NCBI RefSeq assembly: GCF_029433105.1
Contig: NZ_JARNTW010000013.1
Location: 124,001 to 188,000 of the forward strand
Direction of reading: 5' to 3'
Source: Runella sp. MFBS21
Lineage (GTDB): Bacteria; Bacteroidota; Bacteroidia; Cytophagales; Spirosomataceae
Length of the DNA stretch: 64,000 bases
In this document: positions 1 through 64,000 of the stretch, piece by piece
Numbering within the stretch: position 1 is the first letter of the stretch
How the letters are laid out: every line of letters starts with the position of its first letter
Program-made: the position numbers and the translations under genes
The notes under the pieces: model-generated
What the model saw: only the letters and a program-made list of their open reading frames with translations
Told to the model about the DNA's origin: nothing
Databases searched by the model: none

Positions 1-614
1 CCTAATCCTACCAATGCTCCGGGGTGCACATTCCGCTCAGTAATGATACCATCAAAAGGGGCCGTAACGGTGAGGTAAGATTTGATTTTGGTCAAGGCAC
101 GTAGATTGGCTTCTTCTCCAAGTAGGGAGGCGCTATCGGCCATCATGCGGGCGTGAGCTGTTTCCAAATCTAAGGCCGAAACCGAGCCAGGTACTTTACT
201 GCTAGATTTGAGTCGGCGGTAGTGCTCTTTGCTTGCTACGAGCAAGGCATTGGCTTTAAGGGTGTTAGAGCGGGCTGCTACGAGTCTTTCTTCTGATTCG
301 GGAGAGTCAAGAATCATCAATACTTGGCCTTTGCGTACGACAGAGCCTCTATCGACCAGTACTTGTTCCACAAACCCATCTGCTTTTGGATAAATATTTA
401 CCTCTTGGAAAGCCTTAAATTCGGCAGGGAGCTGAACCATTTGTCCCACTTTTTGGCGAGAGGGTGTCCCAATTTCGAAATTAATTTTGGGCTTATCTTT
501 TTTTGTAGACTTTTTACGAGCTACCTCGTCTGACTCAGAAGAAGTACAATGAATAAGAGTAGGGATTAGCAACATTGCAGCTACCACACTATAAATGCTT
601 TCAGAGATTCTCAT
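1..614 (-). CDS. RND efflux periplasmic adaptor (HlyD/MFP family), C-terminus beyond window
   Basis: Periplasmic membrane-fusion subunit expected to bridge the inner-membrane pump encoded just upstream to the TolC-like channel. Reading the minus strand from the ATG at 614 gives a signal sequence with Cys23 as probable lipobox cysteine (LIHC), a linker rich in Lys, a first biotinyl-lipoyl half (KADGFVEQVLVDRGSVVRKGQVL), a helical hairpin, and the returning lipoyl half (TVTAPFDGIITERNVHPGALVG). That order is diagnostic of MFP adaptors. The beta-barrel and membrane-proximal domains lie outside the window. It is third in a minus-strand operon after the outer-membrane factor and the pump, 116 bp behind the pump stop. 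The family call is firm; the substrate is unknown. Confidence 0.9.
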   Translation of the reverse strand, partial: MRISESIYSVVAAMLLIPTLIHCTSSESDEVARKKSTKKDKPKINFEIGTPSRQKVGQMVQLPAEFKAFQEVNIYPKADGFVEQVLVDRGSVVRKGQVLMILDSPESEERLVAARSNTLKANALLVASKEHYRRLKSSSKVPGSVSALDLETAHARMMADSASLLGEEANLRALTKIKSYLTVTAPFDGIITERNVHPGALVGL

Positions 615-730
615 GTGATTTAAGTAATTGAGAAAAGTTTTTGGGTATTTTAAGTCACTAAACATTCTGATTTTGAGTAAATAATCTCAAGAAGTGAAGC
701 GCCATTAACTATTAAAATATGTTTTAGAGC

Positions 731-3700
731 TTAATGAGCTAATTGATGATTTTGGCTGATTTCGTCTTTGGAGTCTTGCGTAGAATCGGGCAACAATGAA
801 GGGTCTTGGAAAGTAGTTTTTCCTTGCAACCATACATATACTTGAGGTACGATATACAACGCAGCTAAGGTAGAAGCTATAAGCCCCCCGATCACCGCCC
901 TACCTAAGGGCGCAACTTGCTCGCCTGCTTCGCCCGTACCTAAGGCCATCGGAATCATGCCAGCAATCATGGCGAAGCTAGTCATCAATACAGGTCGTAG
1001 CCGAATCCCTGCGCTATCGATAGCCGCCCGATAAGCATCACGGTATTCCCAACGGAGTTGTTCGGCATTGGTAACTATCAAAATGGCATTGGCCACAGAG
1101 ATACCCACCGACATGATGATACCCATGTAAGACTGTAAGTTGAGGGTACTGCCTGTTAATAAAAGAAGCCCAAGCGCTCCCACAATCACCGCCGGAATCG
1201 TAGAAAGCACCACCAACGAAAGTTTGAAAGATTGGTAATTGGCCGCTAGTAGCAGGAAAATCACCAAAATAGCGATACCTAAGCCTGTTTGTAAGCTATT
1301 GAGGGTTTCGGTCAACAACGAAGACATTCCCTTGATTTGGGTGACTACACCTGCTGGCAATTCGCCCGCATTTGATACTACTTTCTCTACGGCAGTGGTA
1401 GCACTCCCTAAGTCTTTGTGGTGGACATTGGCGGAGACGGTCAAAAAACGCCGTGGGCCTGTGCGCGAATATTCTCCTGGCGACATTTCTAAAGCAAAAG
1501 TGGCCACATCCGACAACACGGGCCTGACTTGTCCCGCTACAAGGGGGATTTCTTGTAACTCAGATAAGCTACTCATAGCGTGTTCAGGGATTTGGACTTG
1601 TACCTGATACGTATAAGAGGAGTTACGGTCGAGCCATTGGTTTTTTTCGGTAAATCGGCTGGAGGAGGTTGAGGCAGTGATGGAGCGAGCCACTTGCTGT
1701 AAAGTGAGTCCCATCATGGCCAATTTATAACGATCCAAATTGATTTTGATCACTGGGAAATTGAGGGGTTGTACAATCCTCACATCCCTCAAAAAAGGCA
1801 CTTCCGATAGACCCTCCACGAGGTTTTGGGCATAGCCTTCAATTTGCTTCATATTGCGCCCTGCTACCTGAACCTCAATAGGGGTATTAGCTCCTTGACT
1901 CATTAGTTTTTCGGTGAGGTCGGCAGGTTCAAAGGAGATGGCTAGGTCTGGCATTTTTTCATGAACTGCTGTGCGTAGGCGTTCCTTGAAATCTTGCATA
2001 TTGGTGTGATACTCTTTCTCAAGAGCTACTTTGATGACTGCATCGTTGGTACCAGTGGTACTTACATAGAGATTGGTAGTAGCATAGTTGGTCGGCACTA
2101 CCCCTACATAGGCTGATGATACGGCTAGGTTGCCACCTGATATTTCATCTACGAGCGACAACAATTCACCGACTTTTTCTTCAGTTCGCTCCAGACGTGT
2201 ACCGTCGGGAGTTTTCATTCTGATAACGAGCTGTCCAGAGTTGATTTGGGGTAAAATATCTTTCCCAATATACCAAAATCCTATTCCTGCTAAACTTAAA
2301 ATAACCACCAGATAGGCGCTGACAATGAGCTTGTTAGATTTTAGAAGTGTTTTGCTCTGAGTAATGAACTTGTGGCGAATTTTGTCAAAAAAAGTAGGCT
2401 TATCCGTAACTTCTTTTGGCGTATGTTTGTGGCTTGTCATAAACCAATTGGCCATGATAGGCACCAAACTTTGGGCCAAAAAATAGGAGACCGTCATCGC
2501 AAATCCGATGGATAAGGATAAAGGCAAAAACATCGCTTTAGGCACTCCCGACATCATAAAAGAAGGAGCAAAAACTGCTAGAATACAAAACAAAATCAAG
2601 AGCAAAGGAAGAGCCACTTCTCGACAAGCATCATAAACGGCTTGATTTTTGGGCTTGCCCATTTCGATATGTTGGTGGATATTTTCGATAGTCACGGTAG
2701 CTTGATCTACCAAAATTCCAATCGCCAACGATAGCCCCGATAGGGTCATGATATTGATGGTCTGACCTGCCAAATTGAGCAAAAACACGCCAGTGATGAT
2801 AGAGACTGGAATCGTGATAATCACAATGAGGGAACTACGCCAATCGCCCAAAAATAAAAATACCATCAATCCCGTAAGGATAGCTCCCAAAGCTCCCTCA
2901 AAAATCAGACTCTTGACGGCATTGATGACAAAGATAGATTGGTCAAACTCATACGAAACCTCAATATCATCGGGCAGTAAACTGCGCATTTCGGGAAGCT
3001 TGGCTTTCAAACGGCTCACCACATCCCAAGTAGAGGCGTCAGCGGTTTTGACGACGGGGATATAAGAAGAGCGACTGCCATTGACGAGTGCGTATCCTGT
3101 AGTGACATCGGAGCCATCCGACACGGTAGCTACATCTTTTAAAAAGATATTGCGACTTCCTTTGGTACTAATCGAAATCCGATTGAAATCTTCTACTTTT
3201 TCTTCTAGCGAATTGAGCGTCGTAATATACGTTTTGTTTTCGACCCTGATGTTGCCTGAGGGAGTCATCACGTTGTTGGCGGCGAGGGCTTCTACCACTT
3301 CATCGGGCGATACATTCAGGCTACGGATTTTGTAAGGGTCTAGATTGATAACTACGGTGCGGGAGTTGGTACCAATAGGTGGCGGGGCAGTAAGGCCCGG
3401 AATGGTCGAAAACAAGGGTCTAATCCGTGTAACGGCCAACTCATGGATTTCTTTTAAGGCGCGGGTTTTACTACTAAACACCAAATCGCCAATTGGTACA
3501 GAGGAGGCGTCGTACCGCACTACTTGAGGTGGCAGAGCACCCGGCGGGAAAAATTTCATGGCACGATTGACCTGAATCGCGACTTCGGCGGCAGCTTGCG
3601 CCATATCTGAGCCTTCATAAAAAGCCAGTTTTACAATAGTAAGCCCCTGAACGCTTTTGCTTTGAATCTCTTTAATACCCGATATATATAAAAATTGGTC

Positions 3701-3904
3701 TTGCATGCGGGTAGCAAAAAAACCTTCCATTTGGGCAGGCGACATTCCTCCATAAGGCTCAATCACATAAATAACGGGGGAATTAAGCCTGGGAAAAATA
3801 TCTATCGGAATGCGAGTCGCCGACAAAATTGAAAAAATAATGACGCCCCCAATCAACACTAAAGATGAAATAGGACGCTTTAAAGATGTGGACAAAAGCG
3901 ACAT
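731..3904 (-). CDS. Efflux RND transporter permease subunit (AcrB/MexF/CusA superfamily)
   Basis: Inner-membrane proton-driven exporter of 1057 residues, the usual RND length. It begins with the typical MSLLSTSLKRPISSLVL first transmembrane helix, has two large periplasmic loops and two blocks of five to six helices (about residues 330-560 and 850-1030), and ends in a polar tail. The TM4 proton-relay region reads GILVDQATVTIEN: the first relay aspartate is kept, but the second Asp of drug pumps is Gln. Metal (HME) pumps also carry only one Asp here, so the substrate class cannot be called. It starts 38 bp after the TolC-like gene and precedes the adaptor, giving a complete tripartite operon. 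Divergent two-component genes at 5.5-7.5 kb are the likely regulators (inference). Confidence 0.95.
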   Translation of the reverse strand: MSLLSTSLKRPISSLVLIGGVIIFSILSATRIPIDIFPRLNSPVIYVIEPYGGMSPAQMEGFFATRMQDQFLYISGIKEIQSKSVQGLTIVKLAFYEGSDMAQAAAEVAIQVNRAMKFFPPGALPPQVVRYDASSVPIGDLVFSSKTRALKEIHELAVTRIRPLFSTIPGLTAPPPIGTNSRTVVINLDPYKIRSLNVSPDEVVEALAANNVMTPSGNIRVENKTYITTLNSLEEKVEDFNRISISTKGSRNIFLKDVATVSDGSDVTTGYALVNGSRSSYIPVVKTADASTWDVVSRLKAKLPEMRSLLPDDIEVSYEFDQSIFVINAVKSLIFEGALGAILTGLMVFLFLGDWRSSLIVIITIPVSIITGVFLLNLAGQTINIMTLSGLSLAIGILVDQATVTIENIHQHIEMGKPKNQAVYDACREVALPLLLILFCILAVFAPSFMMSGVPKAMFLPLSLSIGFAMTVSYFLAQSLVPIMANWFMTSHKHTPKEVTDKPTFFDKIRHKFITQSKTLLKSNKLIVSAYLVVILSLAGIGFWYIGKDILPQINSGQLVIRMKTPDGTRLERTEEKVGELLSLVDEISGGNLAVSSAYVGVVPTNYATTNLYVSTTGTNDAVIKVALEKEYHTNMQDFKERLRTAVHEKMPDLAISFEPADLTEKLMSQGANTPIEVQVAGRNMKQIEGYAQNLVEGLSEVPFLRDVRIVQPLNFPVIKINLDRYKLAMMGLTLQQVARSITASTSSSRFTEKNQWLDRNSSYTYQVQVQIPEHAMSSLSELQEIPLVAGQVRPVLSDVATFALEMSPGEYSRTGPRRFLTVSANVHHKDLGSATTAVEKVVSNAGELPAGVVTQIKGMSSLLTETLNSLQTGLGIAILVIFLLLAANYQSFKLSLVVLSTIPAVIVGALGLLLLTGSTLNLQSYMGIIMSVGISVANAILIVTNAEQLRWEYRDAYRAAIDSAGIRLRPVLMTSFAMIAGMIPMALGTGEAGEQVAPLGRAVIGGLIASTLAALYIVPQVYVWLQGKTTFQDPSLLPDSTQDSKDEISQNHQLAH

Positions 3905-3942
3905 GTTAGCCTTGGATTAAAATTGCGACGGAATACATTCGT

Positions 3943-5316
3943 TTAGTGCCTAAACAGCGTAAAAAAAGATTCGAAATCATTGGTAGCATATGCTCTTTGT
4001 AAGTATACTCTGATAGCTCTACTTTGAGTGACGATATAGTCTTTTTCGACACTACGCAATACTTGTACGGCATCGGTAAGCCCCAAGATATTTTCTAAGC
4101 CATTGTTGTATCGTGATAAACGCTGATTGTAAGCAGCATTGGCAGCTTGCAAAGCGCGTGGTAGTTCTTGCAGTTCGAGTTTTAAAACTGATAAAACAGA
4201 ATCGGCGGTTATTTGAGCATTTTGGAGATTGAGGCGTTCATTGGCCAGTAAGCTTTTGGTTTCTTTGACGCGATACTCTTGTAGTTGAATTCGATGATTA
4301 GCGCGTCGAAAATCCGTCAAATTGACCGTAAAAGCCGCTCCCACTAGCACATTGGCCTTGCTATATATGAGGCCTGGCATGAGGGGGCCATAGTTGTTTT
4401 CGACGTCGATGCTGGAGCCGCGTGTCCAAGCTGCTGTCAGTAGTGATAATCTCGGCAATGCAGATTTGTGTAAAAGAGAGATTTCGGCAGATTGTTTTCG
4501 AGCCACAGCTTCATGATAACGGAGAAGAGGATGCTCTGAAAGTAGCCCAATAGATGGGGAAGCTGTGAAGTTGGTTAAGCTAAATGTAGTATCTATTTTG
4601 ATTTTATCAGCAGGATGACCTGTCAATGTTGAAAGTTGAATTAAAGCTTGCTGATATTGTTCATATACTTGCCAATACGACATTTTGGCTTTTGAAACTT
4701 GGACTCTTACCAATGAAGAATCTAAGCCTGGCTTGATACCATTGCGCACCAAGTTGGTAATAATACGATTGATAGTATCAATCCGAGCAATATTCATTTG
4801 CTCAATATTGAGATGTTGTTTAAGCCATAGTAAGTCTAAATAGGTATTGATAACAGCTTGACGAAGTCCAAATTTTGCTCGCTCAAGGTCAGACTCGCCT
4901 ACCGCAATGTCGGTCTGAGCGAGTTGTTGTTCGGCTTCAAATCTCCCAAAATTATAAACCTCCCAATCCATTGAGGCAAGGGCGATATTGCCAGAGGCTA
5001 GGTCGGCACGGTTTTCGGAGCGTCTTCCGCCTGACGTAGGTACAATCAACCCCAACGAAAAATAAGAGCCAGAGATGCCGTTGGCTGTGCCGATGTTGAT
5101 TTGGTCATGAAGACGCACATTGGGCAAGCGATTGTCTCTTACTACGGTCGTATTTGCCTTATTGGCTTCTAAAGCCGCTTGTTTGGCTTGAAGGGTGGGA
5201 TAGTGAGCGAAGGAAGCCTCTATTGCATCTTGGATGGTCAATACTTGGGAGATGCTTTTTAATGAATTACAAAAAAGAAAAATAAATAAAAACAAACAAC
5301 GCGTGTTCAGACCCAT
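3943..5316 (-). CDS. TolC-family outer-membrane efflux protein
   Basis: Outer-membrane channel of the tripartite exporter. The 457-residue protein has an N-terminal signal peptide (FLFIFLFCNSLKSISQ), then the OEP signature start LTIQDAIEASFAHYPTLQAKQAALEANKAN and two long alpha-helical repeats with heptad character (about residues 120-250 and 330-450). This matches OEP/TolC monomers in length and layout. It is the first gene of the minus-strand operon. The 173 bp up to the divergent response regulator gene at 5490 must hold both promoters; I found no clear operator there. The ATG at 5316 is kept because the signal peptide follows directly. Confidence 0.9.
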   Translation of the reverse strand: MGLNTRCLFLFIFLFCNSLKSISQVLTIQDAIEASFAHYPTLQAKQAALEANKANTTVVRDNRLPNVRLHDQINIGTANGISGSYFSLGLIVPTSGGRRSENRADLASGNIALASMDWEVYNFGRFEAEQQLAQTDIAVGESDLERAKFGLRQAVINTYLDLLWLKQHLNIEQMNIARIDTINRIITNLVRNGIKPGLDSSLVRVQVSKAKMSYWQVYEQYQQALIQLSTLTGHPADKIKIDTTFSLTNFTASPSIGLLSEHPLLRYHEAVARKQSAEISLLHKSALPRLSLLTAAWTRGSSIDVENNYGPLMPGLIYSKANVLVGAAFTVNLTDFRRANHRIQLQEYRVKETKSLLANERLNLQNAQITADSVLSVLKLELQELPRALQAANAAYNQRLSRYNNGLENILGLTDAVQVLRSVEKDYIVTQSRAIRVYLQRAYATNDFESFFTLFRH

Positions 5317-5489
5317 AATATATCTAAAAGGTTGGAGCTAATGTGTGGGGAAAATTCGTTGTTCAAAATAACCACTCACCTCATTAAAGGCTTATTAGTA
5401 AGTTATTAGAATTTAATTAGAAATCATTCGGAGTGGATAAATTGGTTACTTTAGTACGCCATTTAGAAAAAGGAATCATTTAAGTTGCT

Positions 5490-6167
5490 ATGAATGTGTT
5501 ACTTGTAGAAGATGACGTCGAATTAGCCCAGTTTATCCAAAAAGGTTTACAATCGGAGGGTATCTCTTTAACAATCGCTTTTGATGGAGTGATTGGACGG
5601 AGTTTGGTCAATGAGCATCGCTTTGATGTGGTTATTTTAGATGTCAATATTCCAGGTCTCAACGGGTATGATTTGTGTCGTTTTGTAAAACATAACTGGC
5701 CCTCTATTCCAGTTATTTTGTTAACAGCCCTTGGAAGTCTTGACAGCAAAGTGCTTGGTTTTGAATCGGGTGCGGATGACTATCTGACGAAGCCCTTTGC
5801 GTTTAAAGAGCTGGTATTTAGACTTAAAGCTTTGGCACGGCGCTATTCATCTCGGCCCTTACTTCCTCAGCGCCTGAAGCTATTAGATTTGGAGCTAGAT
5901 ACACAGTCGCATCAAGTATGGAGAGCGGGGCAGCGTATCAATCTTACCGCTCGTGAGTATGCGTTGTTAGAATATTTACTAGTTAACCAAGGACGAGTAG
6001 TAAGCCGAGTAAATATCCAAGAAAATGTGTGGGATGTGCATTTCAATACCAATACCAACGTAGTGGATGTTTATATCAATTATTTACGCAGAAAAATTGA
6101 TACAGTAGAGCCAAAACTCGTCCATACGATTTTTGGGGTTGGATATATGCTTGGGGCTGAACCATGA
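5490..6167 (+). CDS. OmpR/PhoB-family response regulator
   Basis: DNA-binding response regulator of 225 residues. The receiver domain (about 1-115) carries the acidic pair D8/D9, phospho-acceptor D51 (VVILDVNIPG), the switch threonine in VILLTAL and K101 in YLTKPF. The C-terminal winged helix (about 130-223) includes LTAREYALLEYLLVNQGRVVSR and VDVYINYLRRKID, as in the OmpR subfamily. It overlaps the kinase gene by 4 bp (ATGA), so the two are translationally coupled. It is divergent from the RND efflux operon, which suggests, but does not prove, that it controls efflux in response to an envelope or toxic-compound signal. Confidence 0.95.
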   Translation: MNVLLVEDDVELAQFIQKGLQSEGISLTIAFDGVIGRSLVNEHRFDVVILDVNIPGLNGYDLCRFVKHNWPSIPVILLTALGSLDSKVLGFESGADDYLTKPFAFKELVFRLKALARRYSSRPLLPQRLKLLDLELDTQSHQVWRAGQRINLTAREYALLEYLLVNQGRVVSRVNIQENVWDVHFNTNTNVVDVYINYLRRKIDTVEPKLVHTIFGVGYMLGAEP

Positions 6168-7543
6168 ACATTAAGAAAAAAATTACGATTGGTTTTGGGC
6201 TGCTTGTGGCTACTATTTTGCTGCTATTTTCTCTCTTTATATTTGAAGGTTACGAGTCTTATCGCCGTTCTTTGATGCGCATGCGCTTACAAAAACGCGC
6301 ATTAGCGGCCCAAGCTTATTTTCATAATCGTAATGAGTTTCAGCAGTCGAGTTATCTTTTTTTGCCCGAACAAGAAGAACTCATTTATGATGCTGACTTT
6401 AAACTATTATACTCTTCTTTGACCAAAGGCGGCTATATTCCTTCTAAAGAATTACTTAAAGAAGCTCTGCACGATGAAGTGTATTTTACTTATTCGAGTG
6501 GTACATGGGAATACCCCAAAGAGGGCGTAGCGCGGTCGTTTAGTTACCGTCAACAAAAATACGTGGCAGTCGTCATGGCGTATGATCTCACAGGACGCCA
6601 AACGAGCCGAAACTTGTTCGCGATTTTGATAGGAGGCAACCTTCTGGCTTTGGCAGTGATTGTGGCAGTAGGGTTTTTCTTTTCTCATCGTGCGATGGCA
6701 CCTTTTGACCAGCTCATTGCCCAAATCAATACTGCTACGGTCAATGATTTTTCGTTTCGATTGGTTTATAAATCATCCTCTTCTGATGAAGCCGCCTATC
6801 TTGCCGATTCTTTTAATCAGCTCTTGGCTCGTCTCCAAAAACTTGCTCGTAGTCACGAACATTTTATTGGCTATGCTTCGCACGAAATCCGCACTCCTCT
6901 TACGGTAGTAAAAGGGATGCTGGAAACAAGCCTTGCTTATGACTCTACTTTAGAGACTACCCGCGAAAGTATCGAAAAAGCCCTGTATCGATTGGAAGGG
7001 GCTATTGAGTTGGCCAATTCGTTGTTGCAACTAACCGAAGTCGAAGGCTTGAATTCAAATCAACTCTTGGAAGATATCAATTTGGTAGATACCGTTTTTG
7101 ATACAGTAGGCTATTTTCAAGAGAAGTATCCTCTTCAAAAAATCAATTTACAATTTACCGATACTTTTACGGAGAGTAGCTCGGCAGTCAAGGTCATCGG
7201 AAATACGATATTGTTGCGCACTGCACTTATCAATATCATCGACAATGCTTGCAAATATTCCGACTTTCGACCTGTACAAGTAGAAGTAAGGTATCAGCCA
7301 AAGTGGGTAGTGATTGATGTCATTGATGATGGAATAGGCATCCCTTCAGAGCAATTATCTCAGGTTTTTTTGCCGATGATGAGGGCCGGAAATGTAGGAA
7401 CTGTGAAGGGAGCAGGTTTAGGACTTACTTTGGCTGAAAAAATTGTGGGTATTCATCAAGGGTATCTTCAAATCCATTCGATTGCTGAAAAAGGGACGAC
7501 TGTTTCTATTGGCTTGCCTGCATTATTGCTGGACAGCAAATGA
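6164..7543 (+). CDS. Sensor histidine kinase (two transmembrane helices, HAMP)
   Basis: Membrane sensor kinase of 459 residues. TM1 is at about 7-27, a periplasmic sensor segment of about 115 residues follows, and TM2 is at about 150-173. A HAMP segment leads to the H-box YASHEIRTPLTVV with phospho-acceptor H240. The ATPase domain has an N-box (NIIDNACKYSD), G1 (DVIDDGIGIP) and G2 (GAGLGLTLAEKI). The protein resembles CusS/BaeS-type kinases. It is the cognate partner of the preceding regulator, with a 4-bp ATGA overlap. The periplasmic part has no recognisable fold to name the signal. No good terminator hairpin follows, although the next 640 bp lack a convincing gene. Confidence 0.94.
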   Translation: MNIKKKITIGFGLLVATILLLFSLFIFEGYESYRRSLMRMRLQKRALAAQAYFHNRNEFQQSSYLFLPEQEELIYDADFKLLYSSLTKGGYIPSKELLKEALHDEVYFTYSSGTWEYPKEGVARSFSYRQQKYVAVVMAYDLTGRQTSRNLFAILIGGNLLALAVIVAVGFFFSHRAMAPFDQLIAQINTATVNDFSFRLVYKSSSSDEAAYLADSFNQLLARLQKLARSHEHFIGYASHEIRTPLTVVKGMLETSLAYDSTLETTRESIEKALYRLEGAIELANSLLQLTEVEGLNSNQLLEDINLVDTVFDTVGYFQEKYPLQKINLQFTDTFTESSSAVKVIGNTILLRTALINIIDNACKYSDFRPVQVEVRYQPKWVVIDVIDDGIGIPSEQLSQVFLPMMRAGNVGTVKGAGLGLTLAEKIVGIHQGYLQIHSIAEKGTTVSIGLPALLLDSK

Positions 7544-8189
7544 AACCTTAAACAATATTCTTTCCATAACTAGCTTCATTTCATTACGGCTTGAAAGATA
7601 TTTAGTGCGTTTCATCCCTTAAAAAAGATGATTTAACACTTTTTTGTTTTTTGATGCAACTTCCCAAACTACTTTTGCATCATTAGATTGAATAACCAGC
7701 CAAAGTAGTTCTTTCAAATAGGTTTGATTCAAGGCCATTGTCCGATATTATGGATTAAAATGTTCGATTTCGGACATTTTTTAAGATAGTAAATTTTTGT
7801 AAATTGTTTATTGTCAGAGAGTTGAAGTTTTTTGTAGTACTGGCACAGCATTTGAATTAAATATATTGAAAACAATTTGTAACCTTTTTTGAAAGCAGCA
7901 GTATTCACTAACAGCCATCTAAAAACATTTTTCTTACAGCCATGAAAACAATACTTTCTCATACCAATTTCCTTCATCATCCAAGTAGTTAATAGCCAAA
8001 ACCGTTCATCCCATTTAAGTACCACTCATGTACTTTGTATTGCATAGTACCGTTTAAAACAAGCATCTTTGTAACGTCAATTAAGACACACAGCCATAAA
8101 CAAATATTTAAAGAAGTACCGATTACCAACAGCCACGAAACAATTTTTAATCAATAATTACAGCCAAACAATTTAAACAGCAAAAAACC
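7544..8189 (+). other. 646-bp non-coding leader region upstream of the secreted-protein trio
   Basis: No credible protein-coding gene. The minus-strand frame at 7729-8025 has no family likeness and runs across AT-rich sequence. The stretch carries five copies of the heptamer ACAGCCA (7911, 7936, 8090, 8129, 8160), with a sixth at 9084 ahead of the third paralogue. A 16-codon frame at 7942-7992 begins MKTIL right after an ACAGCCA, much like the starts of the downstream paralogues (MKTFI, MKTII). It could be a decayed copy of that gene start or a small leader frame. Confidence 0.45.
8040..8071 (+). promoter_or_regulatory. Candidate Bacteroidota promoter for the 8.2-9.5 kb genes
   Basis: TTG at 8040-8042 and CATCTTTG at 8064-8071 are 21 bp apart. 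This is close to the Bacteroidota primary-sigma consensus (TTTG, 19-21 bp, TAnnTTTG), with one mismatch in the -7 box. It would give a 5' leader of roughly 110 nt containing three ACAGCCA heptamers. Recognised by eye only. Confidence 0.35.
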
Positions 8190-8573
8190 ATGAAAACTTT
8201 CATCACCACCCTCGCCTGCGCTTTAGCTCTTACTTCATCAGTAGCATTTGCTTCGGATCCTACAGAAGACAAAAAAGCGAAACCCCTTCAAGTAGGAGTA
8301 TTTGCGACCAAAGAAGCCAAAATCCAGATGGCCGTTCGTAAAGGAACCTCAGAAAAAGCGATTATCACGATTCGCGATGCCAAAAACAATCTATTGCATG
8401 AAGAAGTAATCAGCAAAAAAGCCGACAAATTTGACGGTCGCTTCGATGTAAGTGCTTTAGGTGAAGGAGATTACACGCTCGAAATTACGTCTGGTAACGA
8501 AAAAATCCAGAAAAAAGTGAGCATCAAAACACCACAAGAGGAAACCACTTATCGTACCGTTAAATTAAACTAA
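8190..8573 (+). CDS. Small secreted beta-sandwich protein, paralogue 1
   Basis: Secreted protein of 127 residues with no family I can name securely. It has a signal peptide ending ALTSSVAFA (about residue 22), a short Lys-rich linker, then one beta-rich domain with the pattern IQMAVRK...AIITIRDAKNNLLHEEVI...FDVSALGEGDYTLEITSG. That pattern resembles the Ig-like C-terminal domains of T9SS cargo and DUF3244-like proteins (strand, D-x-x-N/G turn, L-x-x-G-x-Y-x-L-x-I). It is the first of three tandem paralogues (20 and 120 bp gaps). The ATG at 8190 is followed at once by the signal peptide. A role in the periplasm or on the surface is inferred. Confidence 0.8.
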   Translation: MKTFITTLACALALTSSVAFASDPTEDKKAKPLQVGVFATKEAKIQMAVRKGTSEKAIITIRDAKNNLLHEEVISKKADKFDGRFDVSALGEGDYTLEITSGNEKIQKKVSIKTPQEETTYRTVKLN

Positions 8574-8593
8574 AAAAAGCTGCCATTACTGTC

Positions 8594-9001
8594 ATGAAAG
8601 TGTCAATGAAAATGTTTGTAGGGATGCTGGCACTCGTTTCAAGTAGCGCTTTTGCCAACCCCTCCGAAGGGAAAAAGCCTCACGCATCACCCGTAGAAAA
8701 TCGCCCAGCTGTTACATTTGAAACAAGCGCCTATGTTACAAAAGATGCTTCTATCAAATTAGCAGTTAAGAAAAATGCCCCTGAAAGGGTATTTATCACC
8801 CTCCGCAACGCCAACAATACGATTATTTATCGTGAAACAATCAACAAAAACGATATGTCGTATGCGGCCAAAATCAACGTAGATGAACTAAGAGATGGAG
8901 CGTATAAATTGGAGATTGCCACGAAAAATGACCGTGTAATCAAAAAACTCAATTTATCTTCTCCCAAACCAGAATCGGAAAGAGTAATCACCGTATTGTA
9001 A
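8594..9001 (+). CDS. Small secreted beta-sandwich protein, paralogue 2
   Basis: 135 residues. The signal peptide ends VSSSAFA, followed by the same domain as its neighbours: FETSAYVTKDASIKLAVKKNAPERVFITLRN...IYRETINKNDMSYAAKINVDELRDGAYKLEIATKN. It is closest to paralogue 3 (shared SYAAKINV/AYAAKINV and the K-N-A-x-E-[RK]-V core), and more distant from paralogue 1. It starts 20 bp after paralogue 1 and is probably on the same transcript. The alternative in-frame ATG at codon 5 (MKMFVGM) would also leave a full signal peptide, so the exact start is uncertain. Confidence 0.78.
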   Translation: MKVSMKMFVGMLALVSSSAFANPSEGKKPHASPVENRPAVTFETSAYVTKDASIKLAVKKNAPERVFITLRNANNTIIYRETINKNDMSYAAKINVDELRDGAYKLEIATKNDRVIKKLNLSSPKPESERVITVL

Positions 9002-9121
9002 AATACGCTCACTAAGCTTTAAGTAAATAAGCATCAAACTTATAAAGTCTTAGCCCCATTAATTTTGTAATTTCTTTTTTATAACAGCCAATTTAAAACA
9101 CCGCCACTGCGGACCAAAATC

Positions 9122-9514
9122 ATGAAAACCATCATCAAATCAATCGCTTGCGCTTTAGCGCTTACTACTTCTGTGGCTTTTGCCAGCAATGTTGAAGAAA
9201 AAACGACCGACAATCGTCCAGTTCCTACTTTTGAGAGCAGCACTTTTGTCACTGCTGATGCCAACATTAGAGTAGCTATCAAGAAAAATGCCGCCGAAAA
9301 AGTATATATTTTGTTGAAAAGCACCGACGGACAAGTGATTTTTAGCGAAACTATTTCTAAAAAATCAATGGCCTACGCCGCAAAAATCAATGTAAATGAT
9401 TTGGCAGATGGTGTCTATCAATTAGAAATCTCGGCTGGCAAAGAGCGTGTGGTGAAGCAATTGAATCTTGCCTCTAAAAAAATAGAAGTAGAGCGTAAAG
9501 TAACGGTTCAATAA
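9122..9514 (+). CDS. Small secreted beta-sandwich protein, paralogue 3
   Basis: 130 residues. Its signal peptide is nearly identical to that of paralogue 1 (ACALALTTSVAFAS), followed by FESSTFVTADANIRVAIKKNAAEKVYILLKS...AYAAKINVNDLADGVYQLEISAGKERVVKQLNLASKK. It sits 120 bp after paralogue 2. That gap includes another ACAGCCA heptamer (9084) and may hold its own start signals. A strong intrinsic terminator follows at 9582-9611, closing the three-gene unit. Function unknown; tandem duplication is evident from the sequences. Confidence 0.8.
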   Translation: MKTIIKSIACALALTTSVAFASNVEEKTTDNRPVPTFESSTFVTADANIRVAIKKNAAEKVYILLKSTDGQVIFSETISKKSMAYAAKINVNDLADGVYQLEISAGKERVVKQLNLASKKIEVERKVTVQ

Positions 9515-9581
9515 TTATATAAAAGCTAATTGTCAAAAATTCAGGCTTTTGGGCCTGTTTCGTAAAATGATTTCTCCTTGG

Positions 9582-9611
9582 AAGAGAGCAGCACCGCTGC
9601 TCTCTTTTTTT
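9582..9611 (+). terminator. Rho-independent terminator after the secreted-protein trio
   Basis: Perfect GC-rich stem of about 11 bp (AGAGAGCAGC paired with GCTGCTCTCT) around a 3-nt loop ACC at 9593-9595, running into T7 at 9605-9611. This is a textbook intrinsic terminator in the plus direction, 68 bp after the last stop codon. Confidence 0.9.
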
Positions 9612-9760
9612 GCTATTCACTCCTTGGTTTGGAGGTTTCATCGGTTTCTTATAGTCATCAAGTCAATAAAGCGCTATTTTTGAATTCAGAAAACAATAAA
9701 TGATAGCTCTTGACTTTTAACTAAGCAAAATTAATTGATACACTAAGTGTTATATTGTAA

Positions 9761-9818
9761 CCCTAGCCTTTAGGCTGGGGCCGGCAAATAAGAAGGATAT
9801 AACGAGGGCTAAAGCCCT
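9761..9818. repeat. Paired short hairpins, REP-like
   Basis: Two small palindromes close together: CCCTAGCC-TTTA-GGCTGGGG at 9761-9780 and AGGGCT-AA-AGCCCT at 9805-9818. The two share the AGCC/GGCT core in inverted sense. They sit in the 346-bp gap before the LytS gene and look like an extragenic palindromic repeat pair. No other copy was recognised in this window. Confidence 0.45.
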
Positions 9819-9863
9819 TCCTTTCTAAATCACTATTTCTCTTTACGTAGGCTCTTTTGATTG

Positions 9864-10859
9864 ATGAAAATTCAACTAAACCGCACTGACATATGGACGT
9901 GGCTTGCTACGTCTTTGTTGATATTATTGCTTAACACCAACTTCAAAACGGGAGTTATTAGGTGGGATTGGGTGATTAGTATTACTCTTTCTGCTTTCGT
10001 GATTGGGCAAGCACAGAGTTTTTTGATTCCTCGCCTCATGCAAAAAGCTACCAATTGGACTGTTCAGAAAACCATTGGGGGTTATGTTGTGATTACGGCT
10101 ATTGTGTCAATCATAACGAGTGTGGTAGTGATGGTAATAATGCAATGGAGAGAAGAAAAAACATACGGAATAGGTTCGTATGTATCGACTTCGATGATTT
10201 ATATGCTCATGACCTTTGCGTTTACGTCAGTATACGTAATAGAGCAAATCATCAATCGGTGGCAGACTTCCCTTCTCAAGGAGCAGCAGCTCAGTCAGGC
10301 GCTTCTGAAGGCCGAATACGATACCTTGAAAAATCAAGTGAATCCTCATTTTTTGTTTAATTCGTTGAATATCTTGAGTGCGCTTATTCCTGAAGATCCC
10401 CAAAATGCCGTCAATTTGGTGGAAAGGCTCTCGAAGGTATTTCGCTACAATCTTCAAAACAACGAAAAAGTAACAGTCGAACTAAGTACCGAAATCAAAA
10501 TCGTAGAGGCTTATTTGTTTATTCATAAAATGAGATTTGGAGACAATCTTTCTTACGAGCTAGATGAGCAAGCTAAAATCGCCTCGCGACATATTGTGAC
10601 TCAAGGATTGCTTACTCTGGTGGAAAATGCTCTTAAACACAACGAATGTTCGAGCGAAAAACCGCTGCATATTGTCATAAAACTCACCGATGCGGGGGTG
10701 GCGGTTAGCAACAGTTTTCAGCCCAAAAACAAACAATTTTTGGAATCAACAGGTTTGGGACTAAGCAATCTCAAAAAACGATATGAGTTACTTACTCCTT
10801 TAAAACTGAGCATAAGTCAAAACGCAGATTTTTTTGAAGTAACAATTCCGTTGATATAA
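9864..10859 (+). CDS. LytS-type sensor histidine kinase (His_kinase family PF06580)
   Basis: Integral-membrane kinase of 331 residues. Four hydrophobic helices occupy about residues 12-125, then a coiled linker (LLKEQQLSQALLKAEYDTLK) and the family hallmark QVNPHFLFNSLNILSALI, in which the histidine is the phospho-acceptor. The ATPase part contains LTLVENALKHNE and STGLGLSNLKKRYELL. The open frame extends to a TTG at 9861, but the adjacent ATG at 9864 is the better start. The gene is 8 bp ahead of its LytTR regulator, and this two-gene layout is standard in Bacteroidota. It follows the secreted trio, but the terminator at 9.6 kb separates the transcripts. Confidence 0.92.
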   Translation: MKIQLNRTDIWTWLATSLLILLLNTNFKTGVIRWDWVISITLSAFVIGQAQSFLIPRLMQKATNWTVQKTIGGYVVITAIVSIITSVVVMVIMQWREEKTYGIGSYVSTSMIYMLMTFAFTSVYVIEQIINRWQTSLLKEQQLSQALLKAEYDTLKNQVNPHFLFNSLNILSALIPEDPQNAVNLVERLSKVFRYNLQNNEKVTVELSTEIKIVEAYLFIHKMRFGDNLSYELDEQAKIASRHIVTQGLLTLVENALKHNECSSEKPLHIVIKLTDAGVAVSNSFQPKNKQFLESTGLGLSNLKKRYELLTPLKLSISQNADFFEVTIPLI

Positions 10860-10867
10860 TAATTTTT

Positions 10868-11626
10868 ATGAAAATCTTAATTCTTGAAGATGAGCCTTTG
10901 GCGGCCAAACGTATCGAATCTTTGGTAAAATCTGTAGAACCCTCAGGGGAGATTTTGGCAAAAATTGAAAGTGTAAGAGGTGCCGTAAAATGGCTAAGCG
11001 AAAATCCTCAGCCTGACTTGATATTGATGGATATTCAATTGGCCGATGGCCTTTCTTTTGAGATATTTACGCAAGTTGATGTAAAGGCTCCCATTATTTT
11101 TACGACTGCCTATGACGAGTATGCTATTCGTGCTTTCAAGGTCAATAGCGTGGATTATCTATTAAAACCCATTGATGTAGACGAACTACAAACGGCTATT
11201 CTCAAACTAAAGTCTCAGCAGAAAAGCAATGATTTGCAAACCAATATTGGAAAGGCACTTGAAGCATTTATGAGCCCACGTTCAGACTGGAAAACTCGTT
11301 TTTTGCTCAAATCAGGCACTCGTTTTGAAGTAGTAGAGGTAGCGGACGTAGTTTATCTTTTTGCGGAAGACAAAATAGTATTTTTAGTTAACTCCGAGCA
11401 AAAAAAATACTTTGTGGACGAAACACTTGATGACTTAGAGGAAAAACTTAATCCTAGGGATTTTTTTAGAATCAATCGTAAATACTTAGCAAGTATTGGA
11501 GCAATAGAGCGAATCGAACCTCATTTTAACGGTCGCCTTAAAATCAAGCTACGACATCGCGACGACGATGAAATCTACGTGAGTCGAGAAAAGGCAGAGT
11601 CTTTTAAAAAATGGCTAGATACTTAA
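10868..11626 (+). CDS. LytTR-family response regulator
   Basis: 252 residues. The receiver domain (1-115) has acidic residues at E7/D8, phospho-acceptor D55 (LILMDIQLADG), TTAYDEYAIRAF and K in DYLLKPID. A linker precedes the C-terminal LytTR DNA-binding domain (about 145-250) with FLLKSGTRFEVVEVADVVYLFAEDKIVFL and RINRKYLASIGAIERIEP. It is the cognate partner of the LytS-type kinase 8 bp upstream. Targets are unknown. Proteins of this class bind paired direct repeats, which I did not find convincingly here. Confidence 0.93.
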   Translation: MKILILEDEPLAAKRIESLVKSVEPSGEILAKIESVRGAVKWLSENPQPDLILMDIQLADGLSFEIFTQVDVKAPIIFTTAYDEYAIRAFKVNSVDYLLKPIDVDELQTAILKLKSQQKSNDLQTNIGKALEAFMSPRSDWKTRFLLKSGTRFEVVEVADVVYLFAEDKIVFLVNSEQKKYFVDETLDDLEEKLNPRDFFRINRKYLASIGAIERIEPHFNGRLKIKLRHRDDDEIYVSREKAESFKKWLDT

Positions 11627-11731
11627 TAAACGCTATGGTTGATAGAGTATTTGAAAGTGAGTTTTCTAGGAGTTAACGTTGATTATCAATAAATTACGTG
11701 TATTTTTTGGATTTAAAAACTACCAGATTGG

Positions 11732-12814
11732 TTAATTAGTAACCTGATTTTTGCTCCACCAATTAAACTCATAGGGCATAGAAATCGTTTTTTTTAGATA
11801 GTTTACCATATCAGCAGGATTCGGGGTTTGATATAGCTTCTCTACCACGCGCATCACATCAGTATGGTGCATAGAGGCATCAAAATCAGGGGCAAGTGTC
11901 ATCTGAATGTCTCTAAAAGGAACATATATTTCCAATTTGTCGCAGATATACATCTCATTTTCGGGATCATATGCTACCACTCTACCGTCTGGTAGCATCA
12001 GTAAAAGGGGGCAATGAAATAGCTGCTCATAGAGTGAATTGAAATAATGCCATCCAAAAAACAAATAAATCTTACGCTGAAAAGCAATGCCTGCTGATTG
12101 TAATTGTGTTTCAAGGACTGCCGTTTGAACTTTGATGTGGTCAGCACAATTAGGTTGAGTATGAGGGTCTATATTGCGAAGCCATCGTTTGGTGTCCCAA
12201 TCATACACTTCGGATTTACCCAATCTTAGTTTGTAGTCATAGATAGAAGGTCGCTCATGCACGTATCCCGGATAATACCACATACGGTCGGTAGATTTGG
12301 CATATTCTATTTCCAAAAGCATAGTATACATTCCTAAGCTATAAGAAGCATAACCGGGGTCAAACAGCCCTAGCAGACTCATAAGGCTGCTTTCACCTTG
12401 ATCAAAATAACTCACCGCAATCAGGCGGTCTTCGTCATATACGTTGATTTCGTAAGTATCAAAACGGGGGGTAAGTACCAAAAATTCTTCAAGCGAATTG
12501 CTCAAAAAACTTCTAAAGCGGCGTTGATGTAAGTGAAATAATTCTTCTTTTTCGCGCGTGATTGTCGCCTTGCGAATTTCGTGCCGAAAAATTTTTTTGT
12601 TGCGATTGTCTAGTTTTCTTAGCCTCTTAGAAAGGGTATGTTCTGATAATTTTAGGCGGATGTTGATAGGGGAGCAAATGTCGTTATCAAAACAAGTTAC
12701 TTTCGCTCTAAAGAGCATATTTACAGTCCGAAACCAACCTGAAGCTAAGTATCTATCAAGTCGTTTAGGGGAAAGATGATGCGGTAAATAATACTGTAGT
12801 ATAGGGTCGTTCAT
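11732..12814 (-). CDS. GNAT-fold transferase resembling arginyl/leucyl-tRNA-protein transferase (Ate1/Bpt)
   Basis: 360 residues. The central part (about 80-215) matches the C-terminal domain of Ate1/Bpt transferases: HQRRFRSFL, LIAVSYFDQGESSLMSLLGLFDPGYASYSLGMYTMLLEIEYAKS, then YYPGYVHERPSIYDYKLRLGKSEVYDW, equivalent to the family Y-x-G-Y...M-x-Y-K motif. Members move an amino acid from aminoacyl-tRNA to protein N-termini as a degradation signal, acting in the cytoplasm. The N-terminal Cys cluster of Ate1 is not evident, and the C-terminal 145 residues are unassigned, so the exact activity is open. The gene stands alone, separated from fba upstream by a terminator. Confidence 0.7.
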   Translation of the reverse strand: MNDPILQYYLPHHLSPKRLDRYLASGWFRTVNMLFRAKVTCFDNDICSPINIRLKLSEHTLSKRLRKLDNRNKKIFRHEIRKATITREKEELFHLHQRRFRSFLSNSLEEFLVLTPRFDTYEINVYDEDRLIAVSYFDQGESSLMSLLGLFDPGYASYSLGMYTMLLEIEYAKSTDRMWYYPGYVHERPSIYDYKLRLGKSEVYDWDTKRWLRNIDPHTQPNCADHIKVQTAVLETQLQSAGIAFQRKIYLFFGWHYFNSLYEQLFHCPLLLMLPDGRVVAYDPENEMYICDKLEIYVPFRDIQMTLAPDFDASMHHTDVMRVVEKLYQTPNPADMVNYLKKTISMPYEFNWWSKNQVTN

Positions 12815-12846
12815 GGACTAAAAATAAATGAAATTTGGGGAAAGTA

Positions 12847-12882
12847 AAAAAGCGGTGAAAAATAAATTTCAACCGCTTTTTT
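12847..12882 (-). terminator. Intrinsic terminator downstream of fba
   Basis: Inverted repeat AAAGCGGT...ACCGCTTT with an AT-rich interior, flanked by A/T runs on both sides so that it can work in either direction. It lies 24 bp after the aldolase stop codon on the minus strand and before the Ate1-like gene. Confidence 0.75.
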
Positions 12883-12905
12883 AGTACAAAAATCAAGCCA
12901 TAAAA

Positions 12906-13985
12906 CTATACCAATCTGTTAAGGCAGTTTAAGTCTTCAAAGGCAACAGTAAGACGTTGTACCATGCTTTCTTCGCCTTTTCTGAGCCATACACGAGGGT
13001 CATAATATTTTTTGTTGGGAGAATCATCACCTTCAGGGTTACCCAATTGGGATTGCAAATATCCCTCTTTGTCTTTGTAGTATTTCAACACCCCTTCCCA
13101 AGTAGACCACTGCATATCAGTGTCGATGTTCATTTTGATAGCGCCATATTGGATAGCTTCGCGGATTTCTTCGCGGCTACTACCCGAACCACCATGAAAT
13201 ACGAAGTTGACAGGAAGAGGACCTGTACCGAATTTTTCTTGGATATAATCCTGAGAGTTTTTCAAGATGATAGGCTGTAGCTTCACGTTGCCAGGCTTAT
13301 ACACACCATGTACGTTTCCAAACGCGGCGGCTATCGTAAAGCGGTCAGAGATTTTGCTAAGCTCTTCATAAGCATACGCTACTTCGGCGGGTTGGGTATA
13401 TAGTTTTGAGCTATCTACGTCGGAGTTGTCTACGCCATCTTCTTCGCCACCGGTTACGCCTAGTTCAATTTCGAGGGTCATGCCTATTTTGGCCATACGC
13501 TCAAAATATTTGGCACAGATTTCGATATTTTCTTCGATAGGTTCTTCCGAAAGGTCGAGCATATGTGAGCTGAAGAGAGGCTTGCCATGTTGGTCATAAA
13601 ATTTTTCACCTGCCTCAAGCAATCCGTCTATCCAAGGAAGTAATTTTTTGGCACAGTGGTCGGTATGCAAAATCACCGGAATTCCGTACAAAGCGGCCAT
13701 TTGATGAACGTGCATTGCTCCTGAAATAGAACCCGCAATCGCGGCTTGCTGATTGGCATTAGAGAGGCTTTTGCCAGCATAAAAGATACCACCTCCGTTG
13801 GAGAACTGAATGATAACAGGAGAATTAACCTTCTTGGCAGTTTCTAGTACTGCATTGACAGAGTTGGTTCCGACGACGTTGACTGCTGGAAGAGCATAGT
13901 CATTTTGATTGGCATGACGAAAGATTTCGCTTACGCCTTCTCCAGTTACGACTCCAGCTTTAAATAGAGTGTTGGTCTCGCTCAT
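12906..13985 (-). CDS. fbaA: Class II fructose-1,6-bisphosphate aldolase
   Basis: Glycolytic/gluconeogenic enzyme that reversibly cleaves fructose-1,6-bisphosphate, Zn-dependent and cytoplasmic. With the start at the ATG at 13985 (MSETNTLFKAGVVTGEGVSEIF) it has 359 residues, the length of FbaA-type (type A class II) enzymes. The open frame runs 25 codons further upstream, but that stretch is basic and unlike the family. Visible motifs are HTDHCAKKLLPWIDGLL (metal ligands), ELGVTGGEEDGVDNSD, AAFGNVHGVY and FVFHGGSGSSREEI (second zinc histidine and phosphate loop), and MNIDTDMQWSTW. It is a single gene with its own terminator. Very secure. Confidence 0.97.
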   Translation of the reverse strand: MSETNTLFKAGVVTGEGVSEIFRHANQNDYALPAVNVVGTNSVNAVLETAKKVNSPVIIQFSNGGGIFYAGKSLSNANQQAAIAGSISGAMHVHQMAALYGIPVILHTDHCAKKLLPWIDGLLEAGEKFYDQHGKPLFSSHMLDLSEEPIEENIEICAKYFERMAKIGMTLEIELGVTGGEEDGVDNSDVDSSKLYTQPAEVAYAYEELSKISDRFTIAAAFGNVHGVYKPGNVKLQPIILKNSQDYIQEKFGTGPLPVNFVFHGGSGSSREEIREAIQYGAIKMNIDTDMQWSTWEGVLKYYKDKEGYLQSQLGNPEGDDSPNKKYYDPRVWLRKGEESMVQRLTVAFEDLNCLNRLV

Positions 13986-14111
13986 GATTAAATAGTCTTT
14001 TTTAAAGAAATGTTTGACTTTTACGGTGGGTTTCCGTTTGTCTTTTAATTGACAGTGCAAAGTAGAGAAATTTTAGGGAAAATTGTTGATTTTCACCTCA
14101 ATCAATCTTCA

Positions 14112-15485
14112 CTACGCACCCTGACTTTTTAGGTGAGCATAATGCTTGAAAAACAAAGGAATTGTTTCAATACCTTTATAAAAATTGAACAATCCGTAGC
14201 TTTCGTTGGGTGAGTGAAGAGCGTCTATATCAAGCCCAAAGCCCATCAAGATAGATTTGAGACCCAGTTCTTGTTCAAACAAGGCCACAATCGGAATACT
14301 TCCTCCGCCACGAGTAGGCACAGGCTGCTTGCCTTCCCAGGCTTCTTTCATTGCCAACTCAGCAGCGCGGTATTCAACCGAATCCACAGGAGTGACGTAG
14401 GGAAGTCCTCCGTGGTGGGGTTTCACTACCACTTTGACCGAAGGAGGGGCGATAGACAAAAAGTGTTGGGTAAAAAGCTCCAGAATTTCGTCGTTGTTTT
14501 GGTCAGGAACGAGACGCATGCTGATTTTGGCGTAGGCTTTTGAAGGCAATACTGTTTTGGCCCCTTCACCTATGTAGCCACCCCATATTCCGTTGACATC
14601 GAGGGTCGGGCGAATACCCGTGCGCTCAATCGTGGTATATCCTGCTTCCCCTTCGATTTCGTTGATGGCCAGATCACGCTTGTATTCTTCTAAATCAAAA
14701 GGTGCTTCATTGATAGAAGCGCGCTCTTCGGTACTCAGTTGTTGTACTTTATCATAAAACCCTGGAATGGTAATATGGTTGTTTTCATCTTTGAGGGATG
14801 CAATCATCTCGCAGAGCACATTGATAGGATTGGCTACTGCTCCGCCATATACGCCCGAGTGCAAGTCGCGGTTGGCACCTGTTACTTCTACTTCGAGATA
14901 AGTGAGTCCGCGTAAGCCTACTTCAATTGAGGGGGTGTCGTTGGCGATGATGCTGGTATCCGAGATCAAAATCACGTCGGCTTTTAGTTTCTCTTTGTTG
15001 GCACGCACAAACTCCCCTAAATGGTCGGATCCAACTTCTTCTTCTCCCTCAATCATAACCTTGACATTGCACGGCAACGACCCGGTCGCTACCATGGTTT
15101 CGAGTGCTTTGATGTGCATATAAAACTGCCCTTTGTCATCGCAAGAGCCACGAGCATAAATCCTTTCGTTGCGAATGGTAGGCTCAAAAGGTGGCGTTTC
15201 CCAAAGTTCATAAGGATCGGCAGGCTGCACATCATAATGCCCATATACCAACACAGTAGGTAAGGTGGGATCGATGATTTTTTCGCCATAAACCACAGGG
15301 TGACCAGGCGTTTCGTGAATTTCGGCTAGGTCGGCGCCTGCTTTTAGGATAGATTCCTTTACTGCCTCAGCGCAGCGGCGTACATCGTCTTTGAATTTGG
15401 GGTCGGCACTGACGGAAGGGATACGCAGTAAGTCAAAGAGTTCGCTTAAGAATCTATCTTTGTTTTGCTCAATGTATGTTTTCAT
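14112..15485 (-). CDS. M20 family dipeptidase/metallopeptidase
   Basis: Cytosolic di-zinc peptidase of 457 residues if begun at the ATG at 15485 (MKTYIEQNKDRFLSELFDLLRIPSVSADP). The frame is open 19 codons further but without family likeness. M20 motifs are present: VYGHYDVQPADP (metal His/Asp), ARGSCDDKGQ (bridging Asp), MIEGEEEVGS (catalytic and metal Glu), SDTS, and the C-terminal FGLDIDALHSPNESY (last zinc His). The lid domain includes GLRGLTYLEVEVTGANRDLHSGVYGG. It resembles CNDP/PepV-like peptidases annotated widely as dipeptidase. The substrate is not deducible. Single gene. Confidence 0.93.
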   Translation of the reverse strand: MKTYIEQNKDRFLSELFDLLRIPSVSADPKFKDDVRRCAEAVKESILKAGADLAEIHETPGHPVVYGEKIIDPTLPTVLVYGHYDVQPADPYELWETPPFEPTIRNERIYARGSCDDKGQFYMHIKALETMVATGSLPCNVKVMIEGEEEVGSDHLGEFVRANKEKLKADVILISDTSIIANDTPSIEVGLRGLTYLEVEVTGANRDLHSGVYGGAVANPINVLCEMIASLKDENNHITIPGFYDKVQQLSTEERASINEAPFDLEEYKRDLAINEIEGEAGYTTIERTGIRPTLDVNGIWGGYIGEGAKTVLPSKAYAKISMRLVPDQNNDEILELFTQHFLSIAPPSVKVVVKPHHGGLPYVTPVDSVEYRAAELAMKEAWEGKQPVPTRGGGSIPIVALFEQELGLKSILMGFGLDIDALHSPNESYGLFNFYKGIETIPLFFKHYAHLKSQGA

Positions 15486-15620
15486 CTGGTTGGAACAATT
15501 AGATACAAAAGATTTATGTTTTGTTGAATCCGTAGGCCCCAAAGTTAAGGGTGTTCGGGGATTTTAACACTTTATGTTGAGCAAAAATGTAAGGACTGAA
15601 GAAAGAAAAGTTAAAACCCC

Positions 15621-15662
15621 AATAACCAAGTAGGCCGCAATTTTGCGGCCTACTTGGTTATT
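15621..15662 (-). terminator. 20-bp perfect hairpin overlapping a stop codon
   Basis: The arm AATAACCAAGTAGGCCGCAA (15621-15640) is perfectly complementary to 15643-15662, with a 2-nt nominal loop. It includes the TAA of the minus-strand gene at 15658. On the minus strand it is followed by GGGGTTTTAAC, a short T-run, so it may end that transcript. Its length and perfection exceed a typical terminator. Confidence 0.6.
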
Positions 15663-16368
15663 GACATTCAAATGTGAATTCATACACATGCTGGGCAAAC
15701 TCAGTCCAGCGGAGCTTTTCGCCTATTTTTTTGACAAGGCTTGGACAACTCGAATACATCACTTTGATTTCATCTTCATATTCCTTTTTCTTAAGTTTTT
15801 TGGCGGGAAAGTCGCCTACTTGCACATAGTAAGACTTGTCGTCGCCGCCCGCCATTGTGAAACCTCCTACGCCTACGCGCATGGTCTCAGCAGCAAAGGG
15901 GTCATGAAATACTTTGATTTTGCTGTTGAAGCCGGGGTTTAGCAATTGCATCAGGAGCATCTCTTGATCTTTCTTAATCACTACCTTGGCTTTTTCAAAA
16001 TAAGCGTAGCCTTTTTTGATGATTTCACTATCGATGTATTGAGCATCCCATTTTTTGACTTTGGTGCTTACATCCATATTGGTTGATAATTTTGAAAACC
16101 CACTTGGCATCAAATACATTGATTTGATTTGCTCGGGCTTGAGCTTGATTTTTTTGCCGTTAGCATCTTTGATTGTGACCTCTTGGATAAGCCCTTTACG
16201 GCGGTCTAAGTCTTCTAATGTACCTTCTATTTTGGAGCCATCTTCCAAATGAATATAGGAAGTTTCTTTGCCCGAAAAGCGGTCATAAGCAGGAATAAAG
16301 TCTTGGGATATAGCGTTTTGTGCTATCAAAATCCCCAAAAAAAGTAGGAGTTGAAAGGAGTGCTGCAT
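15658..16368 (-). CDS. Secreted protein of unknown function
   Basis: 236 residues, with a signal peptide of about 21 residues (LLLFLGILIAQNAISQ). The mature part is Lys-rich and mostly beta by appearance: SYIHLEDGSKIEGTLEDLDRRKGLIQEVTIKD, LKPEQIKSMYLMP, DPFAAETMRVGVGGFTMAGGDDKSYYVQVGDFPAKKLKKKEYEDEIKVMY. The early segment resembles the small barrel seen in many Bacteroidota periplasmic proteins, but I recognise no named family. It is probably periplasmic. It stands alone, with an 83-bp gap to the glycosyltransferase gene and a long hairpin at its stop codon. Confidence 0.75.
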   Translation of the reverse strand: MQHSFQLLLFLGILIAQNAISQDFIPAYDRFSGKETSYIHLEDGSKIEGTLEDLDRRKGLIQEVTIKDANGKKIKLKPEQIKSMYLMPSGFSKLSTNMDVSTKVKKWDAQYIDSEIIKKGYAYFEKAKVVIKKDQEMLLMQLLNPGFNSKIKVFHDPFAAETMRVGVGGFTMAGGDDKSYYVQVGDFPAKKLKKKEYEDEIKVMYSSCPSLVKKIGEKLRWTEFAQHVYEFTFECQ

Positions 16369-16451
16369 GTTTTTTTTAGTTTCTGAGGGGCAAAAGTAAA
16401 ATAAAGAAACATGGCAAAAGGGAATTGCTAGAATTATTGATTTAGCGGGAG

Positions 16452-17147
16452 TCAGTGTAGCATTTTTTTATAAATGTGCGCTATTTTCAAGGGCGAGGTC
16501 CCTAGTTTGAAGAGTGTCATGGCTACCAAATTCGCAATTTGAACTCTCAACCAGCTATTGTTGTCATATTTTCGGGCTGATATAAGAACATTTTTAGGAA
16601 TAACTTTAAAGAAAGACCGATTTTGACGCCATAGACGGCGGAGCAAATCATACTCTTCCATGATTACGTAACGTTCATCAAACCCGTTGAGCTTGTCAAA
16701 CCATTCACGAGTGATAAACAAAGTTTGGTCTCCACCTCTTACCGCGAGCAGTTTGAAGCGGGTGAAATAATTATTGATTTTGAGTAAAGTCTTGGGAGAA
16801 TCGAATCTAAAACGATAACAGCCTGATTGGAAGCCTTCTTGAATGGCTCCTAAGATATCTTGAGCAAATCCCAAAGGGGGGCGAGCATCGGCATGGATAA
16901 AATACAAAATATTTCCCTTGGCCATATGTGCACCAAAATTCATCTGGGCGGCGCGGCCTTTTTGCGGAGACCTCACTGCCACGGCGCCTGCTTTGAGGGC
17001 CACAGCGAGAGTGTGGTCGATGCTCCCGCCATCTACTACTATAATTTCTACAATGCTTGAATCCTCGTCCTTTTGAAGGTGCTGTACTAAATTTTCAATG
17101 TTTTTTTCTTCATTCAGGGTTGGAATGATGACAGAGATAGTGTGCAT
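16452..17147 (-). CDS. TIGR04283-type family 2 glycosyltransferase
   Basis: 231-residue GT-A fold enzyme. ISVIIPTLNEEKNIENLV opens the nucleotide-binding fold, followed by EIIVVDGGSIDHTLAVALKAGA, SPQKGRAAQMNFGAHMAKGNILYFIHADARPP (the H-A-D-x-R-P metal motif of the TIGR04283 group), and GGDQTLFITREWFDKLNGFDE...MEEYDLLRRL. There is no transmembrane helix. TIGR04283 proteins are typically about 230 residues. Their acceptor is unknown. It lies 11 bp downstream of the BamA/TamA-like barrel gene and is probably co-transcribed with it. Confidence 0.9.
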   Translation of the reverse strand: MHTISVIIPTLNEEKNIENLVQHLQKDEDSSIVEIIVVDGGSIDHTLAVALKAGAVAVRSPQKGRAAQMNFGAHMAKGNILYFIHADARPPLGFAQDILGAIQEGFQSGCYRFRFDSPKTLLKINNYFTRFKLLAVRGGDQTLFITREWFDKLNGFDERYVIMEEYDLLRRLWRQNRSFFKVIPKNVLISARKYDNNSWLRVQIANLVAMTLFKLGTSPLKIAHIYKKMLH

Positions 17148-17158
17148 ATATTGAGGTG

Positions 17159-18226
17159 TTAAAAAGCTTCTCCAATGGTAAAATAAAAATTGCCGCCATC
17201 CTTGCCCAAGGCATAATCAAGGCGAATATTGAGATGGTCGCGTCGATTAGCGGTAAATCGTATGCCTGTGCCGTAGGTAAATTTGGGGTCATTAAACCTC
17301 AAAAGATCTTTTTGATTGCCTAAAACTGCCGATGATGCAAATAGCACCCCTCCCCACCTTCTGAAAATATTGAAACGAAGCTCGGTTTGGGCTAAAAGTA
17401 GATTGTCGTCGCGGAAACGTCCCTGGTAGTAGCCGCGCATCCGTTTGCTTCCTCCTACTTCCGAAAGCATATTGAAGGGAGCATCACCTCGGGTAAAGCT
17501 GCCTAAAAGATTGCCGACCAAAATCATTTTTCCTCCTGCTTTTCGATAAGCAGAGAGGTCGGCTGTGAGTCTCTCAAAGCTAACATTGCTCCCCCAAATA
17601 GGGGCATTGTGGAAAAAGGCGATGTCGAGTAGGGTACCTTTAGAAGGGAAAAAAATAACATCACGTGTATCGTACAACAAGCCCAGACCTACCCCCGAAG
17701 TAATACTGCGAGGAATGCCGGGTACTTTTGCTTTGTCAAAATCGCCGTTAGGCTCTGTTTGGGTGATTTTATAATCTTCGTACTGATAGCGAAGCCCCAC
17801 ATACAGATGAGGTAGTATTTTTTTGAGGGCGTTGATTTTGATACGTGGAAAATCCACGCCGTATGTTTCGCGAGGAATAGTGACCTGACCGATGCCGTAG
17901 TAATAATAGTTGTATTTGTAGAAGCCCAGTTCGCCATAAAAATAATATTGGGCATTTTTGAGAAAGATTTGGAACGGTAAATAGTAGAGAGATTGTTTCA
18001 GTTGCGTAAACACCACTCCTACAGTAGCTTGCGAAGGGCGGGCGTTGACGGAGTCTTTGGGGAAGCGAAAAGTAGCAGTCAGTGCGGCGCCGTAAGCCCA
18101 TTGCGTTTCGGGGGTATAATACACTGCTGGAAAAGGCAAAAGACTCAGTGTCTTTTTTTGACTGTGTACGTTTTGAAAACCTAACCCATAGACAAATAAA
18201 ACAGCCATCAGTATAGGCCTAAGCAT
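17159..18226 (-). CDS. BamA/TamA-family outer-membrane beta-barrel protein
   Basis: Surface-antigen (Omp85 C-terminal) type barrel without POTRA domains, 355 residues from the ATG at 18226 (MLRPILMAVLFVYGLGFQNVHSQ signal peptide). The frame remains open upstream to 18379, but that stretch overlaps the divergent pabB and encodes no signal sequence, so the internal start is preferred. Barrel signs are PAVYYTPETQWAYGAA, GLGLLYDTRDVIFFPSKGTLLDI (the conserved D-x-R-D...P-x-x-G-x segment) and GSKRMRGYYQGRFRDDNLLLAQTELRF (the R-G-Y/F-x-x-G-x-x-R-D-x lid motif). It ends FYFTIGEAF with the terminal aromatic. It may transport or anchor a partner protein; the partner is unknown. Confidence 0.88.
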   Translation of the reverse strand: MLRPILMAVLFVYGLGFQNVHSQKKTLSLLPFPAVYYTPETQWAYGAALTATFRFPKDSVNARPSQATVGVVFTQLKQSLYYLPFQIFLKNAQYYFYGELGFYKYNYYYYGIGQVTIPRETYGVDFPRIKINALKKILPHLYVGLRYQYEDYKITQTEPNGDFDKAKVPGIPRSITSGVGLGLLYDTRDVIFFPSKGTLLDIAFFHNAPIWGSNVSFERLTADLSAYRKAGGKMILVGNLLGSFTRGDAPFNMLSEVGGSKRMRGYYQGRFRDDNLLLAQTELRFNIFRRWGGVLFASSAVLGNQKDLLRFNDPKFTYGTGIRFTANRRDHLNIRLDYALGKDGGNFYFTIGEAF

Positions 18227-18322
18227 GGGTATGTAGAAGAAATGAAAAGCCGTCACACGGTCTCTCACAACATTTTTGATAATTTTTGACAAGCTAGCGA
18301 AAGTTACGATTTTTGCGTTCAA

Positions 18323-19330
18323 ATGATACAGACTCTCTCGACGGCGGACGCCATCCAACGAATGAATGACTACGGGCATCGCCGTATTCCTTTCTTGTTT
18401 ATTATCGACTTTTTGACCAAAAAACCGATTGTTTTAGCTTTAAAGGATATTGACCACGCAGATGTGTTGTATGATTTTAATGGAAAAACCAACGCTCCAG
18501 CCATGAAAGTAAATTTGGAGACGTCTGTTTTCTTTCATAAACATCCCTTGCCTTTAGAGTCATATCAGCCTAAATTTGAATATGTTGTTAATCAATTGAA
18601 ACGCGGAAATTCGTTTTTGGTTAACTTATCCATATGTACGAAAATTGAGACCAATTTAGATTTGAAAGGTATATTTCTGCGCAGTAGGGCAAAATACAAA
18701 CTTTGGTGGGCTGAAAAATTTGTGTGTTTTTCTCCCGAAATATTTGTCCAAGTCAAGGGCGATAGGATAGCTTCATTTCCTATGAAGGGTACTATTGATG
18801 CAGATATTGTGGGAGCAGAGAGACTAATTTTATCAAATTTGAAAGAAGCCGCCGAACATGCCACTATCGTAGACTTGATTCGTAATGATTTGAGCATGGT
18901 GGCTCAAAAAGTATGGGTAGAAAGGTATCGATATGTGGATACAATCCGTACCAATCAAAAATCCCTTCTCCAAGTTAGTTCTGAAATTGCGGGGAAAATG
19001 CCGCTTAATTGGCGCGAAACACTCGGCGATTGGTTGTTTAGGCTTTTACCGGCAGGTTCTATCAGCGGAGCTCCTAAACCCCGTACTCTCGAAATCATTC
19101 AAGAAGCCGAAGGGTATGAACGGGGCTATTATACTGGAATAGCGGGCATTTTCGACGGTGAAAATTTAGATAGTGGGGTTTTGATTCGGTTTATTGAAAA
19201 TATAGAAGGGCAACTTACCTTCAAAAGTGGTGGGGGTATTACGGCTCGTAGTGAGGCTCTGCCTGAGTATCAAGAAGTATTGGACAAAGTGTATTTACCA
19301 TTTTTAAATGAACTCACCCCTATTTATTGA
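18323..19330 (+). CDS. pabB: Aminodeoxychorismate synthase component I
   Basis: Chorismate-utilising enzyme that aminates chorismate to 4-amino-4-deoxychorismate for folate synthesis. 335 residues, the short form lacking much of the N-terminal domain, common in Bacteroidota. Motifs: FPMKGTIDAD (Lys in the PabB-type KGT rather than the AGT of TrpE), HATIVDLIRNDLSMVAQKVWVERYR, LPAGSISGAPKPRTLEIIQEAEGYERGYYTGIAGIFDG and FKSGGGITARS. The Lys distinguishes PabB from anthranilate synthase. It overlaps pabC by 23 bp. No glutaminase subunit gene is next to it, so amidotransferase activity must come from elsewhere. Confidence 0.92.
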   Translation: MIQTLSTADAIQRMNDYGHRRIPFLFIIDFLTKKPIVLALKDIDHADVLYDFNGKTNAPAMKVNLETSVFFHKHPLPLESYQPKFEYVVNQLKRGNSFLVNLSICTKIETNLDLKGIFLRSRAKYKLWWAEKFVCFSPEIFVQVKGDRIASFPMKGTIDADIVGAERLILSNLKEAAEHATIVDLIRNDLSMVAQKVWVERYRYVDTIRTNQKSLLQVSSEIAGKMPLNWRETLGDWLFRLLPAGSISGAPKPRTLEIIQEAEGYERGYYTGIAGIFDGENLDSGVLIRFIENIEGQLTFKSGGGITARSEALPEYQEVLDKVYLPFLNELTPIY

Positions 19331-19913
19331 GACCATTCGACTGAGCGATGGCGTTTTGTCTAATTTAGTATATCATGATTTGCGTCTTAATCATACCAGA
19401 AAGGTATTCTTAAATCAATCTAATGTATGGGAATTAGGACGGTTGATACAAGTGCCAAAAGAATGTCAGATAGGCTTGTACAAATGCCGTGTGACCTATG
19501 GTTTGCACGTGGAAAATATAGAATTTGAAATTTATCAACCCAGAATTATTCAACGGCTTCGGCTCATCAATGATGATAATATTGAATACAATTTTAAGTA
19601 CAAAAACCGGACATCGTTGATGGCTCTCTTCGAACAAAGAGCAGAGGCTGATGATGTGGTTATTGTAAAAAAGGGACTGATCACAGATGCTTCTTATGCC
19701 AACATAGCTTTTTGGGATGGTAGTCGCTGGGTCACTCCTGATAGACCTCTTTTGGCGGGGACTCGTCGCGCCGCTTTGATCGCAGAAGGCGTATTAGTAC
19801 CTCAAAAAATACGAGCAGAAGATTTATCAACTTTCTCTTCTGCTCGTCTAGTAAATGCTATGTTAGATTTTCAATCGACACCACTTATTGAAATAAGCAA
19901 CATCAGTTATTGA
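19308..19913 (+). CDS. pabC: Aminotransferase class IV, probable 4-amino-4-deoxychorismate lyase
   Basis: 201-residue fold-type IV PLP enzyme, expected to split aminodeoxychorismate into p-aminobenzoate and pyruvate. It has the start FIETIRLSDGVLSNLVYHDLRLNHTRK, the probable PLP lysine in YKNRTSLMAL, VVIVKKGLITDASYANIAFWDGSRWVTPDRPLLAGTRRAALI, and RAEDLSTFSSARLVNAM. It is about 70 residues shorter than E. coli PabC; the short form seems typical of this phylum. The 23-bp overlap with pabB and the pairing support the PabC role over a branched-chain transaminase. It converges on the surface-protein gene with a 4-bp gap. Confidence 0.87.
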   Translation: MNSPLFIETIRLSDGVLSNLVYHDLRLNHTRKVFLNQSNVWELGRLIQVPKECQIGLYKCRVTYGLHVENIEFEIYQPRIIQRLRLINDDNIEYNFKYKNRTSLMALFEQRAEADDVVIVKKGLITDASYANIAFWDGSRWVTPDRPLLAGTRRAALIAEGVLVPQKIRAEDLSTFSSARLVNAMLDFQSTPLIEISNISY

Positions 19914-19917
19914 ATTT

Positions 19918-22900
19918 CTATTCTTTAATTTTTTTAGCTTCAAACTTAACACACCGTTCTATACATTCACAGTGATCTTGAACCACTATGGGACAGCAGT
20001 TTTGTGTAGGGCAGATACCGCCCGCAATTTTGACAGTGTAGTTGCCCGCCGAATTTACTTCTAAAGTTTGATTTGTAGCCGTTTGGATAATCGTGTCATT
20101 TTTGTACCATTGATAAGAACTAGAGCCCTCGGGTGCTTTAAGAATGGTTTTTTGACTGTTGGCCACACAAATATTGACGGGTACACTGATACATTCTAGC
20201 GAAAAATCATCCTCAGTGGTGATGTTGTTGTTGGGGGAAGAATCTATGTCTGTTCCTGCGGCATTTTCTACTTCAACTATATTGCATACAAGGCCACCTT
20301 CAAAAGTGCTGTTTTCTGGTATCTGGACTGTGAGGATAAGAGTATCTGATTTACCAGCATTGAGCTTAAGGTTACCCCATAGGTGGGTCGTTGCATTGTA
20401 AGTACTAGCGGTGGCATCGTATCCCATTAAAGTAAAGATAGAATTCAGATTAACTTTTATCCTTACACTATCTGCGATGGCTTCAGGGTCGGTTGCAGTA
20501 TTGCGTATCACTATTTCAAACTTTATTTCCTCCCCTTTTTGATAAGTACATTTATCACCCACTACTCTCTGAACGATGGCCAAATCATAGGCTGGTGTTT
20601 CTTTGAGCATTAGACCCAAATCTGCATAGTGGTTGGTTCGGTAATTGGCCGAAGTCAGCACCGGAATAAATGCGTACGAACCATCTGCGCTAATGGCCGC
20701 ATCCGAGTCGCGGACTAAGCTTTCTGCACCGCTAGCGACTTGTTTAGGAGCAACAGTTAAGATGTCTTGGATAGGAGTTGAAGTAGTCACTTGTTTAGCT
20801 AAGAGAGAATTTGACGACTCAGGTAAGTCGATACTTTGGGTTAAGCTTAATCTGACTTCATAAGCATGGTTGGCTTTTACGCCACCTGTTACGTTGGCAT
20901 CATTGAAATAATATTGTCCTCCATTAGAAGTGGTATCGCGGGCTATTTCGGCGCCATTTGCTTCCATGTCATGTAAGGTAATGACAAGGCCATCCAACAG
21001 AGATTCGTTAGGATCTTGAATGCCGTTTCTGTTGGTATCAAGCCACAAAAGGTTTCCAATTTCAAGTGGGGGATTTTGGCATAATGCTGTCAAATCTCCT
21101 ACACCCCCAGATTTGCCAAGGGAGCCAGGACTTAATGAATAAACCGAGAAGCTACGATTTCTTTTGCCCGTTTTGGTATCGAAGGCAATAAATCCCGTAG
21201 AAAGATAGAGTCCATGTATGGGATCCATAGAAGATACTAATATCTCTTGGTTACCAGGCATTTTGAGCAATCCCCCATTGGTAATTTCGGCGTGACCTAC
21301 CCCCCCAGAACCATTGAGCCAGTAGTCTTCGCAGAAAAACTCTCCTCCCCCAGGGCCTGAGTTGGTATTGGAGCCACATCCCAAAAGGTCACCTGACTGC
21401 GCATTGTTTTCGAGCGTAAAAGTACCGTTTGCATTGCGTTGAGCGCGTACTAAGTCCCCACTCATAAATCCGTAATAATTGAGAGTATCGTCGGGAGCAA
21501 TACCTGGCTGATTTTGGCCAGTTTGTAAGCCAAGCCGATCCAAAAACGATAAAAGGAGAGAGCCATCGTCGTCAAATTCTAAATCAGAAAGAATAGGTTG
21601 GGGATAAACCGCAAATGCTGCAATAGGGTCGGGTGCACCTAAAGGATAATTACATTGTTTGGGAAACTGATTCGTCCAAGGGTTCCAAGTTGTAATAGTA
21701 TCACATCCTTGAGTGTTGTCGATAGGGCCACGGGGATAGTCAAGCCCAAACTCAAAAATGTTACTAAATTGTTTGGTGGTTAAATCAAACTTATAAACAG
21801 CGGCTTTTAGATCTGATTTTTTCTGGGAAGTTGCGCCTGTACATACTACTCCCACATACAAATCCCCACGATAATATTTGAGTGCCCAAGGCACAAACTC
21901 GCCATTGGAGCAGTTGGGATGAGGAATATTGTAAGATTTTACATTCGCTTCTGCTGCCGAAGAAGGTGCTTTAAGTGGGGTTTGTATGGCAAAGCTATAG
22001 AGTTTTTGATCATATAAGTTTACTAGAAACAAAGTGTCTTGCCAAGGGGAGAGTTGGCTTCCTCCAATACCTATTTTGCCTGCCATTTGAAAAGCAAGTG
22101 AATCTCTAGAGCGGGCGGTTTTGGAAGCTGGCAAAATATTTACTTGAGTGATAGGGTCAAGATGAGGGTCAGGTCCAGTGTCGATGCCTATCTTTTTGAC
22201 ATCAAGAAAATTATTGACCGCTCCTGTAGTAAGGTCTATACTGTAATAGCCGCCTGTCCCTAAAGGCCCTAATCCCACATGCCGGCGAGTAATTGCCCCC
22301 ACAAGCAGGAGGTTGGTGGCGCGTTGGTAGGCGGCAATCCAAGTAGAGCCAATTTGGTTAGCTTTGGCAAGTTTTTCCATTGGTGAACCTGTGGGTGTAC
22401 CTGCCTCACCTTTGGCTTGGTAATCCACCAAAATTAAAGCGGGGTCTTGGGCCGCGTCTCCATCTTTGAGGGGGTCGCCCATGGCATAGCAAGCCGTAAC
22501 AATTTTTAATTCTTCCGCAGAAGTACAAAGTTCATCATTGTTTATAATTCCTAAGTTAACTCCTACCGCAGGGGCTTTGACAAACTGTACACCACTGTAG
22601 TTTTGGCTTCCTACAAAACTTTCATAAAAGGTCTTAGGAAGGTCTGAAAATTCGACTCTAGCAACACTATCGGGGGGAATTTGAGAACTGCTAAAAGAGA
22701 AATTTCCTGATGAATCAGTGTGAGTTTCAAAGATGTTAGATTTTGTACCTACAAAAATTTTGACTTTGATGCCACCAATACCAGGCTCGAAAGGAGAGGT
22801 GTTGGTTTTGAGGCCATTGCCATTGAAATCAATAAACACATTGCCGCTGATTTGGCCATAGGTGCAGAATGAAAACAAAAGATAAATAAATAGCAAAGTC

Positions 22901-22956
22901 CAATGCCTCTTAAAAAAGAGTTTGTTGTAGGGCTGTTGTTGAATGACTATTTTCAT
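19918..22956 (-). CDS. Large secreted/surface protein with SdrD B-like and DUF11-type domains
   Basis: About 1012 residues from the ATG at 22956 (MKIVIQQQPYNKLF then a hydrophobic signal TLLFIYLLFSFCTYG). Domain order: SdrD B-like repeat (GQISGNVFIDFNGNGLK...GGIKVKIFVG...TDSSGNFSFSS), a central region of about 450 residues resembling a beta-propeller that reports values and dates, a second SdrD B-like repeat (IGNLLWLDTNRNGIQDPNESLLDGLVITL), a DUF11-like domain (AIVQRVVGDKCTYQKGEEIKFEIVIRNT), and an Ig-like domain (APEGSSSYQWYKNDT...GNYTVKI). The tail is Cys-rich and basic. Likely exported to the cell surface. The open frame extends 19 codons above the chosen start. Confidence 0.85.
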   Translation of the reverse strand: MKIVIQQQPYNKLFFKRHWTLLFIYLLFSFCTYGQISGNVFIDFNGNGLKTNTSPFEPGIGGIKVKIFVGTKSNIFETHTDSSGNFSFSSSQIPPDSVARVEFSDLPKTFYESFVGSQNYSGVQFVKAPAVGVNLGIINNDELCTSAEELKIVTACYAMGDPLKDGDAAQDPALILVDYQAKGEAGTPTGSPMEKLAKANQIGSTWIAAYQRATNLLLVGAITRRHVGLGPLGTGGYYSIDLTTGAVNNFLDVKKIGIDTGPDPHLDPITQVNILPASKTARSRDSLAFQMAGKIGIGGSQLSPWQDTLFLVNLYDQKLYSFAIQTPLKAPSSAAEANVKSYNIPHPNCSNGEFVPWALKYYRGDLYVGVVCTGATSQKKSDLKAAVYKFDLTTKQFSNIFEFGLDYPRGPIDNTQGCDTITTWNPWTNQFPKQCNYPLGAPDPIAAFAVYPQPILSDLEFDDDGSLLLSFLDRLGLQTGQNQPGIAPDDTLNYYGFMSGDLVRAQRNANGTFTLENNAQSGDLLGCGSNTNSGPGGGEFFCEDYWLNGSGGVGHAEITNGGLLKMPGNQEILVSSMDPIHGLYLSTGFIAFDTKTGKRNRSFSVYSLSPGSLGKSGGVGDLTALCQNPPLEIGNLLWLDTNRNGIQDPNESLLDGLVITLHDMEANGAEIARDTTSNGGQYYFNDANVTGGVKANHAYEVRLSLTQSIDLPESSNSLLAKQVTTSTPIQDILTVAPKQVASGAESLVRDSDAAISADGSYAFIPVLTSANYRTNHYADLGLMLKETPAYDLAIVQRVVGDKCTYQKGEEIKFEIVIRNTATDPEAIADSVRIKVNLNSIFTLMGYDATASTYNATTHLWGNLKLNAGKSDTLILTVQIPENSTFEGGLVCNIVEVENAAGTDIDSSPNNNITTEDDFSLECISVPVNICVANSQKTILKAPEGSSSYQWYKNDTIIQTATNQTLEVNSAGNYTVKIAGGICPTQNCCPIVVQDHCECIERCVKFEAKKIKE

Positions 22957-23352
22957 CACTAAGCGAACTTTTGGGTGGTCAAATAATAAATAATCAAAGT
23001 GGGTACGGTACAATGAAAAATCAAAGAGGGTAAAGTCAACAGTATTTTATATTTATAGATATAATATATTATAAGGTTAATGGTCGAGTGATTTCGATTA
23101 AAAGACATAGAAATGTCGTATCGATGTTATCACAACGAGATAGTTTGACGAGGCGTTGTTGTGCCTTTTTTAGATATGTTAAGTTTATATCTGAATAAAC
23201 TTGTAAGCAGTGTCAGATTATAATTAACTACTTGTCAGATATATTGATACAGTGACAAAGATTATTATGATCATACGTTGAGTTTTTTATTCCAATCAAA
23301 ACAGAATCAATAATGATGCCATTTTGATTGGATATTAGACATAACTTTTTTT
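22957..23352. other. AT-rich non-coding stretch
   Basis: 396 bp without a credible gene, lying between the start of the surface-protein gene and the IS5-like remnant. If the transposase remnant once continued, its catalytic half should have been here, but no DDE-type reading frame survives. It must contain the promoter for the surface protein; nothing matches the consensus well. Confidence 0.5.
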
Positions 23353-23805
23353 CTAATTTTTTGGGGATATTTTTTTATATCCGAAAGAGACAGGAAGATA
23401 ATCGCGTTTTAGTATATTCAGTATTTCTTCCTGTTTGCGCTTGGGAATGACGCGAGGTGCAGCTTCCAAAACTTGTCCCAGAAGGCGCTCAATAAGAGAT
23501 AGATACTTGCTAGCCTTAGGCTGATCAATCCCAAAGCCAAGGGCTAATTCGGCTTGATTTATCTGGCCTTTGAGGTAAATAAGGCCAAATAAAAGTGCAT
23601 CTCTTGAATCGGGAAAAATACTGTTTCGACGTATAGATGCCTGTCTAAAACGAGGCATACCATCAAGCGTAAATTTAGAAAAATGAGCCTGCCAAAAGTG
23701 TTCAAAGTGGTAGTGTAGGGCTTCGAATTCGGCGGGTTTGTAGCCAGTGAGTTTTTTTAAAAGAGCGTCATCATGACGCAATTCTTCATAGCGATAAGTA
23801 ATCAT
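23353..23805 (-). pseudogene. N-terminal fragment of an IS5-family (HTH_Tnp_4/DDE_Tnp_4 type) transposase
   Basis: About 150 residues: MITYRYEELRHDDALLKKLTGYKPAEFEALHYHFEHFW, then RRNSIFPDSRDALLFGLIYLKGQINQAELALGFGIDQPKASKYLSLIERLL. This is the helix-turn-helix N-terminal module of IS5/IS427-like transposases, ending VLEAAPRVIPKRKQEEIL. The DDE catalytic domain that normally follows is absent: the frame stops after YLPVSFGYKKISPKN and the next 340 bp are non-coding. The frame is open a further 11 codons upstream, but the ATG at 23805 fits the family. I found no inverted repeats around it. Either a truncated IS or the first frame of a two-frame element whose second half was deleted. Confidence 0.75.
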
Positions 23806-23933
23806 TGTAGTTAAAATTTTCTGTAGGGTATATGTCATTTATTTGACATACTACACATGTCAAATATCTTGCCAGTATAAAGATTATGAAATGAAAACAT
23901 TATCTTGCGGTTTCATTTATTGGGTCAAAAAAC

Positions 23934-26450
23934 GTGTTGACGACAGAAAACGAAGATTTTGCTTGGGAAGAAGTGACGCTGTTTGCGGATTTGATTTTGC
24001 CAGTACCTGTATCGCAGCTGTTTACTTATAGAGTTCCTAGGGCTATGGCCCCTTTTATCAAAAATGGTGCCAGAGTAGTAGTGCCATTTGGTAAGAATAG
24101 AGTCGTGACAGGAGTCGTGGCACATATTCACCACACTCCTCCTAATCGCTATCAAGCCAAATATATTGCAGAGCTACTCGACGAAGAGCCGTTGATTACT
24201 CCTTACCAAATTGAGCTTTTTCATTGGATTGCAGAATATTACTTGTGTCATGTAGGTGAAGTACTCAATGTAGCTTTACCTTCTGGACTCAAAATTACGA
24301 GTCAGTCTAAGATTCAGTTTAACCCTGATTTTGATTATCCTGATTTGCTGACAGAGGAAGAGAACGAGCTTTTAGAAGAAATAAAAAAATATCAATCACT
24401 TACTTATGAAGAGGTAAGTAAGAGGGTAGGAATACAAAATATCAACCCTCTCATCAAGTCTCTTATTGGCAAAAGAGCGATTTTGCTTTTTGAAGAAGTA
24501 AAAGAGAAATATAAGCCTAGAATTGTAAAAAAAATTAAACTCAATGGTATATACGAAACCAAAGAAAATGTACTAGAATTGATCTCCCAACTTGAGCGGT
24601 ATCCTAAGCAACAAGAAGTGCTTATGAGGTACATTAGTCAAGTTCCGGTACAAAATGTACCTCATGCCAACCGTGCAGGCTTAGAAAAAAGTTTTTTTTC
24701 GCAGGCAGAAGACCTATCAGACTCGGCATTAAGTACCCTTATTAAGAAGGGAGTGTTTGAAGAGTTTGAAGTCACAGTATCTCGATTTGCTGATGTAAAG
24801 CCCGACTTTAATACTGATATCAAGATTGAGCTTACTTCAGCTCAGCAGCGTGCCTTCGATGAGATTATTTCCCAATTTCAAGAAAAGGATACCGTGCTAC
24901 TGCACGGAGTCACGGGTAGTGGCAAAACCGAAGTCTATATTCACTTAGCTCAGCAAGTATTGGCAAGTGGCTCACAAGTGCTTTTTTTACTGCCCGAAAT
25001 AGCCCTCACTACCCAAATCGTGGTGCGACTCAAAAAAGTGTTTGGGGATAAGTTGGGAATTTATCATTCCAAATTTTCGGACAACGAACGTGTCGAAGTG
25101 TGGAAAGGGGTAGTATCGGGGCAGTTTCAGTTGGTAGTAGGAGTGAGGTCTGCTATTTTTTTGCCCTTCGATAGTCTAGGCCTTATCATTGTAGATGAAG
25201 AGCATGAAAGTTCTTATAAACAGTATGACCCTGCTCCTCGTTATCACGCAAGAGATGTGTCGATAGTGGCCGCTCAAAGACAACGTGCGAAGGTATTGCT
25301 AGGGTCTGCTACGCCTGCTCTTGAATCTTATTATCAAGCGTTGAATGGGCGTTATGGCTTGGTAAAACTTACCGAAAGATACGGAAAAGCAAGTATGCCT
25401 TCGTTTGTACTGATAGATACAAAACAAGAGCGCAAAAGCAAAAAGATGAAGTACGAATTTTCGTCGGTGCTTTTAGATGAGCTTCGCGACACTCTTGACC
25501 GCAACGAGCAAAGCATTATTTTTCAAAACCGGCGTGGGTATTCGTCTTACTTGCAGTGTGAAGAGTGCGCTTGGATTGGCGAATGTGAAAATTGTGCAGT
25601 AAGCTTGACCTATCATCAAAAAGACGCAGAGCTTCGGTGTCATTATTGCGGGCATACAGAAGCGGTCCCTAAATTTTGCCCTACTTGTGGTTCTACCAAA
25701 GTACGTACGGTGGGTTTTGGTACCGAAAAGCTCGAAGACCAACTAAAAATATTTTTTCCGACAGCTCGTGTGGCACGCATGGACTTAGATACGACTCGCG
25801 CCAAAAACGCCTATAAAGAGATGATTGAGGATATTGAACAGGGGAATGTAGATATTTTGGTAGGGACTCAGATGATTAGTAAAGGGTTGGATTTTGAGAA
25901 TGTGAGCGTGGTGGGGGTCTTTGATGCCGACAGGATGATTCATTTTCCAGACCTTAGAGCTGCCGAAAGGGCTTTTCAATTGATAACTCAAGTCAGTGGT
26001 AGAGCTGGTCGCCGTGCCGACCGCAAAGGCAAAGTTTTGATTCAGACTGGCAATCCAGGACAAAAGATTTTACAAAAAATTATTACGAATGATTATGACG
26101 GGATGTATGAGGAGGAAATCATCGAACGCGAGCAGTTTAAGTATCCTCCTTTTACGAGGCTTATCAAATTGACAGTGAGGCATTTGGAACAAGATATGGC
26201 ACAGCATGCTGCTCAAAAATTAACCCAATTATTGGTTGATAAAATGGGGCTAGATAGGGTGCTAGGACCTCAACCTCCACTAGTCGAACGCATCCGAAAT
26301 AGGTTTTTGTTTGACATTCTTATTAAACTCGAACGCGAAAAAGTTAATTTTAAGGCCGCAAAGACTTTTATACTCGAAAAAGTAACAGATATATTAACGG
26401 ATAAAACCTTAAAAGGGGCAGATGTAACCATAGATGTGGATTGCCTCTAA
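23934..26450 (+). CDS. priA: Primosomal replication restart helicase
   Basis: ATP-dependent 3'-5' helicase that reloads the replisome at stalled forks. 838 residues. N-terminal 3'BD domain (FADLILPVPVSQLFTYRVP), Walker A VLLHGVTGSGKTEVY, DEEH box (IIVDEEHESSYKQYDPAPRYHARDV), GSATPALES, and the Cys-rich zinc module CEECAWIGECENCAVSLTYHQKDAELRCHYCGH followed by CPTCGSTKVRTVGFGTEKLEDQL. It continues with GTQMISKGLDFENVSVVGVFDAD and QVSGRAGRR. No ATG precedes the conserved start: only GTG at 23934 or TTG at 23937 fits, which is unusual. It is followed by pyk, whose ATG is 25 bp after the priA stop. Confidence 0.96.
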   Translation: MLTTENEDFAWEEVTLFADLILPVPVSQLFTYRVPRAMAPFIKNGARVVVPFGKNRVVTGVVAHIHHTPPNRYQAKYIAELLDEEPLITPYQIELFHWIAEYYLCHVGEVLNVALPSGLKITSQSKIQFNPDFDYPDLLTEEENELLEEIKKYQSLTYEEVSKRVGIQNINPLIKSLIGKRAILLFEEVKEKYKPRIVKKIKLNGIYETKENVLELISQLERYPKQQEVLMRYISQVPVQNVPHANRAGLEKSFFSQAEDLSDSALSTLIKKGVFEEFEVTVSRFADVKPDFNTDIKIELTSAQQRAFDEIISQFQEKDTVLLHGVTGSGKTEVYIHLAQQVLASGSQVLFLLPEIALTTQIVVRLKKVFGDKLGIYHSKFSDNERVEVWKGVVSGQFQLVVGVRSAIFLPFDSLGLIIVDEEHESSYKQYDPAPRYHARDVSIVAAQRQRAKVLLGSATPALESYYQALNGRYGLVKLTERYGKASMPSFVLIDTKQERKSKKMKYEFSSVLLDELRDTLDRNEQSIIFQNRRGYSSYLQCEECAWIGECENCAVSLTYHQKDAELRCHYCGHTEAVPKFCPTCGSTKVRTVGFGTEKLEDQLKIFFPTARVARMDLDTTRAKNAYKEMIEDIEQGNVDILVGTQMISKGLDFENVSVVGVFDADRMIHFPDLRAAERAFQLITQVSGRAGRRADRKGKVLIQTGNPGQKILQKIITNDYDGMYEEEIIEREQFKYPPFTRLIKLTVRHLEQDMAQHAAQKLTQLLVDKMGLDRVLGPQPPLVERIRNRFLFDILIKLEREKVNFKAAKTFILEKVTDILTDKTLKGADVTIDVDCL

Positions 26451-26475
26451 TATAATTATCAAAAACCTAACCACG

Positions 26476-27936
26476 ATGATTAGTAAAAAGACCAAGATTG
26501 TTGCTACTGTAGGTCCCACTTCTGAATCTTCAGAAATACTTTATGCTTTAGCGAAAGCAGGTGTGAATGTTTTTAGATTAAATTTTTCGCACGGCTCTCA
26601 CGCCGATCACTTAGAGCGTATCAAACGTATTCGCGAAAACAATACTAACTACGGCCTCAGCATTGGAATTTTGCAAGACTTACAAGGTCCCAAAATTAGG
26701 ATTGGTAACGTCGAGCATAAAGACGGCGTAAAAATAGTAGCTGGTCAAGAATTGGTTTTCACCAATGATGATATCGTCGGCACCTCGGAGCGTGTTAGTA
26801 CTCCTTATAAAGGAATGTACCAAGATGTAAAGGTAGGTGAACGTATTTTGATGGATGATGGCAAGCTCGAAGTAAAAGTACTAAGGGTAGAAGGAACGGA
26901 TGTAGTCACTGAGGTGGTGTATGATGGCATGTTGAAATCCAAGAAAGGCGTAAACCTTCCCAATACTAAGGTCTCAATGCCGTCTGTTACTGAAAAAGAC
27001 TACGAAGATTTAGATTTTGGCCTAGAGCATGATGTAGAGTGGATTGCTCTTTCGTTTGTGCGCTATGCGTCGGATATCCAAGAAGTAAAAGACTACATCA
27101 AGGCCAAAGGTAAAAATTGCCGCGTAGTAGCCAAAATTGAAAAGCCAGAGGCCGTAGCCAATATAGATGGAATCATCGAAGCTACTGATGCTATAATGGT
27201 AGCTCGCGGAGACTTGGGGGTAGAGCTGCCTGCCGAAGAAGTACCGATGATTCAAAAGATGATTGTCGAAAAATGTAATCGTGCCGCCAAGCCCGTCATT
27301 GTAGCCACTCAAATGCTCGAAAGCATGATTGAGGCGCCACGCCCTACCCGTGCCGAAATAAACGATATTGCCAATTCGGTATTGGACGGAGCCGATGCCG
27401 TAATGCTAAGTGCCGAAACAGCCTCAGGACGGTATCCGATAGAGTCGGTCACAAGTATGGCTAATACCATTTATCAAGTAGAAATTACCGAAGCCGCTAA
27501 AAAGGCAGATGATACTCAAATCTATTTTAAATATCATGCCGCGGTCAATGACAACCCTGGCCCTAGTGTTTTGAACGACAATGTAGTAATGAGCGCTTGT
27601 CGATTGGCACGTGATACCCAAGCCAAAGCTATCATAGGTGTGACACGCTCAGGCTATACTGCTATACGCCTCTCGCACCACCGTCCAGAGGCTGATTTGT
27701 ATATATTCACCCCCAATCGTCAGTTGATGTGTACATTGGCGTTGTATTGGGGAGTAAAAGCGATTTATTATGATCGTGAGGATCTCTCGTCGGATGATTT
27801 AATAGAAGATATCAAGCAAGTTCTTATCGAAAGAGGAGCGCTTCATACAGGCGATATTTTTGTGAATACCCTAAGTATGCCTATCAGTAAGCATCGCAAG
27901 ACCAACGCAGTGAAGCTGAGTGTAGTAGGAGGATAA
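26476..27936 (+). CDS. pyk: Pyruvate kinase
   Basis: Last step of glycolysis: phosphoenolpyruvate plus ADP to pyruvate plus ATP. 486 residues from the ATG at 26476 (MISKKTKIVATVGPTSES). The frame also opens at 26434 inside priA, but that extension is not family-like. Motifs: NVFRLNFSHGSHADH, ILQDLQGPKIRIG, VEWIALSFVRYASDI, the signature IMVARGDLGVELPAEEVPMIQKMI, and ATQMLESMIEAPRPTRAEINDIANSVLDGADAVMLSAETASGRYPIE. The C-terminal domain is intact. A terminator lies 20 bp past the stop. Confidence 0.97.
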   Translation: MISKKTKIVATVGPTSESSEILYALAKAGVNVFRLNFSHGSHADHLERIKRIRENNTNYGLSIGILQDLQGPKIRIGNVEHKDGVKIVAGQELVFTNDDIVGTSERVSTPYKGMYQDVKVGERILMDDGKLEVKVLRVEGTDVVTEVVYDGMLKSKKGVNLPNTKVSMPSVTEKDYEDLDFGLEHDVEWIALSFVRYASDIQEVKDYIKAKGKNCRVVAKIEKPEAVANIDGIIEATDAIMVARGDLGVELPAEEVPMIQKMIVEKCNRAAKPVIVATQMLESMIEAPRPTRAEINDIANSVLDGADAVMLSAETASGRYPIESVTSMANTIYQVEITEAAKKADDTQIYFKYHAAVNDNPGPSVLNDNVVMSACRLARDTQAKAIIGVTRSGYTAIRLSHHRPEADLYIFTPNRQLMCTLALYWGVKAIYYDREDLSSDDLIEDIKQVLIERGALHTGDIFVNTLSMPISKHRKTNAVKLSVVGG

Positions 27937-27956
27937 GTTTTAAGAGGATAGTATCA

Positions 27957-28000
27957 CGCCCTTTCTTAAGTCATATTTTGGCTTAGAGAGGGCGTTTTTT
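27957..28000 (+). terminator. Terminator between pyk and the SemiSWEET gene
   Basis: CGCCCTTTCTTAAG pairs imperfectly with CTTAGAGAGGGCG, then T6 at 27995-28000. It lies between convergent genes and suits the plus-strand pyk transcript. Confidence 0.8.
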
Positions 28001-28007
28001 GTGGGGC

Positions 28008-28274
28008 TTATTTTGACAAATTAGCTTCGTTATATTTCCATTTGAAATAGAGAATAACGAAAGACAAAATCAATGTGACGGCATTGGCTGCCACTACAGG
28101 GAAGGAATGAGTCATAATCCCATATCCTAGCCATAGCGCTACACCTAGCGTAAATAGAAGAAACATCGCAAGCGATACATCTTTTACAGACTTAGTACGA
28201 TATATCTGTAAAACTTGGGGGACAAAAGCAAGAGTGGTCAAAGTTCCGGCTACATAGCCAATAATCTCGAGCAT
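28008..28274 (-). CDS. SemiSWEET-family sugar transporter (MtN3/PQ-loop)
   Basis: 88-residue inner-membrane protein with three predicted helices (about 4-26, 36-55, 60-80). It carries the SemiSWEET hallmark PQ at residues 19-20 (LAFVPQVLQIYRTKSVKDVSLAMFLLFTLGVALWLGYGI). SemiSWEETs dimerise to form a six-helix facilitator for mono- or disaccharides. The C-terminal YFKWKYNE is typical of bacterial members. It converges on pyk and is divergent from the ilv leader region. Its sugar is unknown. Confidence 0.9.
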   Translation of the reverse strand: MLEIIGYVAGTLTTLAFVPQVLQIYRTKSVKDVSLAMFLLFTLGVALWLGYGIMTHSFPVVAANAVTLILSFVILYFKWKYNEANLSK

Positions 28275-28528
28275 AGCTGTATTTAAATGTATTATATATT
28301 TTTATTAGCGGAAAAGTTATATAAAAAGTTTCAATTTGATTTAATATTATTTGTTTAGTACAATAAGTCGTTGTTCTTTTACAATATTTTTCTTTAGAAA
28401 GCCTCATCGAAGGGGAAATTATAATGTCACAACTGTTTTATGGGTATATGATTCAGAAACGCACTTTTAAATTAATAAAATACAAAAATGTAAGATTTTG
28501 TTTGGAAAATAGAAAGTGAGTCTTTTTA

Positions 28529-28562
28529 TTTGTAACGCAAATACGCAATTAGCGTAATTTCG
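28529..28562 (+). promoter_or_regulatory. Candidate promoter of the ilv attenuator leader
   Basis: TTTG at 28529-28532 and TAATTTCG at 28555-28562 lie 22 bp apart, one mismatch from the Bacteroidota TAnnTTTG -7 box. Transcription would start near 28568, leaving about 20 nt before the leader-peptide ATG at 28587. A second near-match (TAAGATTTTG around 28491) exists, so this is a suggestion only. Confidence 0.4.
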
Positions 28563-28586
28563 CTAAAAGAAAAATTTTGCTAAAAA

Positions 28587-28643
28587 ATGTTTAACATAAT
28601 ACTAGTCGTCGTGGTCGTCATTATCAGCACCCAAATGGTGTGA
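28587..28643 (+). CDS. ilv attenuator leader peptide
   Basis: An 18-codon frame, ATG to TGA, encoding MFNIILVVVVVIISTQMV. Codons 4-13 are ten consecutive branched-chain codons (ATA ATA CTA, five Val, ATT ATC), and codon 18 is Val again. The frame ends inside the first arm of the antiterminator (28637-28646), just ahead of a terminator hairpin and 78 bp before ilvD. This is the arrangement of a translation-coupled attenuation leader sensing charged Ile-, Leu- and Val-tRNA. The peptide itself is probably without function beyond being translated. It is too short for standard gene callers. Confidence 0.85.
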   Translation: MFNIILVVVVVIISTQMV

Positions 28644-28705
28644 GTGGAACCTGATTGCTAAACCAAAAGCCTCACTCACACCTCCAATGAGTGGGGCTTT
28701 TTTTT
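28637..28705 (+). promoter_or_regulatory. Transcription attenuator (antiterminator/terminator) of the ilv-leu operon
   Basis: Arm A GGTGTGAGTG (28637-28646) is perfectly complementary to arm B CACTCACACC (28673-28682) and forms the antiterminator. Arm B also belongs to the terminator: 28666-28678 pairs over 13 positions (one G-U) with 28688-28700 around a 9-nt loop, followed by T8 at 28698-28705. The two structures are mutually exclusive. A ribosome stalled at the Ile/Leu/Val run (28596-28625) leaves arm A free and allows read-through. One that reaches the TGA at 28641 masks arm A, so the terminator forms. All of this is seen in the sequence; the mechanism is inferred from known his/leu/ilv attenuators. 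Confidence 0.85.
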
Positions 28706-28720
28706 AACATAACCTCCTAT

Positions 28721-30406
28721 ATGTCAGAACAACTCAACAAATTCAGTCGTACGCTTACACAAGAAGTAACCAATCCCGCCGCCAAAGCGATGTTGTATGG
28801 GGTAGGGTTGACGCAGGAAGACATGCAAAAAGCCCAGATAGGTATCGCTAGTACGGGCTATGAAGGCAATACCTGCAATATGCACCTCAATGGGCTATCG
28901 GTGCACGTTAAGAAAGGTATCCAGGAAAATGGCATGGTAGGTCTTATTTTTCATACCATCGGAGTTTCGGACGGAATGACCAACGGCAACAATGGCATGA
29001 GCTATTCTTTGCCAAGTCGTGATTTGATTGCCGACTCTATCGAAAACGTAGTAGGGGCTCAGTGGTACGACGGAGTGATTGCCGTAGTAGGTTGTGATAA
29101 AAATATGCCCGGTGCTATGATGGCCATTGCTAGGCTCAATCGCCCTGCCATGCTTGTATACGGAGGCACTATCCGCACGGGTGAGTACAAAGGCCAAAAA
29201 TTAGACATTATCTCGGCATTTGAGGCACTTGGTAAAAAGTTTGCGGGGACTATTTCAGACGAAGATTACGAAGGCGTTATTCAAAATGCTATTCCAGGTG
29301 CAGGAGCTTGCGGCGGAATGTACACCGCCAATACCATGGCAAGCTCGATGGAAGCAATGGGACTCACTCTGCCAAACTCATCGACTTATCCCGCTACTCA
29401 TGAAGGCAAAAAAGCCGAGTGTATCGCTATCGGCGCTGCTATGAAGCAGCTATTAGAAAAAAATATTTGCCCACGTGACATCATGACGCGCAAAGCATTT
29501 GAAAATGCAATGACCGTAGTGATGGCGTTAGGGGGGTCTACCAATGCGGTTTTACACTACTTAGCCATTGCGCGAGCAGCAGAAGTAGATTTTACGTTGA
29601 AAGATATCCAAGATATATCTGATCGTACACCGCTCATTGCCGACCTTAAGCCTTCTGGCAAATACTATATGGAAGATGTGCTCGCGATTGGGGGTATCCC
29701 AGCCGTGATGAAATACCTCTATCAAAAAGGATTTTTGCACGGAGATTGCCTCACGGTGACAGGCAAAACGGTGGCCGAAAACTTGGCAGATGCTCCTGAC
29801 CTTAGTTTTGATACCCAAAAAATCATATTCCCTATTGAGCAGGCACTCAAGTCTACCGGACACTTGCAAGTCTTATACGGAAACCTTGCTACCGAAGGAG
29901 CCGTTGCCAAAATTACGGGCAAAGAAGGGGAGCGCTTTGAAGGAATTGCTAAGGTTTGCGAACGTGAAGAAGAAGTTATAGAATATATCTCTAAGGGCGA
30001 AATCAAAGCGGGGCATGTAATAGTAATCCGCAATGAAGGTCCTAAAGGTGGCCCAGGAATGCCCGAAATGCTTAAACCTACGTCGGCCGTCATGGGAGCG
30101 GGATTAGGAGATAAGATTGCGATGATTACGGATGGCCGTTTTTCGGGCGGAACGCACGGGTTTGTAGTAGGGCACGTTACGCCAGAAGCGTATTTAGGTG
30201 GCAACATCGCTCTAGTAAAAGACGGGGACAAAATTACCATAGATGCGGTCAATAATGTATTGCAACTACATGTATCGGACGAAGAACTCGCCGAACGCCG
30301 TAAAGAATGGAAACAGCCAGAGCCTCCTTTCAAAAAGGGAACCCTCGGTAAGTATATTCGTAATGTAAAAACAGCAAGTGAAGGCTGTGTGACCGACGAA
30401 GCATAA
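28721..30406 (+). CDS. ilvD: Dihydroxy-acid dehydratase
   Basis: Fe-S dehydratase that makes 2-keto-isovalerate and 2-keto-3-methylvalerate in Val/Ile synthesis. 561 residues from the ATG at 28721 ([30 protein letters not shown]). An upstream GTG at 28691 lies inside the terminator stem and is rejected. Fe-S and active-site signatures: [41 protein letters not shown], and [22 protein letters not shown]. First structural gene of the operon, 15 bp after the attenuator U-tract and 35 bp before ilvB. Confidence 0.97.
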
Positions 30407-30440
30407 CGCAAAAAATAAAACAAATTAAAACCAAACTGTC

Positions 30441-32240
30441 ATGGAAAACCATTCAACCATGATTGCACAGCAAGACACTGTTGCTATCGACACTCCTGTA
30501 GCGCAGGAAATCCCCGCTACCAATGGCAAAGCTGTAGCAGATAATCCCCGCATTCTTTCGGGCGCTCAGGCGCTGATGGAATCCCTGATTGCAGAAGGAA
30601 CGGAGGTGATTTTTGGGTATCCTGGCGGGGCTATTATGCCTACTTATGATGCCCTTTATGACTACACCGATCGCCTTGATCACATTTTAGTGCGACACGA
30701 ACAAGGAGCAGGACATGCGGCTCAGGGGTACGCTCGTACTAGTGGAAAGCCGGGTGTATGTTTGGTTACATCGGGGCCGGGTGGTACAAACCTTGTGACT
30801 CCTATCGCTGATGCTATCATCGACTGTACACCTTTGGTGTGTATCATAGGTCAGGTAAAATCTACGCTTTTGGGAACTGATGCTTTTCAAGAAACAGACA
30901 TCATCGGTGTGACTACGCCCGTTTGTAAATGGAATTATCAAATCACCCATGCTGACGAAGTGCCAGAGGTTTTAGCAAAAGCTTTTTATATCGCCACTTC
31001 AGGTAAGCCAGGCCCAGTAGTGATTGATTTTGCCCGTGATGCTCAAGTAGGTGCCATGACCAAAGCCTTTGAATATAAAAAAGTAGAATCTCTAGTAAGC
31101 TATAAGCCGAGGGTAGTTCCTAAGGACGAGCACGTAGAGAAAGCCGCTGATTTGATTAATAACGCCAAAAAACCTTACATTTTGTTTGGACACGGCGTAC
31201 TTATATCAGGTGCGATGGAAGAATTTAAAGCTTTTGTCGAAAAAACGGACATTCCTTGCGCGAGTACTTTATTGGGGCTTTCAGCCATCCCTATTGACCA
31301 TCCCAATTATATGGGTTGGCTTGGAATGCACGGCAATTACGGTACCAATGTTCTGACTACACAAGCAGATGTAATCATTGCTATTGGAATGCGTTTTGAC
31401 GACCGTGTCACGGGCGATGCTACCAAATACATTCGCCAAGCTAAAGTGATTCATATCGAAATAGATCCTTCCGAAATCGATAAAATCATCAAGGCTGATG
31501 CACCCGTAGTAGGCGATGCCAAAGAAGTATTGAAGAAGCTTTTGCCTTTAGTGAAGGAAAACAATCATGCGGCTTGGAAAAGCGAATTTAAAAAGTATGA
31601 TGTGATAGAAGATGAGAAGATTACGCAACGGGAATTGAAGCCAGAAGGAGAAATAAAAATGGCTGAAGTGGTACGTATGCTTTCTGAAAAAACCAAAGGA
31701 GAGGCTTGTATTATAGCGGACGTAGGGCAGCATCAGATGATTGCGGCGCGTTATTATCAATTCAAAAAACCCCATTCATACATTGCTTCTGGCGGTTTGG
31801 GCACGATGGGCTTTGCGATTCCTGCGGCATTTGGCGCTAAAAAAGGAGCGACTGAGCGCGAGGTAGTGGCTTTTATCGGTGACGGCTGCTTTCAAATGAC
31901 CATCCAAGAACTAGGAACGATTGCACAGAGTGGCTTGGCCGTAAAGCTCATTATTCTCAACAACAACTATCTCGGCATGGTACGTCAGTGGCAGCAGCTG
32001 TTTTTTGAAAAACGTTATTCGTATGTGGAATTACAAAATCCAGATTTCATTACCATTGCAAAAGGATTTGGAATTCAAGGACATACTTGCTCCGACCGCG
32101 AAAATCTGAGCGACTCTTTGGATACTTTACTGAAATCTGATAAGCCATATTTGCTAGAAGTAATGGTCGAAAAAGAAGAGAATGTATTTCCGATGGTACC
32201 GGCAGGGGCAGCAGTGGCCGATATCAAACTCGAGTGCTAG
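30441..32240 (+). CDS. ilvB: Acetolactate synthase large (catalytic) subunit
   Basis: ThDP-dependent acetohydroxyacid synthase that condenses pyruvate with pyruvate or 2-ketobutyrate. 599 residues. The first 35 residues are a non-conserved tail, then LSGAQALMESLIAEGTEVIFGYPGGAIMPTYDAL, catalytic Glu in RHEQGAGHAAQGYARTSGKPGVCLVTSGPGGTNLVT, the FAD/beta-domain, and the ThDP-binding GDGCFQMTIQELGTIAQSGLAVKLIILNNNYLGMVRQWQ. Followed 31 bp later by the regulatory subunit gene. Full length. Confidence 0.97.
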   Translation: MENHSTMIAQQDTVAIDTPVAQEIPATNGKAVADNPRILSGAQALMESLIAEGTEVIFGYPGGAIMPTYDALYDYTDRLDHILVRHEQGAGHAAQGYARTSGKPGVCLVTSGPGGTNLVTPIADAIIDCTPLVCIIGQVKSTLLGTDAFQETDIIGVTTPVCKWNYQITHADEVPEVLAKAFYIATSGKPGPVVIDFARDAQVGAMTKAFEYKKVESLVSYKPRVVPKDEHVEKAADLINNAKKPYILFGHGVLISGAMEEFKAFVEKTDIPCASTLLGLSAIPIDHPNYMGWLGMHGNYGTNVLTTQADVIIAIGMRFDDRVTGDATKYIRQAKVIHIEIDPSEIDKIIKADAPVVGDAKEVLKKLLPLVKENNHAAWKSEFKKYDVIEDEKITQRELKPEGEIKMAEVVRMLSEKTKGEACIIADVGQHQMIAARYYQFKKPHSYIASGGLGTMGFAIPAAFGAKKGATEREVVAFIGDGCFQMTIQELGTIAQSGLAVKLIILNNNYLGMVRQWQQLFFEKRYSYVELQNPDFITIAKGFGIQGHTCSDRENLSDSLDTLLKSDKPYLLEVMVEKEENVFPMVPAGAAVADIKLEC

Positions 32241-32271
32241 AAGTATTTGTAGTTTTTATCATTGAAATTTT

Positions 32272-32808
32272 ATGACAACATACACCATATGCATATTCAC
32301 CGAAAATACGTTCGGTTTGCTCAATAAGATTACAATATTGTTTACACGCCGTCGCATCAATATTGAGAGTCTGACGGTGTCGGAAACAGAACGTAAGGGA
32401 GTCTCGCGCTATACGATTACAATCAAACACGAAAAACGCGAAGAAGTAGAGAAACTCGTCAAACAGATTCGGAAAGTGGTAGAAGTGTTGGCAGTATTTG
32501 GTTATCTAGACAATGAAATTGTTTATAACGAAATCGCTCTCTTTAAAATCGCTACGCCTATTGGCACGCGCCCTCTCGACATCGAAACTGTCAATAAAGT
32601 CTACAAAGCGTGGGTGGTTTATTGGGGATTGGATTATGTAGTGATAGAAAAAGCAGGTGATGAAGCCGAAATCTTGGATTTTTTCCGGTACATCAAGCCT
32701 TATGGTATCTTAGAATTTGTGAAATCGGGTCGTGTAGCGGTAGGTAAAACCCCCAATGGCTTAGTTGAGTTTTTGCCCGAAGAAGCGCATTGGGAGTATT
32801 ATTTGTAG
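32272..32808 (+). CDS. ilvN: Acetolactate synthase small (regulatory) subunit
   Basis: ACT-domain partner of IlvB that confers valine feedback control. 178 residues: TTYTICIFTENTFGLLNKITILFTRRRINIESLTVSETERKGVSRYTITIKHEKREEVEKLVKQIRKVVEVLAVFGY is the ACT domain, followed by the C-terminal ALS_ss_C domain (EIALFKIA...EILDFFRYIKPYGILEFVKSGRVAVGK). Length and order match Bacteroidota IlvN. Adjacent to ilvB; next downstream is a cargo membrane protein rather than ilvC. Confidence 0.95.
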   Translation: MTTYTICIFTENTFGLLNKITILFTRRRINIESLTVSETERKGVSRYTITIKHEKREEVEKLVKQIRKVVEVLAVFGYLDNEIVYNEIALFKIATPIGTRPLDIETVNKVYKAWVVYWGLDYVVIEKAGDEAEILDFFRYIKPYGILEFVKSGRVAVGKTPNGLVEFLPEEAHWEYYL

Positions 32809-32957
32809 TACAAAAGGTTGATAATGAATCTTTGAAAGGAAAAGTACCGCCGAAAATTCGTGAGGAATACCCAAAAAGTGCGTTATTTGCAGTGCCTTTA
32901 TCTGGTAACTTTTCAAGAATGTTAAAAACCTTGAAAAGCGCACGTAAACGTTATTCC

Positions 32958-34097
32958 ATGGAACCTCTGCAATCGCTTGCTACTCCTTTCAATGAGTTAG
33001 AATCAAAATTAAAACCGTTCTTTGACAATAAATTTTGGAAAGTTAGGCTTTTGTTTTTGGCATTGGCTATATCAGTAACTACGCTTTTGGCATTTAATTT
33101 TATTTTGGTCGACAAGGGCCTGCGAAATTTGTACCAAGAGATGAGGCATCCTGGTTCAATTGGTGGTTTTTTTTGGGATGATATTATTAAGCAAGGCGCA
33201 GATCCTCTCACACCCCAAGACTATGAACCGGGCTCGCACGAAGCCAATCAGACTTTTCGTATTACTATTCCGCTCATCGCTAGAGTTCTACATCTTAATG
33301 TGGCCGGTCTTTATGTGCTACATGTGTTGATGGGGCTTTTATTCTTGTGGTTTGTGATAGAGGTAGTGTACGGAATCCTAAAAGACAAAATACTTACTTT
33401 TTATTTCATTACGGGTTTTACGGCTATTTATGCAGGAGCCAATTTTTACATCAATTTTTTGGGACATTGCGACATTTTCCCCTTTTGTTTCATGATTTTG
33501 ATGTGGTATTACCGCAATCCACTGTTGATTCTCCTTTTTTCACAATTAGCGTTTTGGTGCGATGAACGTGCCATTATCAATTCTACTTACATTGGCTTAT
33601 TGTATTTAATGCCATTGGTGCAAAATTGGATTAAACAAGGGAATTTAAATTTAAAACTGATTCCGTTGTCTGCCATCGTCTTAGTGATAAGTGCAGGCTT
33701 GTATATAGTTATCAGAAGTTGGTTAGCTTCTAGTTATGGTCTTAAAGTGGGGCACGACAATGACCTCTCTCGCAAGACCATCACCTGGAGCTTGAGTATT
33801 ATTGGAGATAAGTTTACGAGAGGTTTAGAAGGTTTTTGGTTATTGATATTTGCTGGTATTACCGTGCTTGTATTGAGGCGGGATTGGTGGATGTTGGTAT
33901 TGCTTGGAGGATGTATGTTGGCCACAGGGGCGATTGCAATCATGGTTGCCGATGGTACACGTTCTTTGTCGTTTGGGTTTTGTATGTTCTTTTTCTTACT
34001 TATGATTTTAAAAGAACATATTGCTCAAAAAGAACTAAGGTATCTGTTAATAGTAAGTACGCTATTATCCCTGATGTTGCCAATGTCCTTTCCATAA
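32958..34097 (+). CDS. Polytopic membrane protein of unknown function
   Basis: About 379 residues from the ATG at 32958 (MEPLQSLATPFNELESKLKPFF). An ATG at 32919 is also possible, and the open frame reaches back into ilvN without family likeness. About nine hydrophobic helices are visible, for example VRLLFLALAISVTTLLAFNFIL, VLHVLMGLLFLWFVIEVVYG and LIPLSAIVLVISAGLYIVI, with a conserved-looking polar patch FLGHCDIFPF and AFWCDERAIINSTYIGLLY. The layout recalls membrane glycosyltransferases or polymer-handling proteins, but I cannot assign a family. It ends 3 bp before the methyltransferase gene, so the two form a unit lying between ilvN and ilvC. Confidence 0.75.
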   Translation: MEPLQSLATPFNELESKLKPFFDNKFWKVRLLFLALAISVTTLLAFNFILVDKGLRNLYQEMRHPGSIGGFFWDDIIKQGADPLTPQDYEPGSHEANQTFRITIPLIARVLHLNVAGLYVLHVLMGLLFLWFVIEVVYGILKDKILTFYFITGFTAIYAGANFYINFLGHCDIFPFCFMILMWYYRNPLLILLFSQLAFWCDERAIINSTYIGLLYLMPLVQNWIKQGNLNLKLIPLSAIVLVISAGLYIVIRSWLASSYGLKVGHDNDLSRKTITWSLSIIGDKFTRGLEGFWLLIFAGITVLVLRRDWWMLVLLGGCMLATGAIAIMVADGTRSLSFGFCMFFFLLMILKEHIAQKELRYLLIVSTLLSLMLPMSFP

Positions 34098-34100
34098 AAT

Positions 34101-34859
34101 ATGCAATCATCTTATTATCAGGAGTACTATGCTATCGAGCGCGAGCATTGGTGGTTTTTGGTTCGTAACCAGATATTGATGAATCATCTCCGCCAAAATT
34201 TACCCTTCAAAAGACCTCTCCAAATTTTGAATATTGGGGTAGCTACCGGCCGAACGTCCGAGCTATTAACGGAGTTTGGTAAGGTTAAGTCTGTAGAATA
34301 CGACCAAGAGTGTTATGAATTTACGAAGACAAACGTTCCTATCGATATTATTCAAGGGTCGATTTTGGAATTACCCTTCGAATCAGAAAAGTATGATTTA
34401 GTGTGCGCTTTTGATGTAATTGAGCATGTGGAAGACCATACTTTGGCTGTTTCAGAGATGAAACGAGTGTGCAAACCTGAAGGACTAGTGAGCGTGACAG
34501 TACCGGCGTTTATGTTTTTATGGAACCAACACGATGATGTCAATCACCATGTCAGAAGATATGATATGAGCATGTTGAAGAAGATTTTTGAAGGAGACGG
34601 TAAGATTATTTTCAATACATATTTCAACTTTTGGCTGTTTTTTCCGATTGCGTTTTTTCGTCTTTTATCCAAAATACTGCCCTTGCATCAGCGAAAGATA
34701 GAAGAAGCAGGTTCGGATTTTACGGTGATGAATGGCCCTATTTTCCAGAAAATATTCAAAGCTATTTTCAAAACTGAAGATTGGCTCATCCAAAGAAAAA
34801 TAAGATTATTTGTGGGCGTGTCGGCCTTGCTTACTTGGCAAAAGACAAAAAAAGTTTAA
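34101..34859 (+). CDS. Class I SAM-dependent methyltransferase
   Basis: 252 residues. N-terminal YYAIEREHWWFLVRNQILMNHL is common in bacterial methyltransferases acting near lipids or glycans. Motif I is ILNIGVATGRTSELLTEFG, the acidic SAM residue is in KSVEYDQECYEF, and motif IV is YDLVCAFDVIEHVEDHTLAVSEMKRVCKPEGLVSVTVPAFMFLW. A hydrophobic helix (FNFWLFFPIAFFRLLSKIL) suggests membrane association. It probably works with the preceding membrane protein. Neither has an evident role in amino-acid synthesis although both lie between ilvN and ilvC. Confidence 0.88.
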   Translation: MQSSYYQEYYAIEREHWWFLVRNQILMNHLRQNLPFKRPLQILNIGVATGRTSELLTEFGKVKSVEYDQECYEFTKTNVPIDIIQGSILELPFESEKYDLVCAFDVIEHVEDHTLAVSEMKRVCKPEGLVSVTVPAFMFLWNQHDDVNHHVRRYDMSMLKKIFEGDGKIIFNTYFNFWLFFPIAFFRLLSKILPLHQRKIEEAGSDFTVMNGPIFQKIFKAIFKTEDWLIQRKIRLFVGVSALLTWQKTKKV

Positions 34860-34897
34860 CATATTCAGTTGTATTACCCAAACAAACCAATCAATCA

Positions 34898-35941
34898 ATG
34901 GCACAGATTAATTTCGGCGGGACAGTAGAAGAAGTAGTAACCCGCGAAGAATTTCCTCTAGAAAAAGCACGTGAAGTATTAGCAAATGAAACTATTGCCG
35001 TTATTGGATACGGTGTACAAGGTCCAGGTCAGAGTCTTAACATGCGCGACAATGGCTTCAATGTCATCGTCGGACAGCGTAAAGGGAAAACATACGACAA
35101 AGCCGTAGCTGATGGCTGGGTGCCTGGCGAAACTCTTTTTGAAATTGAGGAAGCTCTCGAAAAAGGTACTATTATTTGTTTCTTGTTGTCGGATGCAGCC
35201 CAAATCGAATTGTGGCCAACCGTTAAAAAATATTTGACTGCTGGTAAGTCGTTGTATTTCTCACATGGATTCGGTGTTACGTACAAAGACCAAACGGGCA
35301 TCGTTCCTCCTGCTGATGTAGATGTATTTTTGGTAGCTCCTAAGGGCTCAGGTACTTCTCTTCGTCGTTTGTTTGTAGAAGGAAAAGGCCTTAACTCATC
35401 GTTTGCGGTGTTCCAAAATGCTACTGGCGAAGCCCGTACGAAGTGTATCGCAATGGGTATCGGCGTAGGTTCTGGTTATTTGTTTGAAACCGATTTCTAC
35501 CGTGAAGTAACGTCTGACCTTACAGGTGAGCGTGGAACATTGATGGGCGCTATCCAAGGTATTTTCGCGGCACAGTACGAAGTATTGCGCGAAAACGGCC
35601 ACTCTCCATCAGAAGCGTTCAACGAAACTGTAGAAGAATTGACGCAGTCGTTGATGCCATTGGTGGCTGAAAACGGCATGGACTGGATGTATGCCAACTG
35701 CTCGACGACTGCTCAACGTGGTGCGCTTGACTGGTGGAAGCCTTTCAAAGAAGCTACTAAGCCTGTGTTCCAACAACTTTACAACTCAGTAAAATCAGGT
35801 GAGCAAGCTAACATCTCTATCACTCGTAACTCACAACCAGACTACCGCGAGAAACTCGAAGTAGAATTGGCTGAGCTTCGCGATTCTGAAATGTGGCAAG
35901 CAGGTGCTGCCGTTCGCAGCTTGCGTCCTGAGCGCAACTAA
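34898..35941 (+). CDS. ilvC: Ketol-acid reductoisomerase (NADP+)
   Basis: Isomerises and reduces acetolactate or acetohydroxybutyrate, the second Val/Ile step. 347 residues from the ATG at 34898 (MAQINFGGTVEEVVTREEF); the frame opens further upstream within the methyltransferase gene but that is not IlvC sequence. Rossmann motif IAVIGYGVQGPGQSLNMRDNG, VGQRKGKTYDKA, VAPKGSGTSLRRLFVEGKG, and the knotted C-terminal domain TGERGTLMGAIQGIFAAQYEVLRENGHSPSEAFNETVEELTQSLMPL with ENGMDWMYANCSTTAQRGALDWW. Starts 38 bp after the methyltransferase gene. Confidence 0.97.
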   Translation: MAQINFGGTVEEVVTREEFPLEKAREVLANETIAVIGYGVQGPGQSLNMRDNGFNVIVGQRKGKTYDKAVADGWVPGETLFEIEEALEKGTIICFLLSDAAQIELWPTVKKYLTAGKSLYFSHGFGVTYKDQTGIVPPADVDVFLVAPKGSGTSLRRLFVEGKGLNSSFAVFQNATGEARTKCIAMGIGVGSGYLFETDFYREVTSDLTGERGTLMGAIQGIFAAQYEVLRENGHSPSEAFNETVEELTQSLMPLVAENGMDWMYANCSTTAQRGALDWWKPFKEATKPVFQQLYNSVKSGEQANISITRNSQPDYREKLEVELAELRDSEMWQAGAAVRSLRPERN

Positions 35942-35971
35942 AATACATAATTAAACTTTTAATATCTGTAG

Positions 35972-36152
35972 AGGCTGTCTCAAAAGTAACAGGTCACAAA
36001 ATATTCTTTGGATTCAACCTCACCCCCTAAATCCCCATCTCCAGAAAGGAGAGGGGGACTTTGAAAGCCCTTCTCCTAGCAGGAGAAGGGTTGGGATGAG
36101 GTTGAACAGAGGCCGAAGATAATTTGGTGATACTAGACTTTTGAGACAGCCT
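35972..36152. mobile_element. 181-bp MITE-like element with 16-bp terminal inverted repeats
   Basis: AGGCTGTCTCAAAAGT at 35972-35987 is perfectly inverted at 36137-36152. There is no coding capacity. Inside is a nested inverted pair (TTCAACCTCA near 36012 and TGAGGTTGAA near 36095) and hairpins such as CCCTTCTCCTAGCAGGAGAAGGG around 36068. AGGCTGTCTC-type ends are common on insertion sequences of this phylum, so a full-length IS probably mobilised it. No clear target duplication is seen. It sits between ilvC and the higBA pair and is followed by a T-run (36155-36160), so it may also damp transcription. Confidence 0.7.
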
Positions 36153-36205
36153 TCTTTTTTATAAAAACGCAACCAAAATGGTTACAATTTTGTATATTTG
36201 TTGAT

Positions 36206-36517
36206 ATGAGAGTGGTTGCCATAAAAACATTGAAGTCCTATTGGGAAAAAGAACTATTGGCCGAACAACCCTTGAAAGCATGGTTTGCTGAAGCAGAAAA
36301 GGCCGTTTGGCTATCGCCTCACGAGCTTAAACAGCAGTATCGGAGTGCTTCTATAGTAACGAATAAGCGAGTTGTTTTTAATATTCATGGAAACAGATAT
36401 CGTTTATTGGTAGATATAGAATATCGTCTCCAAACCGTTTTCATTGTTTGGATAGGTACGCACCAAGAGTACGATAAAATTGATGCTAAAAATATAAGAT
36501 ATGTTAAAGCCGATTAA
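36206..36517 (+). CDS. higB: HigB-type toxin (type II TA, PF09907-like mRNA interferase)
   Basis: 103 residues with the HigB_toxin pattern: MRVVAIKTLKSYWEKELLAEQPLKAWFAEAEKAVWLSPHELKQQYRSASIV, then RVVFNIHGNRYRLLVDIEYRLQTVFIVWIGTHQEYDKI. Family members cleave translated mRNA at the ribosome. It overlaps its antitoxin gene by 17 bp in toxin-first order, as usual for higBA. It lies inside the ilv-leu gene run right after the MITE-like element, which suggests acquisition as a unit. Confidence 0.88.
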   Translation: MRVVAIKTLKSYWEKELLAEQPLKAWFAEAEKAVWLSPHELKQQYRSASIVTNKRVVFNIHGNRYRLLVDIEYRLQTVFIVWIGTHQEYDKIDAKNIRYVKAD

Positions 36518-36860
36518 AACAGAAGCTCAATACGAAATAGTATTAGAGCGTCTTTACGAACTTATACAAACTGATATTTCAGAAGGATCAGAAGAAGAAG
36601 CTGAGTTTGAGATATTGACATTGTTAGTAAAAGAATATGAACGGCAAAGGTACCCCATTGGACCGCCGCATCCCATTGAAGCAATCAAGTTTCGTTTAGA
36701 CCAATTGGGGATGAAGGAGAGTGATTTAAACAAAATTTTAGGTAACAGAAGTCGTAAATCAGATATTTTAAGCGGGAGACGCAAACTTAGTCTTTCAATG
36801 ATAAGAAAGCTTCATGATGCCTTAAACATTCCTGCCGAAGCTTTGATTTCGTCTTATTAA
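36501..36860 (+). CDS. higA: HigA-type antitoxin with XRE helix-turn-helix
   Basis: 119 residues. An acidic N-terminal region (YEIVLERLYELIQTDISEGSEEEAEFEILTLLVKEYE) leads to HPIEAIKFRLDQLGMKESDLNKILGNRSRKSDILSGRRKLSLSMIRKLHDALNIPAEALI, the typical HigA HTH. It neutralises the preceding HigB-like toxin and should autoregulate the pair. It overlaps higB by 17 bp and ends 12 bp before ilvA, so ilvA expression may be tied to TA autoregulation (inference). Confidence 0.9.
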   Translation: MLKPIKTEAQYEIVLERLYELIQTDISEGSEEEAEFEILTLLVKEYERQRYPIGPPHPIEAIKFRLDQLGMKESDLNKILGNRSRKSDILSGRRKLSLSMIRKLHDALNIPAEALISSY

Positions 36861-36872
36861 AACTACAATGTC

Positions 36873-38156
36873 ATGAGTCTTGCTTCCGAAAAACATAAGT
36901 CCAAAAACGCAGATTTTCCTACGTTTGATAACATATTACAAGCCGCTGAGCGCATCCGTAAAGTGGTAAAACACACCGATTTGGAGTTAAATCTTAACTT
37001 TTCTGAGCGCTACGAAGCCAATATTTACTTCAAACGTGAAGATTTGCAAGTGGTACGTTCGTATAAAATCAGGGGAGCGTACAACAAAATGGCCAGTTTG
37101 TCGACCGAAGCTCTCGAAAAGGGAGTCGTATGCGCCAGCGCAGGAAACCACGCGCAAGGAGTCGCCTACGCTTGCAACAAAATGCAAGTCCGTGGCACTA
37201 TTTTTATGCCCAGCACAACACCCGCCCAGAAGGTAAAACAGGTAAAACTATTTGGTAAAAATCAGATTGAAGTAGTCCTCCACGGCGATACCTACGATGA
37301 CGCTTACCACGCAGCCAAGCATTTTTGCGAAGCCCACGCTGCTACGTTCATTCACCCGTTTGACGATGTGCAGGTCATGGAAGGCCAAGGAACAGTAGGA
37401 CTAGAAATTTTCCGCGATGCCGATTTTAAAATTGATTACCTGCTTTTTGCCATCGGCGGCGGCGGTTTGGCTTCAGGCGTTACCACTGTTTTTAAACAAC
37501 TCAGTCCAGCCACCAAGCTCATTGGCGTAGAACCCGTAGGCTCTCCCACGATGTACACGGCCATCAAAGAAGGGCAAGTCGTCACGCTCGACAACATCGA
37601 TAAATTTGTGGACGGAGCCGCCGTAAAACGCGCAGGAGAGCACACCTTTGAAGTATGTCGGAAAAATTTGGACGATATTTTGCTCATTCCTGAAGGAAAA
37701 GTCTGTTCGACAATTTTGCAACTTTACAACGAAGAAGCCATCGTCGTTGAGCCAGCGGGTGCGCTTACCGTGGCGGCGCTTGACCAAATCAAAGACGAAA
37801 TCAAAGGCAAAGACGTGGTATTACTGATTGGAGGTGGCAACAACGACATCACCCGTACCGAAGAAATCAAGGAACGTTCGCTCCTCTACGAAGGCTTAAA
37901 ACACTACTTTATCATTCGCTTCCCGCAGCGTTCGGGGGCTTTTAAGGAGTTTTTGAACCACGTTCTTGGCCCCAACGACGACATCGCACACTTTGAATAT
38001 TCTAAAAAAACAGCCCGCGAACGAGGTCCTGCTTTGGTAGGTATCGAACTCCGTCACAAAGAAGATTTCGAGCCACTTTTGACACGCATGAACGAACACA
38101 ATATTCAGTTCGAGTATATCAACAATAAACCTGATTTGTTTGAGTTTTTGATATAA
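36873..38156 (+). CDS. ilvA: Threonine dehydratase (deaminase), biosynthetic
   Basis: PLP enzyme that converts threonine to 2-ketobutyrate, committing carbon to isoleucine. 427 residues: PLP lysine in VVRSYKIRGAYNKM, VCASAGNHAQGVAYAC, FMPSTTPAQKVKQVKLFG, HPFDDVQVMEGQGTVGLEI, glycine loop FAIGGGGLASGV, LIGGGNNDITR. One C-terminal ACT-like regulatory domain (HYFIIRFPQRSGAFKEFLNHVLGPNDDIAHFEY). This is the short IlvA form with a single regulatory domain. It starts 12 bp after higA. Confidence 0.95.
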   Translation: MSLASEKHKSKNADFPTFDNILQAAERIRKVVKHTDLELNLNFSERYEANIYFKREDLQVVRSYKIRGAYNKMASLSTEALEKGVVCASAGNHAQGVAYACNKMQVRGTIFMPSTTPAQKVKQVKLFGKNQIEVVLHGDTYDDAYHAAKHFCEAHAATFIHPFDDVQVMEGQGTVGLEIFRDADFKIDYLLFAIGGGGLASGVTTVFKQLSPATKLIGVEPVGSPTMYTAIKEGQVVTLDNIDKFVDGAAVKRAGEHTFEVCRKNLDDILLIPEGKVCSTILQLYNEEAIVVEPAGALTVAALDQIKDEIKGKDVVLLIGGGNNDITRTEEIKERSLLYEGLKHYFIIRFPQRSGAFKEFLNHVLGPNDDIAHFEYSKKTARERGPALVGIELRHKEDFEPLLTRMNEHNIQFEYINNKPDLFEFLI

Positions 38157-38169
38157 ACTTTAAAAGAGC

Positions 38170-38292
38170 ATGAAACTCCATTTAAAAGAAATAGATACTT
38201 CTCAAGGAAGAGTTGTTCAGATGCCTGTTGAAGAATGAGAACGATACAGCCGTCAATACGAGCAGATGAAAGTAATCTTCAATAATTTTTAA
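38170..38292 (+). pseudogene. Possible decayed small gene with an in-frame TGA
   Basis: From the ATG at 38170 the frame gives MKLHLKEIDTSQGRVVQMPVEE, a TGA at 38236-38238, then ERYSRQYEQMKVIFNNF and TAA at 38290. A single G-to-A change from TGG (Trp) would join the halves into a 40-residue protein of antitoxin-like character (VVQMPVEEWERY...). This is a short stretch and coincidence is possible. Confidence 0.35.
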
Positions 38293-38334
38293 AGTAGCAT
38301 TAGTTGGTAGGTACCAAAATAATACATTGATTCT

Positions 38335-39330
38335 ATGAATAACTTCATACAATATCTTGAAATTAAAAATTTTAAATCTATACGATATTTAAAACTTTCT
38401 AATTTCAAAAAAATCAACCTTTTTATTGGAAGACCCAATGTAGGAAAATCGAATATACTAGAAGCCCTTGGATTGTTCACATTACCTTATGTAAATATGA
38501 ATAATGGCAAATTGCAGTTAAAGAAAATAAAAAATCTTGTTCGGTTAGAAAACGAATCAGAACTCTTTTATGAAGGTAATACTTCATCATCAATCTCTAT
38601 AAAAACCAACAATTTTCAATGTATTATTTCTCGTAACCCAGAAGAAAATAGCTTTGATTATACTAATTACCCAAAACTTCTTCACGAAAAAGGATATTAC
38701 ATATATTTTTCTGAAGATTTAAAAAAAGAAGGCTACCCTGTTAAAAGTTATCATTTTAAAACTGGAGTAAACTTTAAAAGGGAGAAAGTTGAGTTTTTAA
38801 TGCCCCCTTTTGGTAATAACATTTTACAAACGTTAGATTTTTTACCCGATTTAAAAGAAACCATTGCCTATTGGTTCAGCCAATATGGATTAAGAATTGT
38901 CTTTGACAAAGCCAGTCAATCGTTAAAGATAATGAAAGAAGTGCATGATAATGAAGTATTTATAATTCCTTACAATTCAATTGCTGATACTTTACAACGT
39001 ATTATATTTTACAAAACAGCCATTGCTTCTAATCAAAACTCCGTTTTGGTTTTTGAAGAGCCAGAAGCACACTCTTTTCCCCCTTACATAACAGAATTTA
39101 CGCAAGAAGTAATCGAATCTACTTCTAATCAATTCTTTATGGCAACCCATAGCCCCGTAATTGTCACTGATTTTCTTGAAAATGCCCGAAAAGACTTAGC
39201 AATATTTATGGTAGATTTTAAAGACGGCCAAACAGTTATTCGCTCACTTCAAGAAACCGAAATCGAGGATGTATATAAATATGGGATTGATTTATTTTTC
39301 AATAATGAAGCTTACCCTGTTATCAAATGA
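38335..39330 (+). CDS. AAA/SMC-like ATPase (AAA_15/AAA_21, OLD-type), candidate defence ATPase
   Basis: 331 residues of the ABC-ATPase/OLD class: LEIKNFKSIRYLKLSNFKKINLFIGRPNVGKSNILEALGLF with Walker A at 32-39, signature-region residues near ADTLQRIIFYKTAI, Walker B VLVFEEPEAH at 237-246, and H-loop MATHSPV with His272. It overlaps the next gene by 4 bp (ATGA). That gene has TOPRIM-like acidic motifs, so the pair resembles a split OLD or PARIS-like ATPase plus nuclease. The region is visibly more AT-rich than the ilvA and leuC genes around it, a sign of transfer. Its place in defence is inference. Confidence 0.82.
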   Translation: MNNFIQYLEIKNFKSIRYLKLSNFKKINLFIGRPNVGKSNILEALGLFTLPYVNMNNGKLQLKKIKNLVRLENESELFYEGNTSSSISIKTNNFQCIISRNPEENSFDYTNYPKLLHEKGYYIYFSEDLKKEGYPVKSYHFKTGVNFKREKVEFLMPPFGNNILQTLDFLPDLKETIAYWFSQYGLRIVFDKASQSLKIMKEVHDNEVFIIPYNSIADTLQRIIFYKTAIASNQNSVLVFEEPEAHSFPPYITEFTQEVIESTSNQFFMATHSPVIVTDFLENARKDLAIFMVDFKDGQTVIRSLQETEIEDVYKYGIDLFFNNEAYPVIK

Positions 39331-39890
39331 TAGATTTTAAGGTGATACCAGAATGTTATATTGATACTAAGCTTATCAAAGTTCTTGTTCCTCCACAAAA
39401 TCATTACAACCATCAAAAAGGGTGTTCTAATGTCGTCAAAGTAATGAAGGAGAAATTAGCTGGTGATTTTGCGCTTGGTATTATCGATAGAGATAAAGTA
39501 GAACTTGGTTATGCTTCTGAATTTGATTTAGCAACTGAGCTTACAGGTGTGTTACAGTTATGTAAGCATAGAACTAGGAATCATTACCTTATATTTATAG
39601 AACCTGCGATTGAAAAGTGGATTATTAGAAATGCAGATGATGCAGGAATTTCATTAATTAACTTTGGCCTTCCTCATGATTTTGATAGTTTACGAAAACT
39701 GACAAAAACCTCTAAGAGTGAAAATAACGACCCATTTTCATTTCATTTTCAAAAATTATTTAAAGAACTGAAGAGGCAAAGCCCAAAAGGCATTTCTATT
39801 CTTTCGTTTTGGATTAATTATCTAAAAGCAAATCAATATAACGCTAATTTGCAGTATTTGATTGATGAAACAAACAGATTGAACCAATGA
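39327..39890 (+). CDS. TOPRIM-like partner protein of the ATPase
   Basis: 187 residues, no named family. VIPECYIDTKLIKVLVPP offers the conserved Glu of a TOPRIM strand-turn-helix, and DFALGIIDRDKVEL offers the later D-x-D, so the arrangement matches TOPRIM nucleases such as OLD C-terminal and DUF4435 proteins. The rest (HYLIFIEPAIEKWIIRNADDAG, DFDSLRKLTKTSKSENNDPF, ILSFWINYLKANQYN) is of unknown type. It overlaps the ATPase by 4 bp and the next small gene by 4 bp (ATGA both times), so a single coupled transcript is likely. An effector role is inferred. Confidence 0.6.
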   Translation: MIDFKVIPECYIDTKLIKVLVPPQNHYNHQKGCSNVVKVMKEKLAGDFALGIIDRDKVELGYASEFDLATELTGVLQLCKHRTRNHYLIFIEPAIEKWIIRNADDAGISLINFGLPHDFDSLRKLTKTSKSENNDPFSFHFQKLFKELKRQSPKGISILSFWINYLKANQYNANLQYLIDETNRLNQ

Positions 39891-40105
39891 ATTTTGATTT
39901 CAGAAAATACCACGTACGTGCCATCAATGCGCGCGACGAAGCCGAAAAAGCGGCCATCAACCAAGAATTGAAAGACTTATACGATTCTCTTTCGGAAACC
40001 GACAAAAAAGTATTCAATGAAGAATTACAGAAGTTTTTGGTATCCCAATATAAAGCTATCGGCGACGAATACGAGTCCCTGAAAAAAGGCGGCGCGTTTA
40101 ACTGA
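39887..40105 (+). CDS. Small cytosolic protein of unknown function
   Basis: 72 residues, charged and helical: MNFDFRKYHVRAINARDEAEK followed by INQELKDLYDSLSETDKKVFNEELQKFLVSQY, ending in GGAFN. There is no membrane segment. Its codons are GC-richer than the preceding ATPase/TOPRIM pair and like those of leuC, so it looks native to the operon, with the AT-rich pair inserted directly before it. The start overlaps the preceding stop (ATGA). No family recognised. Confidence 0.7.
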   Translation: MNFDFRKYHVRAINARDEAEKAAINQELKDLYDSLSETDKKVFNEELQKFLVSQYKAIGDEYESLKKGGAFN

Positions 40106-40106
40106 T

Positions 40107-40210
40107 AAACGTCGGCAGGGTTTGTAATCATTGCCGGCTAAACCCTGCCGACGTTTCAATTTCGGCAGGGTTTATAATTACTGCCTCCTGAACCCTGCTG
40201 ACGTTTCAAT
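40107..40210. repeat. Two tandem copies of a hairpin repeat, about 50 bp each
   Basis: Copy 1 (40107-40159) has a perfect 17-bp stem: 40107-40123 pairs with 40140-40156 (core CGTCGGCAGGGTTT / AAACCCTGCCGACG). Copy 2 (40163-40210) repeats CGGCAGGGTTT, TAATTA-CTGCC and ACCCTGC-GACGTTTCAATT with mismatches that weaken the stem. They fill the gap between the small gene and the AraC gene. It may be a terminator/REP-type element that duplicated; no U-tract follows. Confidence 0.75.
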
Positions 40211-40235
40211 TAACCATTAACCGATAACCGCCCCC

Positions 40236-41078
40236 ATGCTTCGCGTCCCTTCTTCCATCAGCGCCCAACAGTTCCAGTCTCTGAAAATTCAGGACACGAC
40301 TTTTGTGGCCTACCGAAGCGACGTATATCCCGAACGCAATGAGATTTTTTTTGAGGAACATGCCGTCGTTGTCGTGCTCGAAGGAGAAAAGAAGTTTATC
40401 TCTCCCAACCAAGACCTGCACGTTCGCAAGGGGCAAATTTTGTTTTTCCAACGGGGCTGCTATTCCATGAACGAATCCATAGGAAGCGACTACCGCAGCC
40501 TTGTTTTTTTCTTTCACGAAAAGCTACTGAAAGAATTTGTAAGCCAAAACCAAACGTTGTTCGACAAAGCAGACGTCGAAAACCCTCAGCCGATTTTAGT
40601 GCTACAATCCTCTTCGACTTTTGAGAAATTCATTGATTCTCTCTTTCCCTATTTCCACTCACAAACGTCCTACTTGAATCAGTTTTTACGGCTCAAGTTT
40701 CAGGAACTGCTGCTTCATTTGTTGGAAATCGACGGCTCCAATCAGCTCAAAACCATTTTGTTTAATATTTACAAAGGGCAGAAAACGGACTTGGAATATC
40801 TGCTCAACAACTACTACCTAAAACCGCTGACGATAAGCGAATTAGCCCATCTTTCGGGACGAAGTTTGTCTGCGTTTAAACGCGAGTTTGAAGCCCAATT
40901 TCACGCCTCACCCGCTCATTGGATTAAACAAAAACGCCTGGAACAAGCCGCTTTTTTACTCAAAAACGCCAATAAAAACGTGTCTGAAGTCAGTATGGAA
41001 ATTGGCTATGAGAGTGTTTCTCATTTTATCAAAGCCTACAAGGAGAAATACGGTTTTACGCCAAAAAAATACAATTGA
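40236..41078 (+). CDS. AraC-family transcriptional regulator (ExsA-like architecture)
   Basis: 280 residues. An N-terminal cupin-like sensing domain (EHAVVVVLEGEKKFISPNQDLHVRKGQILFFQRGCYSM) and a C-terminal double HTH: PLTISELAHLSGRSLSAFKREFEAQFHASPAHWIKQKRLEQAAFLLKNANKNVSEVSMEIGYESVSHFIKAYKEKYGFTPKKY. It sits within the leucine gene run, 98 bp before leuC, on the same strand. Whether it controls leu genes or is unrelated cargo is not visible. A helical hairpin repeat lies just upstream. Confidence 0.9.
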   Translation: MLRVPSSISAQQFQSLKIQDTTFVAYRSDVYPERNEIFFEEHAVVVVLEGEKKFISPNQDLHVRKGQILFFQRGCYSMNESIGSDYRSLVFFFHEKLLKEFVSQNQTLFDKADVENPQPILVLQSSSTFEKFIDSLFPYFHSQTSYLNQFLRLKFQELLLHLLEIDGSNQLKTILFNIYKGQKTDLEYLLNNYYLKPLTISELAHLSGRSLSAFKREFEAQFHASPAHWIKQKRLEQAAFLLKNANKNVSEVSMEIGYESVSHFIKAYKEKYGFTPKKYN

Positions 41079-41176
41079 GCTAAAATCGCTATTGTTTGAG
41101 CGAAGGGCGTCATGTCACTTTGGGAAGATTCCTGCAATTTTGTAGCGTATTATTCTCCCATTGCATTAATCTCAAA

Positions 41177-42586
41177 ATGGATATGTCAAACCAACCAACA
41201 ACTCTCTTCGACAAAGTGTGGGATGCGCACGTTGTCCGCAAGATTGCAGACGGCCCCGATGTATTGTTCATCGACCGCCACTTTATTCACGAAGTAACCA
41301 GCCCTGTAGCGTTTTTGGGCTTGGAAAGCAGAGGCATTGGCGTGTTGTTCCCGAACCGTACGTTTGCTACGGCCGACCACAACACCCCTACCATCAACCA
41401 ACACTTGCCAGTCGCTGACCCTCTTTCGGCCAATCAGCTCAAGGCGTTGGAAACCAACACCGCCAAATACGGTATTTCTCACTGGGGCTTGGGCCACCAA
41501 AAAAATGGTATCGTACACGTGGTTGGGCCAGAAAATGGCATCACTCTCCCTGGCATGACGATTGTTTGCGGTGATTCGCACACTTCTACCCACGGAGCGT
41601 TTGGAGCGATTGCGTTCGGTATCGGTACGTCGGAAGTAGAAATGGTATTGGCGTCGCAGTGTATCATGCAGCCAAAACCAAAGAAAATGCGCATTACCAT
41701 CAATGGTCAATTGGGGAAAGGTGTCCTTCCTAAGGATGCGGTATTGTACATCATTTCTCAAATTTCGGCCAGTGGTGCTACGGGTTACTTCGTAGAGTAC
41801 GCAGGTGATGTGTTTGAAAACATGAGCATGGAAGGTCGTATGACGGTGTGTAACATGTCGATTGAAATGGGTGCGCGTGGTGGTATGATTGCCCCCGACG
41901 AAAAAACGTTTGCTTACCTCAATGGCCGTGAGCAGTCGCCAAAAGGCGAAGCATGGGAAAACGCCGTTGCGTACTGGCAAACCCTCAAAACTGACGAAGG
42001 CGCTGGGTTTGACTTAGAATACACCTACGATGCGGCCGACATTGAGCCACAAATCACCTACGGAACCAACCCTGGCTTAGGAACGGGCATTACCAAACAC
42101 ATCCCGAAAGCTGCCGATGTACTTGACGGAGCTGCTTCTTACGCTAAGTCATTGAACTACATGGGATTTGCCGAAGACGAAAGTCTTTTGGGCAAAGCCA
42201 TTGATTTCGTTTTCTTGGGAAGCTGTACCAACGGCCGCATTGAAGATTTCCGCGCGTTTGCATCGGTGGTGAAAGGTCGTAAAAAAGCTGACAACGTAAC
42301 GGCTTGGTTGGTACCAGGTTCGCACATCGTAGAAGCCCAAATCAAAGAAGAAGGTATTTTGGATGTTTTGACCGAAGCAGGTTTTCAGTTGCGCCAGCCA
42401 GGTTGCTCAGCTTGCTTGGCCATGAACGACGACAAGATTCCTGCGGGCAAGTATGCCGTAAGTACCTCTAACCGTAACTTCGAAGGCCGCCAAGGCCCAG
42501 GAGCACGTACCTTGTTGGCCAGCCCATTGGTAGCTGCTGCCGCCGCTATTACGGGTAAAGTCACTGACCCACGGGAGTTTTTGTAA
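41177..42586 (+). CDS. leuC: 3-isopropylmalate dehydratase large subunit
   Basis: 4Fe-4S enzyme isomerising 2- to 3-isopropylmalate in leucine synthesis, partner of LeuD. 469 residues from the ATG at 41177 ([20 protein letters not shown]; the ATG at 41183 is equally possible). The frame opens earlier with a TTG at 41096, but that stretch is not family sequence. Cluster cysteines are in [17 protein letters not shown] and [18 protein letters not shown], and [24 protein letters not shown] is intact. LeuD lies 500 bp downstream because a four-helix-bundle gene is interposed. Confidence 0.95.
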
Positions 42587-42594
42587 CTTTGGCA

Positions 42595-42626
42595 GTAAGC
42601 TTTATGCTGTAAGCCCTAAGCTTTTG
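42595..42626. repeat. Inverted repeat, left flank of the four-helix-bundle gene
   Basis: GTAAGCTTTATGCTGTAAGC...CTAAGCTTTTG. Its reverse complement closely matches 43046-43083 on the other side of the gene (shared AAAGCTTA, GGC/GGG-TTA and AGCATAAAGC blocks). A further GCATATAGC pair lies at about 42645-42680. Confidence 0.6.
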
Positions 42627-42689
42627 TACATTAATTATGTGTTCAAAAGCATATAGCTTATTGCTTAAAGCATATAGCATTACCTACAA

Positions 42690-43043
42690 ATGAGAGATTT
42701 TAGAAAATATGAGGTTTGGAAATTGGCACATTCTTTTGTGTTACAGATTTATTCTATTTCTAAAAATTTCCCTCAAAGCGAAATATACGGTCTGACCAGC
42801 CAACTTCGCAGGGCTGCTACATCTATTCCTACAAATATCAGTGAAGGATGTGGACGAAACACAGATGCGGAATTTGCTCGTTTCTTACATATTGCTTTGG
42901 GGTCAGCTCACGAGACCGAATACTTACTTCAATTGGCTCATGATCTTGAGTATATTGAAGAAACTACCTATCAATCATTGCATTTGAAAATAAATGAAGT
43001 GAAAAGAAAGGTTTATCATTTGGAACAAAAACTTAATAAATAA
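42690..43043 (+). CDS. Four-helix-bundle protein (23S rRNA intervening-sequence protein family)
   Basis: 117 residues with the full family pattern: RDFRKYEVWKLAHSFVLQIYSISKNFPQSEIYGLTSQLRRAATSIPTNISEGCGRNTDAEFARFLHIALGSAHETEYLLQLAHDLEYI. Members occur inside 23S rRNA genes as IVS-encoded proteins and, as Avd-like proteins, beside diversity-generating retroelements. This one is in neither context: it sits between leuC and leuD, flanked by inverted repeats, as a free cassette. No reverse transcriptase is nearby. The biochemical function is unknown. Confidence 0.93.
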   Translation: MRDFRKYEVWKLAHSFVLQIYSISKNFPQSEIYGLTSQLRRAATSIPTNISEGCGRNTDAEFARFLHIALGSAHETEYLLQLAHDLEYIEETTYQSLHLKINEVKRKVYHLEQKLNK

Positions 43044-43045
43044 TG

Positions 43046-43083
43046 CCAAAGCTTAAAGCCTAAGGCATATAGCATAAAGCCCA
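43046..43083. repeat. Inverted repeat, right flank of the four-helix-bundle gene
   Basis: CCAAAGCTTAAAGCC followed by TAAGGCATATAGCATAAAGC, the approximate reverse complement of 42595-42626. With its partner it brackets exactly one gene. Confidence 0.6.
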
Positions 43084-43090
43084 CAAAAAA

Positions 43091-43687
43091 ATGGCATACG
43101 ATAAATTCACCATACTAACCAGTTCGGCAGTGCCGCTTCCGTTGGAAAACGTGGACACTGACCAAATCATCCCTGCTCGTTTCTTGAAAGCCACTGAGCG
43201 TAAGGGATTCGGCGACAACCTTTTCCGCGATTGGCGCTACAACGGCGACGATACCCCTAAGGCCGATTTCGTTTTAAACAACCCTCTTTACAGCGGTAAA
43301 ATCCTCGTAGGAGGCCGTAACTTCGGAAGTGGTTCGAGCCGCGAGCACGCTGCATGGGCTATCTACGATTACGGGTTCCGTTGTGTGGTATCCAGCTTTT
43401 TTGCTGATATCTTCAAAAACAATGCCATCAACGTAGGGATTTTACCCGTAACGGTGAGTCCTGAGTTTTTGGATAAAATCTTTCAAGCCATCGAAAAAGA
43501 TGCCAACGCTGAGTTGACGGTCAACCTTCCTGAGCAAACCATCACGATTGTTGCGACGGGCGAATCGGAGTCATTTGCCATCAATGGCTACAAAAAACAC
43601 AACCTCATCAACGGCTACGACGATATCGACTATCTACAAGCCATGAAAGAGGAAATCGGCGTATTTGAAGCCGCTCGGCCTTACTAA
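43091..43687 (+). CDS. leuD: 3-isopropylmalate dehydratase small subunit
   Basis: 198 residues, the swivel-domain partner of LeuC. FTILTSSAVPLPLENVDTDQIIPARFLKATERKGFGDNLFRDWRY, then ILVGGRNFGSGSSREHAAWAIYDYGFRCVVSSFFADIFKNNAINVGILPV. Full length. The ATG at 43091 follows an A-run directly after the repeat that borders the four-helix-bundle cassette, so the insertion stopped about 8 bp short of the start codon. The stop is 5 bp before the leuA-type gene. Confidence 0.95.
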   Translation: MAYDKFTILTSSAVPLPLENVDTDQIIPARFLKATERKGFGDNLFRDWRYNGDDTPKADFVLNNPLYSGKILVGGRNFGSGSSREHAAWAIYDYGFRCVVSSFFADIFKNNAINVGILPVTVSPEFLDKIFQAIEKDANAELTVNLPEQTITIVATGESESFAINGYKKHNLINGYDDIDYLQAMKEEIGVFEAARPY

Positions 43688-43692
43688 TTTCT

Positions 43693-45210
43693 ATGAGATA
43701 CATCGAAATAATGGATACGACACTCCGCGACGGTGAACAGACCAGCGGGGTGTCTTTTTCGGCTTCGGAGAAACTGGCTTTGGCACAGTTGCTCCTTACG
43801 GAAGTCAAAGTGAATCGTATTGAAATTGCTTCGGCGCGGGTATCGGCGGGGGAGCTAAAAGCAGTACAAAAAATTACGAAGTGGGCACAAGAAAATGGCT
43901 ACATCGACAAGGTAGAAGTACTTACGTTTGTCGATGGCGAAGCTTCTATTGATTGGATGCTTGAGTCGGGAGCAAAAGTGATGAACCTCCTCACCAAAGG
44001 GTCGCTCAATCACTTGACGCACCAACTCAAAAAAACACCCGAAGCGCACTTTGCTGACATCCAAAAAGTAATCGAATTGGCACAATCGAAAGGAATTTCG
44101 GCCAATGTTTACCTCGAAGATTGGAGCAATGGAATGCGTAATTCACCCGAATATGTATTCCAATTCCTTGATTTTCTGACTACCCAGCCGATTCTACGAG
44201 TGTTGCTTCCCGATACGTTAGGTGTACTGACTCCTGCCGAATCGTATTCGTACATCAAGTCGATTGTGGAACGCTACTCCAATCACCACTTCGATTTTCA
44301 CGCGCACAACGACTATGACCTCGGCATCGCCAACGTCATGGAAGCCGTGCGGGCAGGTGCGCATGGGCTACACTTGACCGTCAATGGCATGGGTGAACGC
44401 GCAGGCAATGCCCCATTGGCCAGTGCCATTGCGGTTTTGAAAGACTTCATGCCAGAAGTGGAAACAGGCGTAGTGGAAGAGTCGTTGTTTTCGGTGAGTA
44501 AAATCGTTGAAACTTTCTCGGGGCTGCGTATTCCTGCCAATAAACCTATTGTTGGGGATAACGTCTTTACCCAAACGGCGGGTATTCACGCCGACGGCGA
44601 CAAGAAAAATAACCTCTATTTCAACGAGTTGATGCCTGAGCGTTTTGGACGAAAGCGTTCGTATGCCTTGGGAAAAACCTCGGGCAAGGCCAATATCGAG
44701 AATAACCTTCGCGAATTGGGCATCAAACTTTCTGACGAAGACCTCAAAAAAGTAACGCAGCGTATCATCGAACTCGGTGACCGCAAAGAAGTAGTGACGC
44801 AGGAAGACCTGCCGTACATTATTTCGGACGTGTTGGACACCAATGCGATTGAGTTTAAGATTGAGATTCTCAATTATGTTCTGACGCACTCCAAAGACCT
44901 TCGCCCTTCGGCTACGCTCAAGCTCAAAATTGAGGACGAGACGTTTGAAGAAAATGCCCAAGGCGATGGTCAATACGATGCGTTTATGAATGCATTGAAG
45001 AAGATTTACGCTAAGAAAAGCCTTGAACTTCCTTTGCTGACCGACTACGCCGTCCGTATCCCAACGGGTGGAAAAACCGATGCCCTTTGCGAAACGGTCA
45101 TTACGTGGAATTGGAACGCCAAAGAATTCAAGACCAGAGGCTTAGACTCCGACCAAACGGTTTCGGCCATCAAAGCCACTCAAAAAATGCTGAACTTGAT
45201 TTCGCTTTAA
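43693..45210 (+). CDS. 2-isopropylmalate synthase / citramalate synthase family enzyme
   Basis: 505-residue acyl-CoA condensing enzyme of the HMGL-like TIM-barrel family. EIMDTTLRDGEQTSGVSFSASEKLALAQLLL has the metal Asp and catalytic Arg, HFDFHAHNDYDLGIANVMEAVRAGAHGLHLTVNGMGERAGNAPL the metal histidines and the GxGERxGN signature. A LeuA dimer/regulatory domain is at the C-terminus (residues about 370-500). Its place between leuD and leuB favours leucine synthesis (LeuA). The RxxExA...RVS substrate region and its divergence from classical LeuA leave a citramalate synthase (CimA) role possible. Starts 5 bp after leuD. Confidence 0.85.
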   Translation: MRYIEIMDTTLRDGEQTSGVSFSASEKLALAQLLLTEVKVNRIEIASARVSAGELKAVQKITKWAQENGYIDKVEVLTFVDGEASIDWMLESGAKVMNLLTKGSLNHLTHQLKKTPEAHFADIQKVIELAQSKGISANVYLEDWSNGMRNSPEYVFQFLDFLTTQPILRVLLPDTLGVLTPAESYSYIKSIVERYSNHHFDFHAHNDYDLGIANVMEAVRAGAHGLHLTVNGMGERAGNAPLASAIAVLKDFMPEVETGVVEESLFSVSKIVETFSGLRIPANKPIVGDNVFTQTAGIHADGDKKNNLYFNELMPERFGRKRSYALGKTSGKANIENNLRELGIKLSDEDLKKVTQRIIELGDRKEVVTQEDLPYIISDVLDTNAIEFKIEILNYVLTHSKDLRPSATLKLKIEDETFEENAQGDGQYDAFMNALKKIYAKKSLELPLLTDYAVRIPTGGKTDALCETVITWNWNAKEFKTRGLDSDQTVSAIKATQKMLNLISL

Positions 45211-45223
45211 AAGACAATTGATT

Positions 45224-45242
45224 AACCACAAAGGACTCAAAG
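45224..45242. repeat. Inverted repeat, left flank of the GxxExxY gene
   Basis: AACCACAAAGGACTCAAAG. Its reverse complement matches 45653-45671 at 15 of 19 positions. The gene start codon lies 2 bp inside it. Confidence 0.6.
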
Positions 45243-45243
45243 A

Positions 45244-45621
45244 ATGGCACAAAGTTCACAAAGTATAGATTACCAAATTGTCGGGTGCGCCTTAGAGGTT
45301 CACAAAGCACTTGGGCCTGGACTTCTGGAAAGTGCTTACAAAGAGTGTCTTTTTTATAAACTCAAACAATCAGGGCTATGGGTTGAAAAAGAGAAGCCAA
45401 TGCTTTTGGTTTTTGAAGAAGTCAAATTAGACTGTGGTTATCGTCTTGATTTATTGGTAGAAAACAGCGTCGTGGTAGAGCTTAAAGCAGTAGAAGCCCT
45501 GAACGATGTTCATTTAGCCCAAATTCTAACCTATATGCGTTTGGGACATTTTAAATTAGGTTTACTCATCAACTTCAATGTCGCAAGATTAAAAGAGGGA
45601 ATCAAACGAGTCATTCTTTGA
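45244..45621 (+). CDS. GxxExxY protein (PD-(D/E)XK nuclease-like)
   Basis: 125 residues. IVGCALEVHKALGPGLLESAYKECLFYKL contains the name-giving G-x-x-E-x-x-Y, followed by LDCGYRLDLLVENSVVVELKAVEALNDVHLAQILTYMRLGHFKLGLLINFNV, a D...E-x-K pattern as in PD-(D/E)XK nucleases. The family is widespread in Bacteroidota as isolated genes, with function unproven. Here it is bracketed by inverted repeats between leuA and leuB, a second single-gene cassette in the leucine genes. Start codon chosen as the first ATG after the left repeat. Confidence 0.9.
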   Translation: MAQSSQSIDYQIVGCALEVHKALGPGLLESAYKECLFYKLKQSGLWVEKEKPMLLVFEEVKLDCGYRLDLLVENSVVVELKAVEALNDVHLAQILTYMRLGHFKLGLLINFNVARLKEGIKRVIL

Positions 45622-45652
45622 GACCTTTACGGCCCGCCGCTGCGGTGCAATT

Positions 45653-45671
45653 CTTTGTGCTCATTGTGGTT
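45653..45671. repeat. Inverted repeat, right flank of the GxxExxY gene
   Basis: CTTTGTGCTCATTGTGGTT, the imperfect inverse of 45224-45242. It lies 17 bp before the leuB ATG. A GC-rich patch GCCCGCCGCTGCGG precedes it. Confidence 0.6.
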
Positions 45672-45688
45672 TATTTTTTACTAAGTAA

Positions 45689-46762
45689 ATGGCAAAAAAA
45701 CACATCCTTATCGTACCCGGTGATGGAATCGGGCAAGAAGTTACCACGGTTGGTAAACAAGTACTAGACCGTATCGCCGAAAAATTCGGCCATGAATTTA
45801 CCTACGACGAAGCCCTCATCGGCCACGTAGCCATCGAAGCCACGGGCGACCCGCTTCCTGAAGAAACGCTCGTAAAAATGCGGGCTTCGGACGCCATCTT
45901 GTTTGGTGCCGTAGGTCACCCAAAATACGACAACGACCCTTCGGCCAAAGTACGCCCTGAACAAGGTTTGTTGAAAATGCGGAAAGAACTTGGCTTGTAC
46001 GCCAACCTTCGTCCTATCAAGTTGTTTGACGAGTTGTTGGAAGCCTCAAGTATCAAACCGGAAATCCTAAAAGGCAGCGATATTCTCTTCTTCCGCGAAT
46101 TGACGGGCGACGTGTATTTTGGAAAACGTGAGCGCCTCGACGACGGCAACACGGCTTACGACACCATGATTTATAGCAAATACGAAGTAGAGCGCATTGC
46201 CCGTAAAGCATTTGAAGCTGCTCGTACGCGTAGCAAAAAATTGATGTCGGTTGATAAAGCTAACGTATTGGAATCGAGTCGTTTGTGGCGCGAAGTGATT
46301 CAAAAAATCGCTCCCGAATATCCTGACGTTGAGGTAGAGCACCAATTCATTGACGCCGCCGCCATGTTGCTCATCAAAGACCCGCGTCGTTTTGACGTAG
46401 TGGTAACGGGTAACCTTTTCGGTGATATTTTGACCGACGAAGCCAGCCAAATCGCAGGTTCGATGGGTATGTTGGCCTCGGCCTCGGTAGGCGATAGCAC
46501 GGGCGTTTATGAGCCTATCCACGGTTCGGCGCACGACATTACGGGCAAAGGCGTAGCCAATCCGTTGGCTTCGGTACTTTCGGCAGCGTTGTTGTTGGAT
46601 ATTTCGTTTGGCCTAAAAGCTGAAGCAGACGCCATCATCGCAGCGGTTGATAAAGTATTGAAAGATGGTTTTCGCACGCGTGACATCGCCAACAGCGAAA
46701 CTCCAGCCGACAAAATCCTCGGCACCGACGCCATGGGCGCAGAGTTGTTGAAGCATTTGTAG
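45689..46762 (+). CDS. leuB: 3-isopropylmalate dehydrogenase
   Basis: NAD-dependent oxidative decarboxylase of leucine synthesis. 357 residues: HILIVPGDGIGQEVTTVGKQVL, LFGAVGHPKYDNDP, RKELGLYANLRPIKLF, FFRELTGDVYFGKRE, DKANVLESSRLWREV, GNLFGDILTDEASQIAGSMGMLASASVG, EPIHGSAHDITGKGVANPLASVLSAALLL. Full length. It is the last recognisable biosynthetic gene of the locus. A hairpin that may end the operon follows within 80 bp. Confidence 0.96.
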   Translation: MAKKHILIVPGDGIGQEVTTVGKQVLDRIAEKFGHEFTYDEALIGHVAIEATGDPLPEETLVKMRASDAILFGAVGHPKYDNDPSAKVRPEQGLLKMRKELGLYANLRPIKLFDELLEASSIKPEILKGSDILFFRELTGDVYFGKRERLDDGNTAYDTMIYSKYEVERIARKAFEAARTRSKKLMSVDKANVLESSRLWREVIQKIAPEYPDVEVEHQFIDAAAMLLIKDPRRFDVVVTGNLFGDILTDEASQIAGSMGMLASASVGDSTGVYEPIHGSAHDITGKGVANPLASVLSAALLLDISFGLKAEADAIIAAVDKVLKDGFRTRDIANSETPADKILGTDAMGAELLKHL

Positions 46763-46765
46763 AAT

Positions 46766-46843
46766 CAATGATTCAAACGATTAGAAACCTACTAACAAAG
46801 CCCCATATAGCCATCGTTTGGACGGTGGTTATTTTGGGGCTTT
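46766..46843 (+). repeat. Direct repeat copy 1 (78 bp) with terminator-like hairpin
   Basis: Begins CAATGATTCAAACGATTA and includes a long hairpin: AAAGCCCC (46797-46804) with GGGGCTTT (46836-46843), and inner CCATCG/CGGTGG. Nearly identical to 47519-47596 (about two substitutions and a one-base gap). The copy lies 4 bp after the leuB stop and probably acts as the operon terminator. It also starts a 25-codon frame cut short compared with copy 2. Confidence 0.85.
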
Positions 46844-46855
46844 GATAATAATCAT

Positions 46856-47220
46856 TTAAAAAGGCAGCTGTCTAATCCTAATCTTACGGTCATCTACAGT
46901 AACAGTGGCTCCAGTTTCAAGATAAGGAAGTAGTTCTGATAAGTGGTCTTCGACAAATGACTCTAAAAACGCTTTACTCATTTTTGAAGTTCTGAATGTT
47001 AATACAGAAGGCTTAGGTTCATTGTTTAGAGCTGCAATCGAGAAAAATCTAAATCGAAAGTTACAATAATGAAACCATTTTCCTGAGCAAATACCCTTAT
47101 GATATCATCAGGAGTGTTGGTTAATCCATAATCAGAAACATGGAAACCTTCGTGATTATTGTCAATACAAAATACTTCACTGTAGTACGAAGGGAGATTT
47201 TCGTCTAGGAGAAACTTCAT
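46856..47220 (-). pseudogene. Frameshifted DUF5615 (PIN-like) toxin gene
   Basis: The first 64 codons give MKFLLDENLPSYYSEVFCIDNNHEGFHVSDYGLTNTPDDII...IIVTFDLDFSRL, the DUF5615 N-terminal half with its conserved aspartates, then a stop at 47026. In the -1 frame the same strand continues without a break as AALNNEPKPSVLTFRTSKMSKAFLESFVEDHLSELLPYLETG to a TAA at 46856. This is the expected C-terminal half (family length about 115-120). One missing base near 47030-47034 explains the break. Either the gene is dead or the sequence has an error. It overlaps the DUF433 gene by 4 bp. Confidence 0.85.
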
Positions 47221-47453
47221 GCTGCTTTCATAGGAATGTAAATTTCCTGTATGCGCTGCGATGCAAACATAATTGCCTCGTTAATAGCCGTTTCCGACAA
47301 CTGGGGAAAAGCCACAAGTAAATCTCCAACCGACATCCCACCAGCAATATGTGCCAAAATAGATGATACCGTAATACGCGTATCTTTGATGCGTGGTAAA
47401 CCTTGACAGATGCCTACATCAGCAACGATATAAGTGAAATTAGTAATTTGCAT
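47217..47453 (-). CDS. DUF433 family antitoxin-like protein
   Basis: 78 residues: TYIVADVGICQGLPRIKDTRITVSSILAHIAGGMSVGDLLVAFPQLSETAINEAIMFASQRIQEI, the compact HTH fold of DUF433. The family commonly pairs with DUF5615 PIN-like proteins as a VapBC-like toxin-antitoxin module, exactly as here, with the antitoxin first and a 4-bp ATGA overlap. The gene is intact although its toxin partner is frameshifted. Confidence 0.9.
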   Translation of the reverse strand: MQITNFTYIVADVGICQGLPRIKDTRITVSSILAHIAGGMSVGDLLVAFPQLSETAINEAIMFASQRIQEIYIPMKAA

Positions 47454-47518
47454 AGCTATTTTCTGATGTATTTATTTTCAAAGTTAGGTAGTTAAAATCA
47501 ATTTGGCAAATCTGAACA

Positions 47519-47596
47519 CAATGATTCAAACGATTAAAAACCTACTAACAAAGCCCCATATAGCCATCGTTTGGACGGTGGTTATGTGGGGCTTTT
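47519..47596 (+). repeat. Direct repeat copy 2 (78 bp)
   Basis: Near-identical to 46766-46843. The two copies bracket the DUF433/DUF5615 module, with 675 bp between them. Confidence 0.85.
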
Positions 47597-47685
47597 CTCT
47601 ATTCTACGCCAAGAAATACCCGACGATAGGGATTCTGACCAACTCCCTTATTTTAAAGCACTGCGTTAACTACATTGCCCAGTAG
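47521..47685 (+). CDS. Small hydrophobic protein, hypothetical
   Basis: 54 codons: MIQTIKNLLTKPHIAIVWTVVMWGF then SLFYAKKYPTIGILTNSLI. One possible membrane helix at about 13-30. Its first 25 codons are repeated after leuB (46769), where the frame stops early. The ancestral gene may have followed leuB directly and been split by the insertion. It could also be chance coding across a terminator. No family recognised. Confidence 0.35.
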   Translation: MIQTIKNLLTKPHIAIVWTVVMWGFSLFYAKKYPTIGILTNSLILKHCVNYIAQ

Positions 47686-47731
47686 ATTTGGGGAAAATAC
47701 AATCTTACTAAGGCACTGAGAGATACAGGAA

Positions 47732-48001
47732 TCATACCTCGTTGGGTTGTAATAACCTCGACTTAATAATAAAACGCACCCCCATTGGTATTTCTAACGA
47801 AAAACTAGCCCCTCGTCCTGGTACTACGTCGAGGGTTAAGTGCGTGTGTTTCCAGTACTCAAACTGGTCGCGCGACATGTAAAAATCGCAGCCGTGAATT
47901 TCGCCTAGTTTTATATCGGTTTCGTTCAACATCAACTCCCCCACCTCAAAACACATCGGAGCTGAGCCATCGCAGCAACCGCCACTTTGGTGAAACATCA
48001 A
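47732..48001 (-). CDS. DUF779 family protein, apparently missing its start
   Basis: The body is MFHQSGGCCDGSAPMCFEVGELMLNETDIKLGEIHGCDFYMSRDQFEYWKHTHLTLDVVPGRGASFSLEIPMGVRF, a clear DUF779 protein with the CC...C cluster. Family members are about 110-130 residues and begin some 25 residues earlier. In-frame sequence upstream still reads RAERVINTLRAKYGAL, then hits a TAA at 48047-48049. No ATG, GTG or TTG lies between that stop and the TTG at 48001. The gene is either 5'-truncated, started at a rare codon, or dead. DUF779 genes usually follow aldehyde dehydrogenase genes; here an IS110-type element separates it from one. Confidence 0.75.
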   Translation of the reverse strand: MMFHQSGGCCDGSAPMCFEVGELMLNETDIKLGEIHGCDFYMSRDQFEYWKHTHLTLDVVPGRGASFSLEIPMGVRFIIKSRLLQPNEV

Positions 48002-48129
48002 CGCACCGTACTTGGCGCGGAGCGTGTTAATGACCCGCTCCGCCCTTTAGATTTGCACTTTGATTATTTATAATAAAAACTGTTATTACTGTAAGTTTTC
48101 TTTTTGCTACTTTTTCTTTTGTTGAAATG

Positions 48130-48320
48130 TGGATAAGTAGGAAATTTACAGTAAAACTAACCAATCGGTGGCGACACATTTACCGTACGCCAAGGCTGAT
48201 TACCTATGCAGCGATTCAATCCGCCACCGATTTTTTTTCCTTAGTGACCATATAACAATTCGAGCTAATTACTCATTATTAAGGACTGAGTCGATGGGTT
48301 AAAATTGGTTAGTGTTATCC
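48130..48320 (+). ncRNA. Candidate bridge RNA of the IS110 element
   Basis: The 5' end of the element folds convincingly. A long-range pairing of 48152-48165 with 48304-48317 (ACTAACCAAT/ATTGGTTAGT core) encloses two stem-loops. Loop 1 is an 11-bp perfect stem AATCGGTGGCG (48163-48173) / CGCCACCGATT (48222-48232) around 48 nt, followed by T8. Loop 2 is ACTCA (48271-48275) / TGAGT (48287-48291). IS110-family recombinases are known to use a bridge RNA with target- and donor-binding loops from a non-coding end of the element. Assigning the two loops to those roles is inference. Confidence 0.55.
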
Positions 48321-48341
48321 ACAAATTTATTATAAAAACAC

Positions 48342-49385
48342 ATGCAAAACAACACTAAGTATTTCATCGGAATCGATGTTTCTAAGCCATTTTTTGATGC
48401 CGCTTTGATGACTATAGTTAATCATCAAAAACAAGCAATAGAATCCTCTCACTTTGACAATACTGAGCTTGGATTAAAAACTTTTGAAAAATGGTTGAAA
48501 AAACACAAAGTTAGTTTTGATGAAAATACAGTACTTGTCATCGAAAATACGGGTATATATCATCGCTTACTTTGGGCATTTTGCAATAAAATCGGTTTAC
48601 AAATACACATTGGTAATGCTGCACACATCAAATGGAGTTTTGGCATAGCCAGAGGTAAAAACGATAAAATTGATGCCATAAGATTATGTAAATATGCTTG
48701 TAAGGAGTCAGATGAGCTTAAAATGAGTCAAGCATTGAATCCTAAATTAATGGAACTGAAAGATCTTCAGACATCTCGAACAAGGTTGTTAAGTCAAAAA
48801 AATGCCAATGAAACCTATTTGAAAGAACTTAAAGAAGTCAATGACAAAACAACACAAAAAGCCTTGGAGCAAGTCTATAAGACAGCTATTGAGGGTTTAA
48901 AAAAGTCAATATCTGCCATAGAAAAACTGATAAAAGACTTAATTAAAGCAGATAATACCCTGCAAAAAAGCTATGATTTATTACTATCAGTGCCAGGCAT
49001 CGGCAATATTACCGCCATTTATTTGATAGTTTGTACCAACAACTTTGCAGGAAATATTTCAGGTAAACAACTGGCTTCTTATGCAGGTGTAGCCCCTTTT
49101 GGAAACTCCAGCGGTACAAGTATCAAGAAGTCCGAAAAAGTCCATAAAATGGCAAACAAAGAACTGAAAAAAATATTACACATGGGAGCGATGTCAGTCA
49201 TACATTGTAACTCAGAAATGAAACAGTATTACGAACGAAAAACAGCAGAAGGCAAACATGCCCTGAGTGTCATAAATGCTGTAAAAAACAAGTTGGTTTT
49301 AAGAGCTGTGGCGGTAATAAAAAGTCAAGCCCCTTATGTGGATAACTTTGTAAAATCCGAACAAATAATTGAAAATGCCGCCTGA
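48342..49385 (+). CDS. IS110-family transposase (DEDD recombinase)
   Basis: 347 residues. The N-terminal RuvC-like DEDD domain has YFIGIDVSKPFFDAAL (D11), TVLVIENTGIYHRLLW (Glu) and GKNDKIDAIRLCKYA (D...D). A coiled-coil (about 130-215) leads to the C-terminal domain SVPGIGNITAIYLI...SYAGVAPFGNSSGTSIKKSEKVHKMANKELKKILHMGAMS, with candidate catalytic serines in NSSGTS. All domains are complete, so the element may be active. AT-rich relative to aldH and leuB. The ATG at 48342 follows an A-rich spacer. Confidence 0.95.
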   Translation: MQNNTKYFIGIDVSKPFFDAALMTIVNHQKQAIESSHFDNTELGLKTFEKWLKKHKVSFDENTVLVIENTGIYHRLLWAFCNKIGLQIHIGNAAHIKWSFGIARGKNDKIDAIRLCKYACKESDELKMSQALNPKLMELKDLQTSRTRLLSQKNANETYLKELKEVNDKTTQKALEQVYKTAIEGLKKSISAIEKLIKDLIKADNTLQKSYDLLLSVPGIGNITAIYLIVCTNNFAGNISGKQLASYAGVAPFGNSSGTSIKKSEKVHKMANKELKKILHMGAMSVIHCNSEMKQYYERKTAEGKHALSVINAVKNKLVLRAVAVIKSQAPYVDNFVKSEQIIENAA

Positions 49386-49451
49386 AAATAATCGAAATTT
49401 TATTTGTAATAACCATAACAATCGCTGCCGTTATTGCGATTCTGGACATGC

Positions 49452-50975
49452 CTAAAAGAACCCTAACTTGTTCTTATCGTACGAAATCAACATATTTTTA
49501 GCCTGACGATAATGGTTCAACATCATCTTGTGCGTCTCGCGGCCAATACCTGATTTCTTGTAGCCACCAAATGGCGCATGTGCTGGATATGCGTGATAGC
49601 AGTTGACCCACACACGACCCGCTTGTACGGCACGAGCAACTTTATACGCTTGGTGCGTGTCGCGCGTCCATACCCCTGCACCGAGGCCATAAAGTGTATC
49701 ATTGGCAATCGCAATCGCTTCTTCTTCCGTTTTGAAGGTGGCTACACACACCACTGGCCCAAAGATTTCTTCTTGGAAAATGCGCATTTTATTATTGCCT
49801 TTAAACAACGTTGGCTTGATATAATACCCACCTTCAAGTCCTTCGTTGTAAGCAGCGCCACCACCCGCCAGCAGCTCCGCACCTTCTTCTTTACCGAGGT
49901 CGATGTAGTGCAAAATCTTTTGGTATTGGTCGTTCGATGCCTGTGCGCCCATCATCGTACTTGGGTCGAGCGGGTGGCCAAGTTTAATGGCGTTAATGCG
50001 CTCAACTACGCGCTCAATAAAGGCATCATAGATAGATTCATCCACCAAAATTCGCGACGGACACGTACATACTTCGCCTTGGTTAAGGGCAAACATCGTG
50101 GCTCCTTCCAAGCACTTATCGAAGAACTCGTCGTCGGCATCCATGATACTTTTGAAGAAGATATTCGGCGATTTTCCACCCAATTCGAGCGTAACAGGAA
50201 TGATATTTTTGGAAGCATACTGCATAATCAGCTGCCCCGTTGTGGTCTCGCCCGTAAACGCAATTTTATTGATACGGGGACTGGATGCCAATGGCTTACC
50301 TGCTTCAATGCCAAAGCCGTTGACAATGTTCAGTACACCCGCTGGCAACAAATCTTGAATCAATTCGGCCAACACCATGATTCCCACAGGCGTTTGTTCG
50401 GCAGGCTTCAACACCACGCAGTTTCCTGCGGCCAAAGCAGGCGCAATTTTCCAAGCGGCCATCAACAACGGAAAATTCCAAGGAATGATTTGCCCAACTA
50501 CGCCAAGTGGTTCGTGCACAATCAACGACAGCGTATTGGAATCCAACTCCGAAGCCGAGCCTTCTTCGGCCCGAATTACGCCCGCAAAATAACGAAAGTG
50601 ATCAATCGCCAAGGGTAAATCAGCGGCTTTAGTTTCGCGAATTGGCTTGCCGTTGTCCCACGTTTCTACACTTGCCAACAGTTCCAAGTTTGCCTCCATC
50701 GCATCCGCAATTTTTAACAAAATGTTGCTTCTCGTCGTCACCGAGCTGTTATTCCACTGCGGAGCGGCGGCCCAAGCAGCGTCCAAAGCCAAGTTAATAT
50801 CCTCTTCGGTCGAACGAGCGACTTTGGTAAACACCTGACCATCAACGGGCGAGGTGGTTTCAAAATATTCGCCTTTAACAGGACTTACCCACTGGCCGCC
50901 AATGAAGTTATCGTAGTGCGTTTTAAAGATGGGCTTCGCCACCAAGTTGTTTTGTTGTGTGATTACAGTTGACAT
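49452..50975 (-). CDS. Aldehyde dehydrogenase (NAD+), AldB/ExaC-like
   Basis: 507-residue ALDH superfamily enzyme oxidising aldehydes to acids. [32 protein letters not shown] (cofactor fold), [13 protein letters not shown], catalytic Glu in [14 protein letters not shown], nucleophile in [15 protein letters not shown], and [13 protein letters not shown]. It resembles acetaldehyde/broad-range enzymes of ethanol catabolism, which are often encoded next to DUF779. The gene is divergent from an AraC-type regulator with paired operator-like repeats between them (51071-51101). A short hairpin AATCGC/GCGATT (49420-49441) lies past the stop. Confidence 0.94.
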
Positions 50976-51070
50976 CGTTTAAGGGCTTTGTGTTTCAAAA
51001 AGATTTTGCACAAAACAACCTTCAAAAAATCACATTTGATTGACTTATCCTGCTCACCATTTTCCCTATC

Positions 51071-51101
51071 CTATCAACTGATTGCACTATTCTATCAACT
51101 G
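51071..51101. promoter_or_regulatory. Paired direct repeats, probable AraC-type operator
   Basis: CTATCAACTG occurs at 51071-51080 and again at 51092-51101, exactly 21 bp (two helical turns) apart, each followed by [AT]TTG-like sequence. Direct repeats in this phasing are typical operators for AraC-family activators. The site is between the divergent aldehyde dehydrogenase and regulator genes. Confidence 0.6.
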
Positions 51102-51191
51102 TTGTACGATACTACCATTCTATGCGTTTTTGACGTACTTTTAGTATGATTTTAAGAATTAATACAACAAATTCTTTAGCAACAGATCCCC

Positions 51192-52121
51192 ATGGTTGAG
51201 TTAAATCCCTTGCATTACCAAAACCGTCGCCTCGAAACGTTGGTAGAAAATCGTACCCTGCATACGCTTAACAATGCCGAACTCAACATTTTTGAGACGC
51301 ACCAAAAGGCTGCACAAGTCATGTTGCAGTTTCATGAGCCTGTGTTGGCAAGTATGATACGTGGCAAAAAAATTATGCACCTTCAGAATACGCCTTCATT
51401 CGGGTTTTTACCTGGGGAATCGGTGATTTTACCCTCTAACGAATTGATGTGTATTGATTTTCCCGAAGCCTCCGAACAAAATCCTACGCAATGCCTAGCG
51501 TTGGCCTTCAACGAAGCCAAACTCCAACAGGCCGTGAATTTGCTCAATGAACGTGGGCTGAAACAAAATGGGAAGGAATGGAGCATGACCGATTATAATT
51601 ATCATTTTACCAACGACATTGCCATCAATCAAATCCTGCAACGGCTTATTTTTATTTTCACCGAAAACCACCCCTCTAAAGATATTTTTGCCGATATGCT
51701 GCTGCAAGAGCTTATCATCCGCATTTTACAAACTGAATCGAAGAGTATTTACCTTAAAAAGTCTTACACTCAACCCAACAACGACCGTATTTCGTTTGTG
51801 CTCAATTTTATTCGGGAAAATATCACCGAAGACCTTACCATTGGGTTGCTGAGTGAAAAAGCCTACATGAGTGAGTCAAATTTTTACCGTACGTTTAAGC
51901 ACGAGACGGGTTCTACTCCCATTGATTTTATCATCGAAGAGCGTCTAAAATTGGCAGAAAGTCTGCTTCGTGACCCTAAAATGAGCGTAAAAGAAGCTTT
52001 TATGGCCAGTGGTTTCAATAGCTTTTCGTACTTCTGCCGTATTTTTAAGAAAAAGAAAAACCTCTCTCCTACTGAGTTCAAAGAGAAATCGAATCAACTC
52101 AAAAATCGACCCATGGCGTAG
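51192..52121 (+). CDS. AraC-family transcriptional regulator, probable activator of the aldehyde dehydrogenase gene
   Basis: 309 residues. The N-terminal ligand-type domain includes ARM-like LHNTPSFGFLPGESVILPSNELMCIDFPEA (as MHLQNTPSFGFLPGE...), and the C-terminal double HTH reads RISFVLNFIRENITEDLTIGLLSEKAYMSESNFYRTFKHETGSTPIDFIIEERLKLAESLLRDPKMSVKEAFMASGFNSFSYFCRIFKKKKNLSPTEF. It resembles the AraC_N/HTH_18 proteins adjacent to ALDH genes. Divergence from aldH and the operator-like repeats support local control. The stop codon is 8 bp before the tandem repeat array. Confidence 0.92.
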   Translation: MVELNPLHYQNRRLETLVENRTLHTLNNAELNIFETHQKAAQVMLQFHEPVLASMIRGKKIMHLQNTPSFGFLPGESVILPSNELMCIDFPEASEQNPTQCLALAFNEAKLQQAVNLLNERGLKQNGKEWSMTDYNYHFTNDIAINQILQRLIFIFTENHPSKDIFADMLLQELIIRILQTESKSIYLKKSYTQPNNDRISFVLNFIRENITEDLTIGLLSEKAYMSESNFYRTFKHETGSTPIDFIIEERLKLAESLLRDPKMSVKEAFMASGFNSFSYFCRIFKKKKNLSPTEFKEKSNQLKNRPMA

Positions 52122-52129
52122 GCTCATAC

Positions 52130-52866
52130 GCGTCAGAGACGCTGTTCCGTGCCCGTCCCGAAATACAGTTCGGGACGAGAGTCCTGCCCCAAATTCCAAC
52201 TTGGGGCGAAAAAGGCTTTGCGTCTGCGACGCTTTTGTTCATGTAATCTATATAGGCGTCAGAGACGCTGTTCCGTGCCCGTCCCGAAATACAGTTCGGG
52301 ACGAGGTGCCTGCCCCAAATTCCAACTTGGGGCGAAAAAGGCTTTGCGTCTCTGACGCTTTTGTTCATGCAACATCCTAAACGCGTCGGAGACGCTAAAC
52401 CATACCTGTCCCGAACTGTATTTCGGGACAAGAGTCTCGCCCCAAATTCCAACTTGGGGCGAAAAAGGCTTTGGGTCTCTGACGCTCTTGTTCATGTAAT
52501 CTATATAGGCGTCAGAGACGCTGTTCCGTGCCCGTCCCGAAATACAGTTCGGGACAAGAGTCTCGCCCCAAATTCCAACTTGGGGCAAAAAAGGCTTTGC
52601 GTCTGCGACGCTTTTGTTCATGTAATCTATATAGGCGTCAGAGACGCTGTTCCGTGCCCGTCCCGAAATACAGTTCGGGACAAGAGTCTCGCCCCAAATT
52701 CCAACTTGGGGCAAAAAAGGCTTTGCGTCTGCGACGCTTTTGTTCATGTAATCTATATAGGCGTCAGAGACGCTGTTCCGTGCCCGTCCCGAAATACAGT
52801 TCGGGACGAGAGTCCTGCCCCAAATTCCAACTTGGGGCAAAAAAGGCTTTGCGTCTCTGACGCAAC
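52130..52866. repeat. Tandem array of six 126-bp hairpin-rich (REP/BIME-like) units
   Basis: Units begin GCGTC-[AG]-GA-GACGC at 52130, 52256, 52383, 52509, 52635 and 52761 (period 126, one of 127). Each unit holds four hairpins in order: GCGTC/GACGC, CGTCCCGAA/TTCGGGACG, GCCCCAA/TTGGGGC, and GCGTC/GACGC. A linker of about 24 bp (CTTTTGTTCATGTAATCTATAT) joins the units. Unit 3 has the central hairpin exactly inverted (52407-52430). The array stands between an AraC gene and a REP-associated tyrosine transposase. Since 126 is divisible by 3, frames stay open on both strands, but nothing indicates a protein. Confidence 0.92.
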
Positions 52867-52991
52867 TATCCTGCAAAATATCCAAAAAGGTATTAATAAT
52901 CAGCTGCTTACAAAGGTTTTGTGGGATATTTTACGGTTCGTATTTCTATTTTATCGATTTTACGATATAGAATTATGAATTGTAAAAACGA

Positions 52992-53546
52992 ATGGCATCA
53001 AGCAAATACTATATTCGGAACCCAGAGGAAGTATATTTTCTTACTTCTACTGTAGTCAATTGGGTTGATGTATTTACACGTCCACTCTATAAAGACATCA
53101 TCGTTGATTCACTGAGTTATTGTCAATCCCACAAAGGATTACTTATCTATGGTTGGGTATTGATGAGCAACCACCTGCATTTGCTAGTTCAAGCAAAAGA
53201 AGGGAAATTGTTAGGGGATATCATGCGTGATTTTAAACGATTCACTGCCAATCGCCTGATTGAAGCCATTCAGTATGAAAACGAAAGTCGGAAAGAGTGG
53301 TTAATGCATAAATTTGAATGGAACGCAAAGTACAAAGCTAGCCATGAGAAGTACCAATTTTGGCAGGCGGGAAATCATGCCAAAGAATGTCTTTCGTTTG
53401 CTCACGTGGAGCAAAAGTTAAACTATATTCACCAAAACCCCGTTAGGGCTGCTATTGTCGAGTATCCAGAAGAGTACCTTCATAGTTCGGCGCGAAATTA
53501 TACAGGTAAAAAAGGGCTTCTGGATGTTATCAGCATTTATGGATAA
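52992..53546 (+). CDS. REP-associated tyrosine transposase (RAYT, Y1_Tnp/IS200-like)
   Basis: 184 residues. YIRNPEEVYFLTSTVVNWVDVFTR opens the fold, the HUH motif is VLMSNHLHLLVQAKEG, and the catalytic Tyr lies in KLNYIHQNPVRAAIVEYPEEYLHSSARNY. These are the features of TnpA-REP proteins, which act on single-stranded REP hairpins. The enzyme is single-copy here and has a 126-bp hairpin array before it (ending 52866) and a diverged unit directly after its stop. This is a complete REPtron-like locus in which the array is the probable substrate. Confidence 0.93.
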   Translation: MASSKYYIRNPEEVYFLTSTVVNWVDVFTRPLYKDIIVDSLSYCQSHKGLLIYGWVLMSNHLHLLVQAKEGKLLGDIMRDFKRFTANRLIEAIQYENESRKEWLMHKFEWNAKYKASHEKYQFWQAGNHAKECLSFAHVEQKLNYIHQNPVRAAIVEYPEEYLHSSARNYTGKKGLLDVISIYG

Positions 53547-53549
53547 CAC

Positions 53550-53655
53550 GAGTCAGAGACGCTAGATCATACTCGTCCCGAAACACAGTCCGGGACGAGT
53601 TCCCTCGCCCAATTCCAAATTAGGGCGAAATTATGTTTTGCGTCTCCGATTCAAT
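53550..53655. repeat. Diverged seventh unit of the hairpin repeat, downstream of the RAYT gene
   Basis: Starts AGTCAGAGACGC 3 bp after the RAYT stop and keeps the order of the array: CGTCCCGAA...(C)CGGGACG, CGCCCAATTCCAAATTAGGGCG, and TGCGTCTCCGA. Several stems carry mismatches. It puts related repeats on both sides of the transposase gene. Confidence 0.8.
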
Positions 53656-53684
53656 TGACGTAACTTTGTCGAAATTCCTTCATC

Positions 53685-54182
53685 ATGTTTTATCTAGAAA
53701 CACCCCGCCTTGTTCTTCGTCTTTTTCAAGAAAGTGATGCCGCAGATTTGTTTAGAATTGAGGGAAGTCCTGATGTGATGCGCTACATTCGCCCACCAGC
53801 AGTGGATGCTTCCCAAAGCTTGGCACGAATCCAACAAGAAATTATTTATAATCAATCATATCCTGGGCTAGGATTGTGTGCGTGTTTTGAAAAAGAAAAC
53901 GATACCTACGTAGGTTTGGCAAAAATAAAACACATTGACCCTACCGACGATATCGAAGTTGGCTATGCTTTTGTACCAGAAGCGTGGGGAAGGGGCTATG
54001 CGACAGAACTCACCAAAGCTGCTATTGAGTATCTTCAAGCCAATTTTGCAGGCCGTCGAATCATTGCTTTTATTCAAGCTGAAAATGCAAATTCGCGGAA
54101 GGTACTTGAGAAATCAGGGATGAAAGAAATCACAAGCGTATATCCTGGAAGGGAAGAGGCTGTTGTATTTGAATATTTTTAG
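53685..54182 (+). CDS. GNAT-family N-acetyltransferase (RimJ/RimL-like)
   Basis: 165 residues: METPRL-type start (MFYLETPRLVLRLFQESDAADLF), IEVGYAFVPEAWGRGYATELTKAAIEYLQANF (acetyl-CoA P-loop, R/Q-x-x-G-x-[GA]), then IIAFIQAENANSRKVLEKSGMKE, the standard RimJ/L-like C-terminal pattern (N-x-x-S-x-x-v-l-e-K-x-G). Acceptor unknown: a protein N-terminus, ribosomal protein or small amine. It stands alone, and converges on the TIGR02757 gene with a 4-bp gap. Confidence 0.92.
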   Translation: MFYLETPRLVLRLFQESDAADLFRIEGSPDVMRYIRPPAVDASQSLARIQQEIIYNQSYPGLGLCACFEKENDTYVGLAKIKHIDPTDDIEVGYAFVPEAWGRGYATELTKAAIEYLQANFAGRRIIAFIQAENANSRKVLEKSGMKEITSVYPGREEAVVFEYF

Positions 54183-54186
54183 GGGC

Positions 54187-54957
54187 TCACATCTCTCCCT
54201 CTACTCCCAACCCAAACAAAGCAAAATCATATTTGACGGGGTCAGTGGGGTCAAATTGTTTAAGATTTTCGGTAAGTTCGAGGGCCGTAAGCCAGTCGGT
54301 GGTGGGGCGTTGGATGAGTCCTAGCTTACGTGCTACACGATCTACGTGTACATCACAAGGACAGATGAGTTGCGAAGGTTGAAGGGTTTGCCAAAGTCCG
54401 AAGTCCACGCCTTTGTCATCTTTGCGCACCATCCAGCGCAGAAACATGTTGAGCCGTTTGCAAGAAGATTTGCGCATAGGCGTAGCAATGTGTTTGCGGG
54501 TACGTTCGGGAAAGTCTTCAAGGCTAAAGAAGAGGTTATGAAAACTTGATAACCCTTTTTCTACATGCGTTTCATCGGGCGCCAACCCTTGCACAAAAGC
54601 CCATTCGAGCGAAGAATGTTGGGCGTAATATTGTTTAAAAAAGTGCAGAAAATAAAGCGTATCGGTGGCGTTGAAAGTCCGATGTTTGAAATTTAAGAAT
54701 CTTTTGAGGTCTTGTTCGGTGTGATTTTTTACAAAATCATAAGGAGCACCGTCCATGAGTTGAATCAACTCATTGCATTTATTGATGATTGTCTTGCGCT
54801 GTCCCCAAGCCAAAACCGCGGCCCAAAAACCCATGATTTCGATGTCTTGCAAACGCGAAAATTGGTGGGGGATGCTGATGGGGTCGTAGGGTATGAAATC
54901 TGGCTGATTGTACTGAGCTACTTTTTTTTCGAGCAACTCGGCTACGTAATCGGTCAT
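54187..54957 (-). CDS. TIGR02757 (DUF2400) family protein
   Basis: 256 residues with the family-wide pattern PYDPISIPHQFSRLQDIEIMGFWAAVLAWGQRKTIINKCNELIQLMD...YDFVKNH and MRKSSCKRLNMFLRWMVRKDDKGVDFGLW...LICPCDVHVDRVARKLGLIQR. The family has no proven function. The helical layout and the C-x-x-x-x-H region recall HhH-GPD-type DNA glycosylase folds, but that is speculation. Its ATG overlaps the stop of the preceding small membrane protein (TAATG). Confidence 0.9.
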   Translation of the reverse strand: MTDYVAELLEKKVAQYNQPDFIPYDPISIPHQFSRLQDIEIMGFWAAVLAWGQRKTIINKCNELIQLMDGAPYDFVKNHTEQDLKRFLNFKHRTFNATDTLYFLHFFKQYYAQHSSLEWAFVQGLAPDETHVEKGLSSFHNLFFSLEDFPERTRKHIATPMRKSSCKRLNMFLRWMVRKDDKGVDFGLWQTLQPSQLICPCDVHVDRVARKLGLIQRPTTDWLTALELTENLKQFDPTDPVKYDFALFGLGVEGEM

Positions 54958-55151
54958 TAGATACTACGACCTCCTTTCAATAGCCATACGAGTCCTTGCG
55001 ACAAACCCGAAAATAACCTTACCAAACCAGTAAATACCAAAGTGAAAAGAGAAATAAAAGGATAAAAAATAGTGAACCCTACGCTCCAAATACGATAGCC
55101 GAGGGTGTTTTTCATTTGTTCGCGTTGTTGACGACGAGAGAGCATCTTCAA
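54957..55151 (-). CDS. Small inner-membrane protein
   Basis: 64 residues: a basic N-terminus (MKMLSRRQQREQMKNTLGYRIW), then one long hydrophobic segment (FTIFYPFISLFTLVFTGLVRLFSGLSQGLVWLL) ending KGGRSI. The stop overlaps the TIGR02757 start by one base (TAATG), so coupled translation is likely. No family name is known to me. Confidence 0.65.
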   Translation of the reverse strand: MKMLSRRQQREQMKNTLGYRIWSVGFTIFYPFISLFTLVFTGLVRLFSGLSQGLVWLLKGGRSI

Positions 55152-55248
55152 GAATAATTGGTTGAAATAAGAATAGCCTAATAGTCAAAGCTTTAGTTGA
55201 CAACAACAAAGTTCGGGTTTTGGTTTGGCAAATAAAAATCTTAAAGGC

Positions 55249-55944
55249 TTAGATTTTGTCAGAAGCAGATTGCTTGAGATAAAAAAATTGAACTGTAATT
55301 CCACCAACTGGACTGAGGGTGTTTCTCCATAATCGCATCCCAGCTCCGGGCAAATAAGATGAATTGGGGTTGCCCACCTTTGATAGTGCCAAGCCCGTTC
55401 GAGCTACGATGCGCGTTTCTAAACGACCGAAAACTAGAAAAGCATAACCCGCATTCATTTCAAGATATGCTCCTAACCCCGATTCGTCAGGCAATGATTG
55501 CTGATAATGAGGGAAGTGCTGACTTTTAATTGAAAGCTGACTTTTGACTTTTAAGTAAGTAAGTGTCAGATTATATCCCCAAAAAGCATGGCTTTTGAGA
55601 GGGTGGTTTTTAGCGTGCTGTTCGTGCCCCATTTTTATAAAATATCCTTCTGAATTTTGAGTTAAGCGAGAAGCTATTTGCTCGTTTAGTTGTGCATATC
55701 CTACCCCAATATGATTGAAGTGATGGGGCTGTCGGGTAGAAAACTGAAAATAAGTTTCCAGCATAAGAGGATTGCTATATTGTATTCGTTCTTGACCAGT
55801 CATGACACCCATTTGTGGAAAAGAAGCCATCAATGGCAAATTTTTGAAAACATCAATACCGACTGCCCTTAATCGTAAGCCGGTAGATTGGGCATACAGC
55901 ATCGTATGGAGCAGTATGAAACTCCCTAAAAGCACACTTTTCAT
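55249..55944 (-). CDS. Secreted outer-membrane-associated protein, DUF6048-like
   Basis: 231 residues with a signal peptide MKSVLLGSFILLHTMLYAQS. The body alternates aromatic beta strands (LMLETYFQFSTRQPHHFNHIGVGYAQLNEQIA, HAFWGYNLTLTYLKVKSQL, GLGAYLEMNAGYAFLVFGRLETRIVARTGLALS), ending VGGITVQFFYLKQ, in line with a small beta-barrel. It overlaps the lipoprotein gene by 4 bp (ATGA). Pairs of DUF6452-like lipoprotein and DUF6048-like barrel are common in Bacteroidota. The DUF assignment is from memory of the family and less sure than the barrel character. Confidence 0.68.
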   Translation of the reverse strand: MKSVLLGSFILLHTMLYAQSTGLRLRAVGIDVFKNLPLMASFPQMGVMTGQERIQYSNPLMLETYFQFSTRQPHHFNHIGVGYAQLNEQIASRLTQNSEGYFIKMGHEQHAKNHPLKSHAFWGYNLTLTYLKVKSQLSIKSQHFPHYQQSLPDESGLGAYLEMNAGYAFLVFGRLETRIVARTGLALSKVGNPNSSYLPGAGMRLWRNTLSPVGGITVQFFYLKQSASDKI

Positions 55945-56414
55945 AACCTTATGATTTGAACAATCATCCCTTCGCCACCATTTGATTTAATGCCCTTGGT
56001 ATTTTTATAATAGGGACTATAAATGACAGATATATCTTCGAAAGTAGATTCTACCTCTTTATTATTTTCAGGTCGTACTATATCTATTACATATCCGCAT
56101 TTTTTGCTGACATTGACTACTGTTTTTGTATAAAACACGGTAAGAGTATCGGTTTTGGCTTGTTGTTCAAAAATATAAGTTGTCGAATCAGCATTAAGGT
56201 TGAAGGGCAGGGTAATTACGCGTGATTGTTGATAACTCGCAATTCCTTCTTTGGGGACAGGCAACGAGCTTCCAATAACTCTGATACTTTTAAGCGACAA
56301 CGTATCTTGAGAAGGGTATATGATTTTTAGAGTAGGTTCCCCATCAATACCGCACTCTTCACAACCATATAATACTAGAGATAAAATAATGCTTAAAAAA
56401 GTTAGACTTCGCAT
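55941..56414 (-). CDS. Lipoprotein, DUF6452-like
   Basis: 157 residues. The lipobox ends VLYGC with Cys18 as acylation site, then CGIDGEPTLKIIYPSQDTLSLKSIRVIGSS, several beta strands (TYIFEQQAKTDTLTVFYTKTVVNVSKKCGYVIDIV), two more cysteines, and a Gly-rich tail SNGGEGMIVQIIRL. First gene of a coupled pair with the barrel-like protein. It is divergent from the channel-like gene at 56.5 kb. Anchored in a membrane on the periplasmic side; function unknown. Confidence 0.7.
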   Translation of the reverse strand: MRSLTFLSIILSLVLYGCEECGIDGEPTLKIIYPSQDTLSLKSIRVIGSSLPVPKEGIASYQQSRVITLPFNLNADSTTYIFEQQAKTDTLTVFYTKTVVNVSKKCGYVIDIVRPENNKEVESTFEDISVIYSPYYKNTKGIKSNGGEGMIVQIIRL

Positions 56415-56502
56415 TGTAATGAAATAGAGGTTAGAGACGCCATTACCAAATTGTTTTACAAAATGCTATTTTACGATTTCAATTACAAAAGATGTCGTGT
56501 AT

Positions 56503-56856
56503 ATGTTTGAACACAAAAATCAGAAAGTCATTTCTCGGTCTCATTTTCAGCGCCGGGTGATTAAGTATGCACTTTTCGCTTTGGCTATGATTGGCGTATC
56601 GTGGTGGATAGGAGCACTGGGTTATCATTATTTGACTGAGCCTCACCTAAGTTGGGTAGATTCTTTTTATAATGCGGCCATGATTTTGGGGGGTATGGGG
56701 CCTGTTGACCCTTTACAATCCGATACCGCCAAAATTTTTGCCTCTCTCTATGCGTTATTCAGTGGCATTACTTTTTTATCGGCTACTTCCGTATTGTTTG
56801 CCCCATTTATTCATCGCTTTTTTCATATCCTTCACGTAGATAATGCTGACCGCTGA
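56503..56856 (+). CDS. Small two-helix membrane protein resembling an ion-channel pore domain
   Basis: 117 residues from the ATG at 56503; a GTG at 56497 is possible. TM1 is YALFALAMIGVSWWIGALGYHYL, a pore-like re-entrant stretch is WVDSFYNAAMILGGMGPVDP, and TM2 is IFASLYALFSGITFLSATSVLF. The order TM-P-TM and the spacing imitate Ion_trans_2 K+ channels, but the selectivity TVGYGD is replaced by ILGGMGPV. K+ selectivity is therefore not expected. Ends inside the helicase gene (14-bp overlap). Function unknown. Confidence 0.7.
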   Translation: MFEHKNQKVISRSHFQRRVIKYALFALAMIGVSWWIGALGYHYLTEPHLSWVDSFYNAAMILGGMGPVDPLQSDTAKIFASLYALFSGITFLSATSVLFAPFIHRFFHILHVDNADR

Positions 56857-59800
56857 CATTCTCAAAGTGTACCTTCGCCGCCTTACCAATCTCAGCACGC
56901 GCAATCGTTCGTTGCTATTGACTTCTCTTTCTTCAGAGCAGTTTTTGGATTGGCAAACTTTAGATTATTTGGAAGGACGGTCGGCGTTTGAGGTACTCAA
57001 AGAGGTAATTTCTCAAAAAAAGACGATAAAACTCTGCCAACGGTTGGATAGCCGCTCAGAAAAAAGCAACGAAGCAAGTAAAAAATTAGCCAAAATAGCC
57101 CGTACTGCGCAGTTTATTGAAGAAGAACGTGGTTCACAAGACCTATATGTAGGCTATCCTTTTGTACGAGGAAAACTTATGGACGGCACCGTCATACACG
57201 CTCCATTAGCGTTTTTTCCAGTAGGGGTGTCTACGAAAGTTTTGTCGGAATCCGGTCAAAAAGTGTATTGGGAGTTGCATCGGCGCGACGAACCAGCTGT
57301 GCTCAATCGTAGCTTTTTGCTGGCTTATGGGCATTTCAATCAGGTAGGTATATCTGACGAACTGCTCGAAAAAAACCTAGATGAACTAAGTAAAGATGCT
57401 TTGGTCTTTCGGACAGAATTGTATGAATTACTCAAAAACTCTACGCTTGAAATCAATTTCAATCAAGACCTTTTTCAAGAGACACTGCGGTATTTTGACG
57501 CGCAATCGAAAGCCGACCTTGATTTGATAGAACGCAATGGCGAATTGAAACTGTATCCAGAGGCAGTTTTGGGTATTTTTCCACAAACAGGGAGCTATCT
57601 TGGCCCCGACTATGAAGCATTGATTGAACTCGATGAACTGGTAAATGAGCTTTTTTCTTTTGAGCCTCTATTGTATCGAAATGCTACAGTTGAGACCAAT
57701 ACATTTACGGCTTTTCCGCAAGATGCTACGCAGGAAGCCGCCCTCAAACGGATTAAGCAAGGGGAGTCGTTGGTGATACAAGGTCCGCCTGGCACGGGCA
57801 AGTCACAACTGATTTCAAACCTGATGGCTGATTTTGCGGCACGTGGTAAAAAGGTTTTGTTGGTATGCCAAAAAAGGGTGGCGTTGGACGTGGTCAGTCA
57901 ACGGCTCACGCAGGTTGGGATAGCTCCTTTTTTGGCGTTGGTACATGATTTCAAAAACGACCGCTCGGCGTTGTATCAGCAATTGGCTTCTCAGATAGAA
58001 AATATTGAAGCATACAAAAAAGAAAATTATAGCTTGGATAATATCGTTCTCGAACGCCAGTTTTTGCAAGCAGGTCGAACTATAGAGCAGATTACGAATG
58101 AATTAGAAAGTTTTAGAACTGCTCTTTTTGATACGTCTGATTGTAGCTTATCTCCCAAAGAGCTTTATCTGATAAGTAATCCTCACGCTGCCTATATTGA
58201 GATTAAAGATTTTAGAAACTTTAAGTTTGATGAGCGTTTGGACGAATTAGTACAAAAACTACGCCGCTACGAAGCTTATCAAAATCGCTTACCCGAAGCT
58301 CATACTTGGCATGAAAGGTGGGATTTTTCTAAAATTGGTTTTCAAGAAATAAACCAGATTGAAGCTACTATTGGGGGAGTAAAACAGTGGAAAGAAAAGA
58401 TATTAGGGCGTTTTCAGGAAGAATGGGAGGGGCGCATTTCATTAGATAAGATTTTAGAAATACATACTCAAAAACTACAAATTTTTGAGTGGTTGGCTTT
58501 ACTTGAAGACGAAAATACGTGGCAATTTTTCAAACAATACCAACAAGGCCTTTGGGCGGGCTCGCGCAAAAAATGGTTTAAACATATTACTGACGAACTT
58601 TCGCTACTAGCTTCCAACCAACTCGTTGAAAAAGAATTAACAAAACGCCAGTTGAAGCCCATGTTGGCTCGTTTGCAAGATTTGATTGAAGCTCGCAAAT
58701 CTATTTTAAAATGGTCTTTTTATGGTGATAAAGCCTATTTTCGTACTCTGACGGAAAAGTATGGGTTGGGATTATCAATAAGTGATTTATACAAATTTCA
58801 AGAACTACTAGAGAATAGACTTCGTTGGGAAGTACTTTTAGAAGAACTTTCTGATAAGTTAGAAATCCCTTTAGCTGCTGAAAGTTTTGACCAATCTAAA
58901 CATCAATTAGAGGCGCTGTTGGATGTCTATGACAATGCCCAAAAAGCATTTAAGACTTTAGAAAACACCTACCCCTTTCTTCAAAAAAAGGTCAGTATTG
59001 CTTCGACTTTTGGAGAGTTTGCCAAAGAAATTCAAAGGCAATGGAAGGATGTTGAAAATACAATCCAACAATATCAAAATTGGCAAACCTACCTTGTGCC
59101 TTCACAAATCAATCGACTGATTGAAGATGATACTTTTAAGGATAAAATGCTTCATCAGCTTCGTGTCGACTTTGAACTATTGAAAGAAGCCGACCTCTTA
59201 AAAACTAATTTTGCGGAGCAAGAGCATCAGCTATATCAAGCACTGAGAGAAACAATAAAAACCGAAGAAGACATAGGTGAGGTATTTCTTAACTCTCTTC
59301 GTTTGGCTTGGTTGGCATATTTAGAAGAAAAAAATCCAATTCTTCGTGCTGTTTCTTCTTTGAAAATCGGGCAATTAGAACAAGAACTGCAAGAAGCTAT
59401 TTTGCGAAAACAGGCGCTGAGTAGAGAGATTGTGTTGATGCAACTGCGCGAACAAACATACAAAGATGTGGAATTTAACCGCCTCCACAATCGCATCACT
59501 TACCGCGATTTGCAGCACCAGGTCACCAAAAAGCGTAAAATTTGGCCCGTTCGCAAACTCATGGAAAATCACGCCGAAGAAGTGTTTCATTTAGTGCCTT
59601 GTTGGTTGGCTTCTCCTGAGACGGTTTCGGCGGTGTTTCCACTTACACAGGGGCTGTTTGATATTGTTATCTTCGACGAAGCTTCTCAGTGCTATGCCGA
59701 ATACGGCATTCCGGCTATTTATAGAGCCAAGCAAGTGATAGTGGTGGGTGATAGCAAGCAGCTTACACCTTATGATTTGTACAGGGTGCGGTATGAAGCA

Positions 59801-60808
59801 GAAAACGAAGAAGAAAAGGCCGCCATCGAAGTAGAATCTTTACTTGATTTGGCCAAACAGTTTTTGCCCGAAACGCTCCTACAAGGGCATTATCGGAGTC
59901 GCTCGCTGGATTTAATTACTTTTTCCAATTCCCATTTTTACAAAAACAAACTTCAGTTACTTCCTCATTTTGAGGATATTAATCGGGTCGAGCCTGCTAT
60001 CGAATTTATCAAAGTAAATGGCGTTTGGGAAAATAACCGCAACCTTGCCGAGGCTGAAAAAGTGATAAGTATTTTGAAAAAAATAACAGATACACCCAAT
60101 GGGTATTCGGTGGGAGTGGTTACTTTCAATCATCCTCAGCAGCAGTTGATTGAACAGATGTTAGAGCCGCATTTTGAAGCTAATTTTGCAGGACAAAGCG
60201 GAGAGAATAATACATCATTGTTTGTCAAAAACATAGAGAACGTACAAGGTGATGAACGAGACATTATTATTTTTTGTGTAGGATATGCACCCGATAGCCG
60301 AGGCAAATTGAGAGCGCAGTTTGGGAGTTTAAACGCCCAAGGGGGCGAAAATCGGCTCAATGTTGCTATCACACGTGCACGTGAGAAAGTATTTGTAGTA
60401 ACGAGTATTCTGCCTCATGAGCTCAAAATAGACGACGCACTGCATGAGGGCCCGAAACTCCTAAAAGCATATTTACAGTATGCGTTGGATGTGTCGGAAA
60501 AACGGTTTGTTCCTACTCCCTTTATGACTGAGCAAAACCAGTACACTTGGAATCTTAAAAATCAGATCTTAGCTTATACCTCAAGTGAGTCTTCGCCTTT
60601 CACTTTTCATCTACAGCTTCCTTTTGCGGATATTACGGTCAAAAAAGAAAACCTTTACGAAAGCGTAATATTGACCGACGACAGTCTCTACCAACAGGCC
60701 GTTTCGGCCAAAGAAGCTCACGCGTATTTGCCCCTACAGCTTCAAACTAAGGGTTGGAACTTTAAAAGAATATGGAGTAGAGAATGGTGGCGTACCAAGA
60801 TTATTTAG
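56843..60808 (+). CDS. Large superfamily 1 DNA/RNA helicase (DUF4011-like, Dna2/Upf1 type)
   Basis: 1321 residues. N-terminal DUF4011-like region (about 1-290; YLRRLTNLSTRNRSLLLTSL...QDLYVGYPFVRGKLMDGTVIHAPLAFFPV), Walker A QGPPGTGKSQLIS near 313-320, a long helical insert (about 390-860), Walker B VIFDEASQCYAEYGIPAIYRAK with D945/E946, motif III VVGDSKQLTP, and motifs V-VI GDERDIIIFCVGY (1136) and LNVAITRAREKVFV (1173). The C-terminal 120 residues are unassigned. The usual nuclease or DUF3320 ending of the group is not evident. It overlaps the channel-like gene by 14 bp. Repair, RNA or defence roles are all possible. Confidence 0.88.
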   Translation: MLTADILKVYLRRLTNLSTRNRSLLLTSLSSEQFLDWQTLDYLEGRSAFEVLKEVISQKKTIKLCQRLDSRSEKSNEASKKLAKIARTAQFIEEERGSQDLYVGYPFVRGKLMDGTVIHAPLAFFPVGVSTKVLSESGQKVYWELHRRDEPAVLNRSFLLAYGHFNQVGISDELLEKNLDELSKDALVFRTELYELLKNSTLEINFNQDLFQETLRYFDAQSKADLDLIERNGELKLYPEAVLGIFPQTGSYLGPDYEALIELDELVNELFSFEPLLYRNATVETNTFTAFPQDATQEAALKRIKQGESLVIQGPPGTGKSQLISNLMADFAARGKKVLLVCQKRVALDVVSQRLTQVGIAPFLALVHDFKNDRSALYQQLASQIENIEAYKKENYSLDNIVLERQFLQAGRTIEQITNELESFRTALFDTSDCSLSPKELYLISNPHAAYIEIKDFRNFKFDERLDELVQKLRRYEAYQNRLPEAHTWHERWDFSKIGFQEINQIEATIGGVKQWKEKILGRFQEEWEGRISLDKILEIHTQKLQIFEWLALLEDENTWQFFKQYQQGLWAGSRKKWFKHITDELSLLASNQLVEKELTKRQLKPMLARLQDLIEARKSILKWSFYGDKAYFRTLTEKYGLGLSISDLYKFQELLENRLRWEVLLEELSDKLEIPLAAESFDQSKHQLEALLDVYDNAQKAFKTLENTYPFLQKKVSIASTFGEFAKEIQRQWKDVENTIQQYQNWQTYLVPSQINRLIEDDTFKDKMLHQLRVDFELLKEADLLKTNFAEQEHQLYQALRETIKTEEDIGEVFLNSLRLAWLAYLEEKNPILRAVSSLKIGQLEQELQEAILRKQALSREIVLMQLREQTYKDVEFNRLHNRITYRDLQHQVTKKRKIWPVRKLMENHAEEVFHLVPCWLASPETVSAVFPLTQGLFDIVIFDEASQCYAEYGIPAIYRAKQVIVVGDSKQLTPYDLYRVRYEAENEEEKAAIEVESLLDLAKQFLPETLLQGHYRSRSLDLITFSNSHFYKNKLQLLPHFEDINRVEPAIEFIKVNGVWENNRNLAEAEKVISILKKITDTPNGYSVGVVTFNHPQQQLIEQMLEPHFEANFAGQSGENNTSLFVKNIENVQGDERDIIIFCVGYAPDSRGKLRAQFGSLNAQGGENRLNVAITRAREKVFVVTSILPHELKIDDALHEGPKLLKAYLQYALDVSEKRFVPTPFMTEQNQYTWNLKNQILAYTSSESSPFTFHLQLPFADITVKKENLYESVILTDDSLYQQAVSAKEAHAYLPLQLQTKGWNFKRIWSREWWRTKII

Positions 60809-60879
60809 TGCGTGTTTCCAACTTCCTGTCAGGCAGTTGCGTCTTAGGAAAAAGAAATCCCTAAACGCCAACGTTCACC

Positions 60880-62157
60880 ATGAATAAACCACTTCTATTC
60901 TCACTGTTTTTGGTTTGCCTTTTGCAATGGTCATGTACCGACCAATGCACCGAAACCCGTAAATACAAACGATTTAGCCCTGTTACGGTGTCTTTGGCCG
61001 AGATACGTCAAGGAGTACGTACAGAAACTTCGCGCGATTTAATCAATCCTGGGAAAATTTATACTAAAGGAAATTATTTGTTTATCAATGAGATGAAAGA
61101 AGGATTGCACATTGTAGATAATACCAATCCAAGTGCGCCCAAGATGATTTCCTTTATCAAAATTCCGGGCAATGGCGATATGGCCGTTCGGGGCAATATT
61201 TTATATGCCGATAGTTATTCAGATTTAGTAGCCTTTGATATTTCTAATCCATTGGATGTCAAAGAAATCAGCCGCGAAAAAGAAGTTTTTCCTTCTGGGA
61301 TGTTTGACGGTGTTTCTTGGTTTTTGAATACAACTACGGGAGCTATCAATGACCAAAAAGTGGATATTGTGACCGAAACCCGAAAAGTAAGTTGCGAAAA
61401 CGCCAACAACTCATGGTGGGGTGGGGGAATTTGGTTTGACCGAGCGGCGTTCAGTTCAGCAGCAGCGCCTTCCAACGGAAGTAGCGGACAAGGACAAGCG
61501 GGCTCAATGGCGCGTTTTGCGTTGTACGACAAATACCTGTACACGGTAGGTCAAAATGAGATGTTGCTTTTCGATATAAGCACACCTTCCAAACCCGCCC
61601 GTAGCACCAAAATCAGCATAGGCTGGGGTATCGAAACGATTTTTCCATATCGCGATAAGCTTTTCATTGGTTCTACCACAGGGATGTTTATTTATGACAA
61701 CAGCAACCCCGAAAAGCCCGAACGCCTCTCTACTTTCCAACACGCTATGTCGTGCGACCCCGTCGTTGTGACCGACAATCGCGCTTATGTCACACTTCGT
61801 TCGGGTACTACTTGCAATCGTGGCCTCAATCAGCTAGATGTCATTGATATTACAGATTTACGTAGTCCGCGATTATTGAAATCCTATCCTATGCAAAACC
61901 CGCACGGTTTGGGGGTAGATTATCCCAATTTGTATTTGTGCGAAGGAACCCACGGTCTGAAATCGCTTAATGTGGCCAATGATTTCGATGTCAAACAAAT
62001 TCAACATTTGACGGGCATGGATGCTTATGATGTGATTCCGCTTGCTAACAAAACCTTAATGATGGTAGGCAAAGACGGCCTTTATCAGTTTGATATTTCT
62101 AATCCAAGTAACTTACGTCAACTTAGTAAAATTCCTGTAAAAAGACTGGATATTTGA
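60880..62157 (+). CDS. LVIVD-repeat lipoprotein (beta-propeller)
   Basis: 425 residues. The lipoprotein signal is WSC with Cys19. The body repeats the LVIVD pattern: LFINEMKEGLHIVDNTNPSAPKMISFIKIPGNGDMAVRGNILYADSYSDLVAFDISNPLDVKEI, then KYLYTVGQNEMLLFDISTPSKP, TTGMFIYDNSNPEKPERLSTF, LNQLDVIDITDLRSPRLLKSYPM and DGLYQFDISNPSNLRQLSKI. About 8 such blocks are seen, as in a periplasmic or surface propeller. Function is not deducible. A 14-bp hairpin follows the stop. Confidence 0.9.
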   Translation: MNKPLLFSLFLVCLLQWSCTDQCTETRKYKRFSPVTVSLAEIRQGVRTETSRDLINPGKIYTKGNYLFINEMKEGLHIVDNTNPSAPKMISFIKIPGNGDMAVRGNILYADSYSDLVAFDISNPLDVKEISREKEVFPSGMFDGVSWFLNTTTGAINDQKVDIVTETRKVSCENANNSWWGGGIWFDRAAFSSAAAPSNGSSGQGQAGSMARFALYDKYLYTVGQNEMLLFDISTPSKPARSTKISIGWGIETIFPYRDKLFIGSTTGMFIYDNSNPEKPERLSTFQHAMSCDPVVVTDNRAYVTLRSGTTCNRGLNQLDVIDITDLRSPRLLKSYPMQNPHGLGVDYPNLYLCEGTHGLKSLNVANDFDVKQIQHLTGMDAYDVIPLANKTLMMVGKDGLYQFDISNPSNLRQLSKIPVKRLDI

Positions 62158-62162
62158 TTTTG

Positions 62163-62193
62163 AACTTACCAAGTTTTCAAAACTTGGTAAGTT
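62163..62193 (+). terminator. Terminator-like hairpin after the LVIVD gene
   Basis: AACTTACCAAGTTT (62163-62176) pairs perfectly with 62180-62193 around a 3-nt loop, 5 bp after the TGA. Only a weak T-run follows, so it is either an intrinsic terminator or an mRNA-stabilising hairpin. Confidence 0.65.
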
Positions 62194-62256
62194 TGATAGT
62201 CGCCTATTTGTCAGGTTTTTGATTATTAATTCATTTTCAAATTTGCCTATTCATTT

Positions 62257-62859
62257 ATGCCAACAATATTCAAATTTTTATGGGTGGGATTTATATTGGC
62301 TCATTCTATCGATTCACTTCGTGCGCAAGCCCCTACTTTTAAACCGCATTATGTCAACATAACTGAAGTAGGAGGTTTATTTGGGCGAGTTGTGTACGAT
62401 ATTGCGGGGAGTGTACCAGCTACCCAACAAGTCGAGAATCGCCTGAGCCTTACGATTCAGACCTTCAATGGTATTCAACTCAAACCCCGCCTTGCCCTTG
62501 GCGTCAGTTGCGGAGTAGATTGGTATCAATCGGCACTGCTTGCACCCGTAGCAGCAGGGGTGCGCTATGATTTAGCCCGTTCCAAAAAGAACGTAACCTT
62601 ATTGGGCTTGTTTGATGCTGGCTACAGCTCTAATTGGCTCCACGTAGATGCCACCGATTATAAAACCCAAGGAGGCATGATGCTGAACCCTGGTTTGGGA
62701 CTGAAATTTGGCTTCAAATCGGGCAGTGCTTTGGTGTTGTCGTTGAGCTATAAGCGTCAAAATGCCAAAGTCACCAAGCCGCTCAATTGGGGTGAAATCG
62801 AAAAGTGGGAAGACCGAGTTTATAATCGGATGGCACTACGCTTAGGAATGATGTTTTGA
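62257..62859 (+). CDS. Outer-membrane beta-barrel protein, hypothetical
   Basis: 200 residues. Signal peptide MPTIFKFLWVGFILAHSIDSLRAQ. The body has alternating strands and turns: YVNITEVGGLFGRVVYDIAG, NRLSLTIQTFNGIQLKPRLALGVSCGVDWYQSALLAPVAAGVRYDL, VTLLGLFDAGYSSNWLHV, NPGLGLKFGFKSGSALVLSLSYKRQ, RMALRLGMMF, with a terminal Phe as in Omp barrels. It resembles the small outer-membrane beta-barrel (OMP_b-brl) proteins of Bacteroidota. Not obviously in an operon. Confidence 0.75.
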   Translation: MPTIFKFLWVGFILAHSIDSLRAQAPTFKPHYVNITEVGGLFGRVVYDIAGSVPATQQVENRLSLTIQTFNGIQLKPRLALGVSCGVDWYQSALLAPVAAGVRYDLARSKKNVTLLGLFDAGYSSNWLHVDATDYKTQGGMMLNPGLGLKFGFKSGSALVLSLSYKRQNAKVTKPLNWGEIEKWEDRVYNRMALRLGMMF

Positions 62860-63090
62860 GAATAGGGGAGCAGAAAAGCAAGAGCAGAAAATTGGTTATA
62901 AAGCAGGAAGAAGGGATATTCTCTTGTTATGTTTTTCTTGGCCTTTTGCAATCTGCCTGAAACCGATTTCTGAATACGAGTATCTGGCAAGGTATCTGAG
63001 AAATAGCTATTTTGAAATATTTCAGTATTTATTTTTCTTTATCTAAGTTGTCGATAAATTTGTGATAGATTAAATAATCTGCTACAAATC

Positions 63091-63672
63091 GTGACTGATG
63101 AGGATAAAGTTTTATGGGCAGCTTTTCGGGCAGGAGACAATAGTGCTTTTGAAGGTCTGCTACGTGCCTACTATAAATCCTTGCTCGAATATGGTTTTCG
63201 ATTCATAAAAGATAAGGATACGCTACAGGATCTGGTTCACGATTTGTTCATCAATCTTTGGGAACGGCGCATCTTTCTGAATCCAGATGTTACGAGTATA
63301 AAACTGTATCTATTTGTTTCCCTTAAAAATCAGATTTTTAAATACTTACAAAAAAATACGCATCAGGAACGTTTCTCTGATGATTGGCAAGAACAAGAAT
63401 CTGATAACGATGATTTTGTCGAAAACAGATTGATTGAGCAAGAAATCGTATTGGAGAACCAATCTCGTTTACAACTCGTGATTAGTAGATTACCTAAAAG
63501 GCAACAAGAAATTCTTCACCTGAAATATTACGAAGCTCTCACCCATGAGCAAATTGCCGAAGTAATGGCGATTTCACAACCTGCTGTCCGTAACTTGTTA
63601 TCTCAATCCTTAAAATCCATTCGCGAGCAATGGGGGCTTCTTCTCATCGTACTTCTTCTCTTCTTACGATAA
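63091..63672 (+). CDS. ECF-type RNA polymerase sigma factor
   Basis: 193 residues; the only fitting start is GTG at 63091 (VTDEDKVLWAAFRAGDNSAFEGLLRAYYKSLLEYG). Region 2 is LVHDLFINLWERRIFLNPDVTSIKLYLFVSLKNQIFKYL and region 4 is ISRLPKRQQEILHLKYYEALTHEQIAEVMAISQPAVRNLLSQSLKSI. It ends in a hydrophobic tail (GLLLIVLLLFLR). Bacteroidota pair such sigma factors with FecR-like anti-sigma factors and SusC/D-type outer-membrane receptors; the FecR-like gene follows at 63804. Confidence 0.93.
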   Translation: MTDEDKVLWAAFRAGDNSAFEGLLRAYYKSLLEYGFRFIKDKDTLQDLVHDLFINLWERRIFLNPDVTSIKLYLFVSLKNQIFKYLQKNTHQERFSDDWQEQESDNDDFVENRLIEQEIVLENQSRLQLVISRLPKRQQEILHLKYYEALTHEQIAEVMAISQPAVRNLLSQSLKSIREQWGLLLIVLLLFLR

Positions 63673-63803
63673 GTTCATCTCATTAAATGAGGCTGAAAAT
63701 CAGTTTGTTATAATTTTTATAAAAAAAATGTCATTTTTTCTCGTTACGTTCTAACAGAAAAAGGATCATTATAGCAGAAGCACAAGTTAAATGTAATTCT
63801 GCG

Positions 63804-64000
63804 ATGAAATCATATAAGCATTATGGGTTTGAGGAGTTTCTGGCAGATGACGATTTCCAACAGTGGGTACGTACGGGTTCACCAATCGAATTAACAATTT
63901 GGCAGCGTCTTATTGATGATTTTCCAGAAAAAAAAGCCGATTTGGACAGTGCCAGAGAATTTATACTTTCTTGGCAAGGTCAGGAGTATTTTTCAGAGGC
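63804..64000 (+). CDS. FecR-family anti-sigma factor, N-terminus only (cut by window edge)
   Basis: From the ATG at 63804: MKSYKHYGFEEFLADDDFQQW, then TIWQRLIDDFPEKKADLDSAREFILSWQGQEYF. This is the N-terminal anti-sigma segment of Bacteroidota FecR proteins (the pattern F-L-x-D-x-x-F-x-x-W...W...P...A...). It probably holds the ECF sigma factor encoded 130 bp upstream. The membrane helix and FecR domain lie beyond the window, and a SusC-like receptor gene is expected next. Confidence 0.8.
   Translation, partial: MKSYKHYGFEEFLADDDFQQWVRTGSPIELTIWQRLIDDFPEKKADLDSAREFILSWQGQEYFSE

Follow-up and report, generated by a model that had tools for sequence, protein, structure and literature searches.

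The enterobacterial ilvGMEDA, ilvBN, and leuABCD operons are controlled by leader-peptide attenuators, and classical attenuation requires RNA polymerase and the leading ribosome to advance in step. Both promoters and translation initiation are unusual in Bacteroidota. The abstract of the 2004 study by Vitreschak reportedly extends predicted attenuators to Bacteroidetes/Chlorobi. Within the phylum, the available passages of a 2021 transcriptome study of Flavobacterium psychrophilum give strong clues for leader-peptide attenuation before amino-acid operons (PMC9723704), while those of a study of B. thetaiotaomicron mention leader-peptide-like short ORFs (PMC7366714). An article on the his genes of the superphylum, in the parts available, does not mention the word "leader" (PMC8305728). 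In another phylum, an attenuator of ilvBNC is described in the available portions of work on Corynebacterium (PMC11857589, PMC10272879). The F. psychrophilum clues, together with earlier in silico predictions, temper the statement of a sequence-only reading of the DNA studied here that few cases have been described in Bacteroidota. The open-licence literature yielded no precedent for this Spirosomataceae attenuator family, its covariation, its spacing rule, or its cassette-like place, an absence that is weak evidence.

Upstream of ilvD in Runella sp. MFBS21, within the 64-kb stretch of DNA analysed (the window), the same layout was found as in the enterobacterial ilvGMEDA, ilvBN, and leuABCD leaders: a short leader gene rich in Ile/Leu/Val codons, alternative hairpins with one common arm, and an intrinsic terminator before the first structural gene. 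We consider it highly probable that a ribosome-mediated transcription attenuator controls the ilv operon; attenuators of this kind are already known, and the present one is real, conserved, and co-evolving, and very probably functional. The leader peptide gene (MFNIILVVVVVIISTQMV followed by a stop codon; 28587 to 28643, + strand), read directly from the ATG at 28587, has 18 codons, and codons 4 to 13 (28596 to 28625, + strand) specify Ile Ile Leu, five Val, and Ile Ile, the clustering of pathway-product codons in a short open leader gene that marks a ribosome-mediated attenuator. By reading, no Shine-Dalgarno sequence was obvious at its start. The ten-codon run was the longest Ile/Leu/Val run among short ORFs on both strands of the window. 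Hydrophobic runs do occur in short ORFs, and 1 of 60 whole windows, after dinucleotide shuffling, contained a run of ten at some position; however, the conservation, covariation, and pathway match of leader and arms described below leave a chance ORF before an ordinary terminator with a probability close to nil.

Arm A (GGTGTGAGTG, 28637 to 28646, + strand), the 5' arm of the antiterminator, contains the TGA stop codon of the leader (28641 to 28643) and begins 11 nt beyond the end of the control-codon cluster. Arm B (CACTCACACC, 28673 to 28682, + strand), found by direct reading and covariation, is the exact reverse complement of arm A over 10 of 10 positions and is common to the antiterminator and the terminator (28665 to 28705, + strand). 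RNAfold and the covariation of arms B and C placed the terminator stem at 28665 to 28678 and 28688 to 28701 and the T8 at 28698 to 28705, ending 15 nt before the ilvD ATG (28721). Mutually exclusive antiterminator and terminator helices that share an arm, the structural hallmark of an attenuator, were thus present with exact arms, and both helices covary. The sequence-only reading had the 18-codon leader, its ten consecutive branched-chain codons, its end inside the antiterminator arm, and the exact complementarity and mutual exclusion of the arms at the right coordinates; for the terminator, the shared arm, the T8, and the 15 bp to ilvD stood, but the stem given as 13 positions has 14 pairs in RNAfold, of which one is G-U and four are A-U pairs drawing on the T-run. 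Folding of the leader region gave a z score of -3.53, and none of 200 shuffles was equally stable. A putative small hairpin, GCACC(CAAAT)GGTGT (1:2; 28627 to 28641, + strand), seen in individual sequences, would compete with arm A. Over 46 sequences it paired in 63.5% of cells, compared with 65.2% for a control slid by 2 columns, and as a pause or protector hairpin it is a weakly supported candidate for a third conserved element.

To relate codons to arms, the leader was folded with a ribosome at successive positions, on the assumption that the front edge lies 11 nt beyond the A-site codon. Arm A retained 10 pairs through A-site codon 13, 7 and 3 pairs at codons 14 and 15, and 0 from codon 16 onward, making the last codon of the run the limit for full arm A pairing. 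With this assumed front edge, a stalled ribosome would leave arm A free and a terminating one would cover it, as the codon placement of an attenuator demands. We infer the following course of events. RNA polymerase would start near 28537, and a ribosome would translate the leader gene during transcription. Were charged Ile-, Leu-, or Val-tRNA scarce, the ribosome would stall on codons 4 to 13 with its front edge just short of arm A, which would pair with arm B once B is made, block the terminator, and let transcription continue into ilvD. Were all three plentiful, the ribosome at the stop codon would cover arm A, arm B would pair with arm C, and transcription would end at the T8 before ilvD; without translation, the terminator would be the default fold too. 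Of the 18 ribosome positions, 17 had the terminator as their best fold once arm C had been made, and the antiterminator must therefore form first and win kinetically, as in the classical attenuation model.

Given this layout, we scrutinized the ilvD upstream regions of relatives. Of 59 relatives, 50 had ilvD; among 200 family genomes searched with a stricter cut-off, the gene was present in 191. Of these genomes, 115 of the 191 and one further genome in which ilvD is in two pieces (G015) supplied 116 family loci that were read upstream. The attenuator layout preceded ilvD in 61 of the 116 Spirosomataceae loci, 56 recognised by scan and eye and 5 more through R1, a model of the attenuator family. 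All 12 Runella ilvD loci had the attenuator and an open leader counterpart with branched-chain codons, the poorest being L010, while the thirteenth Runella genome (G005) is without an ilvD of this type. No attenuator was found by scan and R1, and in part by eye, in the other 55 family loci, one of which (L028) is cut by a contig end; the attenuator is therefore dispensable. Variation among the loci that have it was also evident: the Ile/Leu/Val share fell below 40% in 4 of 56 leaders (L010, L024, L032, and L207), and the best A:B helix had just 5 to 6 contiguous pairs in eight loci (L013, L015, L135, L139, L151, L175, L180, and L188). Four loci, L007 to L010 (genomes G001, G004, G010, and G007), carry a second, tandem attenuator-like element about 375 to 250 nt before ilvD and ahead of the predicted promoter of the first element, with a leader MIIRTKNSVILVSIITPSTV and variants and a terminator of GCCCCTTCTCACACC...GGGGC plus T-run.

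The distance to ilvD bears on whether the leader peptide might act on ilvD translation, through re-initiation or exposure of the start, and not on transcription. In the Runella locus the terminator lies a mere 15 nt before the ilvD start, and re-initiation at short leader genes has been proposed for bacteria including Bacteroidetes, as the available passages of PMC4833913 state; the leader stop codon, however, is 77 nt from ilvD, against a peak at 11 to 14 nt for Bacteroidetes in the same passages. Elsewhere in the family, as many as 194 nt separate the T-run from ilvD downstream (716 nt in L029, whose attenuator, 825 nt ahead of ilvD, may belong to another gene), and terminator pairing and T-run are kept. 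On this evidence an action on translation is very unlikely, and transcription attenuation remains the preferred reading.

Covariation was determined in a full alignment (A2) of all 54 distinct sequences from 56 loci and in a smaller one (A1) of 46 of the 54, the most divergent arms being omitted (L133, L135, L136, L139, L175, L180, L181, and L196). Across the 54 sequences, 97.9% of the 486 terminator cells were paired and 81 showed a double change (shuffles, 86.1% and 29.3); of the 538 antiterminator cells, 87.9% were paired and 51 showed a double change (shuffles, 77.7% and 16.2), slid versions pairing in at most 61.1% and 57.2%, respectively. Nine of the 11 antiterminator pairs showed a double change, and none of 500 shuffles matched either helix in cells paired, double-change cells, or covariation score. 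With the 46 sequences of A1, the terminator reached 99.0% with 62 double changes and the antiterminator 91.7% with 31, such that restoring the eight divergent sequences lowered the cells paired and raised the double changes (62 to 81 and 31 to 51). At A1 columns 44, 82, and 101, arms A, B, and C changed jointly (U-A-U, A-U-A, and G-C-G). Further pair types in the terminator were not above shuffles, being reached by 496 of 500 with 46 sequences and by 410 with 54; those in the antiterminator were reached by 387 and 5 of 500, and the count of double-changed terminator pairs by 128 and 15 of 500, respectively. Since sequence relatedness inflates covariation counts, leaders were also paired with arm B of other arm classes, the best match being searched anew for each partner among 46 distinct arm triplets from 56 loci, a set that differs from A1. 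At least 8 contiguous A:B pairs occurred in 36 of 46 own combinations compared with 102 of 1294 foreign arm-class combinations.

Spacing between codons and arms was likewise held. The end of the codon cluster lay 8 to 12 nt from arm A in 42 of 55 distinct leaders, with a mode of 11 (the other 13 ranged from -1 to 26), while the stop-to-arm-A distance varied from -8 to +11. The conserved distance is the one that would matter to a stalled ribosome. Alternative hairpins by themselves are no proof of a ribosome sensor, and a riboswitch, a T-box, or an RNA-binding protein could in principle select the hairpin. An open leader with matching codons, codon content that depends on the pathway, and the held codon-to-arm spacing all argue against such a sensor, which we regard as extremely unlikely; no Rfam family reached its gathering score in the 64-kb window, on which ground the T-box and the known Rfam leader families were rejected. 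A translating ribosome is thus the sensor that we favour.

Consistent with that choice, codon content in other leaders of the genome and its relatives followed the pathway downstream. When R1 was run over the Runella genome itself, the two best matches were the ilvD site (5e-15) and one upstream of leuA (1e-6), where the leader reads MIQRNLLRLTWS and NCBIfam confirmed the gene; the best three matches were read, weaker ones (L227 to L231) being set aside, and no branched-chain gene follows the third (0.005). Mean Leu/(Ile+Leu+Val) was 0.63 in 11 leuA leaders, which were found through R1 and three of which are cut without a start codon, versus 0.31 in 53 ilvD leaders, a difference reached by 0 of 20000 permutations that treat related leaders as independent (L266 was omitted as a near-copy of L225). 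The trpE gene, for which the best NCBIfam match was trpE_most, below its cut-off, is preceded by a leader with tandem Trp codons (MNNNIINIAYWWRTHSIG and a stop codon; L285:1272-1328), then by a GC-rich terminator with T7, and, by reading, GATGAGCAA in the trp leader is complementary to TTGCTCATC in the terminator, a 9-nt arm. In 12 of 13 Runella genomes, hisG is preceded by a conserved leader in which a stretch of eight codons includes three to five for His (L212 to L223, L215 in the present genome; for example, KTPNYAFFRHHHHHAYGRA) and which overlaps a hairpin; no T-run terminator was recognised at these hisG leaders. No clear Thr leader was seen by eye in the 350 nt before a thrA-like gene. 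The match of codons to pathway among the ilv, leuA, trpE, and hisG leaders is a further property of attenuators. Taken with the leader itself, the hairpins, the three-way covariation, and the codon-to-arm spacing, it supports the attenuator that the sequence-only reading had proposed. That reading had staked itself on branched-chain codons and hairpins being conserved in relatives, which they are, though 55 of 116 loci have no attenuator, and had suggested looking for covariation across related ilvD upstream regions, where arms A, B, and C covary and none of 500 shuffles attained their cells paired, double-change cells, or covariation scores.

Two further elements lie before the leader. TTTG at -33 is a Bacteroidota promoter element. 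A promoter-like site of Bacteroidota type (28501 to 28532, + strand) comprises TTTG at 28501 to 28504, a 20-nt spacer, and TTTATTTG at 28525 to 28532, and sets the predicted transcription start at about 28537. TTTATTTG has one mismatch to TAnnTTTG, the consensus given for -12 to -5 in the available part of PMC9723704. Among the 61 attenuator loci, 34 have a loose form of this site, as do 10 of the 54 lacking an attenuator and 30 of 2300 shuffles. Just 3' of the predicted start lies an operator-like palindrome (TTAGCGTAATTTCGCTAA, 28549 to 28566), identified by pattern conservation; the pattern, which was defined after inspection of the loci, recurred at 50 of the 61 loci that have an attenuator, at 40 of the 54 that lack one, and in 21 of 2300 shuffles. 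L028, which ends at a contig end 22 nt before ilvD, was excluded from the promoter and palindrome counts, hence the 54. In the 7.9-Mb genome AGCGWAAWTTCGC has three sites, and the same palindrome also stands before leuA (L225/L283, G000:C34:66006-66018). The third site precedes a gene reading like a fatty-acid desaturase and may be chance. The palindrome is likely the operator of a branched-chain regulator.

Control might accordingly be exerted predominantly at initiation, by a DNA-binding protein at 28549 to 28566, with the attenuator as a fine-tuning device or a relic. Loci with the attenuator and loci lacking it both keep the palindrome, which also precedes leuA, and almost half of the family loci (55 of 116) yielded no attenuator; however, the three-arm covariation and the held codon-to-arm spacing show selection on the attenuator itself where it is present, and no regulator was identified in this analysis. 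We therefore consider dominant initiation control unlikely, and attenuation our preferred reading, although the two layers are compatible. In 40 of 54 loci without a found attenuator, the palindrome lies 31 to 71 nt before the start of the ilvD match, and in 46 of 47 measured attenuator loci it lies 21 to 45 nt before the leader start. The attenuator thus resembles a cassette that was gained or lost between ilvD and a promoter region that stays fixed.

Downstream, ilvD (28721 to 30406, + strand), encoding dihydroxy-acid dehydratase (NCBIfam TIGR00110, 712 bits, above cut-off), would be the first gene controlled and is followed by co-directional genes from ilvB to leuB (30441 to 46762, + strand; NCBIfam and Pfam). 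Their order is ilvB, ilvN, an unclassified protein (by reading, a membrane protein), a methyltransferase, ilvC, a HigB-type toxin with a helix-turn-helix partner, ilvA, an AAA ATPase, an unclassified protein, an AraC-type regulator, leuC, a 23S-IVP-type protein, leuD, a citramalate/isopropylmalate synthase, a PDDEXK protein, and leuB. NCBIfam assigned ilvD, ilvB, ilvN, ilvC, ilvA, leuC, leuD, the citramalate/isopropylmalate synthase, and leuB; unrelated cargo lies between these ilv and leu genes, and two proteins of the locus are without a Pfam match. The "18-kb locus" of the sequence-only reading corresponds to 28721 to 46762, all on the + strand, over which a single transcript is plausible. 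A pattern scan found three weak + strand terminator-like sites within it (44829, 45635, and 46579), but says little because its total of 22 sites on both strands was no higher than in shuffles (mean 20.8). That the attenuator controls all 18 kb is no more than plausible: the genes are co-directional throughout, but several are unrelated cargo. The HigB-type toxin gene and its weakly matched helix-turn-helix partner occupy 36206 to 36860, between ilvC and ilvA. The leuA-like gene at 43693 to 45210 matched CimA, a citramalate synthase, far better (683.9 bits, cut-off 950) than leuA_bact (276.6, cut-off 598.7), and the genome has a better leuA at another place (L225); Runella sp. MFBS21 may make its isoleucine from citramalate. 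After leuB, a direct repeat of about 65 to 75 nt at 46767 and from 47520, which carries a terminator-like hairpin (46797 to 46843), flanks a minus-strand DUF5615/DUF433 gene pair of toxin-antitoxin-like type and looks like an insertion.

Beyond the family, R1 was run over 390 genomes of the order, of which 71 had matches at E <= 0.001, 35 within the family (some of which are in the model) and 36 outside. Eight of the outside-family matches were inspected (L258, L260, and L275 to L280), and ilvD or ilvE follows in all eight. Among 20 secondary matches, 17 precede leuA, ilvD, or ilvE and three do not (L271, L273, and L274); with L226, these are false positives with no adjoining branched-chain gene. 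Of 80 named ilvD loci, R1 matched 13 on the + strand at E <= 0.001, and 12 of these 13 are not from Runella. Nineteen of 30 matches at E <= 0.1 were read (18 loci). With the best ORF chosen per match, each had one with at least five Ile/Leu/Val in eight codons, and ilvE or ilvD came next; the genes were named by reading, except ilvE of L096, L074, and L260, assigned by NCBIfam. These matches include Chryseobacterium, Myroides, Tenacibaculum, Lutibacter, Chitinophaga, Saprospiraceae, Cyclobacteriaceae, and an Ignavibacteriae MAG. A stringent attenuator scan of the 80 named ilvD upstream regions gave 12 hits, compared with 4 in 1188 control windows and 2 in 800 shuffles, several of the arms being AT-rich and unconvincing; a looser scan gave 23 of 80 versus 11 of 1188.

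On these grounds, opinion could fall evenly either way on a broader proposal, that leader-peptide attenuation is the common form of amino-acid control in Bacteroidota, with close coupling throughout the phylum and a removable cassette in Spirosomataceae. If true, branched-chain attenuators before ilvE or ilvD would span members of Cytophagales, Flavobacteriales, Chitinophagales, and Saprospirales and an Ignavibacteriae MAG; Runella would have separate ilv, leu, trp, and perhaps his versions; and the cassette would sit between a conserved operator and ilvD in Spirosomataceae. Transcription and translation would then be closely coupled throughout a phylum in which translation starts largely without Shine-Dalgarno pairing. 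The interest of the system lies in its phylum, the coupling that it implies, and its cassette-like position behind a conserved operator-like palindrome. A small switch of natural origin, from an environmental genus and with amino acids as its defined input, it makes coupling in Bacteroidota directly testable, and a covariance model of the Spirosomataceae attenuator family would make amino-acid operons easier to annotate throughout the phylum.

The E. coli trp leader contains GWWRTS, and the Runella trpE leader, which resembles it, also carries WWRT. Like the E. coli trp attenuator, the Runella ilv leader follows a three-segment logic, but it is predicted to sense different amino acids, and its 1:2 hairpin is weakly supported. 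In contrast to the enterobacterial ilv and leu leaders, that of Runella has a promoter-like site of Bacteroidota type, no obvious Shine-Dalgarno sequence, ilvD as the first gene, and a stop codon that falls within arm A; the window has no match to an Rfam leader family. The Corynebacterium ilvBNC attenuator, as described in the available portions of its sources (PMC11857589, PMC10272879), likewise precedes an ilv operon but belongs to another phylum and to other first genes. The F. psychrophilum case shares the phylum, the proposed mechanism, and the amino-acid biosynthesis operons; whereas its available passages name neither the operons nor the structures (PMC9723704), the Cytophagales family described here comes with explicit arms and covariation.
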